DNA from: a virus
IMG/VR virus record: IMGVR_UViG_3300006104_000013
Location: 35,553 to 99,552 of that record
DNA: 64,000 bases
Direction: 5' to 3' (one strand)
Positions 1 through 64,000 of the stretch are shown here, piece by piece. The notes beneath the pieces were generated by a model, which worked only from the letters and a program-made list of their open reading frames with translations, ran no database searches and was not told the origin of the DNA. Position 1 is the first letter of the stretch, and every line of letters begins with the position of its first letter. A program made the translations under genes and the position numbers.

Positions 1-135
1 CAAGTCCGTTCTGTTGGTGCCAATGTCACTGACGCACCGAAGGGACACTTCCGCCGGGCAGCCGCCCGCGTTAATTCTGACTTCCAGCAAGTCTCTCTTG
101 AAGGAACGTCGATGGCAGAAATCGCCGACGAATAG
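1..135 (+). CDS. C-terminal fragment of an upstream virion-region protein
   Basis: Frame 1 is open from the window edge to a TAG at 133-135, giving 44 residues that end SMAEIADE. The fragment is polar and basic, with an APKGHFRRAAARV stretch. Its position just before the decoration and capsid genes suggests a head-assembly protein such as a scaffold, protease or portal C-terminus. That is inference from position only, because the fragment has no diagnostic motif. The start lies outside the window. Confidence 0.6.
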   Translation, partial: QVRSVGANVTDAPKGHFRRAAARVNSDFQQVSLEGTSMAEIADE

Positions 136-149
136 CGCCAAAATAACAA

Positions 150-174
150 AAGGCTTGCCAGAACGGCGAGCCTT
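150..174 (+). terminator. Hairpin after the first gene, possible attenuator
   Basis: AAGGCTTGCC and GGCGAGCCTT form a 10-bp stem with one G-T wobble around the loop AGAAC. It is followed by AGTTAATTT rather than a clean T run. It lies 15 bases after the upstream stop codon and could trim transcripts before the capsid genes. The rest of the 136-338 gap holds only a 21-codon ORF (194-259) that I do not trust. Confidence 0.45.
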
Positions 175-338
175 AGTTAATTTGCAACGAAATATGTCCG
201 TAGAGCCTATGGACAATCGCCCGATCTGGACGCCCATGCTGGAGCGTTTGGGTCATTAAGCGGACGAGGCCCGTACCGCTAATCCAACCTACGTCGCGCA
301 GAGCCTGTGGCGGCCACGGTAGACCCAGAAGGTCAGCT

Positions 339-998
339 ATGGCAAACATTCTCGCGCCTTTCGGATTCATTCCGACGAAACGTGTTGATGGGGCTTCCTG
401 GAGCGGCAATATGTCCGTTCGCAAGATCGCCTACAATAACACCAACAAATTCTATAAGGGCGACATCGTCCTTACTCTCTCGACCGGATACATTACCTCG
501 GCCGCCGCTGCCTCGTGGACGTCCGCGACGACGACCCCGATCGCCGGTGTCTTCCAGGGTTGCAAATACTTCTCTTCCGCCCAGCAGAAGGTCGTGTGGT
601 CGCCGTACTTCCCCGGTGGTGACACTGTCACTGGCCTGGACGTTGAAGCTTATATCATCGACGATCCGAACGTCGTGTTCCTGGCCCAGACCGGTGGCCT
701 GTCGGGTTCCGCCATCGGCATCTCGGCCATTGGCAACAACGTGCAGATCAGCGTGTCTGTCGGCTCCGGAAACACTCTGAGCGGTATCTCCGGGTATGTT
801 GTTGACGAATCCAACGTCGGCACCACCTCGACCTACCCCTTCCGTGTGTACGATATCCCCAACGTGCAAACGTCTGGCGGGACCCCCGGAACTGCCGCTG
901 GCGCGATCGGCAATGGTTATGATCCGACGACAAAGTACAACTTTGTGCTGGTGACGCCGAATAACCATGAGCTCCGTGCTCCGATCACTGGCATTTAA
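339..998 (+). CDS. Putative head decoration / capsid-stabilising protein
   Basis: This 219-residue protein lies 16 bases upstream of the major capsid gene. It is rich in Gly, Ser, Thr and Val, with predicted beta-strand character and no Cys-rich or membrane segments. The N-terminus reads MANILAPFGFIPTKR, an opening I associate with small phage proteins encoded just before gpT-type capsid genes. A decoration or capsid-stabilising role is inferred from position and composition. No catalytic motif is visible. It could instead be a minor head protein. Confidence 0.6.
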   Translation: MANILAPFGFIPTKRVDGASWSGNMSVRKIAYNNTNKFYKGDIVLTLSTGYITSAAAASWTSATTTPIAGVFQGCKYFSSAQQKVVWSPYFPGGDTVTGLDVEAYIIDDPNVVFLAQTGGLSGSAIGISAIGNNVQISVSVGSGNTLSGISGYVVDESNVGTTSTYPFRVYDIPNVQTSGGTPGTAAGAIGNGYDPTTKYNFVLVTPNNHELRAPITGI

Positions 999-1014
999 TA
1001 GAGGAGATTGAACG

Positions 1015-1929
1015 ATGCCCGTTTCCTTATCCGCAATCGCCAATCTGCTCTATCCCGGCCTCCGGGAAGTGACTGGCAAATATAAACAAATCGGACGTCA
1101 GTACGACAAAATCTTCGACCACATGAAGTCGGATATGGCGTTGGAACGCACCAGCGAAGCCCGCTACCTGGGTTACGCTCAGTTGAAGAATGAAGGTGCT
1201 GCCACCGCATTCGACAACCAAGCCGGTGTGCGGTTCACCTACAACCAGGAACACATCGAAATCGCCTTGGGGTATGCGATTACCCGCAAGGCCATCGATG
1301 ACAACCTGTACAAGACGCAGTTCCAACCGTCGAACCTGGGCCTGATGGAATCCTTCAATCAGACCAAGGAAATCTACGGTGCCAACGTCCTGAACACTGC
1401 CAACGTCTATAATCAGGCGGTGGGCGGTGACGGCGTGGCCCTGTGCGCCCCCAACCACCAGGTTGATGGTTCGACCTACGCCAACACCCCCTCAGTGGCT
1501 GTTGACCTGAATGAATCGACTCTGCTGTCGGCGATGATCTCGATCCGTCGCAACTTCGTCGATCAGGCTGGTCTGAAGTTCTATGCCCGTGGCCGCAAGC
1601 TGATTGTGCCCCCGGAATTGGAACCGATTGCCATCCGTCTGTTGCAGACCGAATTGCGTCCCGGCACTGCCGATAATGACGTCAATGCGATCCGCGCCAC
1701 TGCTGGCGGCTTGACTGAAGGTTACATGGTCAACGACTTCCTGACCTCTCCCTACGCTTGGTTCCTGCTGACCAACGTCAAGGGTCTGGCCTACATGGAG
1801 CGGATGCCCTTTGAAACCGATATGCAAGTCGAGTTTACGACGGACAACCTGCTGGTGAAGGGTTATGAACGCTACTCGTTTGGCGCGTATAATCCGCGCG
1901 CCATCTACGGTAGTTTTCCGACCTCGTAA
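1015..1929 (+). CDS. Major capsid protein (gpT-like, HK97 fold likely)
   Basis: The protein has 304 residues. The segment around residues 187-225 (FYARGRKLIVPPELEPIA, then RPGTADNDVNAIR) is typical of Mu gpT-type major head subunits, as is the C-terminal KGYERYSFGAYNPRAIYGS. The length matches this family without an N-terminal scaffold extension, so any scaffold or protease should be encoded upstream, outside the window. GAGGAG-like bases lie about 8 nt before the ATG. The gene follows the decoration gene and precedes a hairpin, as expected for a highly expressed capsid gene. The HK97 fold is inferred from family knowledge. Confidence 0.85.
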   Translation: MPVSLSAIANLLYPGLREVTGKYKQIGRQYDKIFDHMKSDMALERTSEARYLGYAQLKNEGAATAFDNQAGVRFTYNQEHIEIALGYAITRKAIDDNLYKTQFQPSNLGLMESFNQTKEIYGANVLNTANVYNQAVGGDGVALCAPNHQVDGSTYANTPSVAVDLNESTLLSAMISIRRNFVDQAGLKFYARGRKLIVPPELEPIAIRLLQTELRPGTADNDVNAIRATAGGLTEGYMVNDFLTSPYAWFLLTNVKGLAYMERMPFETDMQVEFTTDNLLVKGYERYSFGAYNPRAIYGSFPTS

Positions 1930-1938
1930 GGCGATTAT

Positions 1939-1964
1939 CTGGGCTGCCCTTCGGGGTGGCCCAG
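1939..1964 (+). terminator. GC-rich hairpin after the capsid gene
   Basis: CTGGGCTGCCC and GGGTGGCCCAG pair around a short TTC-containing loop, starting 10 bases after the capsid stop codon. No T run follows. It is more likely an RNA-stabilising hairpin or partial attenuator than a full terminator, and it may let capsid mRNA exceed downstream mRNA. Confidence 0.45.
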
Positions 1965-1993
1965 GTGGTACTCGTAATTAGAAGGAGCCTCAC

Positions 1994-3313
1994 ATGGCTG
2001 AGACTATTGAACGCGGCCCGGCAATCTCGCTAGGGGCTCTGACAGACGCCAATCTGGTTGTCATCAACGGCGTGGTTCAGACCAATGCCCAGATCCAACC
2101 CACTGACGGACCGTCCATTTCCTACCAGGGTGACGCCATCCCCGATGTGCGTGTGTTTCCTGCCAATAAGGACGGCCTGCAAACCGCCCGCATCCCCTGC
2201 TTTGTCAGTTCGCCCTACATCGTGATGGTCGATGCTATCCCGTCGGTGAGCTCGGCCAGCGGATCGAATACCGGCACTGTGGCTGCGGCCCAGGCGATTT
2301 CCTCGGCCGGTGGTGCCTTTACCTTGATTTCGACCCAGCCCAGTTGCTCCGCATCTGGTTCGGCCGCCCACGGTATTGTCCCGCTGATCCCCAAAGCCTA
2401 TCCGACCAGCTATACTGGGACGGTAGGAACCCCCATCAACGTCCTGGCGCTGGACTTCGGCTTCACCTACGGCACGACCACTGCTTCGAGCACCACCGTC
2501 ACGGTGGCCGACTCCTCGCTGTTCTATGTCGGCCAGTGGATCTGCATCGCCGGTGCCGGTAATTCGGCGACGACCTTGCCGCTGGTGACTCAAGTCACCG
2601 CGATTCCGACGTCCACCACGATCACCCTGGCGACCGCCGCTATCGGTGCCGTGACCCGCGCCCCCATCGGATCGACCAACTACAGTGGCCCATACCCGGC
2701 TGGATCTTCGGCCAACGCGGTGAATCCCTACTGGAACGGCGGAGTCGCCGGTCTGTTCAATCCGACCGAAGGCATCGCCCGTAACATCGCCGTCTATGCC
2801 GCAGCGAATGCCATCACCAACTCGGTGGTTATCAACGGCTATGACGTCTATGGCTACAAGATGACCGAAACCATCTCCTTCACCACGTCCGGCTCGGCCC
2901 AGACGGTGTATGGGAAGAAGGCTTTCAAGTACATCTACTCGGCGACTCTGACGAATGCCGACGGATCGCACAACGTCTCGCTGGGCGTCGGCGACGTCAT
3001 CGGGTACGCTCTGCGCATCGACAAGTGGGAATATTCCAACAACTTCTACAACGGCACGTTCACGACTGCTCAGACGGGATGGACCCAGGCTTACCAACCG
3101 ACCTCCGGCGCGTCCACGGCCACTTCGGCTGACGTTCGCGGAACGATCCAAGTAGGGTCTGCCGGTGGCGGTTCGCCCATCTCTGGCGGCGCGAACCTCG
3201 ATGGAACCAAGCGCATCGCTCTGATGATGACGGTCCCCTTGAGCAACTTGATCAATTGCACCCCCGCCGCACCTCAGTATATGTTCGGCACGGCGCAATA
3301 TTCCAATTTCTAA
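1994..3313 (+). CDS. Structural protein of unknown function, 439 aa
   Basis: A strong AGAAGGAG ribosome site precedes the ATG. The protein is rich in Ser, Thr, Ala and Gly, with long beta-prone stretches (TTTVTVADSSLFYVGQW, then repeated small polar residues). It has no signal peptide or membrane segment. Its place directly after the capsid gene suggests a virion protein such as a head fibre, minor capsid or tail-interface component. I do not recognise the family. A 422-aa open frame on the other strand is a compositional shadow. Confidence 0.65.
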   Translation: MAETIERGPAISLGALTDANLVVINGVVQTNAQIQPTDGPSISYQGDAIPDVRVFPANKDGLQTARIPCFVSSPYIVMVDAIPSVSSASGSNTGTVAAAQAISSAGGAFTLISTQPSCSASGSAAHGIVPLIPKAYPTSYTGTVGTPINVLALDFGFTYGTTTASSTTVTVADSSLFYVGQWICIAGAGNSATTLPLVTQVTAIPTSTTITLATAAIGAVTRAPIGSTNYSGPYPAGSSANAVNPYWNGGVAGLFNPTEGIARNIAVYAAANAITNSVVINGYDVYGYKMTETISFTTSGSAQTVYGKKAFKYIYSATLTNADGSHNVSLGVGDVIGYALRIDKWEYSNNFYNGTFTTAQTGWTQAYQPTSGASTATSADVRGTIQVGSAGGGSPISGGANLDGTKRIALMMTVPLSNLINCTPAAPQYMFGTAQYSNF

Positions 3314-3327
3314 GCGAGGACTGACAA

Positions 3328-3714
3328 ATGGCTAAAGCAAAAGAAGGTGTGGTTGCCCACGACAAGCCCGGCAAGGCTTACAATGCCCAGGGCTCCAACG
3401 TCGAACACGAAGCGGAAGAAAAGGCCGAACGCAAGCGCGGCGGTCACTGCGAACGTGCCGAAGGTGGCGCTGCCGAAGAAGGCGCTGAAGAACGCGCCCA
3501 TGGCGGCGGTCTGGACGCCATGAAGAAGAAAAAGAAAAAGGAAGAAGGCAAGGCCGAGGGTGAACATAATCGCCCCCGCTTCGATCGCCCCGGCCGCAAG
3601 CGCGGCGGTGCCATCGGTGCCAACCTGACTCCCTTGTCCACGGCTGCCAAGATCACCCCGGCCGAAGGCCGTAAGGACGTCGATGGCGATCGTCTGGACG
3701 AAGAAGAAGGCTGA
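3328..3714 (+). CDS. Highly charged Lys/Glu-rich protein, 128 aa
   Basis: This low-complexity, highly charged protein has Glu/Ala-rich runs (EAEEKAERKRGG), a run of lysines near residue 70 (KKKKKK) and Gly-rich basic patches (RKRGGA). It is probably disordered and could bind DNA or RNA, or act in capsid assembly; this is inference. The frame ends at TGA 3712-3714 but stays open in the same frame to a TAG at 3925-3927, and that extension looks like a known phage protein module (next entry). The protein may therefore be the first part of a read-through product. Confidence 0.6.
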   Translation: MAKAKEGVVAHDKPGKAYNAQGSNVEHEAEEKAERKRGGHCERAEGGAAEEGAEERAHGGGLDAMKKKKKKEEGKAEGEHNRPRFDRPGRKRGGAIGANLTPLSTAAKITPAEGRKDVDGDRLDEEEG

Positions 3715-3738
3715 AGAGGCAGGGCGTCAGGCGGGCGT

Positions 3739-3927
3739 CTGACATCCTCCGAACGGAATGCCCTACCTGGAAAAGAGTTCGCTCTCCCAGGTAGGCGCTA
3801 CCCGATAGAGAATAAGAGCCATGCTCGCAACGCGCTCGCCAGAGTCAGCCAGCACGGCTCTCCAGAAGAAAAGGCCAAGGTCCGGGCCAAGGTTCACGCC
3901 AAATATCCGGACATCGGTGAGGAGTAG
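3739..3927 (+). CDS. FALPGRRYPI-type small phage protein, non-AUG start or read-through extension
   Basis: The frame after the TGA at 3712 encodes LTSSERNALPGKEFALPG, then RRYPIENKSHARNALARV and SQHGSPEEKAKVRAKVHAKY before TAG. This pattern matches a recurrent phage module of the form FALPxxRxYPIxDxxHAxNALARVSQHGxPEEKAxVR. No ATG, GTG or TTG lies in frame between the TGA and the conserved start. The only candidate start is CTG at 3739, giving 62 aa. Alternatives are translation as a C-terminal extension of the preceding gene by UGA read-through, or a point mutation that split one gene. Confidence 0.55.
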   Translation: MTSSERNALPGKEFALPGRRYPIENKSHARNALARVSQHGSPEEKAKVRAKVHAKYPDIGEE

Positions 3928-3930
3928 AAG

Positions 3931-4563
3931 ATGATCCCTGCAAGCGTTTCCATCGTTTTGGCGGCTGGTGTCGCTGCCGGGATCGTCGCCTCGAACACCC
4001 CTGCCGGTGCTGGGAACCTGACCATCGTCAGCGGCAAATACACTGCCGATGCCCCGCGCCGCATTCTGATCACCTATGGCAATGAAGCCTCGAACCGGAC
4101 GGTGAAGATCACTGGAACCGATCGCTATGGCAACTCCTTGGTGGAAACCGTGACTGTGCCCCTTGGCGCTCCGGGATCCATCTACACTGCCAATGATTTT
4201 GCGACCGTTACTGTCGTGACCGTGGCTGGAGCCTGGACGACCAATATGACGGTCGGCACCAACAACGTCGGCTCGACTCCCTGGATCGTCCCCAGCCTGC
4301 TCATCACCCCACAGCAGATCGCTGTGGCAGGCGTGAACGTCAGCGGCACGGCGACATGGTCGGTCGAATATACCTATAACGACCCGAACAATCTGCCTTC
4401 GACTCTGACGACTCCGACGGTCTTTGCCCTGACTGCCTTGTCGGCGCAATCGGCAACGAAGGATGGTACGTTCGCGCAGCCGGTGGCCGCTTATCGCTTG
4501 ACCGTCACTTCCGGCCAAGGAACAGTTCGTCTGGATAGCCTGCAAGCTGGGCGTAACCAATAG
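3931..4563 (+). CDS. Virion protein of unknown function, 210 aa
   Basis: The start ATG follows a GGAGTAGAAG ribosome site. The N-terminus (ASVSIVLAAGVAAGIVAS) is hydrophobic but reads as a beta-rich structural domain rather than a clear signal peptide. The body is full of Thr and Val strands. It sits between the capsid and adaptor genes, so a head-completion or decoration role is plausible. I do not recognise the family. It is followed after 9 bases by the next gene. Confidence 0.65.
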   Translation: MIPASVSIVLAAGVAAGIVASNTPAGAGNLTIVSGKYTADAPRRILITYGNEASNRTVKITGTDRYGNSLVETVTVPLGAPGSIYTANDFATVTVVTVAGAWTTNMTVGTNNVGSTPWIVPSLLITPQQIAVAGVNVSGTATWSVEYTYNDPNNLPSTLTTPTVFALTALSAQSATKDGTFAQPVAAYRLTVTSGQGTVRLDSLQAGRNQ

Positions 4564-4572
4564 GAGGGCGGG

Positions 4573-5766
4573 ATGGCCTCTCCATCTGGCACAACGACTT
4601 TCTCACCAGCGTTCTCGGATATCCTTCTGGATGTGTTCTCGCGCATCCAAATCCGCCCATCTGAAATCACCGCCGATCATATGTGGCAGGCAAAGATGTC
4701 GGCCAATCTCATGTTGGCCGAGTGGGAGGTCCGCAACGGCCCGAACCTCTGGAAGATGGAAGAGGTCACGGTCCCGCTGCAACAGGGCGTCTCGTCTTAT
4801 ACGCTGCCCTCCACCACGGTCGGGATCCTCGATTATTTCATCCGGCAGTACCAGCTCACCAACACCGCAAACATTCCGGTATCGCTGACCACGTCGGCGG
4901 GCTTCACCAATGTCACGGTGGTGTGGCCAAATCACGGTCTCGTGCCGTCGAGCTGGATTTCGTTTGTGACTCCGATATCGATCGGCGGCCTGACGATCTA
5001 TGGGACCTATCAGGTCCTGGCCGTCATCGACATCAACACCTTCATCATCACGTCGGTCTATGCGGCATCGACGTCTGTATCTGGCGGCGGCGCTGTTCCG
5101 GTCTTCACGTCGAGCTATGGATCGACGACGATCAATGTGAACTTCGCCAACCACGGCCTTGTCGCCGGGCAGACCTTTGCCATCGGTGTCGCAACCTCCG
5201 TCGGCGGCGTGCCGCTGTCCGGGGCCTACAACGTGGCCAGCGTCATCGACATCAACAATTTCACTATCGTTGCGGCCCAGGCCGGAGCATCAGCCACTGT
5301 CGCCGAGAATTCCGGCCTTGCCCAGATCCAGAGTCAGAGCGTTGCTGTCAGCCCGCTGGACAAGGTCATCAACCCGATTTCCCGGTCTGAGTATTCGGCA
5401 ATCCCGAATAAGACGGACCAGGGGTTCCCGACCAGCATCTGGTTCAATCGCCAGATTACGCCGGTGGTCAATCTCTGGTACGCCCCGGACTCCAACGGAC
5501 CTTACGTCCTGCATATGTGGTGCCTCGTCCAGACCAACGATATCACGACTCCGGGCGGTGTCGGCCTCGATGTGCCGTGGCGCTTCCTTGAAGCCTTTGC
5601 CCAGGGCATGGCCGCCAAGCTGGCGGTGAAATTCCCGCCCAAGGCCCCGAACACCATTGACCTCCAGATCAAATTGGCTGAACAATCTTGGTCGTTTGCA
5701 TCCCAGCAGGATACAGAGGGAGCCCCGATGTATGTGACTCCGATGCTGAACTCATATTTTAGGTGA
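4573..5766 (+). CDS. Head-to-tail adaptor-like protein with two inserted beta repeats
   Basis: The protein has 397 residues. Residues 1-95 (FSDILLDVFSRIQIRP, then MLAEWEVRNGPNLW) and the C-terminus (WRFLEAFAQGMAAKLAVKF) resemble podoviral adaptor or tail-tube proteins encoded after the capsid. Between them are two copies of a beta module with the pattern HGLVxxxxFxxxxSxGGxxxxGxYxVxxVIDINxFxI, at about residues 115-160 and 195-240. These resemble the small FCCH-like repeats seen in other phage structural proteins. Function is inferred from layout. The gene ends just before an overlapping small zinc protein gene. Confidence 0.6.
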   Translation: MASPSGTTTFSPAFSDILLDVFSRIQIRPSEITADHMWQAKMSANLMLAEWEVRNGPNLWKMEEVTVPLQQGVSSYTLPSTTVGILDYFIRQYQLTNTANIPVSLTTSAGFTNVTVVWPNHGLVPSSWISFVTPISIGGLTIYGTYQVLAVIDINTFIITSVYAASTSVSGGGAVPVFTSSYGSTTINVNFANHGLVAGQTFAIGVATSVGGVPLSGAYNVASVIDINNFTIVAAQAGASATVAENSGLAQIQSQSVAVSPLDKVINPISRSEYSAIPNKTDQGFPTSIWFNRQITPVVNLWYAPDSNGPYVLHMWCLVQTNDITTPGGVGLDVPWRFLEAFAQGMAAKLAVKFPPKAPNTIDLQIKLAEQSWSFASQQDTEGAPMYVTPMLNSYFR

Positions 5767-5770
5767 TGTG

Positions 5771-6091
5771 ATGGCCTGGAGACCGCACGGAAAAGCACGG
5801 GTTAATGCGCGATCGCCATCGGCGTTTGCGATCTGTGACCGCTGTGGGTTTCTGCATAATCATTGCGATCTATCCTGGGAGTTCGACTGGCGCGGCCCAC
5901 AGCTTACTAATCTGCGCATCCTGGTGTGCAGGAAGTGTAAGGACCGGCCGCAAGAGCAGAACCGCCCGAAGATCACACCTCCAGATCCCGTGCCGATCCA
6001 GAACCCGCGTATCGAGCAGTACAGCTCAGATAATGTGGGGATTACCAGAATTCAGGCGTCGATCCCGCCGACTTACATTGAGGATGAATGA
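5771..6091 (+). CDS. Small zinc-ribbon phage protein, conserved MAWRPHGKA type
   Basis: This 106-aa protein begins at ATG 5771; an in-frame GTG lies one codon earlier. It has CDRCGF at residues 23-28 and CRKCKD near residue 52, a two-CxxC zinc ribbon. It also has a PPDPVPIQNPR segment that I recognise from a family found beside podoviral adaptor genes. Its role in the virion is unknown. The stop codon overlaps the next start as ATGA, so translation is probably coupled. Confidence 0.7.
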   Translation: MAWRPHGKARVNARSPSAFAICDRCGFLHNHCDLSWEFDWRGPQLTNLRILVCRKCKDRPQEQNRPKITPPDPVPIQNPRIEQYSSDNVGITRIQASIPPTYIEDE

Positions 6092-6813
6092 TGCAGTATT
6101 CCGACCTCGTCACAGCCCTCGTTGTCGAGCTGGCGATCTGCTCGACGTCAGACCCGGCGTTTTTGCCAGCCACCGCGACTCCGACTCCGGATGCGAACTT
6201 CAACGCCATCTTGCCACGGTGCATCGAGTACACCGAGAATCGTATCCAGCGCGACATCGACTTTGTCGATACGACCGTCTCGAAGACGGGGACGATGACG
6301 GCCAACACCCGGACTCTGACGCTGAACCCCGCCACCCAGGGGACGTTCATTGTTCCGCAGCAGCTTTGCGCCGTGGTGTCTGGTGCCCGCCAACCCCCGA
6401 TGACGTTTGTCACTCGCGAGTTTCTTGACGCGGCATGGCCCAGTGAAATCGGGACCGGAGTCCCGACATATTGGACCCTGGTTGGGCAAACCGATATCTT
6501 GGTCGGGCAGGCCCCGGATATGGCCTATGGCTATGAACTGACCGGATCCCAGCGCTTCATTCAGTTGTCCCTGACCAACCCGACGAATTTCATCTCCATA
6601 AACATGCCGGAATTATATCTGGCGGCCGCCATGGTCTTTATGACCGGGCACCAACGAGATTGGGGTGCGCAAGCCGATGACCCCAAGATGGCGATGTCCT
6701 GGGAGAACAATTACCAGACGCTCAAGGCAGGGACCAGCTCCGAGGAGATGCGGAAGATATTCCGTGGGGTCAACAATACGACAGACCTGCCGAGCCCGCT
6801 GTCACCGCCGTAA
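6088..6813 (+). CDS. Phage adaptor / connector-like protein
   Basis: The 241-residue protein starts in an ATGA overlap with the preceding gene; tandem ATG codons lie at 6088 and 6091. It has the mixed helical and beta pattern of small connector proteins, with RCIEYTENRIQRDIDFVDT early and YLAAAMVFMTGHQRDWG late. The YTENRIQRD segment resembles the gp6/adaptor-type proteins of tailed phages. Assignment as a ring protein between portal and tail is moderate and would need structure comparison. Confidence 0.6.
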   Translation: MMQYSDLVTALVVELAICSTSDPAFLPATATPTPDANFNAILPRCIEYTENRIQRDIDFVDTTVSKTGTMTANTRTLTLNPATQGTFIVPQQLCAVVSGARQPPMTFVTREFLDAAWPSEIGTGVPTYWTLVGQTDILVGQAPDMAYGYELTGSQRFIQLSLTNPTNFISINMPELYLAAAMVFMTGHQRDWGAQADDPKMAMSWENNYQTLKAGTSSEEMRKIFRGVNNTTDLPSPLSPP

Positions 6814-6862
6814 TTGCACGACTCTGCGTTTTGTGTTTTATTGAGAGTCCGAAGGGGACGTC

Positions 6863-7516
6863 ATGCCACTTAAACCTGGAACATCGAACAAGGTCAAAAG
6901 CGATAATATCCGTGAGATGATCAATGCAGGTCATCCCAGGGATCAGTCGATCGCCGCCGCCATGCGCGAAGCTGACCAGAGTCGGAAGAAGCGTGCCGCC
7001 GGTGGATCGACACTGGCCCCCATGACCGCCGAGCCAGCCATCTTCGGATTGGTGAATTCCACAGTCCCGGGCCGGACGGATCGCCACAACACGACTCTTC
7101 CCCATGGATCATACGTCCTCCCCGCCGACATCGTCTCAGGCATGGGCGAGGGCAATACCATGGCTGGGGCAAAAGTTGTCCGGCAAATGTTTTCTACCGG
7201 GCCGCACGGCGTCCCGATAAACCACACCCAGCGACAGAATACGATCCCAGGCGCAGCATCAAACCCGATGGTGCGCCATCACTATGCGCAGGGTGGCGAA
7301 GGCAGCGGCGTTCCGTGTGTCATCGCTGGTGGTGAGTTCGTACTGACCCCGGAAGAGGTCGCCTACAGCCCGCGTGCCGGTGCTGGCGACCCGAACAAGC
7401 CGGAAGATTTCCAGAAGTATCTGGATCGTGGGCATAAGGTCTTGGATGCTTTCGTTGTTGCCCGCCGAAAGATGGACATCAAGACAATTTCAAAACTTCC
7501 CGGACCTGTAAAATAG
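6863..7516 (+). CDS. Conserved virion-region protein with short N-terminal helix motif
   Basis: The N-terminus (SDNIREMINAGHPRDQSIAA) is a recurrent phage motif of the form DNIREhhxxGxPxxQAhAhA, here followed by a basic linker. A second recognisable block is GSYVLPADIVSGMGEGNT, near residues 74-92, followed by GVPCVIAGGEFVLTPEEV, which resembles motifs in phage minor structural proteins. Function is unknown. It sits between the adaptor and GNAT genes and probably belongs to virion assembly. Confidence 0.6.
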   Translation: MPLKPGTSNKVKSDNIREMINAGHPRDQSIAAAMREADQSRKKRAAGGSTLAPMTAEPAIFGLVNSTVPGRTDRHNTTLPHGSYVLPADIVSGMGEGNTMAGAKVVRQMFSTGPHGVPINHTQRQNTIPGAASNPMVRHHYAQGGEGSGVPCVIAGGEFVLTPEEVAYSPRAGAGDPNKPEDFQKYLDRGHKVLDAFVVARRKMDIKTISKLPGPVK

Positions 7517-7525
7517 GAGACTATC

Positions 7526-7774
7526 ATGGCGACGACGCCCGAAATTGAAGCCTTTGACGCTATTTTTGACCTGACCAATCCCCTGTTGCCCCCGATGTTC
7601 GTCGAAGGTTTGGCCATCGTGCGCGGCAATCTGCTGGAAAAGGCCCTGGCCGCCGCCAACCCGGCCCCTGTCGAATCCCCCGCCCCGGCTCCCGAGCCGA
7701 CTCCGGAGCCGACTCCCGAACCGGTCGTCGAGGCAGCCCCCGTCGAAGAGGCCGCCCCCGAAGCGGTGGCTTAA
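7526..7774 (+). CDS. Small acidic Pro/Glu/Ala-rich protein, 82 aa
   Basis: The first 48 residues are ordinary (IEAFDAIFDLTNPLLPPMF). The tail is a low-complexity run of PEPTPEPTPEP-like repeats and acidic AAPVEEAAPEA. The repeat is probably an extended, disordered linker. The gene starts 9 bases after its neighbour and ends 2 bases before the first acetyltransferase. No function is assigned. Confidence 0.6.
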   Translation: MATTPEIEAFDAIFDLTNPLLPPMFVEGLAIVRGNLLEKALAAANPAPVESPAPAPEPTPEPTPEPVVEAAPVEEAAPEAVA

Positions 7775-7776
7775 TT

Positions 7777-8250
7777 ATGGCCGCAGTGGTTGACGTCGCC
7801 GACGCCAGCGACTGCGCCGAGGTCATCGACCTCCTGCGTATGAAGCATGGGGAAGATGGCCTGGGTCGTTTCAGTGAAGAACGCGCTCACGAATCAGTGG
7901 TTCGTGGCGCGGTCACGAAGAACATGGCCCGTATCGGCGTGATCCGTGGGAAGACCCGCATCGAGGCCACCGTCGGCCTTTTTGTCGATCGCCCCTTCGA
8001 CTCCATCGACCAGTATCTGTTTGACCGGTGGCTGTTCGTCCACCCCGATAACCGCCGGTCTGAACATGCCAAGGACCTGATCATCTGGTCAAAGAAGATC
8101 GCCCTGTGCCTGGGTGTCCCCCTGGTGCTGACCACCATCGTCAATCAGACGACGGCGAATAAGGCCAAGCTCTACGAGCGTCAGATGCCCGAGGGTGGCA
8201 AAATCTTCGTGTTCAATCCGATCCTTGAACTGCAAAGACAAACCGCTTAG
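7777..8250 (+). CDS. GNAT-fold protein 1 (acetyltransferase-like)
   Basis: This 157-aa protein has the GNAT layout: an N-terminal helix pair (ADASDCAEVIDLLRMKH), central strands (RIEATVGLFVDRPFDSI), then DRWLFVHPDNRRSEHAKDLI, where acetyl-CoA-binding motif A (Q/RxxGxA) should fall. The expected Gly is replaced by Glu-His, so CoA binding may be altered. It lies in the virion cassette with a second GNAT gene nearby. The acceptor substrate is unknown. Confidence 0.65.
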   Translation: MAAVVDVADASDCAEVIDLLRMKHGEDGLGRFSEERAHESVVRGAVTKNMARIGVIRGKTRIEATVGLFVDRPFDSIDQYLFDRWLFVHPDNRRSEHAKDLIIWSKKIALCLGVPLVLTTIVNQTTANKAKLYERQMPEGGKIFVFNPILELQRQTA

Positions 8251-8345
8251 TATCCGCAGTGACTTCCCGACGTGCCGTTGGGCTTTATATTTCGCCGGTT
8301 CCTTTACGAAGCTCGTGACCGAACTTAAACGCTGGGCGGGATTTG

Positions 8346-8852
8346 ATGCTTAACGGCACCGACTACCACTTCAAGACTCCGAAGCCTGACAACGTCCGCA
8401 TCGCTACGAAGCTGGACGAACCCGCTTTGTTTGACCTCTTGTGGAACGGTCTCCACGACTCCAACGACATGGGCTATGGCCGCTCTCACCGCAAGGTGTG
8501 GGAGCATATCAATGCGACCTGCCGTGGCGAGAAGGGGATTGCCGGAGTCATCTATGAAGGCCCCAAGATGGTGGCCAGCGTTGGCATCGTTGCATCCCAG
8601 TTTTGGTATTCGGACGTCTGGTTTCTGTCAGAGGTCTGGATGATTGTCCTCCCGGAATACCGGTCGAAGGGCTATGCCGATGATCTGTTCAATTTTGCCA
8701 AGTGGCACCGTGAGGACATGGAGCGGCTAACCGGTCAGGAATATGACCTGGAATGCTCTGTAATCAGTAACCGCCGTCTTGAGGCCAAGGAGCGTCTGTG
8801 GGCGACAAAGGGCCGGAAGATCGGCGCATCCTTTATGATCGATAGGGACTAA
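8346..8852 (+). CDS. GNAT-fold protein 2 (acetyltransferase-like)
   Basis: The protein has 168 residues from ATG 8346; an in-frame TTG lies directly before it. The GNAT motif A region reads VWMIVLPEYRSKGYADDLF, with the R-S-K-G-Y-A form of the acetyl-CoA-binding loop, so this copy looks more canonical than the upstream one. The first strand region (GIAGVIYEGPKMVASVGIV) fits as well. Pairs of such genes in virion cassettes have been seen in other podoviruses; whether the product enters the virion or modifies a host or phage protein is unknown. The 8251-8345 gap has no gene. Confidence 0.7.
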   Translation: MLNGTDYHFKTPKPDNVRIATKLDEPALFDLLWNGLHDSNDMGYGRSHRKVWEHINATCRGEKGIAGVIYEGPKMVASVGIVASQFWYSDVWFLSEVWMIVLPEYRSKGYADDLFNFAKWHREDMERLTGQEYDLECSVISNRRLEAKERLWATKGRKIGASFMIDRD

Positions 8853-8853
8853 A

Positions 8854-11800
8854 ATGGGAAAAGGCGGCGGCAGCGGTGGCGGCACAAACACGGTATCTCA
8901 ATCGGCTCCGCCGACAGCGGTCCTTAACGCATACCAATCGATTAATAATCAGGCCCAGGCCCAAGCGTCTGCTCCGCTGAATCAGTATGCCGGAGCGACG
9001 ATCGCCGGGTTCACCCCGCAGCAAATGCAGGGGTATCAGACCACACAGCAAGATCAGGGCGTCCAAAACCCCTATATCAACGCGGCTGCCCAGCTTTATG
9101 GCGACGTCGGCAACCAGATCAATGTACCCCAGTTCAGTGGGTATCAGGTCGGCCAGTATATGAGTCCGTACACCCAGAGCGTGGTGAATGCGACCGGTCA
9201 GCAGTTCGCAAATCAGAACGCCCAGCAAGATCAACAATTGCTCGGAAGCACGATTCAGCAAGGAGCCTTTGGTGGGGACCGCGAAGCGATCGCTCGGGCG
9301 GCACTGGCCGGACAGCAGCAGGTATCGCAGGCCCCGACGATTGCCGGACTCTACAATACCGGCTATGGCCAAGCCCTGAACGAGTTCAATAACCAGCAGA
9401 ACGTCAACGTCAACGCCCAGACGACGGGTGATTGGCTGGCGTCGAACGCCGCCGCCGGACTCTCTGGGCTTGGCAGCGCCGCCGCGAATGGGCTCTCCAC
9501 TCAGGCCGGAGCCCAGACTGCGGCCGGGGCACAGCAGCAGCAACTGAGCCAGGAACAACTCAACGTCCCATATCAGAACTTCGAGCAGGCCCAGGCATTC
9601 CCCTATCAACAGATCGGCTGGAATTCCAACATCGCCGAGTCGATGGGGGCTGGATCTGGCGGGACATCGACGACGTCGCAGCCGGGAGCATCTCTTGGTG
9701 CGACGATCGGCGCGTCAGCGATCGGTCTAGGCGGCATTGCCGGAGCCACTGGCGGCTTTGGTAACGGTGGCTGGCTCTATGATAACGGATCGAGTGCTGG
9801 CGGGCTATTGAATAGCGCAGGATCATCGATCGGCCAGGGATTGAGCAATATCGGCCTTGCAAAAGGTGGCGGGATTAAAGAATACCATGGGTTTGGCGGG
9901 ATGGCGGCGAGCGGCATCCCTGGCACCGGAAACGGCGACACGTCTGGATTCCTGGCTGATGGTGGTCGAGTCGGGCTGGCTGGTGGCGGCACAATGATGG
10001 CTGGCATGACCGGGCTCGGCAATATGAAGCAATACGGGACAAGCATGTCCACGAGTACCGGTCCTGGTCCAAGTGCAGGAGTCCAGCTCCAAAAGGCTGC
10101 CGGTGATATCGGGTCCATTAGAAATGCGTATGGTTTGGCCAATTCAATCTATCAAGGGGCAATCTCGAACCAGCTCGGACTTGACGCTGCCGGGAACGCC
10201 GTCGGTGCTGGATCTGCATGGACTGGAAGCACTGCTGGTTTGGGTGGGGCCAATATCGGCGAAGGCGTTGGACAGCTATCATCTGGGTTCACCAACATTG
10301 GTAGCTTCGGCGGGTCAGCGAGTGGCGTTGGAACCGCTGCCGAAGCGGCTGGAACTGCCGCAGAAACAGCCGGGACTGCGGCTGAAGCCGGAACAGCAGC
10401 GTCATCCATGGCTGGTGGTGCTGGAACTGTAAGCGAAGGGTTGGGTGAGTTCATCCCCCTTATTTTTGCGAAGGATGGCGGCCGGATTGGGCTGGCTGGT
10501 GGTGGATTGCCGACAACGCAGGGAACGACCGAGGACGGAGTGCCACAAGGTGGAACGGATGCAATCTCGCCGTTCATTCCGAACAACAGCAACCCGTTCA
10601 CCATCGTTGGGAAAAGCGCCTATGCCCCCCACGTCGGTGGCCACGGGGTCGGGATTCCTGCCCCACCGGCACCTACGCATCAAGACCCCATCAAGCAGGC
10701 AGTTGAAATGGCCAGCTCACTTGGGAAGGCGATCGGAAGCCAGAAAAATACTGGCGACGGCAAGCCGACTCCGGGAACACCGTGGAGCGGCAGCACAGCG
10801 AGTCTGACTGGGCAAAACACTGGCGATGGTGTCGCCCCTGGGTATGGCTCTCCCATGGGGGCACCGGGGCAGTCTCAGTTTACGAGCCCGGATCAACCGG
10901 CCCAGGGAGTTTCCCAAAATGCAGCCCCGGCGAACATGTCCAATGGATTTACGGGGCCGAGCACTCTCCCCGCCATTCCTGGCGTGAGCCAGACCTATAA
11001 AGAAGGCGGCCGGGTCGGACTCGCCAATGGCGGAAGCAACGCAGGCGTCAGCCAGGGGTGGAATGCCGGACAGGCACAAGGCGTTCAGACGCATGCTCCA
11101 GTGCAGCAGCAATATAGCGGATACCATCCCAGCATGGGATTCGGCGGTTGGGGAATGCCGCAATCTCAGCGGGGATACCAAATGCCGCAAGGCTATATGG
11201 GGTATCAAGCCCCAGCAGTTGGCGCGTCACCGTGGCTCTCTGGCTCTCTGGTGAACCAACGCGGAATCGCCATTCCGCAGCTTGAGACTGGTGGATATGG
11301 ACCTCAAGGGCAGAACCTGTATGGGTATGCGGCTCCGTCTAGGGCGAATTTGAATTCGTCTATGATGCAGAATTATGCAGCACCGAACACGGGAACTCTT
11401 CCGTATTACTCGACATCGTATGGTGTGCTGACCCCAGCATCGATCCACAATGGCGTTAGCCAGTACGCCTACAGCGCCCCGACAACAACATTGGTTGGCA
11501 AAGGGCAAAATGCCATTCCGCAACAGCCGATGAATGCAACGCCTTTTGGTGCTCCTGATGGGTCTACTGTCGGTCAGATTTCGCAGGCTGATATTTTTCG
11601 CGCCGAATTGAATGGAACAAGCGGTAACGCGAACCCGCTCGTCTATCAAAACGGAAATCCGATTGGTTGGCTCAACGGATCGAATTACCAGAAGGGCAAC
11701 CCTGGGCTTCAGGCGGACACGTCGCAATCCTCGTCTCCTGGCGGAAAGCTTTCTACCGGAGGCGCTGTTACGCCCTATGAGAAAATCCGTAAGAACCGTG

Positions 11801-13887
11801 ATACCGGAGGCTCGACCAATGCCGAACCGACTCCAGAACAACAGGTAACGGCAGGTCTTCAGAATGCCGGAGTCAAAGACGGCGACTCTCCGATGGTCCA
11901 AAATTACATGGACCAGTATAAGCAGATGCCGCTGAACCAGCTTTTGCAGATGGCCCAGCGCGTTCCCGCCGGGTCGGCGCAAGGGGCAATGATCCAGCAA
12001 GCTATTCTGATGCAGAAAATGAGGCCACAGCAGGCCCCGCAACCAGTTCAGCCCGGCCTTGCCGCAGCCATGGGGCCGCAAGCGCAGCAGCTCCGCACTG
12101 GTGGCCGCGCTGGATTCGCTCCGGGTGGACTGACAAAGCTTCCGTCGAGTGACGCCGTAGCTGATCTTGGAACTTTGCCGACGAGCGATCTGGTCGCTAA
12201 TGGGCAACAGGATCAGACTGTTCAACCGTCGCCGCAGCCATTTGTGCCAGCAACCGCCGATATGGCCGCCGGGTTATCCCGTCCGACTGTTGATTCCACA
12301 GAAAAAGCCGCCAAAGCCGCTCTTGTTGACCCTCGTGTCAACAAGGAAAAGGCTATTGCAACTGGAATTGCCCTAGGTTCTGCGAAGGAAGCTCAAGCTG
12401 AACAAGACGCCAAAGCGCCCTTGACGCCGAAGCCGTCAGCCCCGGTAAATCCAAATCAAACGGTATGGGATGCTCTCGGCCTTCCGAAGATCGGGACTGA
12501 CGAACCGGAGAGCACTGCGAGCAAGGCGATGGCTAATCCCCCTGTGCAGCCGCCATCCCCTCCTGCTAAATCTGGTCTTGGAGCGCCGCAGCAAACGTCG
12601 GCGGAATATGACCCCATGGCTGAAGACCGGGCGCGCGGGGTATATAAGATGCAAGATCCGGCCATCGATCGTATTGGGCATTTCCTGAAGGATTCATTGG
12701 GGCGCATTTATGGCGTTCCTGGTGCATCACCAGAATCTTCACCGACTCCGAGCCAGAAGGCATTGGCGCAAACAGCCCCAGTGCCTGCATCGACTGCTCC
12801 TGCGCCTAAAGCAGATTCACAACCGGCCCCAGCACCTCAACCTGGGCTCGGCCAAAAGGTTGACCCGACTCATTTGACGTTGGCGAATGGCCCAGCTTCG
12901 GCTACGGCCAAGAAAGATGTCTCTGGACTTAAGAAAGCTTCGCCGCAAGAAGTGGCAAAAGTGAACGCTGTCGATGCCGACAAGGTAAAGGTGGAGTCAT
13001 CTCCGACCACATCGACGTCAACGCCGCCGCCGATCCATCCGCTTGACTATACACCCGACAACCACACCGTTAACGCTAAGGACATGTACGACAAGTATGG
13101 ATCAAACGATCCTTTGTGGAGCGGGTTGCTGTCAGCCGCCGCCGCGATGGCCAACACCCATGGCGGAAGCCTACCTGCTGCAATTGGCCAGGGGGCTGTC
13201 TCCGGACTGGGTGCGTACAATAACCAGATGGCGGCCTATGCCCAGCAGGCCAAGGATGCGAACGACGCGACGGATAAGAAGAACCAAACCGCGTTGCGCG
13301 TGGCTGAAGCCAACCAAAAAACAGATATCGATAATACGACCGCAGCCCAACAGCAGCAGCGGATCGATATCGAAAAGGCAACACAAATCGAAACGGCGAA
13401 GAAGAACGCCGCCGAAATGAACAAACCTCAGATCGTCAATGTTGGGCAAGGTCTCGCCTTGGTAGTTCATCCAGATGGAACGTCTCAGACAGTGCGAGCT
13501 CAAGGATACGATACCAGCTTGGATAAAAGTGGAGGCAAAGATGCAACAACAGCCCTGATTACGACGGCGAACTACCTGAAGGCAGCCGATCAGAACTCAG
13601 GAAAGCCAATGAAATCAGACGATGAATATCTCCAGAGAGCCGCCATTCTCCAAGGGCATAAGCAGCCAGCTCCAGGCATGACGCTTGCTCAGGCGAACAC
13701 GGCCGCTCAGAAGGAAATTGATTCCGGTCTCGCGGTTAGCCCCGATGGAAAAGCTTTAAAAGGAGCTGATAGACTCGCGTGGAAAAAGAACAGAGTCGCT
13801 GAATTGACCGCATCGTCCTCGCCAGTTTCAACTCCGTCTGGTACAAACCAACCGACAAAGACCATCAGCTTCAGCGATTGGAAATAG
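8854..13887 (+). CDS. Large Gly/Gln/Ala-rich virion protein (possible ejection protein), 1677 aa
   Basis: Residues 1-250 are Gln- and Asn-rich (MGKGGGSGGG start, QQMQGYQTTQQDQG). The middle is Gly-rich, with four copies of a basic motif of the form (D/E)GGR(V/I)GLAxGG at about residues 368, 541, 717 and, degenerate, 1083 (TGGRAGFAPGG). The C-terminal 250 residues contain a coiled-coil stretch (ANDATDKKNQTALRVAEANQ) after an Ala/Gly-rich helical segment. No enzyme motif is visible. Size, composition and place before the giant polyvalent gene suggest an internal or ejected virion protein. It starts one base after the GNAT gene stop. Confidence 0.6.
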   Translation: MGKGGGSGGGTNTVSQSAPPTAVLNAYQSINNQAQAQASAPLNQYAGATIAGFTPQQMQGYQTTQQDQGVQNPYINAAAQLYGDVGNQINVPQFSGYQVGQYMSPYTQSVVNATGQQFANQNAQQDQQLLGSTIQQGAFGGDREAIARAALAGQQQVSQAPTIAGLYNTGYGQALNEFNNQQNVNVNAQTTGDWLASNAAAGLSGLGSAAANGLSTQAGAQTAAGAQQQQLSQEQLNVPYQNFEQAQAFPYQQIGWNSNIAESMGAGSGGTSTTSQPGASLGATIGASAIGLGGIAGATGGFGNGGWLYDNGSSAGGLLNSAGSSIGQGLSNIGLAKGGGIKEYHGFGGMAASGIPGTGNGDTSGFLADGGRVGLAGGGTMMAGMTGLGNMKQYGTSMSTSTGPGPSAGVQLQKAAGDIGSIRNAYGLANSIYQGAISNQLGLDAAGNAVGAGSAWTGSTAGLGGANIGEGVGQLSSGFTNIGSFGGSASGVGTAAEAAGTAAETAGTAAEAGTAASSMAGGAGTVSEGLGEFIPLIFAKDGGRIGLAGGGLPTTQGTTEDGVPQGGTDAISPFIPNNSNPFTIVGKSAYAPHVGGHGVGIPAPPAPTHQDPIKQAVEMASSLGKAIGSQKNTGDGKPTPGTPWSGSTASLTGQNTGDGVAPGYGSPMGAPGQSQFTSPDQPAQGVSQNAAPANMSNGFTGPSTLPAIPGVSQTYKEGGRVGLANGGSNAGVSQGWNAGQAQGVQTHAPVQQQYSGYHPSMGFGGWGMPQSQRGYQMPQGYMGYQAPAVGASPWLSGSLVNQRGIAIPQLETGGYGPQGQNLYGYAAPSRANLNSSMMQNYAAPNTGTLPYYSTSYGVLTPASIHNGVSQYAYSAPTTTLVGKGQNAIPQQPMNATPFGAPDGSTVGQISQADIFRAELNGTSGNANPLVYQNGNPIGWLNGSNYQKGNPGLQADTSQSSSPGGKLSTGGAVTPYEKIRKNRDTGGSTNAEPTPEQQVTAGLQNAGVKDGDSPMVQNYMDQYKQMPLNQLLQMAQRVPAGSAQGAMIQQAILMQKMRPQQAPQPVQPGLAAAMGPQAQQLRTGGRAGFAPGGLTKLPSSDAVADLGTLPTSDLVANGQQDQTVQPSPQPFVPATADMAAGLSRPTVDSTEKAAKAALVDPRVNKEKAIATGIALGSAKEAQAEQDAKAPLTPKPSAPVNPNQTVWDALGLPKIGTDEPESTASKAMANPPVQPPSPPAKSGLGAPQQTSAEYDPMAEDRARGVYKMQDPAIDRIGHFLKDSLGRIYGVPGASPESSPTPSQKALAQTAPVPASTAPAPKADSQPAPAPQPGLGQKVDPTHLTLANGPASATAKKDVSGLKKASPQEVAKVNAVDADKVKVESSPTTSTSTPPPIHPLDYTPDNHTVNAKDMYDKYGSNDPLWSGLLSAAAAMANTHGGSLPAAIGQGAVSGLGAYNNQMAAYAQQAKDANDATDKKNQTALRVAEANQKTDIDNTTAAQQQQRIDIEKATQIETAKKNAAEMNKPQIVNVGQGLALVVHPDGTSQTVRAQGYDTSLDKSGGKDATTALITTANYLKAADQNSGKPMKSDDEYLQRAAILQGHKQPAPGMTLAQANTAAQKEIDSGLAVSPDGKALKGADRLAWKKNRVAELTASSSPVSTPSGTNQPTKTISFSDWK

Positions 13888-13889
13888 AC

Positions 13890-16800
13890 ATGGATGTCAC
13901 AATGCCGGACGGTACTGTTGTTAACAACGTGCCTGATGATATGAGTAAATCCGACTTTGTCGCTAAAGCTAAAGCAAATGGGGCATGGAATCCTTCCTGG
14001 GATGCCCCGCAGAAATCGCAGAATCCAGGCAGTGATGATCAGCCGGGAATCCTCGAATCTGGCCTCAAAGGATTTGCCAAGGGCGTTATCGGATCGGCCA
14101 AGAGTCTGAAGACGACGGCTGTCGGTGACGCCCTGCATCCTGAGAATGACGCCCCAGAGGGTGAGCCGGACTCTGTCGATAAGTTGATGGCCGATCCTAA
14201 CTGGTGGCACCATGGCGCTGGCTGGGCGGCAAAGATCGGCGCTGGCCTCGGCGGCGTTGCTCCCGGCATGGGTGCAGCAGCACTTGCCTCCGCCCCGTTC
14301 GGCGGACCAGAAGACCCTCTCGGCGCGGCCGCTGGTACGGCGGCATGGGCCGGTGTTTCGGCTATGCAGGAATTGCCTGAAGCGTATCGGAGGAACCTCA
14401 AGAACGGGGATGACGCTGAAACGGCCTATAACAAGGCATGGAAGGACTCTGGGATCGCTGCGGCCACGGGCGCACTGATGAATATCGTTCCTGGCATGAA
14501 GGCATTTAAAGGCGCGGCAGATGCGACCGGAAAAATCTCTGCCGACGAAGCGGCAAAAGCCTATCTGAAAAATCTGGTGTTCCATACCTTTGGAACCGGC
14601 CCGGCCATGGGCGCGGCCCAAGACATTGCCCAAAGCGAGGTCGATACCGGAAAGGCCCCCGATGCCCAGGATCTGGCGCTGAATGCTGCTGTCATGGGTC
14701 TTACCGGCGGCGTTCAGGCGGCCATTCATCATGGTGTCGCCAAGGTGTTGCCTCAAAAAGCGGCAACAGAAGGGACCCCCAACAAGGAAGTCCCGCCACC
14801 TGCCACGACCGGTCACTATGTTGAACCGACTGTCACCGGTGGATTCCAGGTTTTTGGTCCGGACCAGCAGCCGGTTGCAAATGGATTGCACAAAACTGAA
14901 GACCTTGCAGCAGCCCATGCGAACAGCCTGAACGCGGCCGCCACAGAACCGGCCAATACACCAGTCGATCAAGCGGCAGCAGTCCAGCGGCAGGGGGATC
15001 AACAGCTCGAAGGGGCTTTGGCGCAAGAGACGGGGGACGAGCTTCCTCCCGACGTGCCGCCTGCCGTCCCAAATGGGCCGTCCCTTTCCGGTCTGAACAA
15101 GCCGAAAGAACCAACCGCAACAGGTGGTGACGAACAACAAACCGTCAGCGAGCCCAATGCGACTCTCTTGCACCAGCAAAAGCAGTTGCAGGACGGACTC
15201 CGCCCAGCCCAGTATTTCCCGAACGAAACGACTCCTCTACCTCTTCCAGATGGCATGCAGGAAGTAAAGACGGATCGCGGTGTATTCCATATCAACCCGA
15301 AGCTGACATCAGAGGAAGAAGTCCATCAGAAAGCGGCGGAAGGTCGAATCGGTGATCTGCTGAACCTCGGTCCCTACAATAAAGATGACATCAACAATCG
15401 TGTTGCCACCGGTGAGCAGCCGGTAGCCGTGACCGAACGTACGCCGGATGGGACCGAAGTCCGTGCCGCGCATGGAACGGGTCAGACGGCAGCCGAGCAG
15501 GCAGCTTATTTTGAACAGACCAAAACCCCTGGAAACACGATTGCCGTAGAACATCCGCTTGAAACGGTTGCGAAGCGCATCGAAAACGCCCAGGCAGCCC
15601 CCCCTGCCGAAAGCGAGTCGCCTCAGACCCCCGCCGCCCCCTCGGTGGAGTCTGGGGCGACGCCCCCCATTGACGAAAAGACTCCGGGAACGCGCAAAAA
15701 CCCGATCGACGTCAAGACGGCAGAAGATCTTCGCGCCGCAGAGGAAAACATTGATCACGAGCCGACTCCGGCTCAGAAAACGGCGTCGAATTACGAGCAC
15801 GGCCATATCCGCCTGCATGGACTCGATATTGGCCTAGAAAATGGTAAGGGCAGCAAGCGCACTGGCATCGGCGAAGATGGCCGCAAATGGACGGCGGCAA
15901 TGAAGGCGGCCTATGGCTACGTCAAAGGGACCATCGGCAAGGACAAGGACCATGTGGATGCTTTTATCGGCGACCATGTGGAGTCCGACAAGGCGTTCAT
16001 CATCGATCAAAAGAACTTGGCCACCGGTGAATTCGACGAGCACAAGGTCGTCCTTGGCGCACGGGATGAAGCGGAGGCCCACAAAATCTATGATGGGAGC
16101 TTTTCGGACGAGGAAGGTCCAGCCCGGCGCATGGCCACGACCGAAGTTCCCATCCATGATCTGAAAGAGTGGCTGGCCAATAAGTCGAAAACTCAGGAAG
16201 AAGCCGCTCCGCACTTCGCAGAAAAGGCCGAGATCGAGGCCGCAAAGGAAAAACTGAAGGCGGCGATATCTCGACATCCGGCTTCGACGATCTTTAAAAT
16301 TAAGGATGCGATCGCCGCTACAGGTCTCGATTCGGCGACAGCTCGATCCTTGCTGAAAGAGGTCGCCGAAGAGGCAGGACTGGAGAATAAAAGCGGGTCT
16401 TTCTTCACGTCAAAAGCCGGGGAAAAGTTGTCCGCCTTTTCCGCTGTTCCGAACCCACCGCGTCGTCTCAGCACTTGGATCAAATCCAAAGGCGGCATCA
16501 AAAATGAGGGGGAAGAGCTGACGAATGCCATTAGGCAGCGCCCAGGACTTGTGAACAACAAGACTGGAATGACGCACGAAGATGCTGCTTTGGCGGCATG
16601 GCAGGCAGGATATTTCCCCGAACACGGCAGCCCCAAGGAAGACGGGACTCCTCCAGATATTTCCGCCTTTCTCAAGCGCCTCGATGAAGACATCAGGGGA
16701 AATAAGCAGTTTTCCGAGCATGACACGGAAGAGCTTGAAGCGTTTAACGATGCAATCTCCCGCAACGAGGAAATCTCAAAGCTTGCCGACGAGCATGATA

Positions 16801-19800
16801 TTCCAACTAGCGGGTTAACACAGGCGGAGTTTTATGATAAGCTCCGTGAATCAATGTCGTTGCGGGATATGGCTCGTCTCCAAAAGGAACAAGAGGATTC
16901 GCATCTGGCGGCGATGGCCGAGGCTGAAGCTAGGCAGAAAGAATGGATGGATCAACGGGGTGAAGCCTGGGAGCCCGATTGGGAGCCGAAGGGGCGACCC
17001 CGGACACTGAAGGATTTACAAGATGAGTATGAGCGAGAGGAGCTTGCTAGAAGGGCGTCTGAAGGCGAAGGCTCTCCTGACGCATCCGAGTCCGGAAGTT
17101 CGGACGCAAGCGAAGAAGGCGCTGGATCACGCGAACGTAGCTCTGGGGATCAGGGCGGCAATGAAGACCTCCGAAACAAAAGCATCGGAGACGCCATCGG
17201 ATTAACGTCTGAAGCGATTGCAGCAGCGGATAAAGCCGCCAAAGCAGAGGCAGACAAGGCATCAAAACTAGAGCAGCACAAGCTGGAGAAATCCCAGTCT
17301 AAACTGCGGAAGAGTGGGCAAAAGAGCGCAGAGTCGCAGAAGGACGGGTTGTTTGCAAAGGCTGCTGAAGGCGACCAAGGGGACCTCTTAAGCCAGCCGA
17401 AGCCAAAAGCGGAATGGGGAAGTGCCAATAAGCTCGTTTCTACAGAACGTGCAGAAGCGATCCGAGAGGCTCTCCGAGCAAAGATGCGGTCCCAGATCAG
17501 CTCAGGTCTTGACCCAGAGACGATCATGCTTGGAACCGAACTTGCCGTCTATCATATCGAAGCCGGGGCTCGGTCATTTGCTGATTTTGCAGGACGGATG
17601 ATCGCCGACTTAGGAGACAAGATCCGTCCGTTCTTAAAGATGTGGTATAACGCTGCGCGGGATTATCCCGGCATGGATGACACAGGAATGACCCCCTATG
17701 AGGAGGTCAGGAAGTTTGATCATAATGGAGAGTTCAATGTACCAGACCTATCCGGAGATTTGGAACGAGATAGCGGAAACGCAGAAATTGGCGACTCCGT
17801 GGGCAAACCGGATGTTCAATCTAAAGGGGATAGAGCAACACAAGGCTCTGGACGCGGAGACGAACGAGCTGAAGAAGGAAGGGTACGGCCTGACAGTGAT
17901 ATCGGCATTTCACCAGATGGCACCGCTTCTGTGGGAGAGGGTGGCGATAGCGAAGTTCAAGCAGAAGCATCCGGGGCTCGACAACGCGCTGCCGAACGTG
18001 GAGGACAGCCAGGAGGCTACGATGTTGGCGAGCATGGACCGGCCATTATCCACATTGGAGCAGAGTCAGTTGGTAAAACTGCTGGAGACTCCCCGGAATT
18101 AGCCAAAAAGGAAGCGGCACAGGCCAAGGCCAATAAGCTTGAGGTAAAGCCAGGACTGAACAATATCAGGGAAACCCTCCCGTACCTGCTGCCTGGGCAA
18201 CATGACGACATCCACAAGGCCGAACAGCGTTTCGCTAAACCAGACGGCCACGGTATGTTGTTCTCTAATGGCACCGGGACAGGTAAGACCTTTACTGGCG
18301 GTGGCATCATTGCTCGTTTCGTCCGTCAAGGAAAAGGCGACATCCTGATTGTCGCCCCGTCGCAAGGCATTGTGGCTGATTGGCAAAAAGCCCTGGCGAA
18401 AATTGGCATTGAATCCTCCGTTCTTGAATCGACGACAACCGCTGGGAAAGGTGTTGTTCTGGCGACGTATGCCAATCTTGGGGAAAACCGTCATTTGGCC
18501 GATCGCAACTGGCATTTAGTTGTTGCTGATGAGTCCCAGAAATTGATGGCCAATGAAAACGGGGAGCCAACGGGAGCCCTAAATCATTTTCGTGCGATCA
18601 CAAATCATCCAGATGGCCTTTCTACCAAGGCCAATATGCAATTGCGCGACTTGAATGACCGTCTTGACGAAGTGACTGCAATAGCGCAGGGAAAGAAGCC
18701 ACCGACTCCGGAAATGTCGCGGGAAAAAGCTTCCGAGCTAAGTTCTGAGTTGAATAGAGAACTTAACAAAAAACGTAACGACCTCATTGATAAGTTCAGC
18801 CAAGAACCGCGATCTAAAGCTGTCTTCCTTTCTGCCACGCCACTCCCTTACGTAAAAGCTATTGATTACGCAAATGGATACCTGTTCCACTATCCAAAGG
18901 TGGAAAAGACCGGAGCCTACAATCAGGCCGACGGACGAGGCCAGTTTCTGATGGAGAACTTCGGCTATCGGATGCGCACCGGAAAGTTGACCGAACCCGA
19001 TTCCAATGTCGATTCAGGGATCATGGAACGCGCCTTCCATGAGAAGCTCAAACGCGAAGGGTCTCTCTCCACCCGCCGTTTGGACGTCGATGCGGATTAC
19101 GATCGCAAATTCGTCCTCGTGAATGATGCCGTAGGCCATAAAATTGACTCTTTGATGGAATTCCTACGGGAAGCCGATAACGGCAAGTTTAGGCATATCG
19201 CCGAGATCGTGAATGAGAACTTCGACTATCTGAGCAGAATGCGGCTGCTTGAGGCGATCAAAGCCAATCATTTCGTGCCAATCATAAAAAAACATATCGA
19301 GATGGGGCGCAAGGTCGTCGTCTTCCATGATTATAATGAGGGCGGCGGTATGAATCCGTTCGACCTATCGAATGTGCCTAATGCGGAAGTTCCGCTGCGG
19401 GTCAACGGTAAGGACGAAATGGTGAATTTGCAGGATTTGGCCAGAGAGTTCCATGATCGGAATCCGGAAGCCAAGAAGATGGACTTCTCGCAGTTTAAGG
19501 CTCCTATCGAGACAATGCGGGACGCATTTCCTGCTGCCCTCTTTTATAACGGCAATGTCCCTGAAAAGGCCCGCGCTCAAGCTAAGATGTTGTTCAATCA
19601 AGATGGCAGCGGCCGAGACATCATCGTTGTCAATTCTGCCGCCGGTGAAGCCGGAATCAGCCTGCATGACACCACGGGCGCACATCAGCGTGTTCTGATC
19701 AATCTGGGGATGCCGATTAAGCCGACCACGGCCATTCAGGAAGAAGGCCGGATCTATCGCACCGGGCAGGTGACGGACGCTCTCTTCCGCTACGGAAACA

Positions 19801-22800
19801 CTGGCACCAATTGGGAGCGGTGGACCTTTGCTGGGAAGATCGCCGACCGGGCCGGAACCGCTGAGAACCTTGCCATGGGGAATGAGGCGCGGGCACTCAA
19901 AGAGGCATTTATCAATGCTTTCAATGATTCGGACGAATACTCCCCATCAAAGGACGAGGGGAAAGGCGGGAAGGAGTCCGATCGATCTGGTGCGGCAGAA
20001 ATGTCGGAGTTTGATCGGGCAAAATCCTATTACTGGGCGCAACAGAAGAAGACCGGGCGTCGTGACCAGCGTGAAGGCATCGACTATTTCCCGACTCCAG
20101 AACCGATCGGCCAGAAGATGGTTGAATGGGCGGACATCAAACCTGGAGACAAAGTTCTGGAGCCGTCGGCCGGACATGGCGCTATTGCACGGTGGTTCCC
20201 TGAACACTCAGATCGGACTCTAATCGAGCCATCAGGGGAGCTCGCCAGCCGAGCGGCATTAGCCAGTCCAGGGGCCAAGGTTCTCGACCATAACTTCGAG
20301 GACCTCCATAAAGTCAATAAATACGACGCTATCGTGATGAACCCACCCTTTGGACAAGGCGGGAAAACGGCCATCGACCACTTGGCCTTGGCGGCGTCTC
20401 ATATTCGAGAAGGCGGCCGCATTGTCGCCCTGCTGCCTGATGGTCCAGCCGCGAACAAGCGTTTGGCAGACTTCTTGGTCGAGCACAATTACCTCCATGA
20501 CGTTGGCGTGATCAAGCTGCCGGAGTCCGTTTTTGAAAAGGCGGGGACGGCGGTAAGAACCCATGTCGTCGTCCTTGAAAAGCACAGCGATCATAACTCT
20601 ATGGCTGATGGTCCTGGTAAATTTGAAGGGTCCGCAATCCATACTGACAAGAGCAACGCGAAAGATATCAAAGAACTATTTGACCGGATCGAGCATGTTT
20701 CGCTGCCGGGGCGAATCGAACCAACGGTCAAAGAAGTTGAATCTGTACCTGACGCTAAAGGCAACATCAGCGCGGGAGGCCACGACTATGTCCTATCGAC
20801 CGCGCAAAATGGCGATTTCCTGGTCAAGCCGAAGAAGTATTTGGCCGATGACTATCACCGGATCAATGCTTTGGCCAAAGAAAACAATGGCGGATATGGC
20901 AAAGACGATAAATCATTCCGCTTCAAAACCGAGTCGGATCGGTCGGAATTCTTAAAGGCGCTCGCCAGCGGGGCCGAGCCCAAGCCATCGCAGACTGCTG
21001 GGTTTGGGGTCGATTTTGAGAAGGCCCAGGCCGTCCACTCGAAGACAGGTAAGGATCTCTTTGTAGCCATCCCGCAGAGTCGGGTTGAAACCGATAAGTT
21101 TCACCAGATGAATGCGCTGGCCAAGCAATTTGATGGGGCCTATTCGGCGTGGAAAGGGAAGGGGGCTGTTCCTGGGTTCCAGTTTCCTTCCGAGGCAGCG
21201 CGCGAAGCTTTCATCAATGCGGCGACCGAGGAAAAAATCGGACCTCGTGGCGCCGCCGATAATGACGAGATGCCGGATATCACCCCTCACCAAGAAGCGC
21301 GAGGCGAAGTCCTCAAACGTGGGGAATCCGACGGAAACGAGCACAACGCCTTCGTCGATCGAGAGGGCAAGATCATCTATGAGACCAGCGGAAAAAATGA
21401 TTCTGTCGAATTCTCCAACGCAATACTAAAAAGGCTGATGGACCAAAAAGAATCCATAACTATCCACCATAACCATCCTTCAAATAGACCGTTAAGTCAG
21501 CAAGATTTTCTTCTCTTAAGCTATCCTGGTATTGACCATGTTGTTGCGCATGGTGACGGGGTAATGAGTTCAGCTACATTGACGGAACTTGGCCGGTCGA
21601 TTGTCGGAACTGGAGCATCATCCCATGCTGACTGGGAGAAAATAGTTCGTAAAGTTAAGCGCGATGTCGATGAATCGCTGTTTAGCGCTTACGAAGCCGG
21701 AGAAATTGGTTCTGTCCCCACTATGTCTGAACAAAGAATGGCATTGGGGCAAGCTCTGCATCAGTCTGGGCTCATTGAATACCACTCAACTCATGATGTT
21801 GCGCGTGGAGAGCCTGCTTTTAATTATGCTGTTGATAGCGGTGTTACTGGTGCCATATCTTCAGTAAAGCGTTTGAAAAAACCAACAGCGGAGATGGAAG
21901 ATGATCGGTTGCATAGATCCACCTGGACTGGAAGCGTCGATGACGGAATTGCAGACCTTCCGTCGAAAACTGAAAAAAATGGATCAGACGGACAGGGCGG
22001 TAAAAGTGGCTTTGGAGGACATCGATTTGACGATCAAGCGCAAAGTCAGATCGATCAAGATCGAAGCGCAACGGGGAGCTTAAATGGACTTGCCGGGGGC
22101 AGCGAGCCCGTGGAAAAGCCTGACGGGCAAAAAGGAGGACCAAACCCTCGTGGGACATCTGATAGCGACGAGCTGACGGAGACCCAGAGAACCAACCGTC
22201 AGCAGGTGGCGCAAAAGATCAAAGAAGGGGTTGAAGAACACAAGGAGTCGGCAAAGACCCTGTGGAAAGCGATCCAAATGATTTGTGCCCCAATGGCCAC
22301 CGGAACCGATAAGGGCAAGGTGATTGCCAAGCAGTTCGCCAATAGCATTCGTGACGGTCTATATCGCATGAATCAGACGATCGATATGCTGGCCAAGGGG
22401 TTCTCCCCGGAGCAGCTCGGAAATATGTGGCGGGCGCTCGACGATACCTGTGTCCGCCATTCCATGGAAGAACGCGACTTCATCGCCGAAAACATCAATC
22501 GCATCCAGGCCAAAATGGCTGAAAAGTGGATCGAACGAGGAATGCCGGAAGATGAGGCCATGGAAAAAGTATTTCCGGCAGCCATGGAAGCCGCCAAGAT
22601 TGAAGCCCGTGGAGAGCTGGAGAAACGTGAAAAGGCAATGGCCGAAGAGAAGTTCGGGATCTTCTCCCTCCCGGATGATCAGCGCGACATCGTCATGGAC
22701 CTCTCCAAGCAGGCCGACCAGCTTTGGAAAGAAGCTCTGAACGCCAACCTTGTGTCCGGCCAAGGCTTGCCTCGCTGGACTCCGCGCATGCTGGCCATGG

Positions 22801-25109
22801 TCTCGGATGAAGGACATTTTGAGCCGATCCAAGGCGACCCAGCCAAACAGCGGGCCTACCACCTGGATGTTTTGGGGACGAACGCGACAACTGTGGCCCC
22901 CAGCCTCCGCAGCCGCAAGTATATGACGAAGGAAGAGCAGAACGAAGCCGGAGCGCGGATGCGGGACGAATTGGGATTCAACGGCGATATCAAAGTCCTT
23001 GAAGACATCCGCACGATGCCGCTGGCCATGGGGCGAATCCAGCATGCAGTGACGACACGGACTCTGATCAACAAACTTGATTCCATGGGTAAGGCCATGG
23101 GGCTTGAGCTCGTCAAAGAGGGACATGAAGGCGGAGACCATTTCACAGTCAACCATCCGGCATTCAGCATCATGAAGCCGATGTTGGAATGGAAGCCAAT
23201 AAGTAAGGAAGACCTGGAAGATAGGGGTAATTTTGTCCACGACGGAAAGGTCTACAAGGGAGATCCGGACGACGTCGAGAACGCCTCTTTGCTGAAGAGC
23301 TACCGAGTCAAAGGGGATGAAATCCAGCAGCATGCCCCGGTTACGCGCGAGAGTGACGGGTCAACGGTCATGCAAGCCGTACCCATCTCGATCCACCGCT
23401 CATTTGAAGGCCCGTTGCGGGCGATCCTGACGTCGAAGCCGGGGCCGATCTATCAGGCCGTCATGCGGCTCAAAGCGACGGTTACACATATGGTCCTTCT
23501 CTTCCCCACCGTCCACTTGGGGATGGAACTTGGCCGTGCCCTCCCGACTCTGGGTGGGAAAATGTTCACGGTCTCTTTCTGGAAGCAAGCTTTGCAGGAC
23601 ATGGGCGACAAAGAATTCATGTCCTATGCCATCCAGCACGGAATGGACCCGATCGGCAGCTTCTATGAGCACCAGGACATTTCGACTCTGTCCTATGACA
23701 AGGGGCTGATGCCGGGGAAAAGCCCCCCGGCGAAATTGCTCGGCCTCGCTGGCGATCTGGTCAGTAAGGAATTTGGCAATGCTCTGCGTAAGGGCGCTGA
23801 TAAATTCGGCGATTTTTACACCAACACATTGCTGTGGAATCGAGTTCGCCAACTCCAGGTCGGGCTGTTCCGCTCCACGATGGAGGCCGAAACACAGCAT
23901 CTGGCCAAGAAGATCATGGCGCAGGACCCGACGGTGACTCTCGACGAGGCCAGAGAAAAGGCGAAGACCGCTGCGGCATGGATGGCTGGGAACGTCAGCA
24001 ATCGCTATGCCGGGGCTCTTCCACTGGAGTCCATGGGCGAACCGGCTCGCAAATTCTGTAACATCATGCTGTTCTCTCGGATGCTGACCGTCGGCAACTG
24101 GGGCGCAATGAAGGACATGTTCCACGGGATGCCGGGCGATGTCTATTCGTCGATCAAGCAAGCTTGCGGCGAGAATGTCGCTGATCTGGCCAAAAGCGCG
24201 GGTAAGCGTAAGGCCCTAGCTGCCTTCGCCATCGATATCGGCATGATGTACGCCATGAATGCTGGCCTTCAATCAGCATTCAGCATTCTCAACAAGGACA
24301 AGACGGAAGACGAAGAAGTTCAGGGTTACATCGATCGGTATCATGCGGCGATCAACGATGTCGGCAATGACCCATCCCTGTTGCTCGACCCCACCTTCAT
24401 GATTGAACGGATATCTCCTACTTTCGATAATGATGTCGGCGCGGAGAACCGGTTCAAATTCGGCAAGAATATTGAGGGTGCCGATATGTATGGACGCTCT
24501 CCATTTGGTAAAATCGGTGAAGACCTCTTGGGTGCCATTTCCCATCCGCTGAAGATGATGGGCAACAAGATGAGTACCTTGGCCCGTCCGATCATCAGCA
24601 CCATTACCAATGCAGATCCATTTACCCACGATGCCATTTATGACGAAGATGCCCAGGGAGTATGGGCGAATGCTAAGGTTGTTGGCGATGTGGTCAAATA
24701 CTTCATGGAACAACAACTTCCGAGCCAGGAAATCGATTCCGTATCGTCGTGGATTCAAGGGGGAGATGACGCCCATGATTCGATGATTAAGTCTGTGTTG
24801 CCTATTTTGGGGATCACGACGAGAACAGGGAACTCCGGAGGCCCGTCAGCCAGTGTTGCCGCCCAAGTCAAGCGTGAGCATGACCGGACGGTCAAGAATG
24901 CTCGCCGTGAGGTGTCAAAAGACATCCGCGCCGGAAACCTTGATAAAGCGATCGATTATCTGTCAGAGCACGGAATGACGAGCGAGCAGGCGACCAAGTA
25001 CGTGCTCAGCCGTGGGAAACCGAAGGATTACACCGCCGCTCAACGCAAGCTGGTGTCTGAATATGGAACGGATCTTCAGAAGGAACGCGCCGACGAGGCC
25101 GACCAATAG
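13890..25109 (+). CDS. Giant polyvalent protein: PPase-like, SF2 helicase, MTase, HNHP domain
   Basis: About 3739 residues from ATG 13890 (an in-frame TTG lies at 13878). Visible domains follow. At about 640-770 is an inorganic-pyrophosphatase-like polyvalent domain (KDKDHVDAFIGD). At about 1420-2000 is an SF2 helicase with Walker A GTGTGKT at 1460, DESQ at 1546, SATP at 1647 and QEEGRIYRTGQ at 1949. At about 2070-2250 is a methyltransferase with EPSAGHGA and catalytic NPPF at 2150. Two related repeats (INALAKE, MNALAKQ) follow, then an HNHP...SQQD JAB-like domain near 2525. A long helical region with hydrophobic segments ends the protein. Such DarB-like proteins are packaged and injected, and are thought to protect entering DNA; that role is inferred here. 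Confidence 0.88.
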   Translation: MDVTMPDGTVVNNVPDDMSKSDFVAKAKANGAWNPSWDAPQKSQNPGSDDQPGILESGLKGFAKGVIGSAKSLKTTAVGDALHPENDAPEGEPDSVDKLMADPNWWHHGAGWAAKIGAGLGGVAPGMGAAALASAPFGGPEDPLGAAAGTAAWAGVSAMQELPEAYRRNLKNGDDAETAYNKAWKDSGIAAATGALMNIVPGMKAFKGAADATGKISADEAAKAYLKNLVFHTFGTGPAMGAAQDIAQSEVDTGKAPDAQDLALNAAVMGLTGGVQAAIHHGVAKVLPQKAATEGTPNKEVPPPATTGHYVEPTVTGGFQVFGPDQQPVANGLHKTEDLAAAHANSLNAAATEPANTPVDQAAAVQRQGDQQLEGALAQETGDELPPDVPPAVPNGPSLSGLNKPKEPTATGGDEQQTVSEPNATLLHQQKQLQDGLRPAQYFPNETTPLPLPDGMQEVKTDRGVFHINPKLTSEEEVHQKAAEGRIGDLLNLGPYNKDDINNRVATGEQPVAVTERTPDGTEVRAAHGTGQTAAEQAAYFEQTKTPGNTIAVEHPLETVAKRIENAQAAPPAESESPQTPAAPSVESGATPPIDEKTPGTRKNPIDVKTAEDLRAAEENIDHEPTPAQKTASNYEHGHIRLHGLDIGLENGKGSKRTGIGEDGRKWTAAMKAAYGYVKGTIGKDKDHVDAFIGDHVESDKAFIIDQKNLATGEFDEHKVVLGARDEAEAHKIYDGSFSDEEGPARRMATTEVPIHDLKEWLANKSKTQEEAAPHFAEKAEIEAAKEKLKAAISRHPASTIFKIKDAIAATGLDSATARSLLKEVAEEAGLENKSGSFFTSKAGEKLSAFSAVPNPPRRLSTWIKSKGGIKNEGEELTNAIRQRPGLVNNKTGMTHEDAALAAWQAGYFPEHGSPKEDGTPPDISAFLKRLDEDIRGNKQFSEHDTEELEAFNDAISRNEEISKLADEHDIPTSGLTQAEFYDKLRESMSLRDMARLQKEQEDSHLAAMAEAEARQKEWMDQRGEAWEPDWEPKGRPRTLKDLQDEYEREELARRASEGEGSPDASESGSSDASEEGAGSRERSSGDQGGNEDLRNKSIGDAIGLTSEAIAAADKAAKAEADKASKLEQHKLEKSQSKLRKSGQKSAESQKDGLFAKAAEGDQGDLLSQPKPKAEWGSANKLVSTERAEAIREALRAKMRSQISSGLDPETIMLGTELAVYHIEAGARSFADFAGRMIADLGDKIRPFLKMWYNAARDYPGMDDTGMTPYEEVRKFDHNGEFNVPDLSGDLERDSGNAEIGDSVGKPDVQSKGDRATQGSGRGDERAEEGRVRPDSDIGISPDGTASVGEGGDSEVQAEASGARQRAAERGGQPGGYDVGEHGPAIIHIGAESVGKTAGDSPELAKKEAAQAKANKLEVKPGLNNIRETLPYLLPGQHDDIHKAEQRFAKPDGHGMLFSNGTGTGKTFTGGGIIARFVRQGKGDILIVAPSQGIVADWQKALAKIGIESSVLESTTTAGKGVVLATYANLGENRHLADRNWHLVVADESQKLMANENGEPTGALNHFRAITNHPDGLSTKANMQLRDLNDRLDEVTAIAQGKKPPTPEMSREKASELSSELNRELNKKRNDLIDKFSQEPRSKAVFLSATPLPYVKAIDYANGYLFHYPKVEKTGAYNQADGRGQFLMENFGYRMRTGKLTEPDSNVDSGIMERAFHEKLKREGSLSTRRLDVDADYDRKFVLVNDAVGHKIDSLMEFLREADNGKFRHIAEIVNENFDYLSRMRLLEAIKANHFVPIIKKHIEMGRKVVVFHDYNEGGGMNPFDLSNVPNAEVPLRVNGKDEMVNLQDLAREFHDRNPEAKKMDFSQFKAPIETMRDAFPAALFYNGNVPEKARAQAKMLFNQDGSGRDIIVVNSAAGEAGISLHDTTGAHQRVLINLGMPIKPTTAIQEEGRIYRTGQVTDALFRYGNTGTNWERWTFAGKIADRAGTAENLAMGNEARALKEAFINAFNDSDEYSPSKDEGKGGKESDRSGAAEMSEFDRAKSYYWAQQKKTGRRDQREGIDYFPTPEPIGQKMVEWADIKPGDKVLEPSAGHGAIARWFPEHSDRTLIEPSGELASRAALASPGAKVLDHNFEDLHKVNKYDAIVMNPPFGQGGKTAIDHLALAASHIREGGRIVALLPDGPAANKRLADFLVEHNYLHDVGVIKLPESVFEKAGTAVRTHVVVLEKHSDHNSMADGPGKFEGSAIHTDKSNAKDIKELFDRIEHVSLPGRIEPTVKEVESVPDAKGNISAGGHDYVLSTAQNGDFLVKPKKYLADDYHRINALAKENNGGYGKDDKSFRFKTESDRSEFLKALASGAEPKPSQTAGFGVDFEKAQAVHSKTGKDLFVAIPQSRVETDKFHQMNALAKQFDGAYSAWKGKGAVPGFQFPSEAAREAFINAATEEKIGPRGAADNDEMPDITPHQEARGEVLKRGESDGNEHNAFVDREGKIIYETSGKNDSVEFSNAILKRLMDQKESITIHHNHPSNRPLSQQDFLLLSYPGIDHVVAHGDGVMSSATLTELGRSIVGTGASSHADWEKIVRKVKRDVDESLFSAYEAGEIGSVPTMSEQRMALGQALHQSGLIEYHSTHDVARGEPAFNYAVDSGVTGAISSVKRLKKPTAEMEDDRLHRSTWTGSVDDGIADLPSKTEKNGSDGQGGKSGFGGHRFDDQAQSQIDQDRSATGSLNGLAGGSEPVEKPDGQKGGPNPRGTSDSDELTETQRTNRQQVAQKIKEGVEEHKESAKTLWKAIQMICAPMATGTDKGKVIAKQFANSIRDGLYRMNQTIDMLAKGFSPEQLGNMWRALDDTCVRHSMEERDFIAENINRIQAKMAEKWIERGMPEDEAMEKVFPAAMEAAKIEARGELEKREKAMAEEKFGIFSLPDDQRDIVMDLSKQADQLWKEALNANLVSGQGLPRWTPRMLAMVSDEGHFEPIQGDPAKQRAYHLDVLGTNATTVAPSLRSRKYMTKEEQNEAGARMRDELGFNGDIKVLEDIRTMPLAMGRIQHAVTTRTLINKLDSMGKAMGLELVKEGHEGGDHFTVNHPAFSIMKPMLEWKPISKEDLEDRGNFVHDGKVYKGDPDDVENASLLKSYRVKGDEIQQHAPVTRESDGSTVMQAVPISIHRSFEGPLRAILTSKPGPIYQAVMRLKATVTHMVLLFPTVHLGMELGRALPTLGGKMFTVSFWKQALQDMGDKEFMSYAIQHGMDPIGSFYEHQDISTLSYDKGLMPGKSPPAKLLGLAGDLVSKEFGNALRKGADKFGDFYTNTLLWNRVRQLQVGLFRSTMEAETQHLAKKIMAQDPTVTLDEAREKAKTAAAWMAGNVSNRYAGALPLESMGEPARKFCNIMLFSRMLTVGNWGAMKDMFHGMPGDVYSSIKQACGENVADLAKSAGKRKALAAFAIDIGMMYAMNAGLQSAFSILNKDKTEDEEVQGYIDRYHAAINDVGNDPSLLLDPTFMIERISPTFDNDVGAENRFKFGKNIEGADMYGRSPFGKIGEDLLGAISHPLKMMGNKMSTLARPIISTITNADPFTHDAIYDEDAQGVWANAKVVGDVVKYFMEQQLPSQEIDSVSSWIQGGDDAHDSMIKSVLPILGITTRTGNSGGPSASVAAQVKREHDRTVKNARREVSKDIRAGNLDKAIDYLSEHGMTSEQATKYVLSRGKPKDYTAAQRKLVSEYGTDLQKERADEADQ

Positions 25110-25261
25110 GAACGTCTTGGCTTTTTAGCATGTTTGGGGCATAGTCCAGTGACCAGCGGGCCGCTGGAACAACCCCAACATGAATCCGCTTGACGGCGCT
25201 CGTCATGGTTCTTCGGGAAATGACCGGTGCGGCACCTGGACTCACCCTTCGATGAAGCCAT
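25076..25261 (-). CDS. Possible minus-strand small zinc-finger protein, 61 aa
   Basis: The only unexplained gap in the tail cluster (25110-25279) is filled by this antisense frame. It has CRTGH at residues 10-14, CWGC at 28-31 and CPKH at 41-44, which could form one zinc site. It overlaps the last 34 bases of the giant gene. A lone antisense gene in a tight + operon is unusual and the Cys pattern may be accidental, so confidence is low. Confidence 0.3.
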   Translation of the reverse strand: MASSKGESRCRTGHFPKNHDERRQADSCWGCSSGPLVTGLCPKHAKKPRRSYWSASSARSF

Positions 25262-25279
25262 CTTGGCGGGAGATATCCC

Positions 25280-27160
25280 ATGCCGATGATGCCGCTCGCC
25301 ATCAAGCCGGGCGTTAACTCCCAGGCGTCAAAACTTCTTGCGCATGATATGTGGTCGTCCTCGAATTTGATTCGGTTCAAAGATGGGATGCTGCAAAAAC
25401 GTGGTGGCTGGACTCACCTGAATAGCACGACGTTTCTTGGAACTGCTCGCGGGATGCACCCGTTTCAGGATTTGCAGAACAATACATATCTGGCGATTGG
25501 AACAAACCAGCGTCTGAGCCTCTATAATTTCGGAACAGTTTACGACATTACGCCATATCGCTTGACGACGACTCCAGCCGGAGGGGCTCCCTTCGCTGTG
25601 ACGCTGGGGCAGTCAACCGTGGTCGTCACTGATTCTGGGGCCACAGGTGCGCTTTGCCCTGCTGTCGGGGATTGGGTATTCATTTCCGGGGCTTCCGCTG
25701 GAGCATTTAACCTCGGTCTTTATGGGCAAGGGGTTTATCAAGCAGGCACCACCGGCGGCATCAATATGAACGGCTTCTTCCAAGTGAACGCCGTCATCAA
25801 CGCGTCAATCGGAGAATATTCGGTCGCCACTTCGACTGTGGCGAATCAGACCGGAACCGGCGGCGGCGCTCCGACAATCAACTATCTCCTCAGTAGTGCG
25901 TTAGACCCGGTCATCGGCGGCTATGGGACCGGCGTATATGGGAGCGGGTCCTTCGGCGCAACCACATCGCAGGGTGGAGTTGCCATCGTCCTCCGGGAGT
26001 GGTCGCTTGATAACTGGGGTCAGTTTTTAGTGGCCAACCCACTGAATGGTGGCCTTTATCTGTGGACTCCACCGAACACATGGCCGCCGACGTCTGGGGC
26101 TGCGGCACCGGCCGTCGCCATTTCGAGCGCAGACACGTATTTCCCGACAGCATCGCGGGGAATGTTCGTGGCGATGCCACAACGGCAATTGATTTGCTTT
26201 GGAACACAGAACAGCACTCTATCCAACCAAGACCCTCTATTGGTCCAGTTCTCAGACGTTGGAAGCTACACGACCTTCACTCCGACAGTGACAAATCAGG
26301 CTGGGTCTTTCCGACTCTCGTCCGGGTCTCGGATCATGGGTGGCATGCAAGCCATGCAGAACGGACTGATTTGGACAGATATTGAGCTGTGGCAGTTCCA
26401 ATATATTGGGTATCCATTGGTCTATGGCTTTAACAAAATCGGCATCGGCTGCGGACTGATTGGAATGAAGGCTGCGGCCAAGATCGGCCCAACCGTTTAT
26501 TGGATGTCGCTGGATGGGTTCTTCTCATATGACGGCAGCACCGTGAGCCCGTTGCGTTGCTCAGTCTGGGATCGGGTATTCAATAACATCGATCGGAATT
26601 ATGCCGAGGCTGTCTTCGCTGCTCCGAATTCGTATTTCAACGAGATTCTGTGGTTTTTCCCTGTGATCGGTGGAAGTGGGGCGGTGAGCAATTACGTCTC
26701 ATTCAATGTCGTTGATCAGGTCTGGGACTATGGGCAAATGAACCGGACCTGCTGGGTTGACCAATCTGTGTTGGGGGCTCCGATCGGGGCAGACTCAACG
26801 ACCGGCCTAATCCAACAGCATGAAACGTCGAATGATGCCGACGGAAACGCTTTAGACTCATGGGCCGAGACCGGATGGCTGGACATGGCAAGCGGACAGG
26901 AATTCATCTTCTTGGAACGCATGCTGACCGATTTTGTCGTTTCATCCGGGTCAATCGTTCTGATCACGGTAAAGGTCTGCAATTACGTAGGAGACACACC
27001 GCGAGTCTATGGCCCCTTCTCCATAACGTCGGCGACTGAAAACATCATTATTCGTGCGCGCGGAAGATTCATTGCGATCCGGGTAGAGAGCCAGGGGACC
27101 GGTTCTTTTTGGCGCGTCGGGCAAAACTTGATGCTGACCAGCGCAGCGGGGAGACGATAA
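25280..27160 (+). CDS. Tail hub / accessory protein (P22 gp10-like type), 626 aa
   Basis: The opening (MPLAIKPGVNSQASKLLA, then NLIRFKDGMLQKRGGW) is a recurrent start in podoviral tail proteins that form the beta-propeller adaptor below the portal. The body is beta-rich throughout, with repeated Trp, Tyr and Gly strand motifs (GIGCGLIGMKAA, YWMSLDGFFSYDG) consistent with propeller blades. It lies directly before a small conserved protein and the receptor-binding paralogues, so it probably connects the head to the tail fibres. ATG 25280 is the first of two near starts. Confidence 0.65.
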   Translation: MPMMPLAIKPGVNSQASKLLAHDMWSSSNLIRFKDGMLQKRGGWTHLNSTTFLGTARGMHPFQDLQNNTYLAIGTNQRLSLYNFGTVYDITPYRLTTTPAGGAPFAVTLGQSTVVVTDSGATGALCPAVGDWVFISGASAGAFNLGLYGQGVYQAGTTGGINMNGFFQVNAVINASIGEYSVATSTVANQTGTGGGAPTINYLLSSALDPVIGGYGTGVYGSGSFGATTSQGGVAIVLREWSLDNWGQFLVANPLNGGLYLWTPPNTWPPTSGAAAPAVAISSADTYFPTASRGMFVAMPQRQLICFGTQNSTLSNQDPLLVQFSDVGSYTTFTPTVTNQAGSFRLSSGSRIMGGMQAMQNGLIWTDIELWQFQYIGYPLVYGFNKIGIGCGLIGMKAAAKIGPTVYWMSLDGFFSYDGSTVSPLRCSVWDRVFNNIDRNYAEAVFAAPNSYFNEILWFFPVIGGSGAVSNYVSFNVVDQVWDYGQMNRTCWVDQSVLGAPIGADSTTGLIQQHETSNDADGNALDSWAETGWLDMASGQEFIFLERMLTDFVVSSGSIVLITVKVCNYVGDTPRVYGPFSITSATENIIIRARGRFIAIRVESQGTGSFWRVGQNLMLTSAAGRR

Positions 27161-27397
27161 ATGGCGGACACAATAAATGTTCCAGGGATGGCTGATCTTG
27201 TCATGGCCGTCAAAAATTCAAATCAGATCATGGGGCAGCTTATCGCCGCGATCAAAGCTGCATTCCCTCAGAACGCAAGCACAGCGACAACGGCCACAGC
27301 CGGTTCGGCAACTCTTCCTGCGACTCCAGCCGGTTTCTTGGTGGTGAATAACCCTGTCACGGGGCTTGCCGTCAAGATCCCGTACTACAATAATTAG
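27161..27397 (+). CDS. Small conserved tail-region protein, 78 aa
   Basis: The ATG abuts the preceding stop codon. The C-terminal half (ATLPATPAGFLVVNNPVTGL) matches a small phage protein type (ATLPANPAGFLxVxxxGxxxKVPYY) found just before tail fibre genes; the N-terminal half is a short helix (VMAVKNSNQIMGQLIAAIKA). It may be a small tail or fibre-assembly component. No catalytic residues are visible. Confidence 0.6.
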   Translation: MADTINVPGMADLVMAVKNSNQIMGQLIAAIKAAFPQNASTATTATAGSATLPATPAGFLVVNNPVTGLAVKIPYYNN

Positions 27398-27405
27398 GAT
27401 AGGCA

Positions 27406-30400
27406 ATGGGAACGACTTCAATAAACAAGGGGTATCTTGTCCCAACGCTAAATGGCGATGCATTGACGTGGGGAAGCCAAGTCAACTCGTCGATTGGGTT
27501 TCTTGACGCCAATGTCGCCGGGGTTGCCCCTGTTTCGACGACAGGTGGGTCTATCAACGCTTTGACGGCCCTCTACAACTCGATCCCGCTTTATGAATAT
27601 ATGGCGATTTCGTTGACTGGGGCCTTGGCCGGGACCCTCACCTACACCCTTCCGGGGGCCTCTGGTGCGTCAACTTATGGCGGGTACGCCTTTATCCGCA
27701 ATGCGACGACAGGGGCGTACACGGTCACAGTCAATACGTCAGCGGCCGGGTCCGTTGGGGTTGTCATTCCGCAGGGAACCACATGCTTGGTTTGCTCTGA
27801 CGGAACGAATGTCTATTTGGTTGGAAACTCCCAATATGGGTTGCCGACACTCAATGCCGGTGGATCGGCAGATGTCCTGACCGGAACATTCTCCCCATCG
27901 GCTGTCCTATCAGATGGTCTGGTCGTCGAAGTCATCGCGTCATATGCCAATGCCACGACCGCACCGACGTTCCAAGGAATCACCATCACGAAATGGGGCG
28001 GCCAAGCTCTGGTTCCTGGCGACATTTATGGATCTGGCCACCGCCTCCTTCTCTGCTGCGTTGGAAGTGGCACTCGGTGGGAGCTGACGAACCCGGCTAC
28101 GAATATGCCGTACACGGTAAATACCGGGGCAAATTCGTTGGTCCAGCTCGACTCTCTGGTCAGACTCCCAGCGCTCGATGCGTCCCTGCTGACCAACGTC
28201 ACAGGAAGCAATACGCTCACATGGACGTCGATATCAGCGTCTCAAGCTCTTGTGGCCAAGAACGGATATCTCTGTACGTCGGCATCTTCGCTTCAGCTTC
28301 CGACTCCCTCCATTTGCGCCGTCGGTGACACCATCGAAGTCATCGGAGTCGGACAGGGCGGATTCCTGCTGGCCCCGGCCAGTGGGCAAACTATAAACTT
28401 CGGGAATACATCTGTTTCCTATGGGTATGGATTCAGCGGGAATCAATACGCGACGATTCGGATTGTGTGCACGGTTGCCAATAGCACCTGGGAAGTCGAG
28501 TCGTCGGTTGGAACAATTACCAGCGTCCTTTACCTGCTTGACCCCTTCTGGAATAACGTCACGTTCTTTATGCCGCTCTCGACTTCGGCTATACCCAGCA
28601 CGGAAGCGAGCAACAGCGGGTTGACGATCACCAATACTGGGGCCGTCTCCGGTTCGTCGTCGCAGCCCCTTTTCGGAACTGGGTACTCAGCATCATTTAA
28701 CGGATCGTCTCAGTATCTATCCTACGGGGCGGCAACCCCGCCGTTCATGTTCACATCGAATGTGACAATCGAGGGATGGTTTTACCAGAACAACAGAACG
28801 GCTCAGCAGGCACTGTTCGATACTCGCGCATCGACCAGCTCAACGACGGGGGTCATGCTCTACACGGCAGCGACGACAGGAAACCTTGTCCTCTGGCTGA
28901 ATAATGGTGCGTTGATCACGACCTCGACTCCGATCCCCGCTTCGCAATGGAACCACATCGCGGTCACTTGCAATGGCCTCTCTGGGGTCACGGGGACTTG
29001 GACAATTTGGTTGAATGGAACCGCGATCGGAACCGGGTCATCCACGGTTCTGGCATCGGATGGATGGTTTTATCTGGGGTCTATCCATGGTGGCGGAAAT
29101 TACTACAGTGGTTTTGCGACCTACGTGCGAATTACCAATGGTGTAGCGCGGTATGCGGCGAAATTCACGCCGCCGCAATCTGCGTTTGTTGCTCAATTCG
29201 ACTCTTACGCCGATCCGCTTTGGAACAATGTCCTTTGCCGACCGATTCCAAATGCGACTCCATCGCTAAGCTACGACACCTCTGGCAATGGATGCGCTTT
29301 GACGGTGTCTGGGGCATCAACAACGTCGGTGTCAAAACAAGATGCATACGCATTCAATGCAAGTATCAGCAATAATTATGTGCAGTATGCATCGGCGAAT
29401 GAGAACATCTATGGTGACTTCACCATTGAAATGTGGATCAACCCGCTGACTCTTGGGGCCCCTCAAGTTGACTGCAATTTCTTTAACACAAGCACCAGTA
29501 TATTCACCGGCACCTATTCCGCTTTGCTGATGTTCCCGTCCTTGGGGGGCTATGTCGCTGCTGTTGGCGGGACTGCCTTCTCTACGACGACGTCACTAAC
29601 GGCTGGAAACTGGTATCATTTTGCCCTTGTTTACCAGGGTGGAACGGCGACTCTGTATGTGAATGGTGTGTCTACGGGGTCATCGTCGCAGGCTCCAGGT
29701 GCTGTTGCCACCGGCGGCAACCTTTTCATTGCCGGTTATGGGAGCGGATCTGGGATACCAGGGTCGTATTCTGGTATCCGGGTGTCCAATTGCGCACGGT
29801 ACACGACGAAGTTCACTCCGCCAGTAAGCCCGTTCGCTGGACAGGTTTCCCTGATCTACGATGGTCTGTGGCAAACGGTCTCGTTTATGCCACGCGCCGC
29901 AGCTAGCAACACAGGGTCAGACCTCTCTGGAAATGGCTTGGCGCTCACATTGAATGGCGTCACGACGTCGTTGTCGTCAACTCAGGATACCTATTCGTGG
30001 GTGTTCAATGGGACGAGCTATATTTCGGTCGCGTCGCCCGCATCGTCTTGCATCTTCCCGGCCGATTTCAGCATCGAAATGTGGGTGAACCTGTCGAATA
30101 CGACTGGAACCCAGGTTCTGATCGACACGTCCGCATCCGCAGGCAGCGCTTCAGGCTTCGTCTTTGCGATTGTTTCTGGTGTGCCGACATTCTCGTCTGG
30201 AGGGTCGGTGATTGCCGCCGGTCCAGCTATAACGGCCGGGGCGTGGAAGCACATTACGGTGACGCGCCACGGAACCGCATTGATGATCTTCTCCTCTGGG
30301 GTCATGGGGACAATGGCGACGTCTTTCCAGACCAGCATGACCGATACCAACCTCTTCATTGGCCGGGCGGCGACATCATCCACGAATTTCCTGACTGGGA

Positions 30401-30492
30401 ATATTGCGGGGATGCGGGTCACTAAAGCATCTCGCTATTCGGCCAATTACACCCCGCCGATGAACGTCTTCCTGACGAATGGAGCCAATTGA
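27406..30492 (+). CDS. Tail/receptor-binding protein A with three LamG-like domains, 1028 aa
   Basis: Residues 1-150 form a virion-attachment domain (INKGYLVPTLNGDALTWG, then YAFIRNATTGAYTVTVN, then PQGTTCLVCSDGTNVY) shared with the next two genes. Three concanavalin/LamG-like modules follow, at about 425-590, 645-805 and 860-1020. Each carries SFNGSSQYLSY-like, VTIEGWFYQ-like and WNHIAVTCNG-like strands and ends in a RYAAKFTPP-like motif. Such modules bind carbohydrate in phage fibres and adhesins, so host-surface binding is likely. No enzyme active site is seen. It is the first of three tandem paralogues. Confidence 0.75.
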   Translation: MGTTSINKGYLVPTLNGDALTWGSQVNSSIGFLDANVAGVAPVSTTGGSINALTALYNSIPLYEYMAISLTGALAGTLTYTLPGASGASTYGGYAFIRNATTGAYTVTVNTSAAGSVGVVIPQGTTCLVCSDGTNVYLVGNSQYGLPTLNAGGSADVLTGTFSPSAVLSDGLVVEVIASYANATTAPTFQGITITKWGGQALVPGDIYGSGHRLLLCCVGSGTRWELTNPATNMPYTVNTGANSLVQLDSLVRLPALDASLLTNVTGSNTLTWTSISASQALVAKNGYLCTSASSLQLPTPSICAVGDTIEVIGVGQGGFLLAPASGQTINFGNTSVSYGYGFSGNQYATIRIVCTVANSTWEVESSVGTITSVLYLLDPFWNNVTFFMPLSTSAIPSTEASNSGLTITNTGAVSGSSSQPLFGTGYSASFNGSSQYLSYGAATPPFMFTSNVTIEGWFYQNNRTAQQALFDTRASTSSTTGVMLYTAATTGNLVLWLNNGALITTSTPIPASQWNHIAVTCNGLSGVTGTWTIWLNGTAIGTGSSTVLASDGWFYLGSIHGGGNYYSGFATYVRITNGVARYAAKFTPPQSAFVAQFDSYADPLWNNVLCRPIPNATPSLSYDTSGNGCALTVSGASTTSVSKQDAYAFNASISNNYVQYASANENIYGDFTIEMWINPLTLGAPQVDCNFFNTSTSIFTGTYSALLMFPSLGGYVAAVGGTAFSTTTSLTAGNWYHFALVYQGGTATLYVNGVSTGSSSQAPGAVATGGNLFIAGYGSGSGIPGSYSGIRVSNCARYTTKFTPPVSPFAGQVSLIYDGLWQTVSFMPRAAASNTGSDLSGNGLALTLNGVTTSLSSTQDTYSWVFNGTSYISVASPASSCIFPADFSIEMWVNLSNTTGTQVLIDTSASAGSASGFVFAIVSGVPTFSSGGSVIAAGPAITAGAWKHITVTRHGTALMIFSSGVMGTMATSFQTSMTDTNLFIGRAATSSTNFLTGNIAGMRVTKASRYSANYTPPMNVFLTNGAN

Positions 30493-33400
30493 TGGGCAGC
30501 GTTACAACCTACAAGTCTTATCAAGCTCCGACGGTCAATGGTGACAATCTCACCTGGGGGCAGGAGCTTCAGAATTTTCTGACTCTAGCTGACCTGAATA
30601 TGGGTGGCGTCGTCAGCGTTTCGGTGGCCGGGAATGCGAATGTCGTTGCCTCGACGACTTCGTACAACACCCTGAACGCAATGACCCCAGGAAGCGCATC
30701 GTTTATGATGCAAAAACTGATCGGGGCTCTGACGGGGAATATCCAATATCAGCTCCCAGCCGTAAGCGGATTCTATATCGTTCAGAATGGCACCACCGGG
30801 AACTATACGATCACCTTGGCCACTGTCACCGGAGGATCGACTGGAATCATTCTCCCGTTTGGTTCGACGATTATGGTGTGTTCGGATGGGACCAATGTCT
30901 ATGAGGTCTCGTCCGGGGTCACGTTAATCCCCCCACAAGCGGCAACTGGAACGTCTGACGCCATTCTCTGCCCGACAGTAGGCATGTCGTATCAAGATGG
31001 GCAGGTGGCGATCGTAACGGCAACGGCGGCCAATATAACGACGTCCCCCACACTGAACGGACTGACCATTACCAAATGGGGTGGACAAGCACTGATCGCT
31101 GGGGATATCTCTGGCGCTGGTCATCGCATGCTGCTTGCCCTTGTTGGAACAGGAGCTCGATATGAGCTGCTCAACCCAGCGTCGCCCTTTCCCTATACCG
31201 TGGGGACCGCCGCAAACAACCTGTTGCAGACCAACGGATCGAACCAGCTCCCGGCCGTTGATGGCTCACTGATCTATAATTTACCGTCCGTCGGCGGTAT
31301 CCCCCTGACGTGGAGCACCGTGACGATCAATACGGTGATGACGACCAGGAACGGCTACGTGGCCAATGCCTCGAATTATGTCAATTTCCAGACTCCTCCG
31401 CTTGGTGCCATCGGAGATCCGATCGTTCTCAGCGCGAATGGAAGCGGCGGATGGGTGCTTACACCGTCGGTAGGTCAGACCATCATCTTTGGTGGCAATG
31501 GCTCTGCCGTCGGCATCGAATCCCTTTTTGGGTCGCAGAATGCAACGGTCCGGCTAACCTGCGTTGTGGCCAATCTGGTTTGGCAGGTGGAGTCCTTCAT
31601 TGGGACGATTTCTCTCGGATACAATGGCGATGCCTTTTGGAATGAGGTGTCGTGCCAATTGATGCTGAACGGCGGCATCGCCGACTCATCTGGCAACAAT
31701 CTGGTGTTCACCAACACCAACACGGTGACGGCATCGACCGCCCAAAACAAGTTTCTGCCGTATTCGGCCCTCTTCAACGGCACGAACCAATATCTGAACA
31801 TCACGACAGCAAAATCAGCATTCCAGTTTTCGGGGGAAGTCACTCTGGAAGGTTGGTTCTTCCCGACAGCGTTCAATGGAACGGCCAATGCGACTCTGTT
31901 TGACACCAGATTATCGACGTCATCCACGACCGGACTCTGGCTGTACACGACCCAGACCAACGGCTACCTGACTCTCTGGCTCAACAACGGGACTCTGATC
32001 ACGACAACATCAGTCCTTCCCAATGGGTCATGGTCGCATGTCGCAGTTACCAGGAATGGCAAGCCTGGGACCAATGGGACGTGGACAATCTGGGTGAATG
32101 GTTTGGCCATCGGCGCGGCATCGAGCTCGCTGAATGTTTCAGACGGATGGATGTCCATCGGCGGATCTGTTTCCGGCGGCAATTATTATGCGGGCTATAT
32201 CTCGCAGTTCCGTGTGACGAATGGAATTTGCCGCTACGCAGCCAGCTTCTCTGCGCCTACGGTTGCCCTGCTGACCAGCCAGGATGTTACGGCTGACATG
32301 GCATGGAACCGGACTGTGGCCCAGTTCGGATTCCAGAATGTCTTGACGGATTCGTCTGGCAACGGCCTGACGATGACAAACTCAGGAGCCGTCGCCTTCA
32401 GCGGGACGATTTACAAAGTTGGAGTCGCCTCGGCAGCCTTCTCGTCGAGTTATCTCTACAACGCATCAACGACAGCGCTCCAAACCACCGGTGATTTCAC
32501 CTATGAGGCATGGGTTTATCCCACAGCCAATGGTGCAAGCGGTGGAAGCATGATTGTGACTGCCGGTCTTTCAGGCTCGCAAGCCGGGATTATGCTCACC
32601 GCATCTGCGCTGACGGTTGCTTGTGTTATCGGTGGGTCAACGGTCATTACGACTGCCGCGTTAACAGCATCGCAATGGAGCCACGTCGCCTTTGTTCGAT
32701 CAGGACAGACTGTCACGGCTTATGTGAATGGCTCAGTTTCTGGGACACCGACGACCAACACGTCAGCAATCGCCTCGACGGGGATTTATATTGGCGGATC
32801 GACAACGGCAAACACAGGTTTCGCCGGGAATATGAACAATGTCCGGGTCAGCAATTTTGCTCGGTACACAGCGCCGTTCACGCCGTCTGTCTTGAATTTC
32901 CAGACGGCCCTTCCTCTGGCATATGACCCCTTCTGGAGAGATACAGTCTTCCTTCCCCGTGCGGCGACAGGGAACACTGGATCTGATGTCTCTGGAAATG
33001 GATTGGCGCTGACGCTGAACAGCACGATTTCCCAAGGGTATGTAACGACACAGGACCCCTATTGCTGGCTGTTTAATGGGTCGTCGAACAACATCGTTCC
33101 GTCTTCCCCTGGAGGAGCTTCGCAATTTGCGGGTGATCTTACCTTTGAATGCTGGGCATACCTGAACGCTTACGGAGCAAGCGGGGCGACCGGAACGGCA
33201 ACGAGCGGCTCATGCCTAATTGATACGCGGGCATCCGGAGCATCGGCAACTGGCTTCGCTCTGGCCATTGTCAACACCACTGGCCAATTCGCTTTCAATA
33301 CGAATGGGATTTGGACCTGTTCGACGATGACCGCGACTCTCAATAGCTGGACACATGTGGCGCTTGTGCGACTTGGCTCAACGATAACCGTCTATGTTGG

Positions 33401-33599
33401 TGGCGTTGCCCAATTCACCGTCACCTCGACTGCAAACTTCTCCGATACAAATTTGACGATCGGATCGACGACAGCGGCTGTCGGCGCTGCGCTTTATATG
33501 TCCGGATACCTATCCGGCATTCGGCTGGCTAAGGCCGCCCGCTATGCCGCTTCTTATACGCCACCCTCCTCTCCATTCCAGATCACGGGGCCGATGTAA
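30492..33599 (+). CDS. Tail/receptor-binding protein B, paralogue with LamG-like domains
   Basis: The start is ATG 30492, overlapping the previous stop as TGATG, which gives 1035 aa. It has the same layout as the gene before it: an N-terminal attachment domain (YQAPTVNGDNLTWGQELQNF, LPFGSTIMVCSDGTNVYE), then LamG-like modules with VTLEGWFFP, SWSHVAVTRNGKPG and RYAASFSAP. The LamG parts have diverged more than the attachment domain, as expected if the receptor-binding ends are under diversifying pressure. Translation is probably coupled to its neighbours. Confidence 0.75.
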   Translation: MGSVTTYKSYQAPTVNGDNLTWGQELQNFLTLADLNMGGVVSVSVAGNANVVASTTSYNTLNAMTPGSASFMMQKLIGALTGNIQYQLPAVSGFYIVQNGTTGNYTITLATVTGGSTGIILPFGSTIMVCSDGTNVYEVSSGVTLIPPQAATGTSDAILCPTVGMSYQDGQVAIVTATAANITTSPTLNGLTITKWGGQALIAGDISGAGHRMLLALVGTGARYELLNPASPFPYTVGTAANNLLQTNGSNQLPAVDGSLIYNLPSVGGIPLTWSTVTINTVMTTRNGYVANASNYVNFQTPPLGAIGDPIVLSANGSGGWVLTPSVGQTIIFGGNGSAVGIESLFGSQNATVRLTCVVANLVWQVESFIGTISLGYNGDAFWNEVSCQLMLNGGIADSSGNNLVFTNTNTVTASTAQNKFLPYSALFNGTNQYLNITTAKSAFQFSGEVTLEGWFFPTAFNGTANATLFDTRLSTSSTTGLWLYTTQTNGYLTLWLNNGTLITTTSVLPNGSWSHVAVTRNGKPGTNGTWTIWVNGLAIGAASSSLNVSDGWMSIGGSVSGGNYYAGYISQFRVTNGICRYAASFSAPTVALLTSQDVTADMAWNRTVAQFGFQNVLTDSSGNGLTMTNSGAVAFSGTIYKVGVASAAFSSSYLYNASTTALQTTGDFTYEAWVYPTANGASGGSMIVTAGLSGSQAGIMLTASALTVACVIGGSTVITTAALTASQWSHVAFVRSGQTVTAYVNGSVSGTPTTNTSAIASTGIYIGGSTTANTGFAGNMNNVRVSNFARYTAPFTPSVLNFQTALPLAYDPFWRDTVFLPRAATGNTGSDVSGNGLALTLNSTISQGYVTTQDPYCWLFNGSSNNIVPSSPGGASQFAGDLTFECWAYLNAYGASGATGTATSGSCLIDTRASGASATGFALAIVNTTGQFAFNTNGIWTCSTMTATLNSWTHVALVRLGSTITVYVGGVAQFTVTSTANFSDTNLTIGSTTAAVGAALYMSGYLSGIRLAKAARYAASYTPPSSPFQITGPM

Positions 33600-36500
33600 T
33601 GCCTAATTATTCACCAAACAAAGGGTTCGCGGTTCCGGTTATCGGTGGGGACGCCAACATTTGGGGAAACCCAGCAGGAAGCTATCCCGGACTGAATGAG
33701 ACGATCAATGCGCTGGATGCAGCTCTCGGCCAAACGGTCAATGTAAACTGCGCTGGGTCCGCCAATATCACGCTGACATCCGGCCAGTACGGGGCATTGA
33801 TTCTGAATCTGACCGGAGCATTGACTGCGAACATCTCCGTCATCCTGCCGCAAGCGGCGTCAGTCAGCAATTCTGGCTGGTATGTCGTTCGCAACAATAC
33901 GACCGGGGCATACACGATCAATGTCGTGACAGCCTATTCTGGGTCAACTGGTCCTAATATCCCACAGGGGTCAACATCCCTGATCTATTCCGACGCACAG
34001 AATGTCAGGCTGTCTGGTTCGTCACTGAACCAGATGATTTCGTTGACGGCCGCCGGAACATCGGAAATGTTAACGGCGACGATATCGCCATCCATTACAC
34101 TTGTGGATGGCCTGATCATCGAAGTCACAGCGGCCTATGCGAACACAACGGTTGCTCCGAAGTTCAATGGGCTCACTATTACCCGTTGGGGGGGGCAGCC
34201 GCTGGTCCCTGGGTGCATCTATGGCGCAGGCCATCGTCTGCTGCTGTGCTATTCGGCTTCTGCGCTTCACTGGGAGCTGATCAACCCTCGGATTCCTCTG
34301 GCGTACAGCGTCGGTTCGTCCGCAAATGCATTGGTCCAGCTTACGGCTGCCGCGAAGATCCCTGCTGTCGATGGGTCTCAGCTCACCAATCTTCCTTTCG
34401 GATGGCAGACGATCACAGCCAATCAGTCTGGGGTAACAAAGACCGGGTATGTCTGCAATTCAGCATCACAATTGACGGTTACAACCCCGGCATCCGCATC
34501 GATCGGAGACCAGTTTGCCGTCGCCGCTTATGGGGCAGGTGGGTTCTTGCTCAGCCCTCAAGCGGGGCAGACGATTCAATATGGGGCGACCGCAGTTAAT
34601 TCTTCGGCCGGGCTATCAGGGGCGCAAGGTGCTGTTGTTCGGTTGGTTTATGCCGCTTCAAACCTATGGATTGTTGCCGCCGGTGTCCTGTCCAGCGCCG
34701 GGACAACGCAGGACCCCTTCTGGAACGACGTCACGTTTTATATGCCGCTATCGACTCTGGCGATTCCGTCATCTGATGCATCAGCTAACGGCATTGCCGT
34801 AACCAATAATGGATCTATCGCAGGATCGACGACTCATACCCAATATGGGGCATATGCCGCGTATCTGGGTGGTGGTGGAAGTGGTCAATACCTTTCAATC
34901 CCCGCCAACAATGCCTTCAAATTCAGCGGCTCCATGACTCTGGAAGGCTGGTTTTTCTTCCCCAACTTCACAGCGGCAGGCGCATTGTTCGATACTCGAT
35001 CGGCAAGTGGATCGACGACAGGCTTGCTTCTGCAAGCGACAGCATCAACAGGGCTTCTGACCCTGAAGGTCAACAATGCTGTTCTTATCACCAGCAGCTT
35101 CGCCCCAAGCCTCGGCGTGTGGAACCATATCGCTGTCACCTGTAACTCCCTTACTGGTACGAATGGCGGCTGGACAATCTGGATCAACGGTCTGTCAGCG
35201 GGGACGGGCTCTCTCTCGATCAATCTGAGTGATGGCCTTCTCAACATCGGGGCCGCGGCGAACCTTACAAATTATCTCAACGCCTATGTGACGCAGGTGC
35301 GTGTCACCAATGGTATCTGTCGTTATTCAGGTCCATTCACGCCTCCGTTGAATGCGTTCTACACGACAGCGGATATCAATTTTGACCCTCAATGGTATCG
35401 CACAGCCTTCCGTCCGATTGCCGCAGCAACCCCAGCATCAAGTTATGACGCTTCCGGGAACGGACTCTCGCTCTCGATAAACAGCACGACGACATCTTCC
35501 TCATCGAAGCAGGACGCTTACGCCTTTGTCTTCAATGGCTCGTCCAACTATATCGGAAGCGCCGCCGCCAATACTGTTTTGTCTGGAGACTTTACGGTCG
35601 AAGCCTGGATTAATATGTCGTCGATTAGCGGCACCGCAACCACCAGAATTCTATCGTCGGCAGCCAGCGCAACCGGGGCTTTTTATTGGTCTGTTGGCAT
35701 CTATAACAACAGCGGCAACCCGGAAATCGATTTCTTCGATGGATCGGACTATTACAGCTCGGCTGGAGCCATCACATCGGCTGGGGTTTGGTATCATATT
35801 GCGGTTGTCCGCTTTGGGACGACGCTGGCTTTCTTTGTCAATGGCAGCCGAATTGGGACTGCCACCTATACAGGGACGCCAGGAGCTTCAAATGGAATCT
35901 TCATGCTTGGGGCTCGCGCCAATGGGTCGGCAACGATCGAATACTGGAATGGGAGCATCGCAGGTGCTCGCTTCACCAATGGAGCTCGCTACGTTTCCAA
36001 TTTCAACACCGGGATAGCCCCGCTCACGGCACCGTTCCCGGTCGCCCTTCCGACAACTTATGACCCGTGGTGGCAGGATGTTACGTTTATGCCCCGTGCG
36101 GCCTCCGTTATGGCCAACAGCGTTGACGTTTCGGGTGCGGCTCTAACACTTCTCAACACCGGCAGCGTCACCTCTAGCGCAACAAGCCGCCAGGACACAT
36201 ATGCATTTGTCTTCAATGGGGCCAACTATTTGTCCGTTGCGTCGTCGGCAAATGCTTATGCCTTCTATGGTGACTTCACTATCGAACTGTGGGTTTACCC
36301 GACTGCGGCTGGCGGCGGAAGCGGATCGTGCTTGATCGGGACACAAACCGCTGGCGGCGTTTATATTGAACTGAGTGCCTCCTACACAGTTGATCTGTCG
36401 AATTACGGCAGCTCGCACTATGCAACAACAGCGGCGCTGACCCCGAACCAATGGAGCCACATCGCTTTTGTTCGCTGCGGATCGGTAATCACGTCATATG

Positions 36501-36697
36501 TGAATGGCGGAAGCCCCGTTTCATCCACATTCACTAGCGTATTCCCCGCCGCAGGCACACTATTTGTTGGCGGAACAGGGTCGGCAGGTCAGTATTTCAC
36601 TGGAAGCCTTGCTGGCATTCGCGTTACAAAGGCGGCGCGATACGTTCCCAAGTTCTCGTACCCGACAACTCCATTCCTTACTAACGGAGCCACATGA
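33599..36697 (+). CDS. Tail/receptor-binding protein C, paralogue with LamG-like domains
   Basis: The 1032-aa protein overlaps the previous stop by one base (TAATG). The N-terminal block (NKGFAVPVIGGDANIWGN, IPQGSTSLIYSDAQNV) matches the attachment domain of the other two paralogues. Three LamG-like modules follow, with MTLEGWFFF, WNHIAVTCNSL, FTVEAWINM and FTIELWVYP as strand landmarks. It has no separate chaperone domain. The next gene is a DUF4376-like protein that may help fibre assembly. Confidence 0.75.
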   Translation: MPNYSPNKGFAVPVIGGDANIWGNPAGSYPGLNETINALDAALGQTVNVNCAGSANITLTSGQYGALILNLTGALTANISVILPQAASVSNSGWYVVRNNTTGAYTINVVTAYSGSTGPNIPQGSTSLIYSDAQNVRLSGSSLNQMISLTAAGTSEMLTATISPSITLVDGLIIEVTAAYANTTVAPKFNGLTITRWGGQPLVPGCIYGAGHRLLLCYSASALHWELINPRIPLAYSVGSSANALVQLTAAAKIPAVDGSQLTNLPFGWQTITANQSGVTKTGYVCNSASQLTVTTPASASIGDQFAVAAYGAGGFLLSPQAGQTIQYGATAVNSSAGLSGAQGAVVRLVYAASNLWIVAAGVLSSAGTTQDPFWNDVTFYMPLSTLAIPSSDASANGIAVTNNGSIAGSTTHTQYGAYAAYLGGGGSGQYLSIPANNAFKFSGSMTLEGWFFFPNFTAAGALFDTRSASGSTTGLLLQATASTGLLTLKVNNAVLITSSFAPSLGVWNHIAVTCNSLTGTNGGWTIWINGLSAGTGSLSINLSDGLLNIGAAANLTNYLNAYVTQVRVTNGICRYSGPFTPPLNAFYTTADINFDPQWYRTAFRPIAAATPASSYDASGNGLSLSINSTTTSSSSKQDAYAFVFNGSSNYIGSAAANTVLSGDFTVEAWINMSSISGTATTRILSSAASATGAFYWSVGIYNNSGNPEIDFFDGSDYYSSAGAITSAGVWYHIAVVRFGTTLAFFVNGSRIGTATYTGTPGASNGIFMLGARANGSATIEYWNGSIAGARFTNGARYVSNFNTGIAPLTAPFPVALPTTYDPWWQDVTFMPRAASVMANSVDVSGAALTLLNTGSVTSSATSRQDTYAFVFNGANYLSVASSANAYAFYGDFTIELWVYPTAAGGGSGSCLIGTQTAGGVYIELSASYTVDLSNYGSSHYATTAALTPNQWSHIAFVRCGSVITSYVNGGSPVSSTFTSVFPAAGTLFVGGTGSAGQYFTGSLAGIRVTKAARYVPKFSYPTTPFLTNGAT

Positions 36698-37350
36698 TGA
36701 CTGATTACCCTTTGCAATGCGGATATTGGTTCAATGTCGTCAATGGGCAGATTGTCGGATGGCAGAATGGGGCTCCCTTCCCGCAGGGGACTCCGATCGC
36801 AACGGTGCGTGGCGCAGGATGGTTCCCCGGAGTCCAAGTTGGAATTGACGCTGGCGCTGACCCTGAAGTGTATCAGGCCGCCCTCCAATCCCAGGTCCTG
36901 ACCGGCGACATCGTCACCATGACCTACACCATGGAGCCGCAACCTCTGGAGCCAGCAAAAAAGGCCCAGATCGAGGCTGTCTCCGCAGGATGCAAGGCGG
37001 CAATCTATGGTGGGTTTTCGTCGTCAGCCCTGGGAGAAGCATACACCTACCCGACTGGCGACCTCGATCAGTTGAACTTGCTCGGGGCTTATAGCGCATC
37101 GCTGAACCCTGCGAACCAAACTTCATGGACAACTAAGTTCATCTGCGCAGACTCTGTTGGAAATTGGGCCTATCGCGTGCATAATGCACCCCAGATCCAG
37201 AAGGTTTACCTGGATGGGGTCAACGCCAAGCTGGCTTATCTGACTCAGAACGCCGAGCTGGCCACGCAAATCAACGCTATTAACGACACATCAGCCGCTG
37301 GTCTCCAGGCCGTGCTGGCGATCGTGTGGGTTCCACCCGCCGTCGTGTAG
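36694..37350 (+). CDS. DUF4376-like tail protein (possible fibre assembly factor)
   Basis: The start overlaps the previous stop as ATGA, with a second ATG one codon later. Residues 85-130 (PAKKAQIEAVSAGCKAAIYG, then YTYPTGDLDQLNLLGA) match the DUF4376 signature found in phage tail-fibre-associated proteins. The N-terminal part (YWFNVVNGQIVGW) may be a small fibre-binding domain. The position after three fibre-like genes fits a chaperone or tip role. The function is not established for the family. Confidence 0.7.
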   Translation: MMTDYPLQCGYWFNVVNGQIVGWQNGAPFPQGTPIATVRGAGWFPGVQVGIDAGADPEVYQAALQSQVLTGDIVTMTYTMEPQPLEPAKKAQIEAVSAGCKAAIYGGFSSSALGEAYTYPTGDLDQLNLLGAYSASLNPANQTSWTTKFICADSVGNWAYRVHNAPQIQKVYLDGVNAKLAYLTQNAELATQINAINDTSAAGLQAVLAIVWVPPAVV

Positions 37351-37359
37351 GAGAGATGA

Positions 37360-37611
37360 ATGACCCTTGACCAGTTTAAAGCCGGTCTCTCTCGCTTCGG
37401 AATGAACCTTCTGGTTCTCCTCGATGAAGTCGGCAACACCGTGACTCTGGGGTCACCTGACGAAACGATTTCCTCTCGGTCGGCCAAGGCCCGCAACGAG
37501 GGCAAGGCGTGGGGGTGCGTCATGTGCCGATTCCTGGATATCTTCCAGAAAGGGCACTGCGATAAGGCGTTGGAACTGAACCACGGCCAAGACGCCGTTA
37601 TTCCGGATTAA
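37360..37611 (+). CDS. Small conserved phage protein (SPDETISSR type), 83 aa
   Basis: The core (NTVTLGSPDETISSRSAKAR, then WGCVMCRFLDIF and GHCDKALE) matches a short phage protein commonly encoded beside lysis genes. Two Cys (CVMC) and an HC pair may bind metal. The conserved GSPDETxSxR block is the main diagnostic. Function is unknown; it lies between tail and envelope/lysis genes with a 9-base gap. Confidence 0.7.
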   Translation: MTLDQFKAGLSRFGMNLLVLLDEVGNTVTLGSPDETISSRSAKARNEGKAWGCVMCRFLDIFQKGHCDKALELNHGQDAVIPD

Positions 37612-37616
37612 GGGCG

Positions 37617-38024
37617 ATGGAAGCTGATCTCACAACGTTAGCTGCTGGTGGGGCCGGAACGGCCAGCGTCGCTGCCGTCTTTGGATGGCAGTGGTGGCGC
37701 ATGATGAAGGACGACAAGCAGAGTCAGCACCTTCATACCCAGGCCAATGCTTTCAGCAACACCCTGCTGAAAGAGTCGGCGGCCCTCAAAAAAGAGAACA
37801 AGGAATTGCGCGAAGCGTGCGCCAAGGCCGAACGTGTGGCACTGGATGCCGAGCGCAAACAACTGAAGGCCGAGAACGACATCAGCCTTCTTAAGTCTCA
37901 GATGGTCACTGTCCTCGCAAAGTTCGAGGAGCTGAAGGCTGAAAATGACTGCCTTTGCCGGGAGAACAAGGAGCTGAAGAATCCTGCCCCGCCAAAGTTA
38001 GGGGGGAAAATGGAATGGAAATGA
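37617..38024 (+). CDS. N-terminal TM plus coiled-coil protein, 135 aa
   Basis: One hydrophobic segment (TLAAGGAGTASVAAVFGW, residues 6-23) is followed by a long charged heptad region (residues 45-120, rich in Lys, Glu, Leu and Ala). This topology, a membrane anchor with a coiled coil, resembles i-spanins or periplasm-spanning envelope proteins. A clear Rz/Rz1 pair exists downstream at 41422, so this gene may be a second envelope component rather than the main spanin. The stop overlaps the next start. Confidence 0.55.
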   Translation: MEADLTTLAAGGAGTASVAAVFGWQWWRMMKDDKQSQHLHTQANAFSNTLLKESAALKKENKELREACAKAERVALDAERKQLKAENDISLLKSQMVTVLAKFEELKAENDCLCRENKELKNPAPPKLGGKMEWK

Positions 38025-38380
38025 CCTTTCAGGACGCCACATCCCTGGTTCTGACCACATCCGTTATTACGATGTGGGCTCGGGTTGCCGGGATGTCTGT
38101 TTATATGCTGTTTCATGCCAGCGCGTTTGCATCTGACAGAGAGAAGATAGATACCGCCGCCACGGGATTTCTGGCCTTCTTGATGATCATCGGTCAGGCC
38201 GATGTTGTTGCAACCCATATTGGAGACATTCTCGGGTTCGGTCGATCCCTCCTTTGGTCGATAATCGACCTGATGGCGGGTTTCGGCTTCCTTACTGTCC
38301 TCCAGCACCGTCGGCAATTCTATCTGTATGTGGAAAAGGACATGGCGGAGGCGTCACATGCGTTTTTTGACCAAGCATGA
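38021..38380 (+). CDS. Three-TM membrane protein, holin-like
   Basis: From ATG 38021 (ATGA overlap with the previous gene) the protein has 119 residues; ATG 38015 in the same frame sits nearer the GGGGGG ribosome site and is an alternative. Three hydrophobic segments are visible: LVLTTSVITMWARVAGMSVYML, GFLAFLMIIGQADVVA and LLWSIIDLMAGFGFLTVL. The length and three spans fit a class I holin-like topology, but a second candidate holin follows the lysozyme. Its own role, pore or anchor for the neighbour, is inferred. Confidence 0.5.
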   Translation: MTFQDATSLVLTTSVITMWARVAGMSVYMLFHASAFASDREKIDTAATGFLAFLMIIGQADVVATHIGDILGFGRSLLWSIIDLMAGFGFLTVLQHRRQFYLYVEKDMAEASHAFFDQA

Positions 38381-39251
38381 AGTTACGGCCCTCATTGGCG
38401 GGATGGTAAGCATCGCGGCTATCCTCGGGTTTCTTGGGTACGTTTTCTCCCCGGAAAAGCCGCTTCGGCTGATGACCCAGGTCTATGCGGATTACCAAGT
38501 CGAGAACCCTGACGGGACCATTACTGGCCGGGCTGTCGAAGTCGTCAAATGCGCTCTGGATAGCCTGGAGGTGGCATATACGATCGAGATCACGCCTGAA
38601 TCCGGGTGGCTCCATTCCCAGCTCATGGTCGAAAATGGCGAAGCGGATGGGTTCTTTGAGGCTCTGCGCGAAGACCGGCGCGACAAGTTTGCTATCCTGA
38701 CGTCAAACCTGACTCTGAACCGGACCTACTTTGTGAAGTTGAGAGACAACAAGATGGATCGGCACGACCCTAAAGTGACGTGGGTTACGAAGACCGGGTC
38801 CGGGATAAACATGCAGTTGGAGAAGATGGGTGGCACGATCACCTCTTATTCGACCAGCAACGCAGAGTCGATCCAGCAGCTCCTGGCTGGAAAGGGCGAC
38901 TTTGTCTATATGGACTTTGCCCTCTTCCGCTGGAGCGCCAAGCAGGCCGATATCCACGATAAGCTGCTCGACCAATTACCGGTGAACCCGGCGACGACAG
39001 TTGTCACGGACCTATTCGTGATGGAGCCTGGGGCGGAGCAGGGGCTTGGACTCTATCTGAGTCGGAAGTGGGCGCACGCTCACCCGGCGATGATCGAGAG
39101 GATCAACAGCGCCATTACGTCATGCCGCCAGAACAAAGAATTTTCCTACGACTTCCCACCTTTCCGCGCACCGCGCATGAGGAGGAAGTCAGATGATATG
39201 GAGGAAGAGATATGGGCCTCACTCCCCTTAGCCTCGCCGGTCGGCTTATAG
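38358..39251 (+). CDS. Membrane-anchored family-3 solute-binding-like protein
   Basis: From ATG 38358, preceded by GGAGG at 7 bases, the protein has 297 residues. An N-terminal anchor (IGGMVSIAAILGFLGYVF) has no signal-peptidase or lipobox site, so it is probably tethered to the inner membrane with its domain in the periplasm. Residues about 35-250 follow the type-2 periplasmic binding fold of SBP family 3: GTITGRAVEVVKCALDS, ENGEADGFFEALREDRRD, VTKTGSGINMQLEKMGG and AGKGDFVYMDFALF. The ligand is unknown. A phage-encoded copy in an envelope cassette is unusual. The first codons overlap the upstream 3-TM gene by 23 bases. Confidence 0.7.
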   Translation: MRFLTKHEVTALIGGMVSIAAILGFLGYVFSPEKPLRLMTQVYADYQVENPDGTITGRAVEVVKCALDSLEVAYTIEITPESGWLHSQLMVENGEADGFFEALREDRRDKFAILTSNLTLNRTYFVKLRDNKMDRHDPKVTWVTKTGSGINMQLEKMGGTITSYSTSNAESIQQLLAGKGDFVYMDFALFRWSAKQADIHDKLLDQLPVNPATTVVTDLFVMEPGAEQGLGLYLSRKWAHAHPAMIERINSAITSCRQNKEFSYDFPPFRAPRMRRKSDDMEEEIWASLPLASPVGL

Positions 39252-39424
39252 CCAAGGGCAAGCAGATCCAGGACGGAGACTGCTCTGGACACATCTGCGG
39301 TGACAGGGAAATCCTGTTCCTGCTCAAAGAGGCAGCCGAGGTCCTGATCAAGCAAGAGCAGGACCTGCTAACGATGACTCAGAATTTTTACGAAATCGCC
39401 GATACCATAGACTTCGGACAATGA
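39212..39424 (+). CDS. Small protein of unknown function, 70 aa
   Basis: It starts inside the last 40 bases of the previous gene with no strong ribosome site, and ends just before the beta-barrel gene. The sequence has an ICGDREILFLLKEAAEVLIK helix and an acidic C-terminus (ADTIDFGQ). No signal peptide or TM segment is seen. It could be a real small regulator or an ORF kept open by the overlap, so I give moderate confidence. Confidence 0.45.
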   Translation: MGLTPLSLAGRLIAKGKQIQDGDCSGHICGDREILFLLKEAAEVLIKQEQDLLTMTQNFYEIADTIDFGQ

Positions 39425-39436
39425 AAGGCCCGGACC

Positions 39437-40042
39437 ATGAAAATAGCTGGTTTTTTTGCTGCTGTGTTTGCTGCCGTCATTGGTGGAAGCGTTTTTGTCG
39501 GCTGTTCGGCCCATGCCGACGGGTATAGCAACACTGCTTACATGGAGTACAACTATACCGACGGGTTCGACTCCAAGCCGAACGTCGAGGGGTACACCGC
39601 CGAGTGGTTCCACGTCCTCTGCCCAAACCTTGTCGTTGGCGCAAAGACATCCTGGTCCCAGAGTCAATACAATGGCAAGAAGGCAGGTTCGACGGCCGAG
39701 GTGGTCGCCATACAGGTGATCCCCAGCATTGCCATTGCAGATAACATCAAAGGGTATGTGACCATCGAGGGTGGGGACCGGTATAGCAACCAGGATGCTT
39801 TCGTTTATGGCTCGCTGGAGCCCGGCGTAAAGGTCACGGTCAGCCCGACATGGGCCATCCAAACCGGCGTTCGGTATCGTGATGATATCCAGAACTCGAT
39901 CCCGTACCAGACATGGACGGTGCGTGATACGCTGCTCTGGACTGCGAACGAGCGGTCCACATGGGGACTCCGCCACGACTATATTTTCGGGGCATCGAAC
40001 CAGGGCCACGGCATCAACCTAACCTATGGGTATAAATTCTGA
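39437..40042 (+). CDS. Outer-membrane beta-barrel protein with signal peptide
   Basis: Residues 1-27 form a signal peptide (MKIAGFFAAVFAAVIGGSVF, then a CSAHAD cleavage region). After it come alternating beta strands rich in Tyr, Trp and Thr (GYVTIEGGDRYSNQDAFVYG, IQTGVRYRDD, LLWTANERSTWGLRHDY), ending in INLTYGYKF. The terminal Phe with alternating aromatics is the classic C-terminal signature recognised by the Bam complex. Such barrels on phages (Lom or Ail-like) alter the host surface, for example to block superinfection. A Cys near the cleavage site (VGCSA) could make it a lipoprotein, but the C-terminal barrel is stronger evidence. Confidence 0.75.
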   Translation: MKIAGFFAAVFAAVIGGSVFVGCSAHADGYSNTAYMEYNYTDGFDSKPNVEGYTAEWFHVLCPNLVVGAKTSWSQSQYNGKKAGSTAEVVAIQVIPSIAIADNIKGYVTIEGGDRYSNQDAFVYGSLEPGVKVTVSPTWAIQTGVRYRDDIQNSIPYQTWTVRDTLLWTANERSTWGLRHDYIFGASNQGHGINLTYGYKF

Positions 40043-40131
40043 TGGAAAACGAAGCCTACAATTGGGTTTTGGCCGGGTTTGTCACGGGCGCTCTGATCTG
40101 GCTGGTGATATGGGTTGTCTTTCGGGAGTAG
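40042..40131 (+). CDS. 29-residue single-TM peptide
   Basis: The ATG at 40042 overlaps the barrel gene stop (TGATG). The sequence reads MENEAYNWVLAGFVTGALIW, then LVIWVVFRE: a short acidic head, one TM helix and a charged tail. Start overlap and clean topology support it. It may help insertion or regulation of the neighbouring envelope proteins. The end overlaps the opposite-strand HNH gene. Confidence 0.55.
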   Translation: MENEAYNWVLAGFVTGALIWLVIWVVFRE

Positions 40132-40678
40132 AATCCGGAATATGGGCCCATGACTTACCATTCCTTATTTTCCAGAAGGTGGAGTCGCTCAGGCCGAGAA
40201 TCCTTGACAACTGGAGGTTGGTAACTCCCATGGCCATCACCTCTTTTATCGCGACGACTTGATCTGCTGTTAGCTTGCTGCTGACATGATCGTCACCGCG
40301 ATCGGAAGCTATTCCAGTTTTCCATTGGAGCTCCGAGTTCTCTCTCCGAGTAACCCACTCAAGATTCGACGGAACATTGTCAACCTTGACTCCATTGATG
40401 TGGTTTACGGTGAGGTCTGGGGAGAACCCTTCTACAAAGGCTGACGCCACGAGCCTATGGACAAGGTGTTTAACTCTTTTCCCATCGTGCTTTGTCGATA
40501 TGACGAGGTATCCATGGCTACCGGTGTACGGAGACAGCACCCGTTCCGGTCGTACCTGGACGTTATCAGCCCCGCAACGGGTCGATCGCACAATCCTTCT
40601 TATAGCCTTCACTCTTCCAAACGAAGAGACTTCGAGGTATTGTTCGAGCCCATGAGCTGGCCGCCATTCTTCTTCCAT
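40082..40678 (-). CDS. HNH endonuclease (NUMOD4-type, homing-like)
   Basis: The 198-aa protein starts MEEEWRPAHGLEQYLEVSSF, the NUMOD4 domain common in free-standing HNH homing enzymes. The HNH core follows: HLVHRLVASAFVEG, VNHINGVKVDNVPSNLEW and TRRENS. A C-terminal DNA-binding helix pair (LQLSRILGLSDSTFWKI) follows. It lies on the opposite strand and disrupts an otherwise continuous envelope-to-lysis series, as a homing insertion would. Its end overlaps the 29-aa gene. The start Met fits the NUMOD4 family. Confidence 0.85.
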   Translation of the reverse strand: MEEEWRPAHGLEQYLEVSSFGRVKAIRRIVRSTRCGADNVQVRPERVLSPYTGSHGYLVISTKHDGKRVKHLVHRLVASAFVEGFSPDLTVNHINGVKVDNVPSNLEWVTRRENSELQWKTGIASDRGDDHVSSKLTADQVVAIKEVMAMGVTNLQLSRILGLSDSTFWKIRNGKSWAHIPDSTPERQPISPARSERP

Positions 40679-40754
40679 TGTGCTGGCTCCGTGTATGCGT
40701 GTTTTTTATGTATGGGGCAATACCTCACTCATGTCAATCGGGGGGAGAGCAAAA

Positions 40755-41192
40755 ATGGAGCTTTCTGATAATGGCAAAGAATTTATCAAATCTTTTGAGA
40801 CCAGACAGTCTGTTGGGTATCTTCCCACTCCAAATGATGTTCCCAGCGCTGGATATGGCCATACCGGTCCTGATGTCGAGCTGGGGGTTGCTTACTGCGA
40901 CGAGCAGATTGACTCGTGGTTCAATGCGGACGTTGCTTGGGCTGTCGCCGCCGTCAACAAACACGTCGGCGTCCCGCTGACTCAGAATCAGTTCGATGCC
41001 TTGGTGTCGATCTGCTTCAACATCGGACAAGGCAATTTCGACAGCTCGACTCTGCTGAAGGATCTGGACGAGGGCGATTATACCGATGCGGCCGCTCAGT
41101 TCTTGGTCTGGGATAAGCAGCGAGGCACAGTCCTGCGCGGCCTGGAGCGCCGCCGGGAGGCCGAGCAAACCCTGTTCGAGACGGCGGCATGA
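40755..41192 (+). CDS. Endolysin, GH24-type lysozyme
   Basis: From ATG 40755 (ribosome site GGGGGAGAG) the protein has 145 residues. Early block: FIKSFETRQSVGYLPTPNDV, then PSAGYGHTGPDVELG; later LTQNQFDALVSICFNIGQGN and VLRGLERRREAEQTLF. This fits the T4/P22-like GH24 lysozyme family, with the catalytic Glu in KSFE. In the usual E-x8-D-x5-T triad, the Asp position holds Pro and the Thr position holds Ser (PSAGYGHT). The YLPTPNDVP subgroup also lacks the Asp. There is no signal peptide, so release needs a holin. Confidence 0.85.
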   Translation: MELSDNGKEFIKSFETRQSVGYLPTPNDVPSAGYGHTGPDVELGVAYCDEQIDSWFNADVAWAVAAVNKHVGVPLTQNQFDALVSICFNIGQGNFDSSTLLKDLDEGDYTDAAAQFLVWDKQRGTVLRGLERRREAEQTLFETAA

Positions 41193-41425
41193 CGTTGAAC
41201 GAGCACCGCCTCTCCATCGCCCGGTACGTCTTGGGCGCGACTCTGTTTATCGACTCTGTCGGGCTCGCCCTCGTCAAAATCATCGACTGGGCGACGCTTC
41301 CCGGCCCGGAGGCTGGGATTGTGTCTTCGGTTATCACCGCAGCCATGACCAGCAGCTCCGGTCTTTCGGCGGCTGTCGTTGGGTACTATTTCTCAGCCAG
41401 TCCTCCCCCGGAGAAACCGCAATGA
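41189..41425 (+). CDS. Two-TM holin candidate
   Basis: The ATG overlaps the lysozyme stop (ATGA). Two hydrophobic segments (RYVLGATLFIDSVGLALVK and GIVSSVITAAMTSSSGLSAA) flank a short acidic loop, with a basic N-terminus and a Pro-rich tail. This topology and its place between lysozyme and spanin genes fit a class II holin. The stop overlaps the Rz-like start. Confidence 0.65.
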   Translation: MTLNEHRLSIARYVLGATLFIDSVGLALVKIIDWATLPGPEAGIVSSVITAAMTSSSGLSAAVVGYYFSASPPPEKPQ

Positions 41426-41979
41426 ACCCATACCTGATTATCGGAGCCCTTGTGGGCTTCATCGCCGTTGCCATCGGCTCCTTCACATACGGCCAGCACG
41501 TCGAAAACCTGTCATGGGAGGCCACCGTCGGCGAGCAGAAGGCCCAGGCCGCGACTCTCCAGACTCGCCTGACCGCCGCCGTGTCCGAAAAGGACCGGTC
41601 GAATGCGCAACATACCCTCGAACTGGATCAAGAACATGACGCACACCAGAAAGCCATATCTGCTGCTGCCGCTGATAACCAGCGCCTGCTTGCTATCATT
41701 GACAGCCTGCGGAACCCCGTCCCAGGACATCGGGATAGTCGTTCAGTCCCCGTGTCCAAAGTCTCCGCCGGTTCCGGCCCTACTGCGAACGGAAGCCCCG
41801 ACTCAGGACAACCAGCAAGCTGTCAAAGCCTACTTATTGAAGGTGCAGACCTTCTTGGTCGGATCAGCGCAGCCGCAGACGACAACGCCGAATACGACCG
41901 AGTAGCCCATGACTTCGCGGCCGAGGTTGATAAGTCCACCTCATCTCCAACGGAGGCGACAAATGAACTGGTTCAATAG
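41422..41979 (+). CDS. Rz: Rz-like i-spanin
   Basis: The gene starts in an ATGA overlap with the holin candidate and encodes 185 aa. One N-terminal TM segment (PYLIIGALVGFIAVAIGSF) is followed by a long charged helix (residues 30-95) rich in Gln, Ala and Glu, typical of inner-membrane spanins. The C-terminal part contains the codons shared with the embedded Rz1 gene. Together they should fuse inner and outer membranes at lysis. Confidence 0.75.
   Translation: MNPYLIIGALVGFIAVAIGSFTYGQHVENLSWEATVGEQKAQAATLQTRLTAAVSEKDRSNAQHTLELDQEHDAHQKAISAAAADNQRLLAIIDSLRNPVPGHRDSRSVPVSKVSAGSGPTANGSPDSGQPASCQSLLIEGADLLGRISAAADDNAEYDRVAHDFAAEVDKSTSSPTEATNELVQ
41636..41905 (+). CDS. Rz1: Rz1-like o-spanin lipoprotein, nested in Rz
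   Basis: This reading frame lies wholly inside the Rz-like gene, in another frame. From ATG 41636 the protein has 89 aa with a lipoprotein signal (RKPYLLLPLITSACLLSLTA, then C-G), so LTAC is the lipobox. A Pro-rich segment follows (CPKSPPVPALL). Nested Rz1 lipoproteins of this kind are standard in podoviral lysis cassettes. The mature part anchors in the outer membrane and meets Rz across the periplasm. Confidence 0.8.
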   Translation: MTHTRKPYLLLPLITSACLLSLTACGTPSQDIGIVVQSPCPKSPPVPALLRTEAPTQDNQQAVKAYLLKVQTFLVGSAQPQTTTPNTTE

Positions 41980-42322
41980 CATCATCCACAAACAGGAGTC
42001 TAACGTGACGACCGATACATCCCTGACCACCACCTCGACACCGGCACTGACATCCGATCAGGTGGCCGCCATGCCGACTCCGATCCAGACCCAGGCCGTC
42101 CAGAGTCACTTGGCCATGGCCGAGGCCAATCTGATCGCCGCCGCCGATAACCTGAAGATGTTCGTCGAAGGCGAATACGCGGCAGCCAAGGCGCAGTTCG
42201 AGGCCCAATGGAACGCCGCCAAGGCCGAGAAAACGAAGCTGGTGGAGGACGCCGAAGCAGAATTGGCCAAGGCCCATTCATGGCTGTCGAACGAAATCGC
42301 CAAGGTGAAGGCGCTGCTGTAG
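41963..42322 (+). CDS. Ala/Glu/Lys-rich helical protein, 119 aa
   Basis: The start ATG 41963 has a GGAGG site 7 bases upstream and overlaps the Rz stop by 17 bases. Residues 45-119 form a long helix with charged and Ala residues (AEANLIAAADNLKMFVEGEY, FEAQWNAAKAEKTKLVED). There is no TM segment. It follows the spanins; similar Ala-rich helical proteins occur beside lysis genes with unknown roles. Confidence 0.6.
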   Translation: MNWFNSIIHKQESNVTTDTSLTTTSTPALTSDQVAAMPTPIQTQAVQSHLAMAEANLIAAADNLKMFVEGEYAAAKAQFEAQWNAAKAEKTKLVEDAEAELAKAHSWLSNEIAKVKALL

Positions 42323-42495
42323 TGGTGTCGTCGGTGCAAGTCTCGCCGGGGAAGATTCTAAGGCGCGTTGCTAGGTACGAGATCGAAAACGGACTCATTC
42401 CTGATTTAGTCGTTGAGGGATTTGATCCGTTTACGGACACTTGCTTGGCGATTGTTGCCGAAAAACAACCGGAACAAACGCGCACTAAAAAATAG
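42322..42495 (+). CDS. Small protein of unknown function, 57 aa
   Basis: The likely start is GTG 42322, overlapping the previous stop (TAGTG), with GTG 42325 as an alternative. The protein contains ILRRVARYEIENGLIPDL and an acidic VVEGFDPFTDTC segment. It is the last gene before the terminator. I do not recognise the family. Confidence 0.5.
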   Translation: MVSSVQVSPGKILRRVARYEIENGLIPDLVVEGFDPFTDTCLAIVAEKQPEQTRTKK

Positions 42496-42557
42496 TTGAC
42501 CTGGGTTACGCCGTGGGTTACACAACACCCATCTTGTACCGACCCTGAACAAGACTT

Positions 42558-42595
42558 GACCCCCAGCCGAATGGAATCGGTGGGGGTCTTTTTTT
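42558..42595 (+). terminator. Strong intrinsic terminator closing the late arm
   Basis: GACCCCCAGCCG pairs with CGGTGGGGGTC (11 bp with one bulge) around AATGGAAT, followed directly by seven Ts. This is a textbook Rho-independent terminator for the + strand. It lies between the converging late and minus-strand arms. The minus-side arm of the stem lacks a T run in the other direction. Confidence 0.85.
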
Positions 42596-43295
42596 ACCAG
42601 CGCTTCAGGGGTCGGCGGGGGATTTTCATGGGGTCCATGTTCCATGCCGTGAGCTCCTCTACGGTCCACCCCAGAAACTCGTGCAGGGTAACTTTTGTGG
42701 CCCCGATCACCCCACCGACACGCATCCAGTTGCATGTCGCATTTTCCAGCTGCTGCTTTGTCGGCGGACTCGCATGGATCAGGACTCCGTCATGGAATTC
42801 GATCGATCCGGGGTTTTCCTTCATATACTGGTTCAGTTCGTTGATGACCCAGTCGATGGACTGTTCGTCAGAAACCAAACCAGCCCCTTCGTCGCGGCCC
42901 CATTCCTTGTCACCATAGATGGAAACAAGATGGGCAACCGTGGCCTTCGATATGAAGACCTCGCCGTCCCGCTGTGCCGCGCTGATGGGAATGCTGTTCA
43001 TGGGGCGAAGATCATGGAGCCCACCGACACCGCGACCGATGACGAAGCGGAATAACGGACTGCAATCATTGGTGTTGGTCTGCGGAACTGGGGTATAGAT
43101 GCAATGCCGCTGGGCCTTGTAAGGAATCTCCTCCTCTTCCTGTGGGGTCAGGGGTCTGATGACCATATTATCGCCCCGATCCTCGATATAGACTCTTCCG
43201 TTCCCCAGGAATTCGTATTCCTCTGAAGATAGACCGAAGGAAGCCTTAGCGACCCTCCCATCTTTGCACTTAACATTGTGAACTGAAAACTGCAT
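42594..43295 (-). CDS. Hypothetical protein, 233 aa, end of the minus-strand recombination operon
   Basis: The protein has a mixed alpha/beta composition with no clear motif. A basic opening (FSVHNVKCKDGRVAK), an RGDNMVIRPLTPQEEEEIP block and a C-terminal HEFLGWTVEELTAWNMD segment are seen. It follows the SSB gene by 11 bases and ends at the terminator. The function is unknown; from position it belongs with recombination or early genes. Confidence 0.6.
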   Translation of the reverse strand: MQFSVHNVKCKDGRVAKASFGLSSEEYEFLGNGRVYIEDRGDNMVIRPLTPQEEEEIPYKAQRHCIYTPVPQTNTNDCSPLFRFVIGRGVGGLHDLRPMNSIPISAAQRDGEVFISKATVAHLVSIYGDKEWGRDEGAGLVSDEQSIDWVINELNQYMKENPGSIEFHDGVLIHASPPTKQQLENATCNWMRVGGVIGATKVTLHEFLGWTVEELTAWNMDPMKIPRRPLKRW

Positions 43296-43306
43296 CTTAC
43301 CTTCTC

Positions 43307-43702
43307 CTAAAAAGGGATCGAATCGTCCAAATCATCCGGCGGAACATAGGGCTTCGACTCCCGCTTGGGTTCCGAAGCGGCCCCATCCTTGGACCCCAGG
43401 CCCAGGTCCTCGACGTTATTGACGTTGACCGAAATGACGCAGGCCGTGGTGCCATCCTTCTTCTGATAGGAGTCAGCCGTCGCGACTCCGGTGACGGAGA
43501 CGAAGGCCCCCTTCTTCAGCTTGTCGATCAGCTTCTTGCCGCGATCGCCCCACATGGCGCATTTGATCCATTCGGTATGCTCGCGTTCCCCGAAGCCCGT
43601 CTTATTGGCCACGGTGAAATTCACGACATACTTTCCAGAGACCTCCCGGCCCTCGGCGTCCCCACCGAGGCGTCCGGAGAAGACAAAGCAGTTCATACTC
43701 AT
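43307..43702 (-). CDS. ssb: Single-stranded DNA-binding protein
   Basis: The 131-aa OB-fold protein has MNCFVFSGRLGGDAEGREV, VVNFTVANKTGFGEREHTEW and IKCAMWGDRGKKLIDKLKKG, matching SSB. The C-terminal tip DDSIPF is the conserved acidic tail that recruits partner proteins. It lies beside RecT and a RecE-like nuclease, so it probably supports single-strand annealing and replication. The start overlaps the upstream HNH gene stop (ATGA). Confidence 0.92.
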   Translation of the reverse strand: MSMNCFVFSGRLGGDAEGREVSGKYVVNFTVANKTGFGEREHTEWIKCAMWGDRGKKLIDKLKKGAFVSVTGVATADSYQKKDGTTACVISVNVNNVEDLGLGSKDGAASEPKRESKPYVPPDDLDDSIPF

Positions 43703-44031
43703 CCTTCATTCTCCCAAAAATGCCGGTACGGACTATTCCGCGCCAGAAACTCACAAATTCGGCTGCAATCGATGCCGTGCCGACGCTCAAATTTTTCCCG
43801 ACCCTGGTGGATCTCCGAGTGGTGCTCCATGCAAAGGGGAATTGTCCATTTGTCCATCGGCTTCATCCCGGTTCCGCCCCGCTCATGGAACGGGACGTCA
43901 GGATCGTCTCTCAGGTGGTGCGGCACGACGGTGTGGTCATTGCAGCACCCCATCACGGAGCATTGGCGGTCCGCCACCCACCGGGTATGCGGCTCACACA
44001 CCCACCCAGGATGCTTATTCTTTCTCGACAA
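43699..44031 (-). CDS. DUF968/Ref-like HNH nuclease
   Basis: The sequence (VVPHHLRDDP, GTGMKPMDKWTIPLCMEHH, SEIHQGREKF) matches the DUF968/recombination-nuclease family, in which a zinc-bound HNH-like site is built from H-H, C-x2-H and H. A C-C pair (GCC) lies nearby. The gene sits between SSB and RecT with overlaps both ways, consistent with a role in recombination. It is 110 aa, typical of the family. Confidence 0.75.
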   Translation of the reverse strand: MSRKNKHPGWVCEPHTRWVADRQCSVMGCCNDHTVVPHHLRDDPDVPFHERGGTGMKPMDKWTIPLCMEHHSEIHQGREKFERRHGIDCSRICEFLARNSPYRHFWENEG

Positions 44032-44794
44032 CCTCCACGGCCTCCGCTTCGATCAGGTCCTTGTCGTTGAGCATGGTCGTTTCGATCCGCTCGACCTCGT
44101 TGTGGACGTCCTTCATCTCCTCGGCGATGGCCAGACCACACAGAACGTCGGCGAACCCGTCACGGATAGCCCACGACCGCGCCCGCGCCTGGAGCATTTT
44201 CTGTGGGTACAGAATCCACGGCTGCTTTTTGGGGTTCACCCAGAGATTGGCCCGCTTGGCGTCCTCCACCGAGAACTTCTGGTGGTATGCCACTTTCTGG
44301 CCCTTCCGGCGCATTTCGCAGTGGGCCGTCCATTCAGGGCTCATCGGAGCGCCTTCCCACCATTCCCGCATCCACTCCAGTTGCCCGCTGGCCTGGACCA
44401 GCGCGATAGCGGAGTCCCCCCAGATCGAATACCGGTTATTGATGATCATAATGTTGGACAGGGCCGTCATCGGCGGGAGTCCGACTTCGAGCCCCTTCAG
44501 GATGCCGCCGGTGATCCGTGCGATCTGTTGGCTGGTGTCGAAATTACCGTTCGTATAGGAGTCCGGGACAACCCCTGACAGCAACATGCCGTGGGCGAGG
44601 CGCTGGGCCTCTTCTATGGTGCGCGGGATGATCGCGTGGACATCGGTGCCAACGACCAACTCAGCCCGCTGTGGCGGGTTCTTTGCCGGGTCAGCGATGA
44701 CGACCTGCTTCGACTTGATCTGTTCGGCCAGCTCCTCGGCAGTCATAACGATTGCCTCGAGAGATTCGGTCTTGTCTTCGGTCTTGGTTTCCAT
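44015..44794 (-). CDS. recT: RecT-family single-strand annealing protein
   Basis: From ATG 44794 the protein has 259 aa. The core (LAHGMLLSGVVPDSYTNG, ARITGGILKGLEVGLPPMTA, NNRYSIWGDSAIALVQASG, VEDAKRANLWV, MLQARARSWAIRDGFADVL) matches RecT/Redbeta-like annealases acting on long single-stranded DNA. Acting with the RecE-like nuclease and SSB, it forms a recombination module. A GAAAGGGA ribosome site fits this start rather than the more upstream in-frame ATG. Confidence 0.88.
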   Translation of the reverse strand: METKTEDKTESLEAIVMTAEELAEQIKSKQVVIADPAKNPPQRAELVVGTDVHAIIPRTIEEAQRLAHGMLLSGVVPDSYTNGNFDTSQQIARITGGILKGLEVGLPPMTALSNIMIINNRYSIWGDSAIALVQASGQLEWMREWWEGAPMSPEWTAHCEMRRKGQKVAYHQKFSVEDAKRANLWVNPKKQPWILYPQKMLQARARSWAIRDGFADVLCGLAIAEEMKDVHNEVERIETTMLNDKDLIEAEAVEVVEKE

Positions 44795-44807
44795 TTTCGA
44801 TCCCTTT

Positions 44808-45170
44808 CTATTTGGTCCCCACCATGAAGGACGGCGGCATGGGGATTTTCCGATCATGCGGCCGCCAGAGGTGGAGGCAGTTCGGATGGCAATTGATGTG
44901 GTCGGCGGGCGGGACGTGCAGTTGCATGGCCGTCTCGTCGTCCTTGAAGAAGAGTCGCTTCACCGCTTCCATTTCGTCCCAGGTCGGGCAGCTATCTTCC
45001 TTTGAGACGGAGACGTGATCCCATCCTTCCCCGGCGGAGGCGATGACCCGGACATCGATCCCATTCACCAGCAGCGAGAACACCCCACAGCTATGGTCCC
45101 CGTCGGTCCCGTAGAAGCGGCGCTCGACGGCTGTGTTTCGATAAATATCCAGCAGGTTCAGGTTGCGCAT
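44808..45170 (-). CDS. Conserved phage protein (DHVSVSxxxxCPTWxEM type), 120 aa
   Basis: The block HVSVSKEDSCPTWDEMEAVK, then RLFFKDDETAMQLHVPPADH, then CLHLWRPHDRKIPMPPSFMV matches a conserved phage protein of unknown function found beside early genes. Cys and His residues could bind a metal. It lies between the RecE-like and RecT genes with 3 and 13 base gaps. No enzyme motif is proven. Confidence 0.7.
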   Translation of the reverse strand: MRNLNLLDIYRNTAVERRFYGTDGDHSCGVFSLLVNGIDVRVIASAGEGWDHVSVSKEDSCPTWDEMEAVKRLFFKDDETAMQLHVPPADHINCHPNCLHLWRPHDRKIPMPPSFMVGTK

Positions 45171-45173
45171 TTT

Positions 45174-46277
45174 TTACTCCGTCGCATAAACAGGGAATTG
45201 TTGGTCGTCAAAATCGTCGATATCGAAGATGTCGATCCAAGGCACGTCTGGCCCGAAGGTCTTCATCATCTCGTCAAACTTGGCGATGCCCTGGCGCATT
45301 TCCATTTGGCCGATCTGGTACATGGATTTGCGCGGGAACCGGAAGGCGCGAGTCACAGGGGCGCTGCCGGTCATCTGAAAGACGAAGATGAAATCGATGG
45401 GGTCTGACAGTTTGGAGAAGGCCCTGACCCAGCGCGGGTCCGGGTTCCCTTGAAAAATCCCCTGACGAATGAAGGACCGAGCGATAGCCCCGGCGTCCAT
45501 ATAGGCGGCGGCCTGAATGTGGTATTTGTAGGACGCCATGCTGGAATAGATGGCCCTGTCCACCGGCTTATTCATCGGGTTTGAAAAGCTCTTCAGATCG
45601 ACCATCTGACGCAGCTTCAGGTAATCGATGCGGTGCTTGAGTCGGACTCCGGTCGCCGGATCAGTGTGAAGGATCGTCACCTCCGGATACCCGTCACGGA
45701 AGCACTGCGAAATATCCGGGTGCTTCTCGATCATCGCGGCGGCGATCTGGATTCGGCTGATCTGCTTTGCCGAAATCTGGACCAGGCCTTCATTTTCGAT
45801 GGCGTAATCGGCCACGATGCGATCCCAGATTTGAGCGGACGGATCATGCAGATAGATCAGGTTTGCCAGCTCGGGCTTTGATGTCGAGGACTTAAATCCG
45901 ACTCCCATCTCGGTGAGTTTGGTTTTCATGTGCTCGGCCGTCACCAGAGCGTCCGGGTAATCGGCCTTGTCCAGATTCGCAACGAACATGTCGTCGAATT
46001 TTTCCTGACCCTCCAGGATGCGGTAGCCATATGCCCGGCCCAAGATTTTGGCGTCGGTATCGGTGTCCTCTTCATCCTTCATCGGGTTCATCCAGGAGCT
46101 GGCCCAGAAGTGCATGTTCGACACGCGCAGGGCCTTGATGCCGCTGACCGACAGACGGTGGAGCCCGTGATAAACGTCTTCATCCAGGTTAAAATAGACT
46201 CCGTCATCCATGATGCTTGGATGTGGGTATCGATAGGCCACAGCCTCGTGTTTTTGGGTAAGTTCAGGATAGTCCAT
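45174..46277 (-). CDS. recE-like: RecE-like PD-(D/E)XK exonuclease (DUF3799 type)
   Basis: The protein has 367 aa from ATG 46277; an in-frame TTG lies three codons upstream. The catalytic signature is HRIDYLKLRQMVDLKSF (D...DLK), with an N-terminal YHGLHRLSVSGIKALRVSN block and helical lead ALGRAYGYRILEG-like typical of RecE/exonuclease VIII. It would resect double-stranded DNA for the adjacent RecT annealase. Confidence 0.75.
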   Translation of the reverse strand: MDYPELTQKHEAVAYRYPHPSIMDDGVYFNLDEDVYHGLHRLSVSGIKALRVSNMHFWASSWMNPMKDEEDTDTDAKILGRAYGYRILEGQEKFDDMFVANLDKADYPDALVTAEHMKTKLTEMGVGFKSSTSKPELANLIYLHDPSAQIWDRIVADYAIENEGLVQISAKQISRIQIAAAMIEKHPDISQCFRDGYPEVTILHTDPATGVRLKHRIDYLKLRQMVDLKSFSNPMNKPVDRAIYSSMASYKYHIQAAAYMDAGAIARSFIRQGIFQGNPDPRWVRAFSKLSDPIDFIFVFQMTGSAPVTRAFRFPRKSMYQIGQMEMRQGIAKFDEMMKTFGPDVPWIDIFDIDDFDDQQFPVYATE

Positions 46278-46518
46278 TTTTTCCAATTATCCCCGCTGCA
46301 ACGATTTTTTTCAGGTAAGACGGTGCTGTAGGGGCGACCATCTCGACGAATTCTTCCTGCCCGTAGATCAGAGACCACTTTATTCCCCAGCAGGTCCGAC
46401 CTTCCCTTCGACACGGAGGTCCGCGCATATCTGGGAGAGGGCCACACCTAGGACACGCCCTAGTTCCGTCTCTACGTTTTGATTTGAGGTGTTTTCCGCA
46501 TTTAGGACAGGACGCCAT
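46264..46518 (-). CDS. Small zinc-ribbon protein, 84 aa
   Basis: From ATG 46518 with an AGGAGG site, the protein starts MASCPKCGKHLKSK and has CPRCG near residue 23: a two-CxxC zinc ribbon followed by a basic region. It sits directly upstream of the RecE-like gene, overlapping it by 14 bases. The role is unknown; it could be a DNA- or RNA-binding regulator. Confidence 0.6.
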   Translation of the reverse strand: MASCPKCGKHLKSKRRDGTRACPRCGPLPDMRGPPCRREGRTCWGIKWSLIYGQEEFVEMVAPTAPSYLKKIVAAGIIGKNGLS

Positions 46519-46682
46519 GTTGGCCTCCTGGGTGGAGTTTGGGGACAAGGGCCTTCGCCCGGACTCCTTGGTCCTTGTCCCCGTCCCCTAATCTTGTGCG
46601 AAGCACAACAGACGAGCGAATGCGAGTCTGTATTAGGCCGCTCCCCTGGAGTGTCGGGCAGAGGGTTACAGCCGAATTCATA
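46519..46682 (-). other. Structured gap with shared 31-nt element
   Basis: No gene is seen in 164 bases. GGGGACAAGG at 46541-46550 pairs with CCTTGTCCCC at 46573-46582, and TTGTGC-GAA-GCACAA at 46594-46608 forms a second hairpin. The segment 46639-46669 matches 47203-47233 at 24 of 31 positions by eye. It lies between two genes of the minus operon, so it is probably transcribed as part of that RNA. Confidence 0.55.
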
Positions 46683-47057
46683 TTACTTCCCTTCCGCCGG
46701 TTTGCCAAACATTGTTGCCAATGTTCCCATCAATTTATCAGGGATGGCAATCAGGCTGGACGGCAGCCCATGTATGGTAACTGTCGGCGGCGTGAACACC
46801 TTCATCAAAGGTTTCCACCAGATGGCCGCCAAGATGGCGAGAAGCACCACCATGGAGATTTGTGTCCCGGCGAAGAAGTGAACCCCAGCCACCGATTCGA
46901 TGTATGCCAAGTTACTCGGTTCAAGCTCTTTCCCGGACATGATGCCAGATCCGAGAGCGGCGACCGGTGTGATAATGGCATTTACCCACCCGTGAATGAA
47001 AAAGGCGACAACAGATAAAGCCGTCCGCCAAAGGTATCCGTGTAATTTGTCCATCAT
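46683..47057 (-). CDS. Two-TM membrane protein, 124 aa
   Basis: The start is ATG 47057 (MMDKLHGYL, ribosome site AAGGAA); a second ATG follows. TM1 WRTALSVVAFFIHGWVNAII and TM2 VHFFAGTQISMVVLLAILAA are flanked by short charged loops, and the C-terminal part (TPPTVTIHGLPSSLIAIPD) is not membrane-like. Its role is not recognised. It sits between two structured gaps in the minus operon. Confidence 0.6.
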   Translation of the reverse strand: MMDKLHGYLWRTALSVVAFFIHGWVNAIITPVAALGSGIMSGKELEPSNLAYIESVAGVHFFAGTQISMVVLLAILAAIWWKPLMKVFTPPTVTIHGLPSSLIAIPDKLMGTLATMFGKPAEGK

Positions 47058-47243
47058 ACTTTCCTTAAAATCCGAGGATTTAGCCGTTGCATGGTTCACC
47101 GTATAGTCCCCACCCAAACAACGGCCGCCTCCGCATTCGCAGATGAATTTCCGAGAATTGAATAACAATTGTGAATGCAATTGTTTTCTCAAGTCTCGGA
47201 GTCGCTCCTCTAGGGTATTCGGCAGAAGGTTACGACGCGAATA
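47058..47243 (-). other. Structured gap with nested hairpin and shared element
   Basis: No gene is supported in 186 bases. CCGAGA (47151-47156) and TCTCGG (47194-47199) enclose a perfect 8-bp stem AACAATTG/CAATTGTT (47164-47171, 47178-47185), giving a nested hairpin. The 31-nt element 47203-47233 lies after the neighbouring stop and is shared with the other gap at 46639-46669. A regulatory or processed RNA is possible. Confidence 0.55.
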
Positions 47244-47669
47244 TTAGCCTTCAATCACCGGAGCGTTATTGAAGGACAGGGTTTTGATGTCGTCAGGAAC
47301 ATCCGCCAGCAGAGTCTTGCGCAGTTCTTCCTGCTTCCGGCGCTTTTCAGCCGACTTGATCTTCTGAATGGCGTCTTCTTCGACGGCGAGAACATTTTGG
47401 TAAGGGACTTGATCAACCTTGGAGATGACCCATTCCAAGATGGTCGAGGATTCCAAATCGACGTCAATATCGACTTCCTTCACCTTGACCACCGTCATTT
47501 TGCAGCGGGTATCGGTGGGGATCACCACCAGATCATCCGGCTTGATCGACTTATCGAAGGTCTTAAAGATAGTGCGGGGCGCTTTGGCCTCGTCAGGATG
47601 ATCACCATAGATGCAGGCCACGGCCCGGACGTCGCTGTTGATCAGAAAAACCGCAGTAGAAAAGTTCAT
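47244..47669 (-). CDS. Hypothetical protein, 141 aa
   Basis: The protein starts MNFSTAVFLINSDVRAVACI and has a coiled-coil-prone C-terminus (AIQKIKSAEKRRKQEELRKT). The C-terminal NNAPVIEG tail is acidic. The start overlaps the repressor stop (ATGA), so it is probably co-transcribed. Function unknown. Confidence 0.6.
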   Translation of the reverse strand: MNFSTAVFLINSDVRAVACIYGDHPDEAKAPRTIFKTFDKSIKPDDLVVIPTDTRCKMTVVKVKEVDIDVDLESSTILEWVISKVDQVPYQNVLAVEEDAIQKIKSAEKRRKQEELRKTLLADVPDDIKTLSFNNAPVIEG

Positions 47670-48109
47670 TTGGAGAGCTCCTTAGCAAGTGAATAGACCG
47701 CCTCACGCTGCGACGGTGATTTGATCGCGTGAAATGCGCGGACGAGCTCAAGAGTCACGCGGCGCAAAGTCGGGTCGAGTTCACCAACATCGACAGACCC
47801 GCCGGACGTTTTCGCAGGACTATTATCCTTCGTCACGTCGGCCATGTCATCAAAGAAGGCGGAAACGGGCTTGTCGAGAGCAGAGCTCATATCGTAGAGG
47901 CGCGATGCGCTGATGCGGTTTGAACCGCGCTCATACTTTTGGACCTGCTGAAATGTAATGCCAAGTCGTTCGGCAAGAGCTTCTTGGCTTAGGCCAGCGA
48001 TGCTCCGGAACAGACGGACCCGACGGCCGACATGAACGTCTATCGGGTTGGGAGAGCCATCATTAAGACGGCCGCGCTGCCTTTTGCGCGATCCAATTCC
48101 TTTTTCCAC
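47666..48109 (-). CDS. XRE-family repressor (lysogeny regulator candidate)
   Basis: The likely start is GTG 48109, with AGGAG 8 bases upstream, giving 147 aa. Residues about 25-80 form a helix-turn-helix: VGRRVRLFRSIAGLSQEALA, then ERLGITFQQVQKYERGSNRI, SASRLYDM. This pattern is typical of SinR-like repressors in Alphaproteobacteria. The C-terminal segment has a short helix pair (RRVTLELVRAFHAIKSPSQR). It faces the rightward early genes across 410 bases, where operator-like palindromes lie. It has no visible autoprotease site, so how it is inactivated is unclear. Confidence 0.82.
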   Translation of the reverse strand: MEKGIGSRKRQRGRLNDGSPNPIDVHVGRRVRLFRSIAGLSQEALAERLGITFQQVQKYERGSNRISASRLYDMSSALDKPVSAFFDDMADVTKDNSPAKTSGGSVDVGELDPTLRRVTLELVRAFHAIKSPSQREAVYSLAKELSK

Positions 48110-48166
48110 AATCGTAACTCCTGATTTCGTTCTCAATGGATGTAGGCTAACCGATAAAATAAAACT

Positions 48167-48216
48167 GTGCAAGCACAAAAAACCCATTTTATGGGTGCGC
48201 ATTTTAATGCTAGAAT
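48167..48216. promoter_or_regulatory. Operator-like palindromes between repressor and early genes
   Basis: ACCCATTTTATGGGT (48182-48196) is a perfect 15-bp palindrome and GCATTTTAATGC (48199-48210) a partial one with the same AT centre; GTGCAAGCAC with 4-base arms lies at 48167-48176. A -10-like TAGAAT (48211-48216) follows for the + strand, and TTGCAC with TAGCCT forms a weak minus promoter. The repeats are good repressor operator candidates. No gene is clearly visible in 48217-48518. Confidence 0.6.
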
Positions 48217-48518
48217 CCTGAGAGATTTATGGTTAAATCGGTTTTTGAAGGGGGATGGGATTTTCCTTGGTGGCCACAAACCACGGTTTCCACATAAATA
48301 TGCTGCTGATGCTAAACACAGGGACCTTCGTACTATCATTACTCTGTGGTCTGACTCTTTCATCGGGAGATGGTGTCATGACAGGTCAAGCCCGACCGTC
48401 CCAGCAAAAGAATATCGAGTAATCAGCGGAAGGTATGGCGGCTGGAAATTGGGGATGCCGGAATGAGCCGGTTGACCTGAGATCTGGCCGTCGCTCTCTC
48501 AATCCAAAGGAAAACAAT

Positions 48519-48983
48519 ATGGCGGTAGTGTTCCAACATGAGACGACGGTCTCTATACAAGCGTGTCAGGACGGCGGGGCGGACCCCCTTGAAGTAAATG
48601 TTCGGCTAAATTTGCGCGGCAGTCAGGGGCGTCGCGGACGTTTTTATGGCGAACCTGGAGACTGCTATCCCAGCGAGGATGCAGAAATAGACCTACTCAG
48701 CGTTGACATCGAAAGCAATCAAGTCTGTCCGAGATGCGAGGGGGCTGGACAAGTCTTCTGCGACTCCGCGCCGTCAGACACGACAACGATCATCTGTTCG
48801 ATGTGTCGTGGAAAGGGGCGCTATACGTCATATCGCCCATCCACACCGGAAGATTACGCTATCGTCAGCGCTGCCCTTACCTTTACACAAGACAAGGGCA
48901 ATTGGGCCGCTATAGGGGAATCCCTCGACGAGCAAATTGTTGGGGACCGAGAATATTTTGCTGAGCTCCGGAGGGACGCATGA
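48519..48983 (+). CDS. Early zinc-ribbon protein, 154 aa
   Basis: From ATG 48519 (AAGGAA site) the protein has CPRCEGAGQVFC near residue 70 and CSMCRGKGRY after it: DnaJ-type CxxCxGxG-like repeats that form a zinc site. The front half is polar. It is the first clear early gene after the operators, and its stop overlaps the next start (ATGA). It may be a small regulator or nucleic-acid-binding protein; the exact role is unknown. Confidence 0.65.
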   Translation: MAVVFQHETTVSIQACQDGGADPLEVNVRLNLRGSQGRRGRFYGEPGDCYPSEDAEIDLLSVDIESNQVCPRCEGAGQVFCDSAPSDTTTIICSMCRGKGRYTSYRPSTPEDYAIVSAALTFTQDKGNWAAIGESLDEQIVGDREYFAELRRDA

Positions 48984-49132
48984 AGAATCACTATATTCCT
49001 TCAGTGGTGGACTGCCACACGCACTCGACTCTGGCCAGATTGTGGGCTGACACGAATGGCCGTAAGCCAATGACAGACTCCGAGATCGAGAAATCAAGGT
49101 GGTGCGGTGAGTGCCCGGTTCGTCGCCAGTAA
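48980..49132 (+). CDS. Small Cys/His-containing protein, 50 aa
   Basis: ATG 48980 overlaps the preceding stop (ATGA). The sequence MKNHYIPSVVDCHTHSTLAR, then SRWCGECPVRRQ gives DCHTH and CGEC, possible metal ligands. The overlap on both sides and the small size fit a phage early gene. Function unknown. Confidence 0.5.
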   Translation: MKNHYIPSVVDCHTHSTLARLWADTNGRKPMTDSEIEKSRWCGECPVRRQ

Positions 49133-49454
49133 GTTCTATGATTCCTACTGGAAAAACCTCAAGAAAGGGATTTCTGTAGATCCGCGTTCCCTCCTAATTC
49201 CGGGGGCCAGATGGACTCCCGGATGCTGGTCGCCATCACGCTGCGAATGGTATCGGCAGGCCAGCCCGGAAGTCCAGTTGGAAATCATGGCCTGGATCTC
49301 AAAGGAAGGTGAGCGAAAAAAATGCCACAGAACGCACCTTCCTGATAATCTGAAGTTGACCTCTGTACCAAATGATGGGACGATAAAAGATGTTGAACGC
49401 TTATCTAAAGACATGGATGTCGGAAAACAAGAAGCCGCTGCAATGGCTGGCTGA
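49107..49454 (+). CDS. Hypothetical early protein, 115 aa
   Basis: The reading frame begins at GTG 49107, inside the end of the previous gene, and encodes a basic protein with a Trp-rich middle (GARWTPGCWSPSRCEWYR). It overlaps the Cro-like gene at its end by 65 bases. The long overlap lowers trust in the exact ends. Confidence 0.45.
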   Translation: MSARFVASKFYDSYWKNLKKGISVDPRSLLIPGARWTPGCWSPSRCEWYRQASPEVQLEIMAWISKEGERKKCHRTHLPDNLKLTSVPNDGTIKDVERLSKDMDVGKQEAAAMAG

Positions 49455-49587
49455 CGGTTTGAATTTGTCCAGACATACGGTAAAGAAATGGGGGACTATC
49501 CCCCCAGAGTATTGTGTTGCTATTGAAAAAATGACCAATGGCAATGTTACGCGGTATCAACTTCGACCTGATGTTTTTGGAGATTAA
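49390..49587 (+). CDS. YdaS/Cro-like HTH protein, 65 aa
   Basis: The segment PLQWLADGLNLSRHTVKKWG, then IPPEYCVAIEKMTNGNVTRY, then QLRPDVFGD matches the YdaS/Cro-type helix-turn-helix antitoxin/repressor family, where the RYxLRPDVFG ending is diagnostic. Opposite the XRE repressor and transcribed with early genes, it could act like Cro. It overlaps its upstream neighbour; ATG 49417 is an alternative start. Confidence 0.78.
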   Translation: MLNAYLKTWMSENKKPLQWLADGLNLSRHTVKKWGTIPPEYCVAIEKMTNGNVTRYQLRPDVFGD

Positions 49588-49589
49588 CT

Positions 49590-49850
49590 ATGAATGAAGA
49601 AAGTACAAACACGATCGGCGGGATCGCTGCCGATGCATTGAAACAGTGCATTGATCGGGTGGAGCGCCTCGAAGAAGAGAAAAAGGGAATCACGTCTGGT
49701 ATCAAGGACGTCTATGCGCAGTCCAAGTCCCAGGGCTTTGACCCCAAGATAGTCCGAAAGATCGTCTCGTTGCGAAAGATCGAGCGCAGCGAACGTGAAG
49801 AGCAAGACCAGCTCACCGAGCTGTACATGGCAGCGTTGGGGATGTCGTAA
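49590..49850 (+). CDS. gapR-like: GapR-like DNA-binding protein (DUF2312)
   Basis: The 86-aa protein has IGGIAADALKQCIDRVERLE, EEKKGITSGIKDVYAQSKSQ and GFDPKIVRKIVSLRKIERSE, ending LTELYMAALGMS. This is the GapR family, a chromosome-binding protein of Alphaproteobacteria that clamps overtwisted DNA ahead of forks. A phage copy could serve phage replication or interfere with host GapR. It is good evidence for an alphaproteobacterial host. Confidence 0.85.
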   Translation: MNEESTNTIGGIAADALKQCIDRVERLEEEKKGITSGIKDVYAQSKSQGFDPKIVRKIVSLRKIERSEREEQDQLTELYMAALGMS

Positions 49851-49852
49851 TC

Positions 49853-50251
49853 ATGGATGATACAAACGGAAACCTGCCGACCATTCTGCGCGGCATCACC
49901 GATGCTATTCAGATGTGCCATGGGGCATCTAAGACTGCCGGATGGTGGACAAACCTTGCTACCGGTGAAAGCACAGTCGGCACCCGCAACAAAGGGGAGC
50001 TCTTGATGCTGATCGTCTCCGAAGTCGCCGAGGCGATGGAAGGGGAACGGAAGAATCGGATGGATGACCATCTACCCCACCGTAAAATGGTCGAGGTCGA
50101 ACTGGCAGATGCCATTATCCGAATCTTTGACTATGCGGGGGCTTTCAATCTTGATTTGGCCGGGGCAATGCTGGAAAAGCTGGCATACAACGCCAGCAGA
50201 GCCGATCACAAAATCGAGAGCAGACTCTTGGACGATGGAAAGAAGTTCTAG
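49853..50251 (+). CDS. MazG-like NTP pyrophosphohydrolase
   Basis: The 132-aa protein has the helical MazG signature: LLMLIVSEVAEAMEGERKN, followed by HRKMVEVELADAIIRIFDYA. The E-x2-E and E-x3-D residues bind Mg2+ in this family, which removes pyrophosphate from NTPs. Phage MazG proteins may adjust nucleotide pools or alarmone levels. It overlaps the nuclease gene by one base and follows the GapR-like gene. Confidence 0.82.
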   Translation: MDDTNGNLPTILRGITDAIQMCHGASKTAGWWTNLATGESTVGTRNKGELLMLIVSEVAEAMEGERKNRMDDHLPHRKMVEVELADAIIRIFDYAGAFNLDLAGAMLEKLAYNASRADHKIESRLLDDGKKF

Positions 50252-50634
50252 TGCTTAGACCTGAACAACAGCTTCAGATCCTCGTCGTTCAGTACCTGGA
50301 GTTGATCGAGAAGACGACTCCGGGTTTTCTGTTTTTCCACACCCCCAATGGCGGCGGCCGGTCGAAGGTCGAGGGGGGGATTCTCAAGGCGATGGGGGTG
50401 AAGTCCGGGGTGCTGGACATCCAAATCCTGTTCAACGGACAGCCATATTTCATCGAGATGAAAAAACCGAGGGTGATGCTCCCATCTGGGAAGATGTCGA
50501 AGTCAGAAGAGAAACCGTCCGACTCTCAGGAGGCCTTCATGGAGAAGCTCGACAAGCAGGGCATCCCATGGGCCGTTTGCCGGTCGCTGGAGGACGTTCA
50601 GGATGCCCTCCGGCGATGGAAGATGATCCGCTAA
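50251..50634 (+). CDS. VRR-NUC endonuclease
   Basis: The 127-aa protein starts at GTG 50251 (TAGTG overlap). LFFHTPNGGGRSKVEGGIL, VKSGVLDIQILFNGQPYFIE and MKKPRV give the VRR-NUC core, a PD-(D/E)XK-type nuclease with D and ExK catalytic residues; the C-terminal SDSQEAFMEKLDKQGIPWAV helix fits too. Free-standing VRR-NUC proteins cut branched DNA such as Holliday junctions. It converges with the minus-strand zinc protein. Confidence 0.85.
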   Translation: MLRPEQQLQILVVQYLELIEKTTPGFLFFHTPNGGGRSKVEGGILKAMGVKSGVLDIQILFNGQPYFIEMKKPRVMLPSGKMSKSEEKPSDSQEAFMEKLDKQGIPWAVCRSLEDVQDALRRWKMIR

Positions 50635-50888
50635 TCAAAGTCCCGATCCAGAATGCCGTCCCCTTGAAAATCCAACATCGCCCTGGTCTTCTTAGGGCCA
50701 CGCGGCAGGCAGCCACAGCTCTTTTTCTGCCCCTTCTTGAGGTGCGCCGAGTCGGCCACCGTTTCCTTCCCACACCCGCATTTACAGATCCAGAGGGTGT
50801 CCTTCCCTCTGCGCTCTAAAAACCGCAGGACGGTCAGGCCGCCGAACCGCTTCCCAGTCAGGTCGAAGATTTTCTTGGTGCCGGTCAC
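50631..50888 (-). CDS. AP2/HNH-associated zinc-ribbon protein, 85 aa
   Basis: The start is GTG 50888, overlapping the Rha gene stop (GTGA). KIFDLTGKRFGGLTVLRFLE, ICKCGCGKETVADSAHLKKG and QKKSCGCLPRG match the N-terminal zinc-ribbon segment of AP2/HNH mobile-endonuclease proteins (CxCGC...SCGCL). The DNA-binding AP2 or HNH domain is not present. It could be a stand-alone DNA-binding protein or a remnant. Confidence 0.65.
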   Translation of the reverse strand: MTGTKKIFDLTGKRFGGLTVLRFLERRGKDTLWICKCGCGKETVADSAHLKKGQKKSCGCLPRGPKKTRAMLDFQGDGILDRDFD

Positions 50889-51676
50889 AGCATTTTCCCC
50901 TGCTTCGGGGCGTCCAGTCCGAGCTTCTTGGCGATTACCGCCAGCGCCTCGAACGAGCACAGGACTTCCTGCCGGTGCTTTTCGACCATAATGCCGCCCG
51001 CACTTTTCGACCGGACGTAATAAGGCACGATCCGGTGCTTGAGCAGCTTGCGGTTCACCATCGTCTGGTGGGCGTAGGTCTCGCCATTGCGTTCGTAGAT
51101 CATTTTGGCGGCGATCATGCGGTCGCGCAGCTTGCGCGGTCCCTGGTCGAGGTTCTTGGCCAACTGGGCGATTGTCAGCCACCCGTCTTCGCCGACGATG
51201 GCGTCGAGGATATTGGCCTTCGGCTCCAGCTTGGCCACCTTGGCGGTCTTAACGGCCAGTTCAGCGGTGAGGCGCTTCTTGTCTTCGGCGTAGGCCGTCA
51301 GCAGGGGTAGAAGGTGGTCAGGATTGCGGAAGTCGATCTGCGGAGTCGCCTTGAGGGCCTCTTCCATGGCGTTGAACCTGGAGATATATGCGATTTTGAA
51401 TTTAAGGGCATCTTCTCCCGTGAATCCCATGACCAGGATGGCGAACCCGTCCTTCGTCATATCGTAACTCGCTATCGACGCGCCGGTTAAGTCATTGATA
51501 TATATCGGTCGAAAATTTGGCGCGAGGTCGTCCGGTGATTTCGCAATAAGATTTTTGATTGCCTCATGGACGTGCTTCGGTTCCTTTTTGAAGATGGCCG
51601 TCACTTCCCGGCTGTTCGTAAATACCTTTCCGTCACGGACAAAGACGGTCTGATCAATCTGCTCCAAATCATGCAT
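50885..51676 (-). CDS. Rha-family antirepressor with KilAC domain
   Basis: From ATG 51676 the protein has 263 aa. The N-terminal Rha domain (VFVRDGKVFTNSREVTAIFK, then DMTKDGFAILVMGFTGEDAL, KFKIAYISRFNAMEEAL) is followed by a KilAC/antirepressor C-terminal domain (GEDGWLTIAQLAKNLDQGPR, KLRDRMIAAKMIYERNGETY). Such proteins switch phage lytic genes or bind repressors. It is transcribed against the early genes and divergent from a ribbon-helix-helix gene, which suggests local regulation. Confidence 0.82.
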   Translation of the reverse strand: MHDLEQIDQTVFVRDGKVFTNSREVTAIFKKEPKHVHEAIKNLIAKSPDDLAPNFRPIYINDLTGASIASYDMTKDGFAILVMGFTGEDALKFKIAYISRFNAMEEALKATPQIDFRNPDHLLPLLTAYAEDKKRLTAELAVKTAKVAKLEPKANILDAIVGEDGWLTIAQLAKNLDQGPRKLRDRMIAAKMIYERNGETYAHQTMVNRKLLKHRIVPYYVRSKSAGGIMVEKHRQEVLCSFEALAVIAKKLGLDAPKQGKML

Positions 51677-51762
51677 TTTATATGACTCCGTTGTTGACTG
51701 CTCACTATGTAAACATATAACGTAACCCACAGCAAGCATTTTACAACACAAGGTAAACTTCA

Positions 51763-51921
51763 ATGGGCGATCTAAAGGTCACTTACTCGTTCCGAGTTCC
51801 GACAGAATACAAAACCGCGATGGTGAAGGCGGCCAAGGCCCTCGACCAGACGCCGTCAAAACTCCTGATGATCATCCTGCGGGACTGGTTGATCAGGAAC
51901 CGGTATCTGGATGAGATGTAG
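51763..51921 (+). CDS. Ribbon-helix-helix DNA-binding protein, 52 aa
   Basis: The sequence MGDLKVTYSFRVPTEYKTAM, VKAAKALDQTPSKLLMII, LRDWLIRN shows the ribbon-helix-helix pattern of Arc/CopG-like repressors. It is divergent from the Rha gene across 86 bases, where both promoters must lie, so it may regulate that pair. ATG 51763 with AGGT upstream. It fills a gap in an otherwise dense region. Confidence 0.65.
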   Translation: MGDLKVTYSFRVPTEYKTAMVKAAKALDQTPSKLLMIILRDWLIRNRYLDEM

Positions 51922-51980
51922 TTTTTTAAATCTGGGTCTCCTCAAAATTGAGGACACCCCCATCAACAAAGGAAAAATCA

Positions 51981-52139
51981 ATGAGCGACCAGAAATACAT
52001 CTGCATGGAAGGTGGTGGAGGTCTCGCTGGCGTCGATGGACTCCGGGATGCAGGTTGTCTGCCGACCGTCATGCTCGAACTGGAAGCTCTGATCGGTCTG
52101 GAATACGTCGATGACGAGGGGGAAGCGGAGTCGCCGTAG
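51981..52139 (+). CDS. Small hypothetical protein, 52 aa
   Basis: ATG 51981 follows AAAGGA. The sequence MSDQKYICMEGGGGLAGVDG, then LRDAGCLPTVMLELEALIGL, VDDEGEAESP is acidic with one Gly-rich loop. It lies between the ribbon-helix-helix and HNH genes. No function is assigned. Confidence 0.5.
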   Translation: MSDQKYICMEGGGGLAGVDGLRDAGCLPTVMLELEALIGLEYVDDEGEAESP

Positions 52140-52197
52140 TTGACTATTTGATCCACGTCGGTTAGTTACAACTGCCGTGGATCAAAAACAGGAGCCT

Positions 52198-52677
52198 ATG
52201 ATGTCAGGTAAAAACTCCAGAAGGGGTGGCGGGAAGGGGTTGGCGTTCATAAAGAAATCAATTTCTGAGCCGACGAACGAATGTATCGAGTGGCCATATT
52301 ACCGAATGAAAAACGGATACGGACAACTCGGAACACATTTGGGAATGTCTCTGGCTCACAGAGTCGCGTGTGCGATGTTCTACGGCCCCCCACCTGATGA
52401 TAAGCCGCAAGCCGCACATATTTGTGGAAATAGGGGGTGTGTAAACCCTCTCCACCTCCGCTGGTCTAACCAATCAGAGAATGAACTTGATAAGCTCGGA
52501 CACGGGACTTGGTTTACTAGATTTGGTGGCGCAAAAGTAAATGACGATTTGGTGCGAAAGCTAAGGGCTGAAAGGGATTCTGGCATTCCAAACCGTGACC
52601 TCGCGAGGATTTATGGGATACCAAAATCAACTGTGAACAAAATTGTCAACAGAATCACATGGAAGCACGTCAAATGA
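52198..52677 (+). CDS. HNH endonuclease (HNH_3-like)
   Basis: From ATG 52198 (AGGAG site) the protein has 159 aa. The core is AHRVACAMFYGPPPDD, AAHICGNRGCVNPLHLRW with ICGNRGCVNPLH as the metal-binding HNH finger, followed by a DNA-binding helix (DLVRKLRAERDSGIPNRDLA). It resembles mobile HNH homing enzymes. It sits immediately upstream of the MT-A70 gene with a 4-base overlap at its stop. Confidence 0.82.
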   Translation: MMSGKNSRRGGGKGLAFIKKSISEPTNECIEWPYYRMKNGYGQLGTHLGMSLAHRVACAMFYGPPPDDKPQAAHICGNRGCVNPLHLRWSNQSENELDKLGHGTWFTRFGGAKVNDDLVRKLRAERDSGIPNRDLARIYGIPKSTVNKIVNRITWKHVK

Positions 52678-53234
52678 TTGAATTACCTCGTGGACCTTAC
52701 AGTGTCATCCTGGCCGACCCGGCTTGGGCCTTCAAAACCAGATCAGAAAAGGGAAAGGGGAAGTCCCCGGAGCAGCACTATAGCTGCATGACGATCGACG
52801 ACATTGCGGCACTCCCCGTTGCCGACATCGCGGCCAACGACGCCAGCTTGTTCCTGTGGGTGACGTGGCCCCTGATTTTTCAGGTCGAGCGCATCATTAA
52901 GGCGTGGGGGTTTGAGTATTCCGGGTTGGCGTGGGAATGGCTCAAATACAATCCGAAGACCAAGAAATATGCCTTTGGGACGGGGTACGGAACTCGGAAA
53001 AATGTCGAGCCCTGCCTACTGTGCCGCCGAGGGAAGCCCAAGCTGTTGAGCCGGTCGGTGCGCGATTTTATCCTCTCTCCCCGCCGTAAACATTCCCAAA
53101 AACCTGACGAGCAGTATGACCGGATCGAGGAAATGTTCGACGGCCCCTACCTCGAAATGTTCGCCAGATCAACTCGTCTTGGGTGGGACGCCTGGGGAAA
53201 TCAGGTTGGGCTCTTGGATGGAGATGGAGCATGA
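52674..53234 (+). CDS. MT-A70-family adenine methyltransferase
   Basis: From ATG 52674 the protein has 186 aa. Catalytic ILADPAWAF takes the place of DPPW; ASLFLWVTWPLIFQVERII, GFEYSGLAWEWLKYNP and WDAWGNQVGLL follow, as in MT-A70/phage m6A methyltransferases. DPAW is a tolerated variant but may alter activity. It likely methylates phage DNA against host restriction. Confidence 0.8.
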   Translation: MIELPRGPYSVILADPAWAFKTRSEKGKGKSPEQHYSCMTIDDIAALPVADIAANDASLFLWVTWPLIFQVERIIKAWGFEYSGLAWEWLKYNPKTKKYAFGTGYGTRKNVEPCLLCRRGKPKLLSRSVRDFILSPRRKHSQKPDEQYDRIEEMFDGPYLEMFARSTRLGWDAWGNQVGLLDGDGA

Positions 53235-53371
53235 CGGCCGCCATCATCACGATGATCAAACATAAATTCCGGCGGTGGCGTCTGTCTATCCTGCGCTCCC
53301 TCATCCTGGCCGAGCCAGAATCTGAACAGGTACGCATTCTCAGAATGTGGATGGAAGAGGAGCGCACATGA
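53231..53371 (+). CDS. Small basic protein, 46 aa
   Basis: ATG 53231 overlaps the methyltransferase stop (ATGA). MTAAIITMIKHKFRRWRLSI, then LRSLILAEPESEQVRILRMW is a short helical basic peptide. The ATGA overlaps at both ends support real translation. Function unknown. Confidence 0.5.
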   Translation: MTAAIITMIKHKFRRWRLSILRSLILAEPESEQVRILRMWMEEERT

Positions 53372-53598
53372 ACAAGAAGCGTCACCTCACCTTTGCGGAG
53401 GCCATGGACCTCTGGAGAGATGACATAAAGGACATTAAATCAGGCACTTATGTCGCGCCAGCGCCGCACCCAGATTCGGTCCGCGCTGCCGAATACGTCC
53501 CTGACCAGCGGTATGTGCGCCAAAAGAGTCCGACTCTGGATGAGAGATTCGGGGAATCCCCCAAAAAAGGGGTTGCCGACCAGTCCAAGAATGGATAG
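53368..53598 (+). CDS. Small hypothetical protein, 76 aa
   Basis: ATG 53368 overlaps the previous stop as ATGA. The sequence LTFAEAMDLWRDDIKDIK, then TYVAPAPHPDSVRAAEYV is polar and non-membrane. It is the last gene before the inverted repeat and the replication genes. Function unknown. Confidence 0.55.
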   Translation: MNKKRHLTFAEAMDLWRDDIKDIKSGTYVAPAPHPDSVRAAEYVPDQRYVRQKSPTLDERFGESPKKGVADQSKNG

Positions 53599-53632
53599 AA
53601 AAAATTGTTGCCGGTTTGGCCGCCGGTGACAT

Positions 53633-53677
53633 GGGCGGGTTAATCTTGACGACTCAGAACGTCAATGTTACCCGCCC
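53633..53677. repeat. Long inverted repeat upstream of the replication genes
   Basis: GGGCGGGT...TTGACG (53633-53651) and CGTCAA...ACCCGCCC (53660-53677) form two perfect stems of 8 and 6 bp separated by a small mismatched centre, around an ACTCAGAA loop. No T run follows. The position just before a replication initiator-like gene fits a control hairpin, operator or origin structure. The gap 53599-53722 holds no gene. Confidence 0.55.
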
Positions 53678-53722
53678 GCCCCTTCCCTGTCGTTCAGCGG
53701 GGAGTTTCTGAGAGGAGAAAAC

Positions 53723-54577
53723 ATGACGCACGATATTCGTATATCCACCACATTTATGTCCAATCCGAAAACCGTTAAGCTCATTCGTCGCTGCGGTAAG
53801 TGTGCTCCCTTAAATTTGATCCAGCTATGGTTGAGCGCAGCCGAGAGCCGCCCACTGGGAAGGCTGACAAAATGGGATGCGGAGGACGTCGCTATCGCCA
53901 GCGGGTGGGAGTCTGACCCAGACACATGGGTTAAATGCCTGATAGAAATAGGTTTTGTTGACCTTATCGAAGAAGAAGACTGCTCGTATCAACTTCACGA
54001 CTGGGAGCGTCATAACCCTTTTGTGTTCCATGCAGAAGAGCGCTCTGAACAAGCCAGGAATGCCGCAAAGAAGCGTTGGGGAAAGCGGATTGATGCTGTT
54101 AGTAATGCTGTCAGCATAAGTGAGCAATGCGATACGCAAGAAAACAGCAATGCCCCATATCCTAATCCTAATCCTAATCCTAATCCTAAACATAAAGAGG
54201 GGCCTTCGGCTGAACCAACGACCAAATATGCTTTTGATGGCAAAGTCATCCGCCTGACCGAAAGGGACCATGACAGGTGGAAAAAATCATTCTCGAACAT
54301 CAACCTCGATTCCGTTCTGGAGAGCCGTGACGCTTGGCTGTCAGAGCAACCAGCAGCAGATCGGAAAAAATGGTTTCAGACGACCGCCGCCTATCTTGCA
54401 AACAAAGATACCGAGGCGTTGGCCAGCAAACCACCGGCCTATGACGGGGAGCAACCGGAAGGGTTCATCCCACAGAAGCCAGGATTTTATTACGGGAAGG
54501 AATGGATTTACGACCCTAATATCCAAAAAATCAGACCAGTAAAGCGGCCGGGTGAACGCCCGATCCTGTTGGTGTAG
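53723..54577 (+). CDS. Phage replication initiator-like protein, 284 aa
   Basis: The N-terminal part (TTFMSNPKTVKLIRRCGKC, NLIQLWLSAAESRPLGRL, EDVAIASGWESDPDTWVK, LIEIGFVDLIE) is a winged-helix-type domain as in phage replisome organisers, followed by a linker with a PNPNPNPNP run encoded by tandem CCTAAT repeats and a C-terminal GFIPQKPGFYYGKEWIYD segment. It sits before primase and helicase genes, as O-like initiators do. Origin binding within or near its own gene is inferred. Confidence 0.65.
   Translation: MTHDIRISTTFMSNPKTVKLIRRCGKCAPLNLIQLWLSAAESRPLGRLTKWDAEDVAIASGWESDPDTWVKCLIEIGFVDLIEEEDCSYQLHDWERHNPFVFHAEERSEQARNAAKKRWGKRIDAVSNAVSISEQCDTQENSNAPYPNPNPNPNPKHKEGPSAEPTTKYAFDGKVIRLTERDHDRWKKSFSNINLDSVLESRDAWLSEQPAADRKKWFQTTAAYLANKDTEALASKPPAYDGEQPEGFIPQKPGFYYGKEWIYDPNIQKIRPVKRPGERPILLV
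54161..54190. repeat. CCTAAT tandem hexamers inside the initiator gene
   Basis: About five in-frame copies of CCTAAT (the last CCTAAA) encode alternating Pro-Asn. In lambdoid phages the origin iterons lie inside the O gene, so an origin function is possible. The repeat is too short and simple to be convincing alone. Confidence 0.6.
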
Positions 54578-54579
54578 CC

Positions 54580-54876
54580 ATGGACGTCGGACACATCCTA
54601 TCCAGTCTTGGGATTCACCTAAAAAGCCACTCCCAGGGCACCCATCATTCGGTTTGCCCGCAGTGCAGCCACCTTCGGAAAAAGAAGACGCTGCAATGCC
54701 TTACGGTGACAATCGAGCCGGACATCATCCTCTGCAAGTGCCATCACTGCTCATGGTCTGGGGGCTGGCGCGGAGCCGGGGAACGCGAGGAATGGCGGCC
54801 ACCTCGGATGACCAAGAACGAATGGAAATTGAAGCGCGGAAAAGAATTTCGAGACAGAGTCAAAAGATCGTTTTAG
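54580..54876 (+). CDS. Primase zinc-ribbon-like protein, 98 aa
   Basis: The sequence LKSHSQGTHHSVCPQCSHLR, CLTVTIEPDIILCKCHHCSW and SGGWRG matches the zinc-binding domain of T7 gp4-type primases, with CPQC and CKCHHC ligands and the HHC-SWSGG loop. It is encoded separately, 9 bases before the TOPRIM-helicase. It would help recognise template or primer sites for the adjacent enzyme. Confidence 0.75.
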   Translation: MDVGHILSSLGIHLKSHSQGTHHSVCPQCSHLRKKKTLQCLTVTIEPDIILCKCHHCSWSGGWRGAGEREEWRPPRMTKNEWKLKRGKEFRDRVKRSF

Positions 54877-54885
54877 GGGGTAAGA

Positions 54886-57800
54886 ATGCTTTCAGGGGAT
54901 GTTATCGCAGCGATCGAGGCGAGGGGCCTTGATCCTGAATTGGTGGCCCGACTCGGGGTTGATGGGACGGACAAGCTGGATGGGGTGGCGATTGCGATCC
55001 CCTATTTTATGAATGGGCAGGTGGTCAACCACAAATACAGGACGCTGACCGGGGAAAAGCGCTTCATGCAGGACGCCAATTCGGTCAAGTGCTTCTGGAA
55101 CATCGATTGCCTTCGGGATGAAAATCTTGCCGATCAACCGCTGATCATCACGGAAGGCGAGTTCGACGCCATCGCCGCACTCCAGTCTGGATTTTTTCGG
55201 GTACTGTCCGTTCCGGACGGAGCCCCAAAGGAGGAGGTTGGCGACCAGGACTCCAAGAAATATTCCTACATCGACGACCGCTTCTATGAGGCGATCAAGG
55301 GAGTCCGGGAAATCATCTTGGCCGTCGATGGGGACGGGCCGGGCGCAAACCTGCTGAACGACCTCGCCCTCAAGCTGGGGAAAAGCCGCTGCAAGTGGGT
55401 CTCATACCCGAAAGGCTGCAAGGACCTGAACGATGCCCTCCGCAAATACGGCGTAAAGGGGGTAAAGATGACCATGGAGCGGGCTCAGTGGCTCCGGGTG
55501 GCTGGACTGTTCAGAATGAGCGAATTGCCGCCTGTGCCAGACGCTACGCCCCTTCCGTCGGGTATCCCAGGTCTGGAGGAGCATTTCAATCTCCGGATGG
55601 GCGATTTTACGGTCATCACCGGAATCCCTTCCCATGGCAAGGCGCTGTATATTGAAACCCCCATTCCGACTCCTTCCGGGTGGACAACAATGGGAGAACT
55701 TCGCGTAGGGGACGTTGTTTTTGGCGACGACGGAATTCCGTGCCGTGTGAAGCGCATAACGCCTGTGATGCATGACCACGACTGTTTTAAAATGATTTTT
55801 TCAGATGGAAGCGAGCTGATTGCGGACGCTGATCATCAATGGTTGACCAGCACAGATAAAGCGCGGAGAAGTGAGCGAGAGACGTTAAAAAAGCGCAACG
55901 GCAGGGAGGAGACTCTTCCAGGGGGGAGTGACCAGCGATGGAAAAGAACGTATCCGTCCGTCGTCACAACAAAAGAAATATCAACAACTCTTAGGGCGCA
56001 GGGAAAGTGGAATCACCAGATTCAAAACGCAAAACCTCTTTCCTTGCCGATGATGAATGTTCCGATTCCACCCTATACTCTTGGAGTATGGCTTGGTGAC
56101 GGATATTCTTCGTCAGGGGCTGTAACGTGCTTTGACCACGAAATTATTGACTGCGTTAGCGCTGATGGGGTCGTTGCTCGCGCAAGAAAGAATGATGAAA
56201 ATTCCTTCTGCTTGATTGGTATCCAGCCTGTTCTCCGTAAAATTGGAGTTTTAGGGAACAAGCATATCCCTGCATCATATCTCCGCTCGTCGGAAGAGCA
56301 GCGCCTAGAATTGCTTAAGGGGCTTATGGACACCGACGGTTATTGCGCAAAAGACGGGACTTGCGAAATAACCCTGACCAACCATCAATTGGCTATGGAT
56401 ACATACGAAGTTATTTGCAGCCTTGGCCTTCGTGCAAAATGGATGGAGGGAAGAGCCACCCTCAATGGCCGCGATATAAGTGCTAAATATCGCATTCAAT
56501 TTACCCCTCCGTATGCTGTTTTTAAGCTAAAGCGCAAGGCGAATCGCCAGAGATATTCCGGCCAAAACAGGGCGAAGACATCGTACAGAACCGTAATGGG
56601 ATGCGTTTCTGTCCCATCTGTTCCTGTTCGGTGCATCGAGGTAGACAGCCCATCCCATATGTTTTTGGCTGGTCGTGAAATGATCCCAACACATAACTCG
56701 TCTTTTGTGAACGATCTGGTCTGCCATTACGTCGAGCGCTACGGGTTCAACGTCACCTTTGCCTCGTTCGAGCAGCATCCCCAGCTCGACCACAAGCGCA
56801 ATCTGCGCCGCTGGCACGCCAAGGTGAAGGTCCATTCGGCGACTCGCGAGGAACTGGAGCTGGCCGACATCTGGATCGACCAGCACTTCAGCTTCATTGT
56901 CCCGGACGAAGACGAGGACGCGACTCTGGCGTGGTGCCTGGAGCGGTGCGCCGCGTCGGTCATCCAGCACGGCAGCAAGATCATCGTCATCGACCCATGG
57001 AACGAGATGGATCACATCAAGGCCCCGGACCAGAGTCTGACCGAATATGTGGGTTACGCGATCAAGCAGTTCAAAAAGTTCGCTCGGAAATACCATGTCC
57101 ATGTGATCGTCGTCGCCCACCCGGCCAAGCTGAAGCGTAAGGACGATGGCGAGTTTCCGATCCCTGATCTGTACGATATTTCCGACTGTTATTCGGACGA
57201 CACAGAGGCTTTAACCAAGCGCGGTTGGCTGCGTCACGAAGAAATGGTCGTCACCGACGAGGTTATGTGCTTTGACCTGGAGACCGGAGAAAACCGCTGG
57301 GAGAGTCCGGAGAGGATTGTCTGCCACGACTTCGATGGCGAGATGATGAATTTCGTGGGTTACGGATACGACCTGCTGGTGAGTCCAAACCACAGGATGG
57401 TCATCAAGCCGGACTGGAAAGAGCCTGTCGGAGATGGATCTGGCCGTGGCCGTCCGGTGAAATACCAGAAGGGGGTCTGGGGCTTTGAGACCGCCTCACG
57501 CCTTCCGAAAGCGCCGTTCACACTCCCAAAGGCAGGGACTCCGGTGGACGGAGACGATCCGGATCTTCTGACGATCGATGGGAAGGTAATTCCTGCCCTG
57601 GAGTTCGCCGAATTCATGGGACTCTGGGTTGCCGAGGGCTGCTGGCAAAGCAGTGGTATCAGCATGTGCCAAAAAGAAGGGCCGGTCGCCGATCGTATCG
57701 ACCATTTGATCGAGGCGTTAGGGTTCTCGGCCACACGGGCTGTTCATTACGACAAGCGGGGGCTCCTGCCGATCGTGACGTGGTATTTCGGCGTCAGAGA

Positions 57801-58425
57801 TAACCCGGAATTGATCCGCTGGGTACGCGGAAAAGCCGGAGAGAATTCTGCGACCCGGTGCATTCCTTACCCGTTTTTCAGCATGTCATCCCGTATCAAG
57901 GTCGAGTTCCTGAATGGGTATATTGCCGGGGACGGGTGCATCTCGAAGAACCGAGGAACGCCGTCGGCAGTGACGTCGTCGCCCCGACTCTATGGGGAAT
58001 TGCAGCGCCTTGCCGTCGAGCTGGGGATACCTGTGAATGGCCACCGCATCGCCGCTAAAAAGGAAAACCACAACGATACCTACCAGATCAATTTTGGAAG
58101 GGGTGAACGGAGTGAGGTCTGCGTTCGGACCTACCGAAACCTCAAGACGGTTCCGTACTCAGGAAAAATCTGGTGCCTGACCGTTCCGACCGGGGCCTAC
58201 TATGTCCGGCGCAATGGCTGCGTCGCGGTCTGCGGCAACTCCAGCCACTGGAACAACAAGCCGGACGCCGGGATTGTCGTGCATAGGTCTTCACCAACGG
58301 AGTCGCTTATCCGGATCGTCAAGTCGCGGTATCACGACTCCATCGGCAAGCCGGGCGAGAAGACGTACAGCTTCAACGACCACAATGGGCGTTATCAGTG
58401 GGTGGATGAAATCAATGAATTTTAG
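54886..58425 (+). CDS. TOPRIM-DnaB-like primase/helicase with two inteins
   Basis: The precursor has 1179 aa; removing two inteins (residues 253-604 and 768-1118) leaves about 476. TOPRIM: ITEGEFDAIAALQSG with a DGDG acidic pair. Helicase: Walker A GIPSHGK with S restored after splicing, Walker B IIVIDPWNEMD, sensor HVIVVAHPAK, motif 4 YDISD joined to SSHWNNK, and the basic RSSPTESLIRIVKSR near the end. This is a Twinkle/T7-gp4-like replicative enzyme. It is a member of the TOPRIM-helicase class, with its zinc ribbon in the preceding gene. Both inteins interrupt conserved motifs. Confidence 0.92.
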   Translation: MLSGDVIAAIEARGLDPELVARLGVDGTDKLDGVAIAIPYFMNGQVVNHKYRTLTGEKRFMQDANSVKCFWNIDCLRDENLADQPLIITEGEFDAIAALQSGFFRVLSVPDGAPKEEVGDQDSKKYSYIDDRFYEAIKGVREIILAVDGDGPGANLLNDLALKLGKSRCKWVSYPKGCKDLNDALRKYGVKGVKMTMERAQWLRVAGLFRMSELPPVPDATPLPSGIPGLEEHFNLRMGDFTVITGIPSHGKALYIETPIPTPSGWTTMGELRVGDVVFGDDGIPCRVKRITPVMHDHDCFKMIFSDGSELIADADHQWLTSTDKARRSERETLKKRNGREETLPGGSDQRWKRTYPSVVTTKEISTTLRAQGKWNHQIQNAKPLSLPMMNVPIPPYTLGVWLGDGYSSSGAVTCFDHEIIDCVSADGVVARARKNDENSFCLIGIQPVLRKIGVLGNKHIPASYLRSSEEQRLELLKGLMDTDGYCAKDGTCEITLTNHQLAMDTYEVICSLGLRAKWMEGRATLNGRDISAKYRIQFTPPYAVFKLKRKANRQRYSGQNRAKTSYRTVMGCVSVPSVPVRCIEVDSPSHMFLAGREMIPTHNSSFVNDLVCHYVERYGFNVTFASFEQHPQLDHKRNLRRWHAKVKVHSATREELELADIWIDQHFSFIVPDEDEDATLAWCLERCAASVIQHGSKIIVIDPWNEMDHIKAPDQSLTEYVGYAIKQFKKFARKYHVHVIVVAHPAKLKRKDDGEFPIPDLYDISDCYSDDTEALTKRGWLRHEEMVVTDEVMCFDLETGENRWESPERIVCHDFDGEMMNFVGYGYDLLVSPNHRMVIKPDWKEPVGDGSGRGRPVKYQKGVWGFETASRLPKAPFTLPKAGTPVDGDDPDLLTIDGKVIPALEFAEFMGLWVAEGCWQSSGISMCQKEGPVADRIDHLIEALGFSATRAVHYDKRGLLPIVTWYFGVRDNPELIRWVRGKAGENSATRCIPYPFFSMSSRIKVEFLNGYIAGDGCISKNRGTPSAVTSSPRLYGELQRLAVELGIPVNGHRIAAKKENHNDTYQINFGRGERSEVCVRTYRNLKTVPYSGKIWCLTVPTGAYYVRRNGCVAVCGNSSHWNNKPDAGIVVHRSSPTESLIRIVKSRYHDSIGKPGEKTYSFNDHNGRYQWVDEINEF
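55642..56697 (+). other. Intein 1 (class 3 features) in the helicase P-loop
   Basis: The intein has 352 residues and begins with Ala (ALYIETPIPTPSGWTTMG) instead of Cys or Ser, ending PTHN before extein Ser605. It has W in DHQWLT, C in RCIEVDSPSHMFLAG and T in the final PTHN: the WCT triad of class 3 inteins, which use an internal Cys to start splicing. A LAGLIDADG-type endonuclease is present (LGVWLGDG, LLKGLMDTDG). It interrupts GIPSHGK-S of Walker A, a known intein site in DnaB-like enzymes. Confidence 0.9.
57187..58239 (+). other. Intein 2 (class 1, Cys1) in helicase motif 4
   Basis: The intein has 351 residues. It starts with Cys (CYSDDTEALTKRGW) and ends VRRNGCVAVCGN before extein Ser; the penultimate residue is Gly rather than the usual His, as in other inteins of this kind. 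LAGLIDADG motifs are FMGLWVAEGC and LNGYIAGDGC. It lies between YDISD and SSHWNNK, a conserved DnaB-like loop, and is unrelated in details to intein 1. Confidence 0.88.
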
Positions 58426-58431
58426 GGGAAG

Positions 58432-58461
58432 CCGTGTTTTGTCAGATTTGACAAAACACGG
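58432..58461. repeat. Perfect 13-bp inverted repeat after the helicase gene
   Basis: CCGTGTTTTGTCA (58432-58444) and TGACAAAACACGG (58449-58461) are exact inverted repeats around GATT, starting 6 bases after the stop codon. The following bases are not a T run, so a simple terminator is less likely. The symmetry suits an operator, a stable mRNA 3' end, or a fold-back element. Confidence 0.65.
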
Positions 58462-58725
58462 TGATCAAGATCAATCGGGGTGTCCGGTCACATTATCCGC
58501 CCAAGGTGAGAAATCTGCCGACAGCACCGGACTGCGGCCCAAGGGCGGCCCGATTTAAAACTGGCTGGGGCCACCTGACGGCGGTGATTGCCCCATTCTC
58601 CTATCCCGTCTGTCACCGGGCTCTACCCGGTCTCTGGCCCCGCTTTGGTGACGTCCCCATCGCGGTATATAAGCCGACAACCGGAGTCGCCGGGAGCGCC
58701 GAAGCGCGAAGTCCAAAAACAAAGT

Positions 58726-58767
58726 GGCCGTGGGCGGAGAAACTGTCAAGGAAACTCACCCACGGCC
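58726..58767. repeat. 9-bp inverted repeat in the helicase-tRNA gap
   Basis: GGCCGTGGG (58726-58734) and CCCACGGCC (58759-58767) are exact inverted repeats with a 24-base spacer. On the minus strand, TTGACA lies inside the spacer, so a minus-strand promoter is possible. The surrounding gap from 58462 to 58982 has no gene that I trust; long frames there overlap the tRNA or are compositional. Confidence 0.4.
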
Positions 58768-58982
58768 ATGTACCAGATCGGGAAGCGCTGGTTCGCCTTG
58801 CGATGGGGCATGAGTCCCACATCCCTGTCGTGGATTAGAGTGCAACGACTAGCGCACATTGGATCGGCTTTCGCCTTTCCGCTGCGGCATCCATGGTTCC
58901 TGGGGGATAGGCTACCGCAGTTTTGTTCTCGCCGTTCCGGAACCCTTTTTTCCGGCTTAGGTATCTCAGCTAGGGCTGAGAC

Positions 58983-59054
58983 GGCGAACGCTTGGACTCG
59001 AACCAAGGACCTTCTGGTTATGAGCCAGACGAGCTGCCGCTGCTCCACGCCGCC
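58983..59054 (-). tRNA. tRNA-Met (CAU)-like gene with a mismatched acceptor stem
   Basis: On the minus strand the cloverleaf reads: acceptor GGCGGCG, D-stem GAGC/GCTC, anticodon arm TCTGG-CTCATAA-CCAGA with anticodon CAT, variable AGGTC, T-arm CTTGG-TTCGAGT-CCAAG. The 3' acceptor strand is CGTTCGC plus C. G1-C72 and positions 4-7 pair (two wobbles), but positions 2-71 and 3-70 are G-G and C-C mismatches. No CCA is encoded. It may be a real phage tRNA with an unusual stem or a decaying copy. Confidence 0.75.
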
Positions 59055-59132
59055 GAACTAAAGGCCCACCGTTTTGCACGTGCGTGTGGTGGGCCGTGAC
59101 AAGAAGGATCGTAACCCACATGGATTTAGGTG

Positions 59133-59795
59133 TCAACCACTAAAAGAGCCACCACCACCGCCTGCGCCGTTCCCGCCAAAAAACATCGGTCCACTTGGCG
59201 AATGATACATTGCGCCATTGGGCATCGGTTCGACCTCGAACATATATTCGTCGAGCTTTTCCATCGCCGCCGTGTTGACGGAAAGGGATTCCTCGGCCTG
59301 CTTGATCCCGACATTAAGGTTCATGATGCTTGCCCGCAAGCTTTCGGCCAAAAGATTGGTGCCGACTCCGCTCTTGTTCTTGAACTTTGTCGCCAGCTTT
59401 ATGAGCCGATCACGTTCCTTCGTAAAAGAGGCGTGATCCTCTTTGATCTTTTTTATCATCACGCGAAACGCGGCCTTCATCAGATCAACAACGTCCCGAT
59501 AGACGACGCTGTCGCCGTAGGCTTGCAGGATCTGCTGGAGAGCCCCGGCCAGTTGGGCGCTGATTGCGGCCTCCCGGTTGTTTGGGGCCGTTTCAGCATA
59601 TTGCCCGGTCTCGTCGTATCTCTTGCGCCGATCCTCGTCGCCCAGGACGTCGGCAGCCAGCTTAACCAAAGCAAACGATGCACCGTCACCACCGGTATCG
59701 GGATGGGCGCTCTTTGCGGCGTTCCGATAGGCTTTTTTAATCTCGTCCGGAGTCGCGTCACGTCCGACACCGAGAACATCATAAAGATCGTCCAT
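59133..59795 (-). CDS. J-domain (DnaJ-like) protein, 220 aa
   Basis: Residues 1-65 are a J domain (LYDVLGVGRDATPDEIKKAY, NAAKSAHPDTGG with HPD, LADVLGDEDRRKRYDETGQY-like helix 4). The middle is helical with charge alternation, and the end is Gly-rich (FFGGNGAGGGGGSFSG). Phage J-proteins recruit host DnaK for replication or assembly. It lies just downstream of the P-loop gene, separated by 12 bases. Confidence 0.88.
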   Translation of the reverse strand: MDDLYDVLGVGRDATPDEIKKAYRNAAKSAHPDTGGDGASFALVKLAADVLGDEDRRKRYDETGQYAETAPNNREAAISAQLAGALQQILQAYGDSVVYRDVVDLMKAAFRVMIKKIKEDHASFTKERDRLIKLATKFKNKSGVGTNLLAESLRASIMNLNVGIKQAEESLSVNTAAMEKLDEYMFEVEPMPNGAMYHSPSGPMFFGGNGAGGGGGSFSG

Positions 59796-59807
59796 CCCCC
59801 ATACCTC

Positions 59808-60332
59808 CTAGTAGGCGCTCAAATCAAATTTGTCGTAGGTCTTCTTGCGCAAGGTCAGCTTATAACCGTCCGCATTTTTATAGTTATATTTGCCGGACCC
59901 AGATTGCGATTGAATGATGTCGGCGGGCGTGAAAATGGCATCGATCCATTCGCGGTCCCCATTCTTTGCTTTCTTCTCGCCGTAGCACCCGCAGCGACGA
60001 ACAATTCCCGTGAGCGGGTTGCCCTGACTTGCCGCCAGCGTGGAAATGCGCTTGGCCAGCAGGCTTTTGCCAGATCCTTTTTCACCGTTCAGCATCACGC
60101 CGGTCGCAGCGTCACGGGTATTGAATGTGGTCAAGATGCGTTGGGCATGGCGCTCGGTGTCACCGTAGAGCTTCGGCGGCAGAGTGAAGTCCTCGACCAT
60201 TTCCAAATAAAGCTCACCTTCCGGGCTGCATTTGACCATATAGGTGCCGACGGGCAACATTTTGTGCATGTCGAGATTGAGTTCGTCGGTCAGCCGGTAA
60301 TGATCCCCGCTGCGCAAAAAAATAGTACCCAT
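59808..60332 (-). CDS. P-loop ATPase-like protein lacking a visible Walker B
   Basis: The 174-aa protein has an N-terminal beta domain (LPVGTYMVKCSPEGELYLEM) followed by GVMLNGEKGSGKSLLAKRIS, a clear Walker A near residue 85. Downstream, where Walker B and the sensors of an AAA-type ATPase would lie, the sequence is GIVRRCGCYGEKKAKNGD, then REWIDAIFTPADII and TYDKFDLSAY. It may be a fusion in which the ATPase core was replaced, or a family I do not know. Gene order with the J-domain gene suggests a shared role. Confidence 0.6.
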   Translation of the reverse strand: MGTIFLRSGDHYRLTDELNLDMHKMLPVGTYMVKCSPEGELYLEMVEDFTLPPKLYGDTERHAQRILTTFNTRDAATGVMLNGEKGSGKSLLAKRISTLAASQGNPLTGIVRRCGCYGEKKAKNGDREWIDAIFTPADIIQSQSGSGKYNYKNADGYKLTLRKKTYDKFDLSAY

Positions 60333-60366
60333 GTTCGTGTTCTCCGTCTGTGTTAAACTAAGAGTT

Positions 60367-60380
60367 AGTGGTAAACCACT
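60367..60380. promoter_or_regulatory. Palindrome and minus-strand promoter candidate
   Basis: AGTGGTAAACCACT has perfect 5-bp arms (AGTGG/CCACT) just upstream of the P-loop gene. On the minus strand TTGACC lies about 17 bases before a TACCAC-like -10 region that overlaps the palindrome, as in a repressed promoter. Direct evidence of binding is absent. Confidence 0.4.
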
Positions 60381-60382
60381 GT

Positions 60383-60784
60383 CTATTGTGGGTCAACCCC
60401 GAAAAGCGTTTTGTATGAATTTTTCCAATCAGCGACCATGCGCTGGGCATCCGGCAAAGAGAGAGTGTGGTGCCAGCAGACTCGGCGGTACAGCTCGCCT
60501 TCGACTCTGTCTTTGAGGTACGACTCGTGCTTTTCCTGGGGAATCATGTTCGCTTCGGCATCCGCTCCGCCCAATCCCAGACTGATTATGTGGTCGATGA
60601 CGTAGCCACGGTGATCGACAATCCCATATTTTTGGTAGATCCGGGTTCGTCGTCCATAATCATTCACCCGCACCTCAGAGGTCGGAGTCGAGCAAACTTC
60701 CCGGACATCTGTCGTTCTGATCTCTTGCCCCAAGGCCATGGACGGCATGAGGACGGCAGCCGCAATTGCGATCTTTACGTTCAT
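60383..60784 (-). CDS. Secreted HNH-like protein, 133 aa
   Basis: The protein starts with a signal peptide (MNVKIAIAAAVLMPSMALGQ). The rest contains YVIDHIISLGLGGADAEANM, then IPQEKHESYLKDRVEGELYR, RRVCWHHTLSLPDAQRMV, a pattern of HNH-fold secreted nuclease-like proteins (DHIIxLxLGGxxxxxNhxPQ). It should act in the periplasm or outside the cell, so it could degrade incoming or released DNA. Activity is inferred. Confidence 0.7.
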   Translation of the reverse strand: MNVKIAIAAAVLMPSMALGQEIRTTDVREVCSTPTSEVRVNDYGRRTRIYQKYGIVDHRGYVIDHIISLGLGGADAEANMIPQEKHESYLKDRVEGELYRRVCWHHTLSLPDAQRMVADWKNSYKTLFGVDPQ

Positions 60785-60800
60785 CGTTTTCTTCCTTGGT

Positions 60801-60905
60801 CTAAAGCTTCGGCCATCCGCGCATTTGTTGGAGCTTTATCCACAAAGCGACGGCAACCACTGCCCAGAAGAGAGCAATCCCCCAAGATCCTTGCTGGTCG
60901 CACAT
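60801..60905 (-). CDS. 34-residue single-TM peptide
   Basis: The sequence MCDQQGSWGIALFWAVVAVA, then LWIKLQQMRGWPKL gives one TM helix with a short head and a basic tail. It fills a small gap between two minus genes, ending 16 bases before the secreted HNH-like gene start. Short but coherent; it may be a holin-like or regulatory peptide. Confidence 0.5.
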   Translation of the reverse strand: MCDQQGSWGIALFWAVVAVALWIKLQQMRGWPKL

Positions 60906-60907
60906 GA

Positions 60908-61165
60908 TTACGTCTTTGCCAGGAGCGCTTCGATGCCTTCGGCTATTTCATCCGCAGCTTCGGCGTGTCCGACATATCCCTGAATGTCCCCCCATTCATC
61001 GGACATCCGTTTTGCAATCTTAAGCGCAGCCCTAACCCCCGCCTCGTAGCCCTCGGCCTTGGCTGCTTCCAGTTCTGCGCGTAGCTTTTGAATAGTAGCC
61101 TTGGCGTCATGCGCTCCGCTGAGGTAGGCTATTGTGAGTAGTTCGCTTTCTTCTTGGTCGGTCAT
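60908..61165 (-). CDS. Small coiled-coil protein, 85 aa
   Basis: The sequence LLTIAYLSGAHDAKATIQKL, RAELEAAKAEGYEAGVRAAL, then AADEIAEGIEALLAK is helical and acidic, with heptads. It lies two bases upstream of the 34-aa gene. Function unknown. Confidence 0.6.
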   Translation of the reverse strand: MTDQEESELLTIAYLSGAHDAKATIQKLRAELEAAKAEGYEAGVRAALKIAKRMSDEWGDIQGYVGHAEAADEIAEGIEALLAKT

Positions 61166-61339
61166 TTAGCAGTCCTCTTCGTATTTGTCGAAATACACAA
61201 CGCTATCAGTTGTGCAGGTCACCCGACCATTACGCTGCTTCACTATCTGCAAAGCAGTTTCCTTATCGGGAGCGAGAGCAATATGTTTTGAGCCGTAGCG
61301 CAGAACCTTTCTGACCTCCCATGCGTATTGTGGTGTCAT
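61166..61339 (-). CDS. Small hypothetical protein, 57 aa
   Basis: The start ATG 61339 overlaps the TM peptide stop (ATGA). The sequence TPQYAWEVRKVLRYGSKHIA, then TALQIVKQRNGRVTCTTDSV is basic and without TM segments. It is part of a chain of overlapping small genes. Function unknown. Confidence 0.55.
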   Translation of the reverse strand: MTPQYAWEVRKVLRYGSKHIALAPDKETALQIVKQRNGRVTCTTDSVVYFDKYEEDC

Positions 61340-61431
61340 TTCATAGGATCCAATACAACGTGATAGCCGAGCAATCCGGCGATAAGGATAAAGAGAAGGA
61401 CTGATCCGCAGAAGGTTCTTAGCCAAGTCAT
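61336..61431 (-). CDS. 31-residue single-TM peptide
   Basis: ATG 61431 overlaps the zinc-ribbon gene stop (ATGA) and its own stop overlaps the next start (ATGA). MTWLRTFCGSVLLFILIAGL, then LGYHVVLDPMK has one TM helix. The overlaps on both ends make real translation likely. Function unknown. Confidence 0.55.
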   Translation of the reverse strand: MTWLRTFCGSVLLFILIAGLLGYHVVLDPMK

Positions 61432-61616
61432 CGTTTCGTTTCGTCCTTCGTCAAAAGTTCATCATCGGCGTTCCAGTCAACTTTAGGTATGTTGCTTCTG
61501 TAGTATTCGTTACCGCAACCTTTCCTATGCGTAACACAGTAAAAATTGTCGTTTTTCATATTGAAATACGTTTCACCTCCGCAGCAAGGGCAGGGGGTAT
61601 ACTTCATGTTGGTCAT
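61428..61616 (-). CDS. Zinc-ribbon protein (Lar-like), 62 aa
   Basis: The start ATG 61616 overlaps the previous stop (TGATG). The sequence MTNMKYTPCPCCGGETYF, then FYCVTHRKGCGNEYYRSNIP resembles Lar-type restriction-alleviation zinc ribbons (CPxCG...CxxCG), though the spacing is not exact. It could counter host restriction; the assignment is by pattern only. Confidence 0.55.
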   Translation of the reverse strand: MTNMKYTPCPCCGGETYFNMKNDNFYCVTHRKGCGNEYYRSNIPKVDWNADDELLTKDETKR

Positions 61617-62791
61617 CACGCACCTTCCTTCGGCGTCCAGTTGTCTTCGATCCCGGTGTCTGTGCGATGGAGGCACAGAGTGCAAGCTGCCCTATGCCGT
61701 GTGCCGCACTTAGAGCAAAACCCCCAATACATCATCTTGGTCTTATCGACAGGCTTCCAGTTACACAGAACTTCATCGCAAGACGAACACGGAGATTGCC
61801 CATTCGCGTCAACGGTCCCACCGAACCAGTCGCAGTTGTCACACGACTTATCGACAGGCGCGGCTTTGCTGGCTTGCCATGCGCGGTATTCGTTGCACAG
61901 AGCTATTTCAGCTTCTTCGCTTTCCGTGTCATTGTTCCACACATCCAAAGCCCTCAGCACATCGTCTGGTGGGCATTTGGCGGACACGTACTCAAATTGG
62001 CGCGACACGGTTCCGAAAGTATCCGTCGTCCGTTCCAACTGCCGCTTAAGTTCGTCGCGCTCTGCTTCGAGTTTAGCGATGTCTTCACGGTGGGCTTTGT
62101 CCCGTAAGGCATCAACCCCGAAATAATCAGCGGTCCATCTGACAACTTCAGCTTCCAACTCCACAATCCTCGCGTCACGGTCATCCGGCGGGGCGGCAGC
62201 AAGGGCTGCGTTGATTAAACGCTCGGTGCTAGGCTTTCTGTACAGACCAGCCGACGTAATATCCCCCATAATAGCCTCGTAAGCCGCCACCATCCCCGGC
62301 GTTGCCTTGGCGGGGTAGCTGGCTTGTGCCGCCATAAACTGCGTGTGGGCGTACTCGGTCAGGTCTTCGATTCCCGCCAACAGCGCATCCTTGCACTCGA
62401 CCAGAGCAATCAGCAAGGCTTGCTGGGCGGCGATGGTGGCTTGGGCTTCTTTATTGGTAAATGATCGCATGTTGAATTTTTCCAGTTCCTCTACTCCAGG
62501 CAATAGTGTGGATCGGGGTTCTTCAAGAGAGGTGGGGGCTTCTTGGCCCTTGGCACCGTTGTCCAAATCCGGCGCGGGGGCAGTCACCAATTCTGATAGC
62601 GGGATGAGGTCGGCATCACTTTCTTCTCCTGCCAAAGACCGACCACTTGCGGTCCATGTGTACCCGCCACTACTACCGACCTTTCCGGCAAATGGGTAAT
62701 GCAGTCCTTCCAGTGTTTCAGTAATCACCACATCCCGACCATCGCGGGTCTTGGGGCCGAAGCCGTACTTGGCATTGGGGTTGTCAGTCAT
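61616..62791 (-). CDS. Phage protein with N-terminal RDGR domain and C-terminal zinc ribbons
   Basis: The 391-aa protein opens GFGPKTRDGRDVVITETLEG, then YTWTASGRSLAGEESDADLI, a small domain (RDGRxVxI...G...ES..DLI) I recognise from other phage proteins. The middle is a coiled coil (ELEAEVVRWTADYFGVDALR, KLEAERDELKRQLERTTD). The end has Cys pairs (CDNCDWFGG, CSSCDEVLC, CSKCGTRHRAACTLC). Function unknown; the domain order suggests DNA or protein binding. Confidence 0.65.
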   Translation of the reverse strand: MTDNPNAKYGFGPKTRDGRDVVITETLEGLHYPFAGKVGSSGGYTWTASGRSLAGEESDADLIPLSELVTAPAPDLDNGAKGQEAPTSLEEPRSTLLPGVEELEKFNMRSFTNKEAQATIAAQQALLIALVECKDALLAGIEDLTEYAHTQFMAAQASYPAKATPGMVAAYEAIMGDITSAGLYRKPSTERLINAALAAAPPDDRDARIVELEAEVVRWTADYFGVDALRDKAHREDIAKLEAERDELKRQLERTTDTFGTVSRQFEYVSAKCPPDDVLRALDVWNNDTESEEAEIALCNEYRAWQASKAAPVDKSCDNCDWFGGTVDANGQSPCSSCDEVLCNWKPVDKTKMMYWGFCSKCGTRHRAACTLCLHRTDTGIEDNWTPKEGA

Positions 62792-62991
62792 TCTGTGTAT
62801 CCCACATGGTGTTTAATCAGCCCAACAACCACGCGACCTTTATCGGTGATTGTCTCCCGGTTATTGATGTAGCCGAGCGCCTTAAGGTGCTTGATCGAAG
62901 CGTCTGACAGCACTTCCTTTGGCTTGCCAAGATCGAGGCAGATCAGGTATTTCAATTCCGGCTTAGTTGGATTTCTCATTTCGTCACTCAT
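62788..62991 (-). CDS. Small protein, 67 aa, in the second methyltransferase frame
   Basis: From ATG 62991, with GGAG 8 bases upstream, the sequence MSDEMRNPTKPELKYLICLD, then KHLKALGYINNRETITDKGR looks like a short winged-helix-like protein. It lies in the same frame as the long overprinted ORF and could be its own gene or the C-terminus of that ORF. The stop overlaps the next start (ATGA). Confidence 0.55.
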   Translation of the reverse strand: MSDEMRNPTKPELKYLICLDLGKPKEVLSDASIKHLKALGYINNRETITDKGRVVVGLIKHHVGYTE

Positions 62992-63786
62992 AATCTCATC
63001 TCCAATCTGTGCGGACCTTTCGGACCACAGGCTTTTAACCGAACGCTTTGATAAATCCCGCCGCGACTTGCGGGACGATGGCGTTGCCATAACCGCGCAG
63101 TCGTCCCACGCGGGCGGGAACCCCATAAGCCAGCGGCTCAGTGCCGGGTTCAACTGGCCGATATTTTTCATCTCTGCACCAGAGCCAGTCAGCTTCCCCC
63201 CAGAAGTTCCCCACACCTGTCTTCCCAGAGCGCATTTTACCGGGACCGTCCCGTCCGATGATCCGTCTTTGTGGTCCCGCGCTGTCGGTGTCGCCCACGA
63301 GGATAGGTGAACCGCAATGTCCGCCAAGCCGACTTGCGGGTCGGTGGGCTTCCTCGTCCCGTCCGTTATCGGCGGCTTCGATTTCGCCTCTATGATGTGT
63401 GCGTTGGGAGTCGGCCACCCAGAACAGTCGGGATCGGATGTGCGGTGCGCCGACGCCCGCAGCAGGGATACCGACCGCCCCGAAGGCGTAGCCTTCTCCT
63501 TCCAAGTCATCTTGAACAAGATCGAGCCATCCGTGCCTAATTGCTGCATCAACCTGCTCACCAAAGATGATGTCAGGTTTGCAGACCTTGATGAGATGGT
63601 GGAAGTGCGGCCATAAGTGCCGCTCGTCATCAACCCCTTTTCCTTGGCCTGCCGCGCTGAAAGGTTGACATGGGGCGCTTCCGGTCCAGACGGGACGATC
63701 TTCGGGCCATCGGGCGAGGCGCAAGGCTTCTTCCCATCCGCCGATACCGGCGAAGAAGTGGCATCTATTAAATCCAGCAAGTTCAT
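62788..63786 (-). CDS. Overprinted ORF in the methyltransferase region, 332 aa
   Basis: Another frame stays open across nearly the whole methyltransferase gene. It opens MNLLDLIDATSSPVSADGKK, then VNLSARQAKEKGLMTSGTYG, WPTPNAHIIEAKSKPP and LNPALSRWLMGFPPAWDDCA. From memory, proteins of this pattern (SARQ...GTYGRT...GWPTPxxRDxKDG...LNPALSRWLMGxPPxWDDCA) are annotated in many phages and bacteria, often near cytosine methyltransferases. Either it is a second product, or that family is a conserved by-product of overprinting. Translation is unproven. Confidence 0.45.
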   Translation of the reverse strand: MNLLDLIDATSSPVSADGKKPCASPDGPKIVPSGPEAPHVNLSARQAKEKGLMTSGTYGRTSTISSRSANLTSSLVSRLMQQLGTDGSILFKMTWKEKATPSGRSVSLLRASAHRTSDPDCSGWPTPNAHIIEAKSKPPITDGTRKPTDPQVGLADIAVHLSSWATPTARDHKDGSSDGTVPVKCALGRQVWGTSGGKLTGSGAEMKNIGQLNPALSRWLMGFPPAWDDCAVMATPSSRKSRRDLSKRSVKSLWSERSAQIGDEIMSDEMRNPTKPELKYLICLDLGKPKEVLSDASIKHLKALGYINNRETITDKGRVVVGLIKHHVGYTE

Positions 63787-63907
63787 CTGGTGTAACATCT
63801 TGAATATCCCTCTCATCCACAACGCCGTCAGTGATGTGGCCTGCCTTGATCAGTTCGCGCAGCCAAGCGGCGGCGAACGGATCGTGTTCGTTGTAATAAG
63901 CGGTCAT
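63035..63907 (-). CDS. C5-cytosine DNA methyltransferase
   Basis: From ATG 63907 (overlap ATGA with the upstream gene) the protein has 290 aa. Motif I: FFAGIGGWEEALRLA; motif IV: GSAPCQPFSAAGQGKG with the catalytic Cys; motif VI-like FGEQVDAAIRHG; motif VIII-like HIRSRLFWVAD; motif X: LRGYGNAIVPQVAAGFIKAF. It is shorter than typical Dcm enzymes, with a compressed target-recognition region. A second reading frame covers most of it. It would modify phage DNA against host restriction. Confidence 0.88.
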   Translation of the reverse strand: MTAYYNEHDPFAAAWLRELIKAGHITDGVVDERDIQDVTPDELAGFNRCHFFAGIGGWEEALRLARWPEDRPVWTGSAPCQPFSAAGQGKGVDDERHLWPHFHHLIKVCKPDIIFGEQVDAAIRHGWLDLVQDDLEGEGYAFGAVGIPAAGVGAPHIRSRLFWVADSQRTHHRGEIEAADNGRDEEAHRPASRLGGHCGSPILVGDTDSAGPQRRIIGRDGPGKMRSGKTGVGNFWGEADWLWCRDEKYRPVEPGTEPLAYGVPARVGRLRGYGNAIVPQVAAGFIKAFG

Positions 63908-64000
63908 CTGTGTTCTTCCCACAACTTCCGCTTAAGCTCGTCGCACAAGAGCAATGCTTGCAATGGGTCGTCAGCCTTACGCAGACGATCCACAAGGGTG
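63904..64000 (-). CDS. Partial small protein at the right edge
   Basis: The minus-strand frame is open from the window edge to TGA 63906-63904, encoding LRKADDPLQALLLCDELKRK, then LWEEHR at the end. Its stop overlaps the methyltransferase start (ATGA). Only about 31 C-terminal residues are visible, with no motif. The start lies outside the window. Confidence 0.55.
   Translation of the reverse strand, partial: TLVDRLRKADDPLQALLLCDELKRKLWEEHR

Follow-up and report, generated by a model that had tools for sequence, protein, structure and literature searches.

Background

Class 3 inteins inserted in the P-loops of phage ATPases, such as those of Bethlehem DnaB, TerL and RecB, combine a Trp-Cys-Thr (WCT) triplet with an N-terminal Ala (Ala1), a LAGLIDADG homing endonuclease (HEN) domain and a K|S/T insertion site, and a phage origin has been proposed for them. 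Two inteins within one replicative helicase have been described for M. smegmatis DnaB, in which the P-loop (site b) holds the class 3 intein DnaBi1 and motif H4 (site a) the class 1 intein DnaBi2, and splicing of DnaBi1 is inhibited by H2O2 (PMC6195587). The AceL NrdHF intein displays Ala1 and a Met-Cys-Thr triplet, and its class 3 mechanism has been proven (PMC7891396), while the RDF inteins have been filed under class 1 (PMC5050341). A stepwise change from class 1 to class 3 has been argued to be unlikely (PMC7664689).

Results and discussion

A primase-helicase frame interrupted at two motifs

The window (the whole 64,000-nucleotide stretch of viral DNA analysed here) contains a single open frame of 1179 aa without stops at positions 54886-58425 on the plus strand, on which all features below are located. 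The open frame, together with matches to phrog_239 and to T7 gp4/Twinkle profiles, identified it as a TOPRIM and RecA-type helicase precursor with two inteins. The N-terminal extein (54886-55641, aa 1-252) comprises the TOPRIM domain (Pfam Toprim_4/Toprim_2) and the start of the helicase up to the Walker A sequence GIPSHGK, as delimited by alignment with intein-free homologues. The middle extein (56698-57186) extends, according to alignments and a profile match, from the Walker A Ser (+1) through Walker B (IIVIDPWNE) to the DLYDISD sequence of H4, and the C-terminal extein (58240-58425, including the stop codon) starts with the H4 Ser (+1) in the homologue alignment. With both inteins taken out, a 476-aa TOPRIM and RecA helicase of the T7 gp4/Twinkle type remains, which aligned over its full length with uninterrupted phage homologues. 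One of these, BDU-MI-1, is empty at both sites, where it reads GIPNVGKSTY and ISDSAHW, and the two +1 residues, S253 and S416 of the joined extein, are invariant in the helicase family alignment. The first-pass annotation had proposed two inteins of 352 and 351 aa in one helicase frame, which the open frame and the empty-site homologues confirm to the base.

The joined extein matched the phrog_239 DNA primase/helicase family with E = 2.6e-72 and the T7 gp4 primase-helicase (6n7i) by profile comparison with E = 8e-122, and the predicted spliced product has the TOPRIM domain, Walker A, Walker B and H4 of a phrog_239 protein of T7 gp4 type. The match to the DnaB-like phrog_19 was far weaker (3.6e-17), and DnaB was rejected as the identity of the host protein; NF005852 had no match in the phage record. 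T7 gp4 and Twinkle likewise have a TOPRIM and RecA helicase core with Walker A and H4, but in the window gene the zinc-binding domain is split off upstream and two inteins are present. This primase zinc-binding domain is a separate gene, a 98-aa ORF with a CPxC...CxxC pattern (54580-54876), and the same split is seen in BDU-MI-1, L027-L030, L033 and L034; in L035 the domain is fused. Since the split is common to the clade, the stop between this ORF and the helicase does not indicate gene breakage, and that reading was rejected.

Intein 1 in Walker A

Intein 1 (55642-56697, aa 253-604, 352 aa) runs from Ala to PTHN between the K and S of Walker A, bounded by GIPSHGK and SSF, and is class 3 by sequence, as judged from its homology to 6rix, 6riy and 6bs8. 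Alignment to 6bs8 and 6rix placed Trp67 (55840-55842), Cys331 (56632-56634) and Thr350 at B:12, F:4 and G:5, and none of the three varies across an alignment of 69 class 3 sequences. The Walker A position, Ala1 and WCT set claimed earlier for this intein are borne out. Ala1 (55642-55644) provides no N-terminal nucleophile, Cys331 is the predicted initiating one, and Thr350 stands directly ahead of the penultimate His351 and terminal Asn352 (56689-56697). A PDB phmmer search retrieved solved class 3 inteins with E = 3e-29, and the AF2 model (pLDDT 92), which like that of intein 2 served for fold search only, matched PI-SceI, 6rix (E = 1e-9) and 6bs8 in Foldseek. By every sequence test intein 1 is thus a class 3 intein with a predicted splicing route. 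It is an ordinary member of the phage P-loop group, from which it shows no material difference: its identity to aligned relatives is 35-53%, it is matched by 723 phage records, and inteins with the class 3 triplet were located at K|S/T of P-loop ATPases from several families in 66 of 68 loci. Weak matches to the class 3 profile in multi-intein phage ORFs were inspected by eye: the L380 terminase carries a Cys1...HN intein, not a class 3 one, at Walker A, and L435 and L384 are likewise class 1-like.

Both inteins contain LAGLIDADG motifs, as had been annotated; there are two in each, with acidic residues, and blocks B and F of each intein enclose a HEN fold (Foldseek PI-SceI, TliVMA). By motif reading, those of intein 1 are LGVWLGDGY (aa 147, 56080-56106) and LLKGLMDTDGY (aa 224, 56311-56343), and those of intein 2 are FMGLWVAEGC (aa 143, 57613-57642) and FLNGYIAGDGC (aa 241, 57907-57939), the last also covered by Pfam LAGLIDADG_3 (E = 5e-18). 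The motifs appear intact in both inteins, although intactness is no proof of an active endonuclease.

Intein 2 in motif H4 and its class

Intein 2 (57187-58239, aa 768-1118, 351 aa) reads C...VCGN between DLYDISD and SSHW, and its assignment to a Cys1/F:4 Cys/Gly-Asn family is based on solo relatives at the same site. The ISD|SSHW junction, compared with the intact sequence of BDU-MI-1, upholds the earlier placement in motif 4. Cys1 (57187-57189) is invariant in 49 aligned sequences, some of which were fetched with a scan pattern that itself contained this Cys. Block B reads SPNH, of TxxH type; all 49 sequences have Ser or Thr at B:7 together with a His at B:10, and the alignment from His69 (B:10) to Met71 (57391-57399) shows Met in place of Trp at B:12. 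Cys330 (58174-58176) at F:4 is a second candidate initiating nucleophile, Cys being present there in 48 of the 49. The C-terminal junction is Gly-Asn|Ser (Gly350-Asn351, 58234-58239) without a penultimate His, and Gly, atypical as a penultimate residue, is found there throughout the family (49/49). With Met at B:12, Cys at G:5 and Cys1, intein 2 lies outside the WCT class 3 group; its AF2 model (pLDDT 90) matched HEN inteins and AceL NrdHF in Foldseek.

The split AceL NrdHF intein (6zgq) is also the nearest solved relative by sequence, scoring 52 bits against the intein 2 family profile and 1 bit against the WCT class 3 profile. The two share an SPNHRM block B, Met at B:12, Cys at F:4 and the absence of a penultimate His, but AceL NrdHF has Ala1 instead of Cys1, is split and lacks a LAGLIDADG domain. 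Cys1, His B:10, F:4 Cys, Gly-Asn and a LAGLIDADG-type length are likewise found in mycobacteriophage RDF, nucleotidyltransferase and methyltransferase inteins; these are only 24-27% identical to intein 2, which belongs to a closer sublineage at H4 of phrog_239 helicases (31-59% identity).

Given Cys1 and the Gly-Asn end, both correctly read in the first-pass annotation, intein 2 would by default be labelled class 1. Given the F:4 Cys and the relationship to AceL NrdHF, however, the contrast in chemistry between the two inteins drawn from these features is only tentative. Intein 2 could instead start via the Cys at F:4 in a class 3-like manner, or via either Cys, in which case both inteins would share their first step; this concerns only the class label and does not compete with homing. 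The near constancy of the F:4 Cys and the profile match of an intein with a proven class 3 mechanism (PMC7891396) speak for such a route, but it appears unlikely, as the conserved Cys1 suggests that this residue is needed (within a set partly fetched by a Cys-containing pattern), Thr G:5 and Trp B:12 are missing, Cys is the second most common F:4 residue across inteins generally (PMC4031507), and the related RDF inteins are classed as class 1 (PMC5050341). A further, still rather unlikely, proposal is that the phage family of intein 2 has both candidate nucleophiles and that AceL NrdHF is a member without Cys1 which now uses the class 3 mechanism. If so, this mechanism would have arisen twice, the second time via a Cys1/Cys-F:4 intermediate and independently of the WCT lineage, and the window gene would hold one intein from each of two class 3 roots. 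Side by side with AceL NrdHF, the intein 2 family offers a concrete system for studying the evolution of class 3 splicing.

Distribution and gain of the inteins

The Walker A intein alone was found at the identical site in nine distinct genes of the phrog_239 helicase family, and the H4 intein alone in seven distinct genes with a visibly empty Walker A, with two further genes in which Walker A was unseen. Both inteins occurred together only in the window gene among the helicase-family loci examined, and since some of the loci were retrieved by searching with inteins, these solo and double counts are not frequencies. Solo relatives of the H4 intein at the same site are L346-L350 and L360-L367, with 33-59% identity to intein 2. 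Scans of IMG/VR with the extein alone and with intein 2 as a single sequence found nothing, and scans with alignments of the whole extein and of the TOPRIM domain gave approximately 240 loci, nearly all uninterrupted. The intein-bearing loci were recovered by scanning with the class 3 alignment, a junction DNA pattern and the H4-intein alignment, and the notion of an almost intein-free family was rejected as a ranking bias of the extein and TOPRIM scans.

Alleles with and without an intein were found for both sites. The L275/L229 pair differs by a clean Walker A insertion of ~1.05 kb between flanks with 79% and 78% DNA identity, and the L350/L199 pair differs at H4 with flanks 69% and 72% identical and the subject joint at 4569/4573. 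Intein 1 is 51% identical to that of L266 and intein 2 is 56% identical to that of L347, compared to 34% for the extein in either case. The closest full-length exteins (50-58% identity) lack inteins, an indication of horizontal gain, and at least six label changes are needed for each intein on the extein tree. The GC3 of intein 1 is 0.48 against 0.75 for the extein (z = -8). That of intein 2 is near the extein value (z = -2) and so does not mark this intein as a recent arrival, and the intein may be shared by descent with the partial sequence L349 (intein 59%, extein 62%).

Two probable homing elements in one helicase

It is very probable, in our view, that two homing inteins, each with a site of its own, separately invaded this phage primase-helicase of T7 gp4/Twinkle type. 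Around the established anatomy, insertion sites, family membership and sporadic distribution, we infer splicing, endonuclease activity and an order of excision steps. A class 3 LAGLIDADG intein would home to P-loop Lys|Ser junctions, and a Cys1/Cys-F:4/Gly-Asn LAGLIDADG intein to motif H4 of phrog_239-type helicases. The gene would be translated as the 1179-aa precursor, in which the Walker A loop is split as long as intein 1 is present, and ATPase activity should then be dead, while intein 2 would split the DNA-binding H4 loop. Intein 1 would be excised through the class 3 branch at Cys331, transfer to Ser253 and cyclisation of Asn352, and intein 2 from Cys1 by the default class 1 route, via Ser416 and cyclisation of Asn351, and removal of both would leave the 476-aa helicase. 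Because both inteins keep their LAGLIDADG domains, their persistence is best explained mainly by selfish homing.

The possibility that the pair acts as a conditional switch was also considered, with a redox signal (a Cys48-Cys331 disulfide) at intein 1 and another signal at intein 2 jointly delaying replication until conditions become suitable. Both inteins do precede invariant serines of essential motifs, and intein 1 has Cys48 (55783-55785), aligned and numbered as the redox partner Cys48 of DnaBi1, as well as the F:4 Cys, the counterparts of the Cys48-Cys118 disulfide pair of that H2O2-sensitive intein (PMC6195587). However, the redox-switch paper (PMC6195587) describes Cys48 as non-conserved, yet 67 of the 69 class 3 inteins aligned here, which come from many phages and proteins, have Cys at this position, and mutation of Cys48 abolishes splicing in DnaBi1; this residue need therefore not mean a sensor, and is weaker evidence of a specialised one. 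Moreover, the responsive M. smegmatis intein had lost its HEN, which both window inteins retain, and the distribution is sporadic, with almost all close exteins lacking either intein, which makes a switch highly improbable. Least credible of all is a loss of splicing in one intein or in both, leaving a dead helicase gene or one yielding fragments only: intein 2 does lack the penultimate His, but the single open frame retains every catalytic intein residue and every invariant helicase residue, and the penultimate Gly is universal in a family whose related Gly-bearing RDF intein splices fully (PMC5050341).

Comparison with M. smegmatis DnaB

The two inteins form a pattern that is real and unusual in the phrog_239 helicase family, but the rarity first attributed to such a pair does not hold more widely. 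Each intein is from a known phage lineage, bacterial DnaB with this pairing has already been described (PMC6195587), and an MCM-like AAA ORF in IMG/VR (L314) also has two, with a class 3 intein at Walker A and, ahead of the Walker B-like CLDEL, a Cys1...HN intein. The plus/minus alleles make homing testable. M. smegmatis DnaB is likewise a replicative helicase with a class 3 intein at Walker A, the P-loop Ser as +1 residue and a HEN-bearing Cys1 intein in motif H4, the register relative to site a being compared at motif level, and DnaBi1 and intein 1 even share the residue numbers of Ala1, Cys48, Asp62, His65 and Trp67. In contrast, the host enzyme here is a phage TOPRIM-helicase, its class 3 intein retains the HEN that DnaBi1 lacks, and intein 2, a member of a phage family, differs from DnaBi2 in its Gly-Asn end. 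The pair of a class 3 P-loop intein and a Cys1 H4 intein thus recurs in a second helicase family, which marks both loops as recurrent targets and not as accidents of a single gene.

Two inteins in one phage primase-helicase

The helicase gene (54886-58425, + strand) lies in the final 64 kb of a 99,552-base IMG/VR virus record, which the window represents, and forms one open frame of 1179 aa. Excision of residues 253-604 (intein 1, in Walker A) and 768-1118 (intein 2, in helicase motif 4, H4) left a 476-aa extein that aligned over its full length with phage primase-helicases lacking inteins, and Bradyrhizobium phage BDU-MI-1 displayed GIPNVGKSTY and ISDSAHW at the two interrupted positions, confirming the first-pass annotation of two inteins within a single phage helicase. 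The joined extein matched phrog_239 DNA primase/helicase (E = 2.6e-72), and the family profile matched T7 gp4 (E = 8e-122) and Twinkle, and DnaB more weakly, which identifies the enzyme as a TOPRIM-helicase of the T7 gp4/Twinkle type and rules out a DnaB identity. The extein serines following the inteins, S253 in Walker A and S416 in H4, were invariant in the helicase family alignment and would also serve as the +1 nucleophiles of inteins 1 and 2.

The primase zinc-binding domain (CPQC...CHHC) was encoded by a separate 98-aa gene directly upstream in the same frame (54580-54876), a split also seen in BDU-MI-1 and in comparison loci L027-L030, L033 and L034, while the domain was fused in locus L035 and more distant relatives. 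Just downstream, on the opposite strand, a lone tRNA-Met(cat) gene (58983-59055, - strand) sits where no protein gene is evident. Elsewhere in the window, three consecutive genes of approximately 1030 aa with Laminin_G_3 domains (27406-36697) were paralogous over their whole length (37-42% identity) and are probably copies of a tail or adhesin gene that duplicated in tandem. A 3743-aa ORF (13878-25109) with InPase, SF2 helicase (ResIII, strawberry-notch type) and methyltransferase-like domains is, by its domain content, assigned as a large polyvalent phage protein.

The Walker A intein

A phmmer search of the PDB with intein 1 returned the class 3 DnaB inteins 6rix, 6riy and 6bs8 (E = 3e-29 to 9e-28). 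Ala1, Cys48, Asp62, His65 and Trp67 have identical residue numbers in M. smegmatis DnaBi1; the equivalents of Cys331 and Thr350 in that intein are Cys118 and Thr137. The proposed Trp-Cys-Thr set was thereby borne out, since W67, C331 and T350 match the published class 3 positions B:12, F:4 and G:5 (PMC5222942; PMC6195587). Across 69 aligned sequences, H65, W67, C331, T350, H351 and N352 did not vary, and position 1 was Ala in 67. Cys48 (55783-55785) was likewise present in 67 of 69, and is thus conserved among the phage class 3 inteins aligned, contrary to the wording of the redox-switch paper, which termed this residue of Msm DnaBi1 non-conserved (PMC6195587). Matches to intein 1 were found in 723 phage records, and its relatives occupied K|S or K|T of P-loops at 66 of 68 loci, in terminases, helicases and other ATPases. 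Intein 1 can be classed from its sequence as a typical class 3 homing intein of P-loops. The GC3 of intein 1 was 0.48 compared to 0.75 for the extein (z = -8), although genes of the window reach as low as approximately 0.52.

The motif H4 intein

Intein 2 carries Cys1, SPNH in block B, Met at B:12, Cys at F:4 and G:5, a terminal Gly-Asn and a +1 Ser; these residues and its same-site relatives uphold the earlier reading of a motif 4 intein with Cys at its start and Gly-Asn at its end. A junction DNA pattern derived from GN|SxHWxNK recovered five IMG/VR loci, all in the same helicase family with the intein at the identical site, and a profile scan added further relatives. One H4-intein helicase, encoded at L222 (CAJXKR010000033.1, a Desulfohalobiaceae MAG), is the same as that on IMG/VR contig 3300027580_000036 (L346/L365). 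Across 49 aligned sequences, Cys1, His B:10 and Gly G:6 were invariant, F:4 was Cys in 48, and Trp at B:12 was absent from all. Distant members were the mycobacteriophage RDF, nucleotidyltransferase and methyltransferase inteins; the RDF intein splices fully with a penultimate Gly, and G316H slows its splicing (PMC5050341).

Judged by residue 1, intein 2 would be class 1. Its nearest solved structure by sequence was AceL NrdHF, an Ala1, Met-Cys-Thr intein with proven use of the F:4 Cys (PMC7891396); a fold search also returned AceL NrdHF, as a full-length mini-intein match. Against AceL, the intein 2 family profile reached 52 bits and the WCT class 3 profile 1 bit, one AceL profile comparison using only a 98-residue AceL fragment. 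The F:4 Cys of intein 2 is no proof of mechanism, since Cys is the second commonest F:4 residue across inteins at large (PMC4031507).

Distribution, origin and possible function

Among 236 non-redundant family genes, a sample biased by loci fetched with intein queries, nine carried the Walker A intein alone, seven the H4 intein alone beside an uninterrupted Walker A, and two the H4 intein on contigs that do not extend to Walker A; 217 showed neither, and only the window gene had both. The nearest full-length exteins (50-58% identity) were all intein-free, whereas inteins in more distant exteins exceeded those exteins in identity (L347: intein 2 56%, extein 34%; L266: intein 1 51%, extein 34%). 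The extein tree required at least six changes for the Walker A label and six for the H4 label. Intein-plus and intein-minus versions of the gene occur at loci L275 and L229, whose flanks share 79% and 78% DNA identity around a clean insertion of approximately 1.05 kb; L350 and L199 are an equivalent pair for H4. Separate horizontal gain of each intein within the family is therefore well supported. Window intein 2 may nevertheless share descent with that of the L349 phage (a partial locus), because intein and extein identities are alike (59% and 62%).

The LAGLIDADG motifs noted previously in both inteins proved intact, and fold searches gave homing endonuclease folds. Together with the sporadic distribution, this makes selfish homing the best reading for both inteins, with predicted endonuclease activity: one homing intein would occupy each conserved loop, and removal of both by splicing would yield a functional helicase. 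With splicing blocked, the precursor would be expected to lose ATPase activity through the split Walker A, or DNA binding through the split H4. A conditional switch is therefore conceivable in principle, but nothing in the present analysis favours it.

Comparison with known intein pairs

Our literature search, of incomplete coverage, found no paper on two inteins in a TOPRIM-helicase. L314, an IMG/VR locus with an MCM-like AAA ORF and C-extein, carries a class 3 intein at Walker A and a Cys1...HN intein at GTA|CLDELDKM, before the Walker B-like CLDEL; it is a further helicase whose two inteins differ in class. In each of the phage ORFs at L380, L384 and L435 (portal-like, terminase), two or three inteins of class 1-like type were present. 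The rarity first attributed to a two-class pair was overstated, given L314 and M. smegmatis DnaB, where a class 3 intein at the P-loop accompanies a class 1 intein with a homing endonuclease in H4 (PMC6195587), an arrangement matching that of the window helicase. The aligned H4 segment of T7 gp4, DLRGSGALRQLSD, places the window H4 insertion in the same motif, and the likeness between the intein 2 site and DnaB site a is one at the level of the motif.
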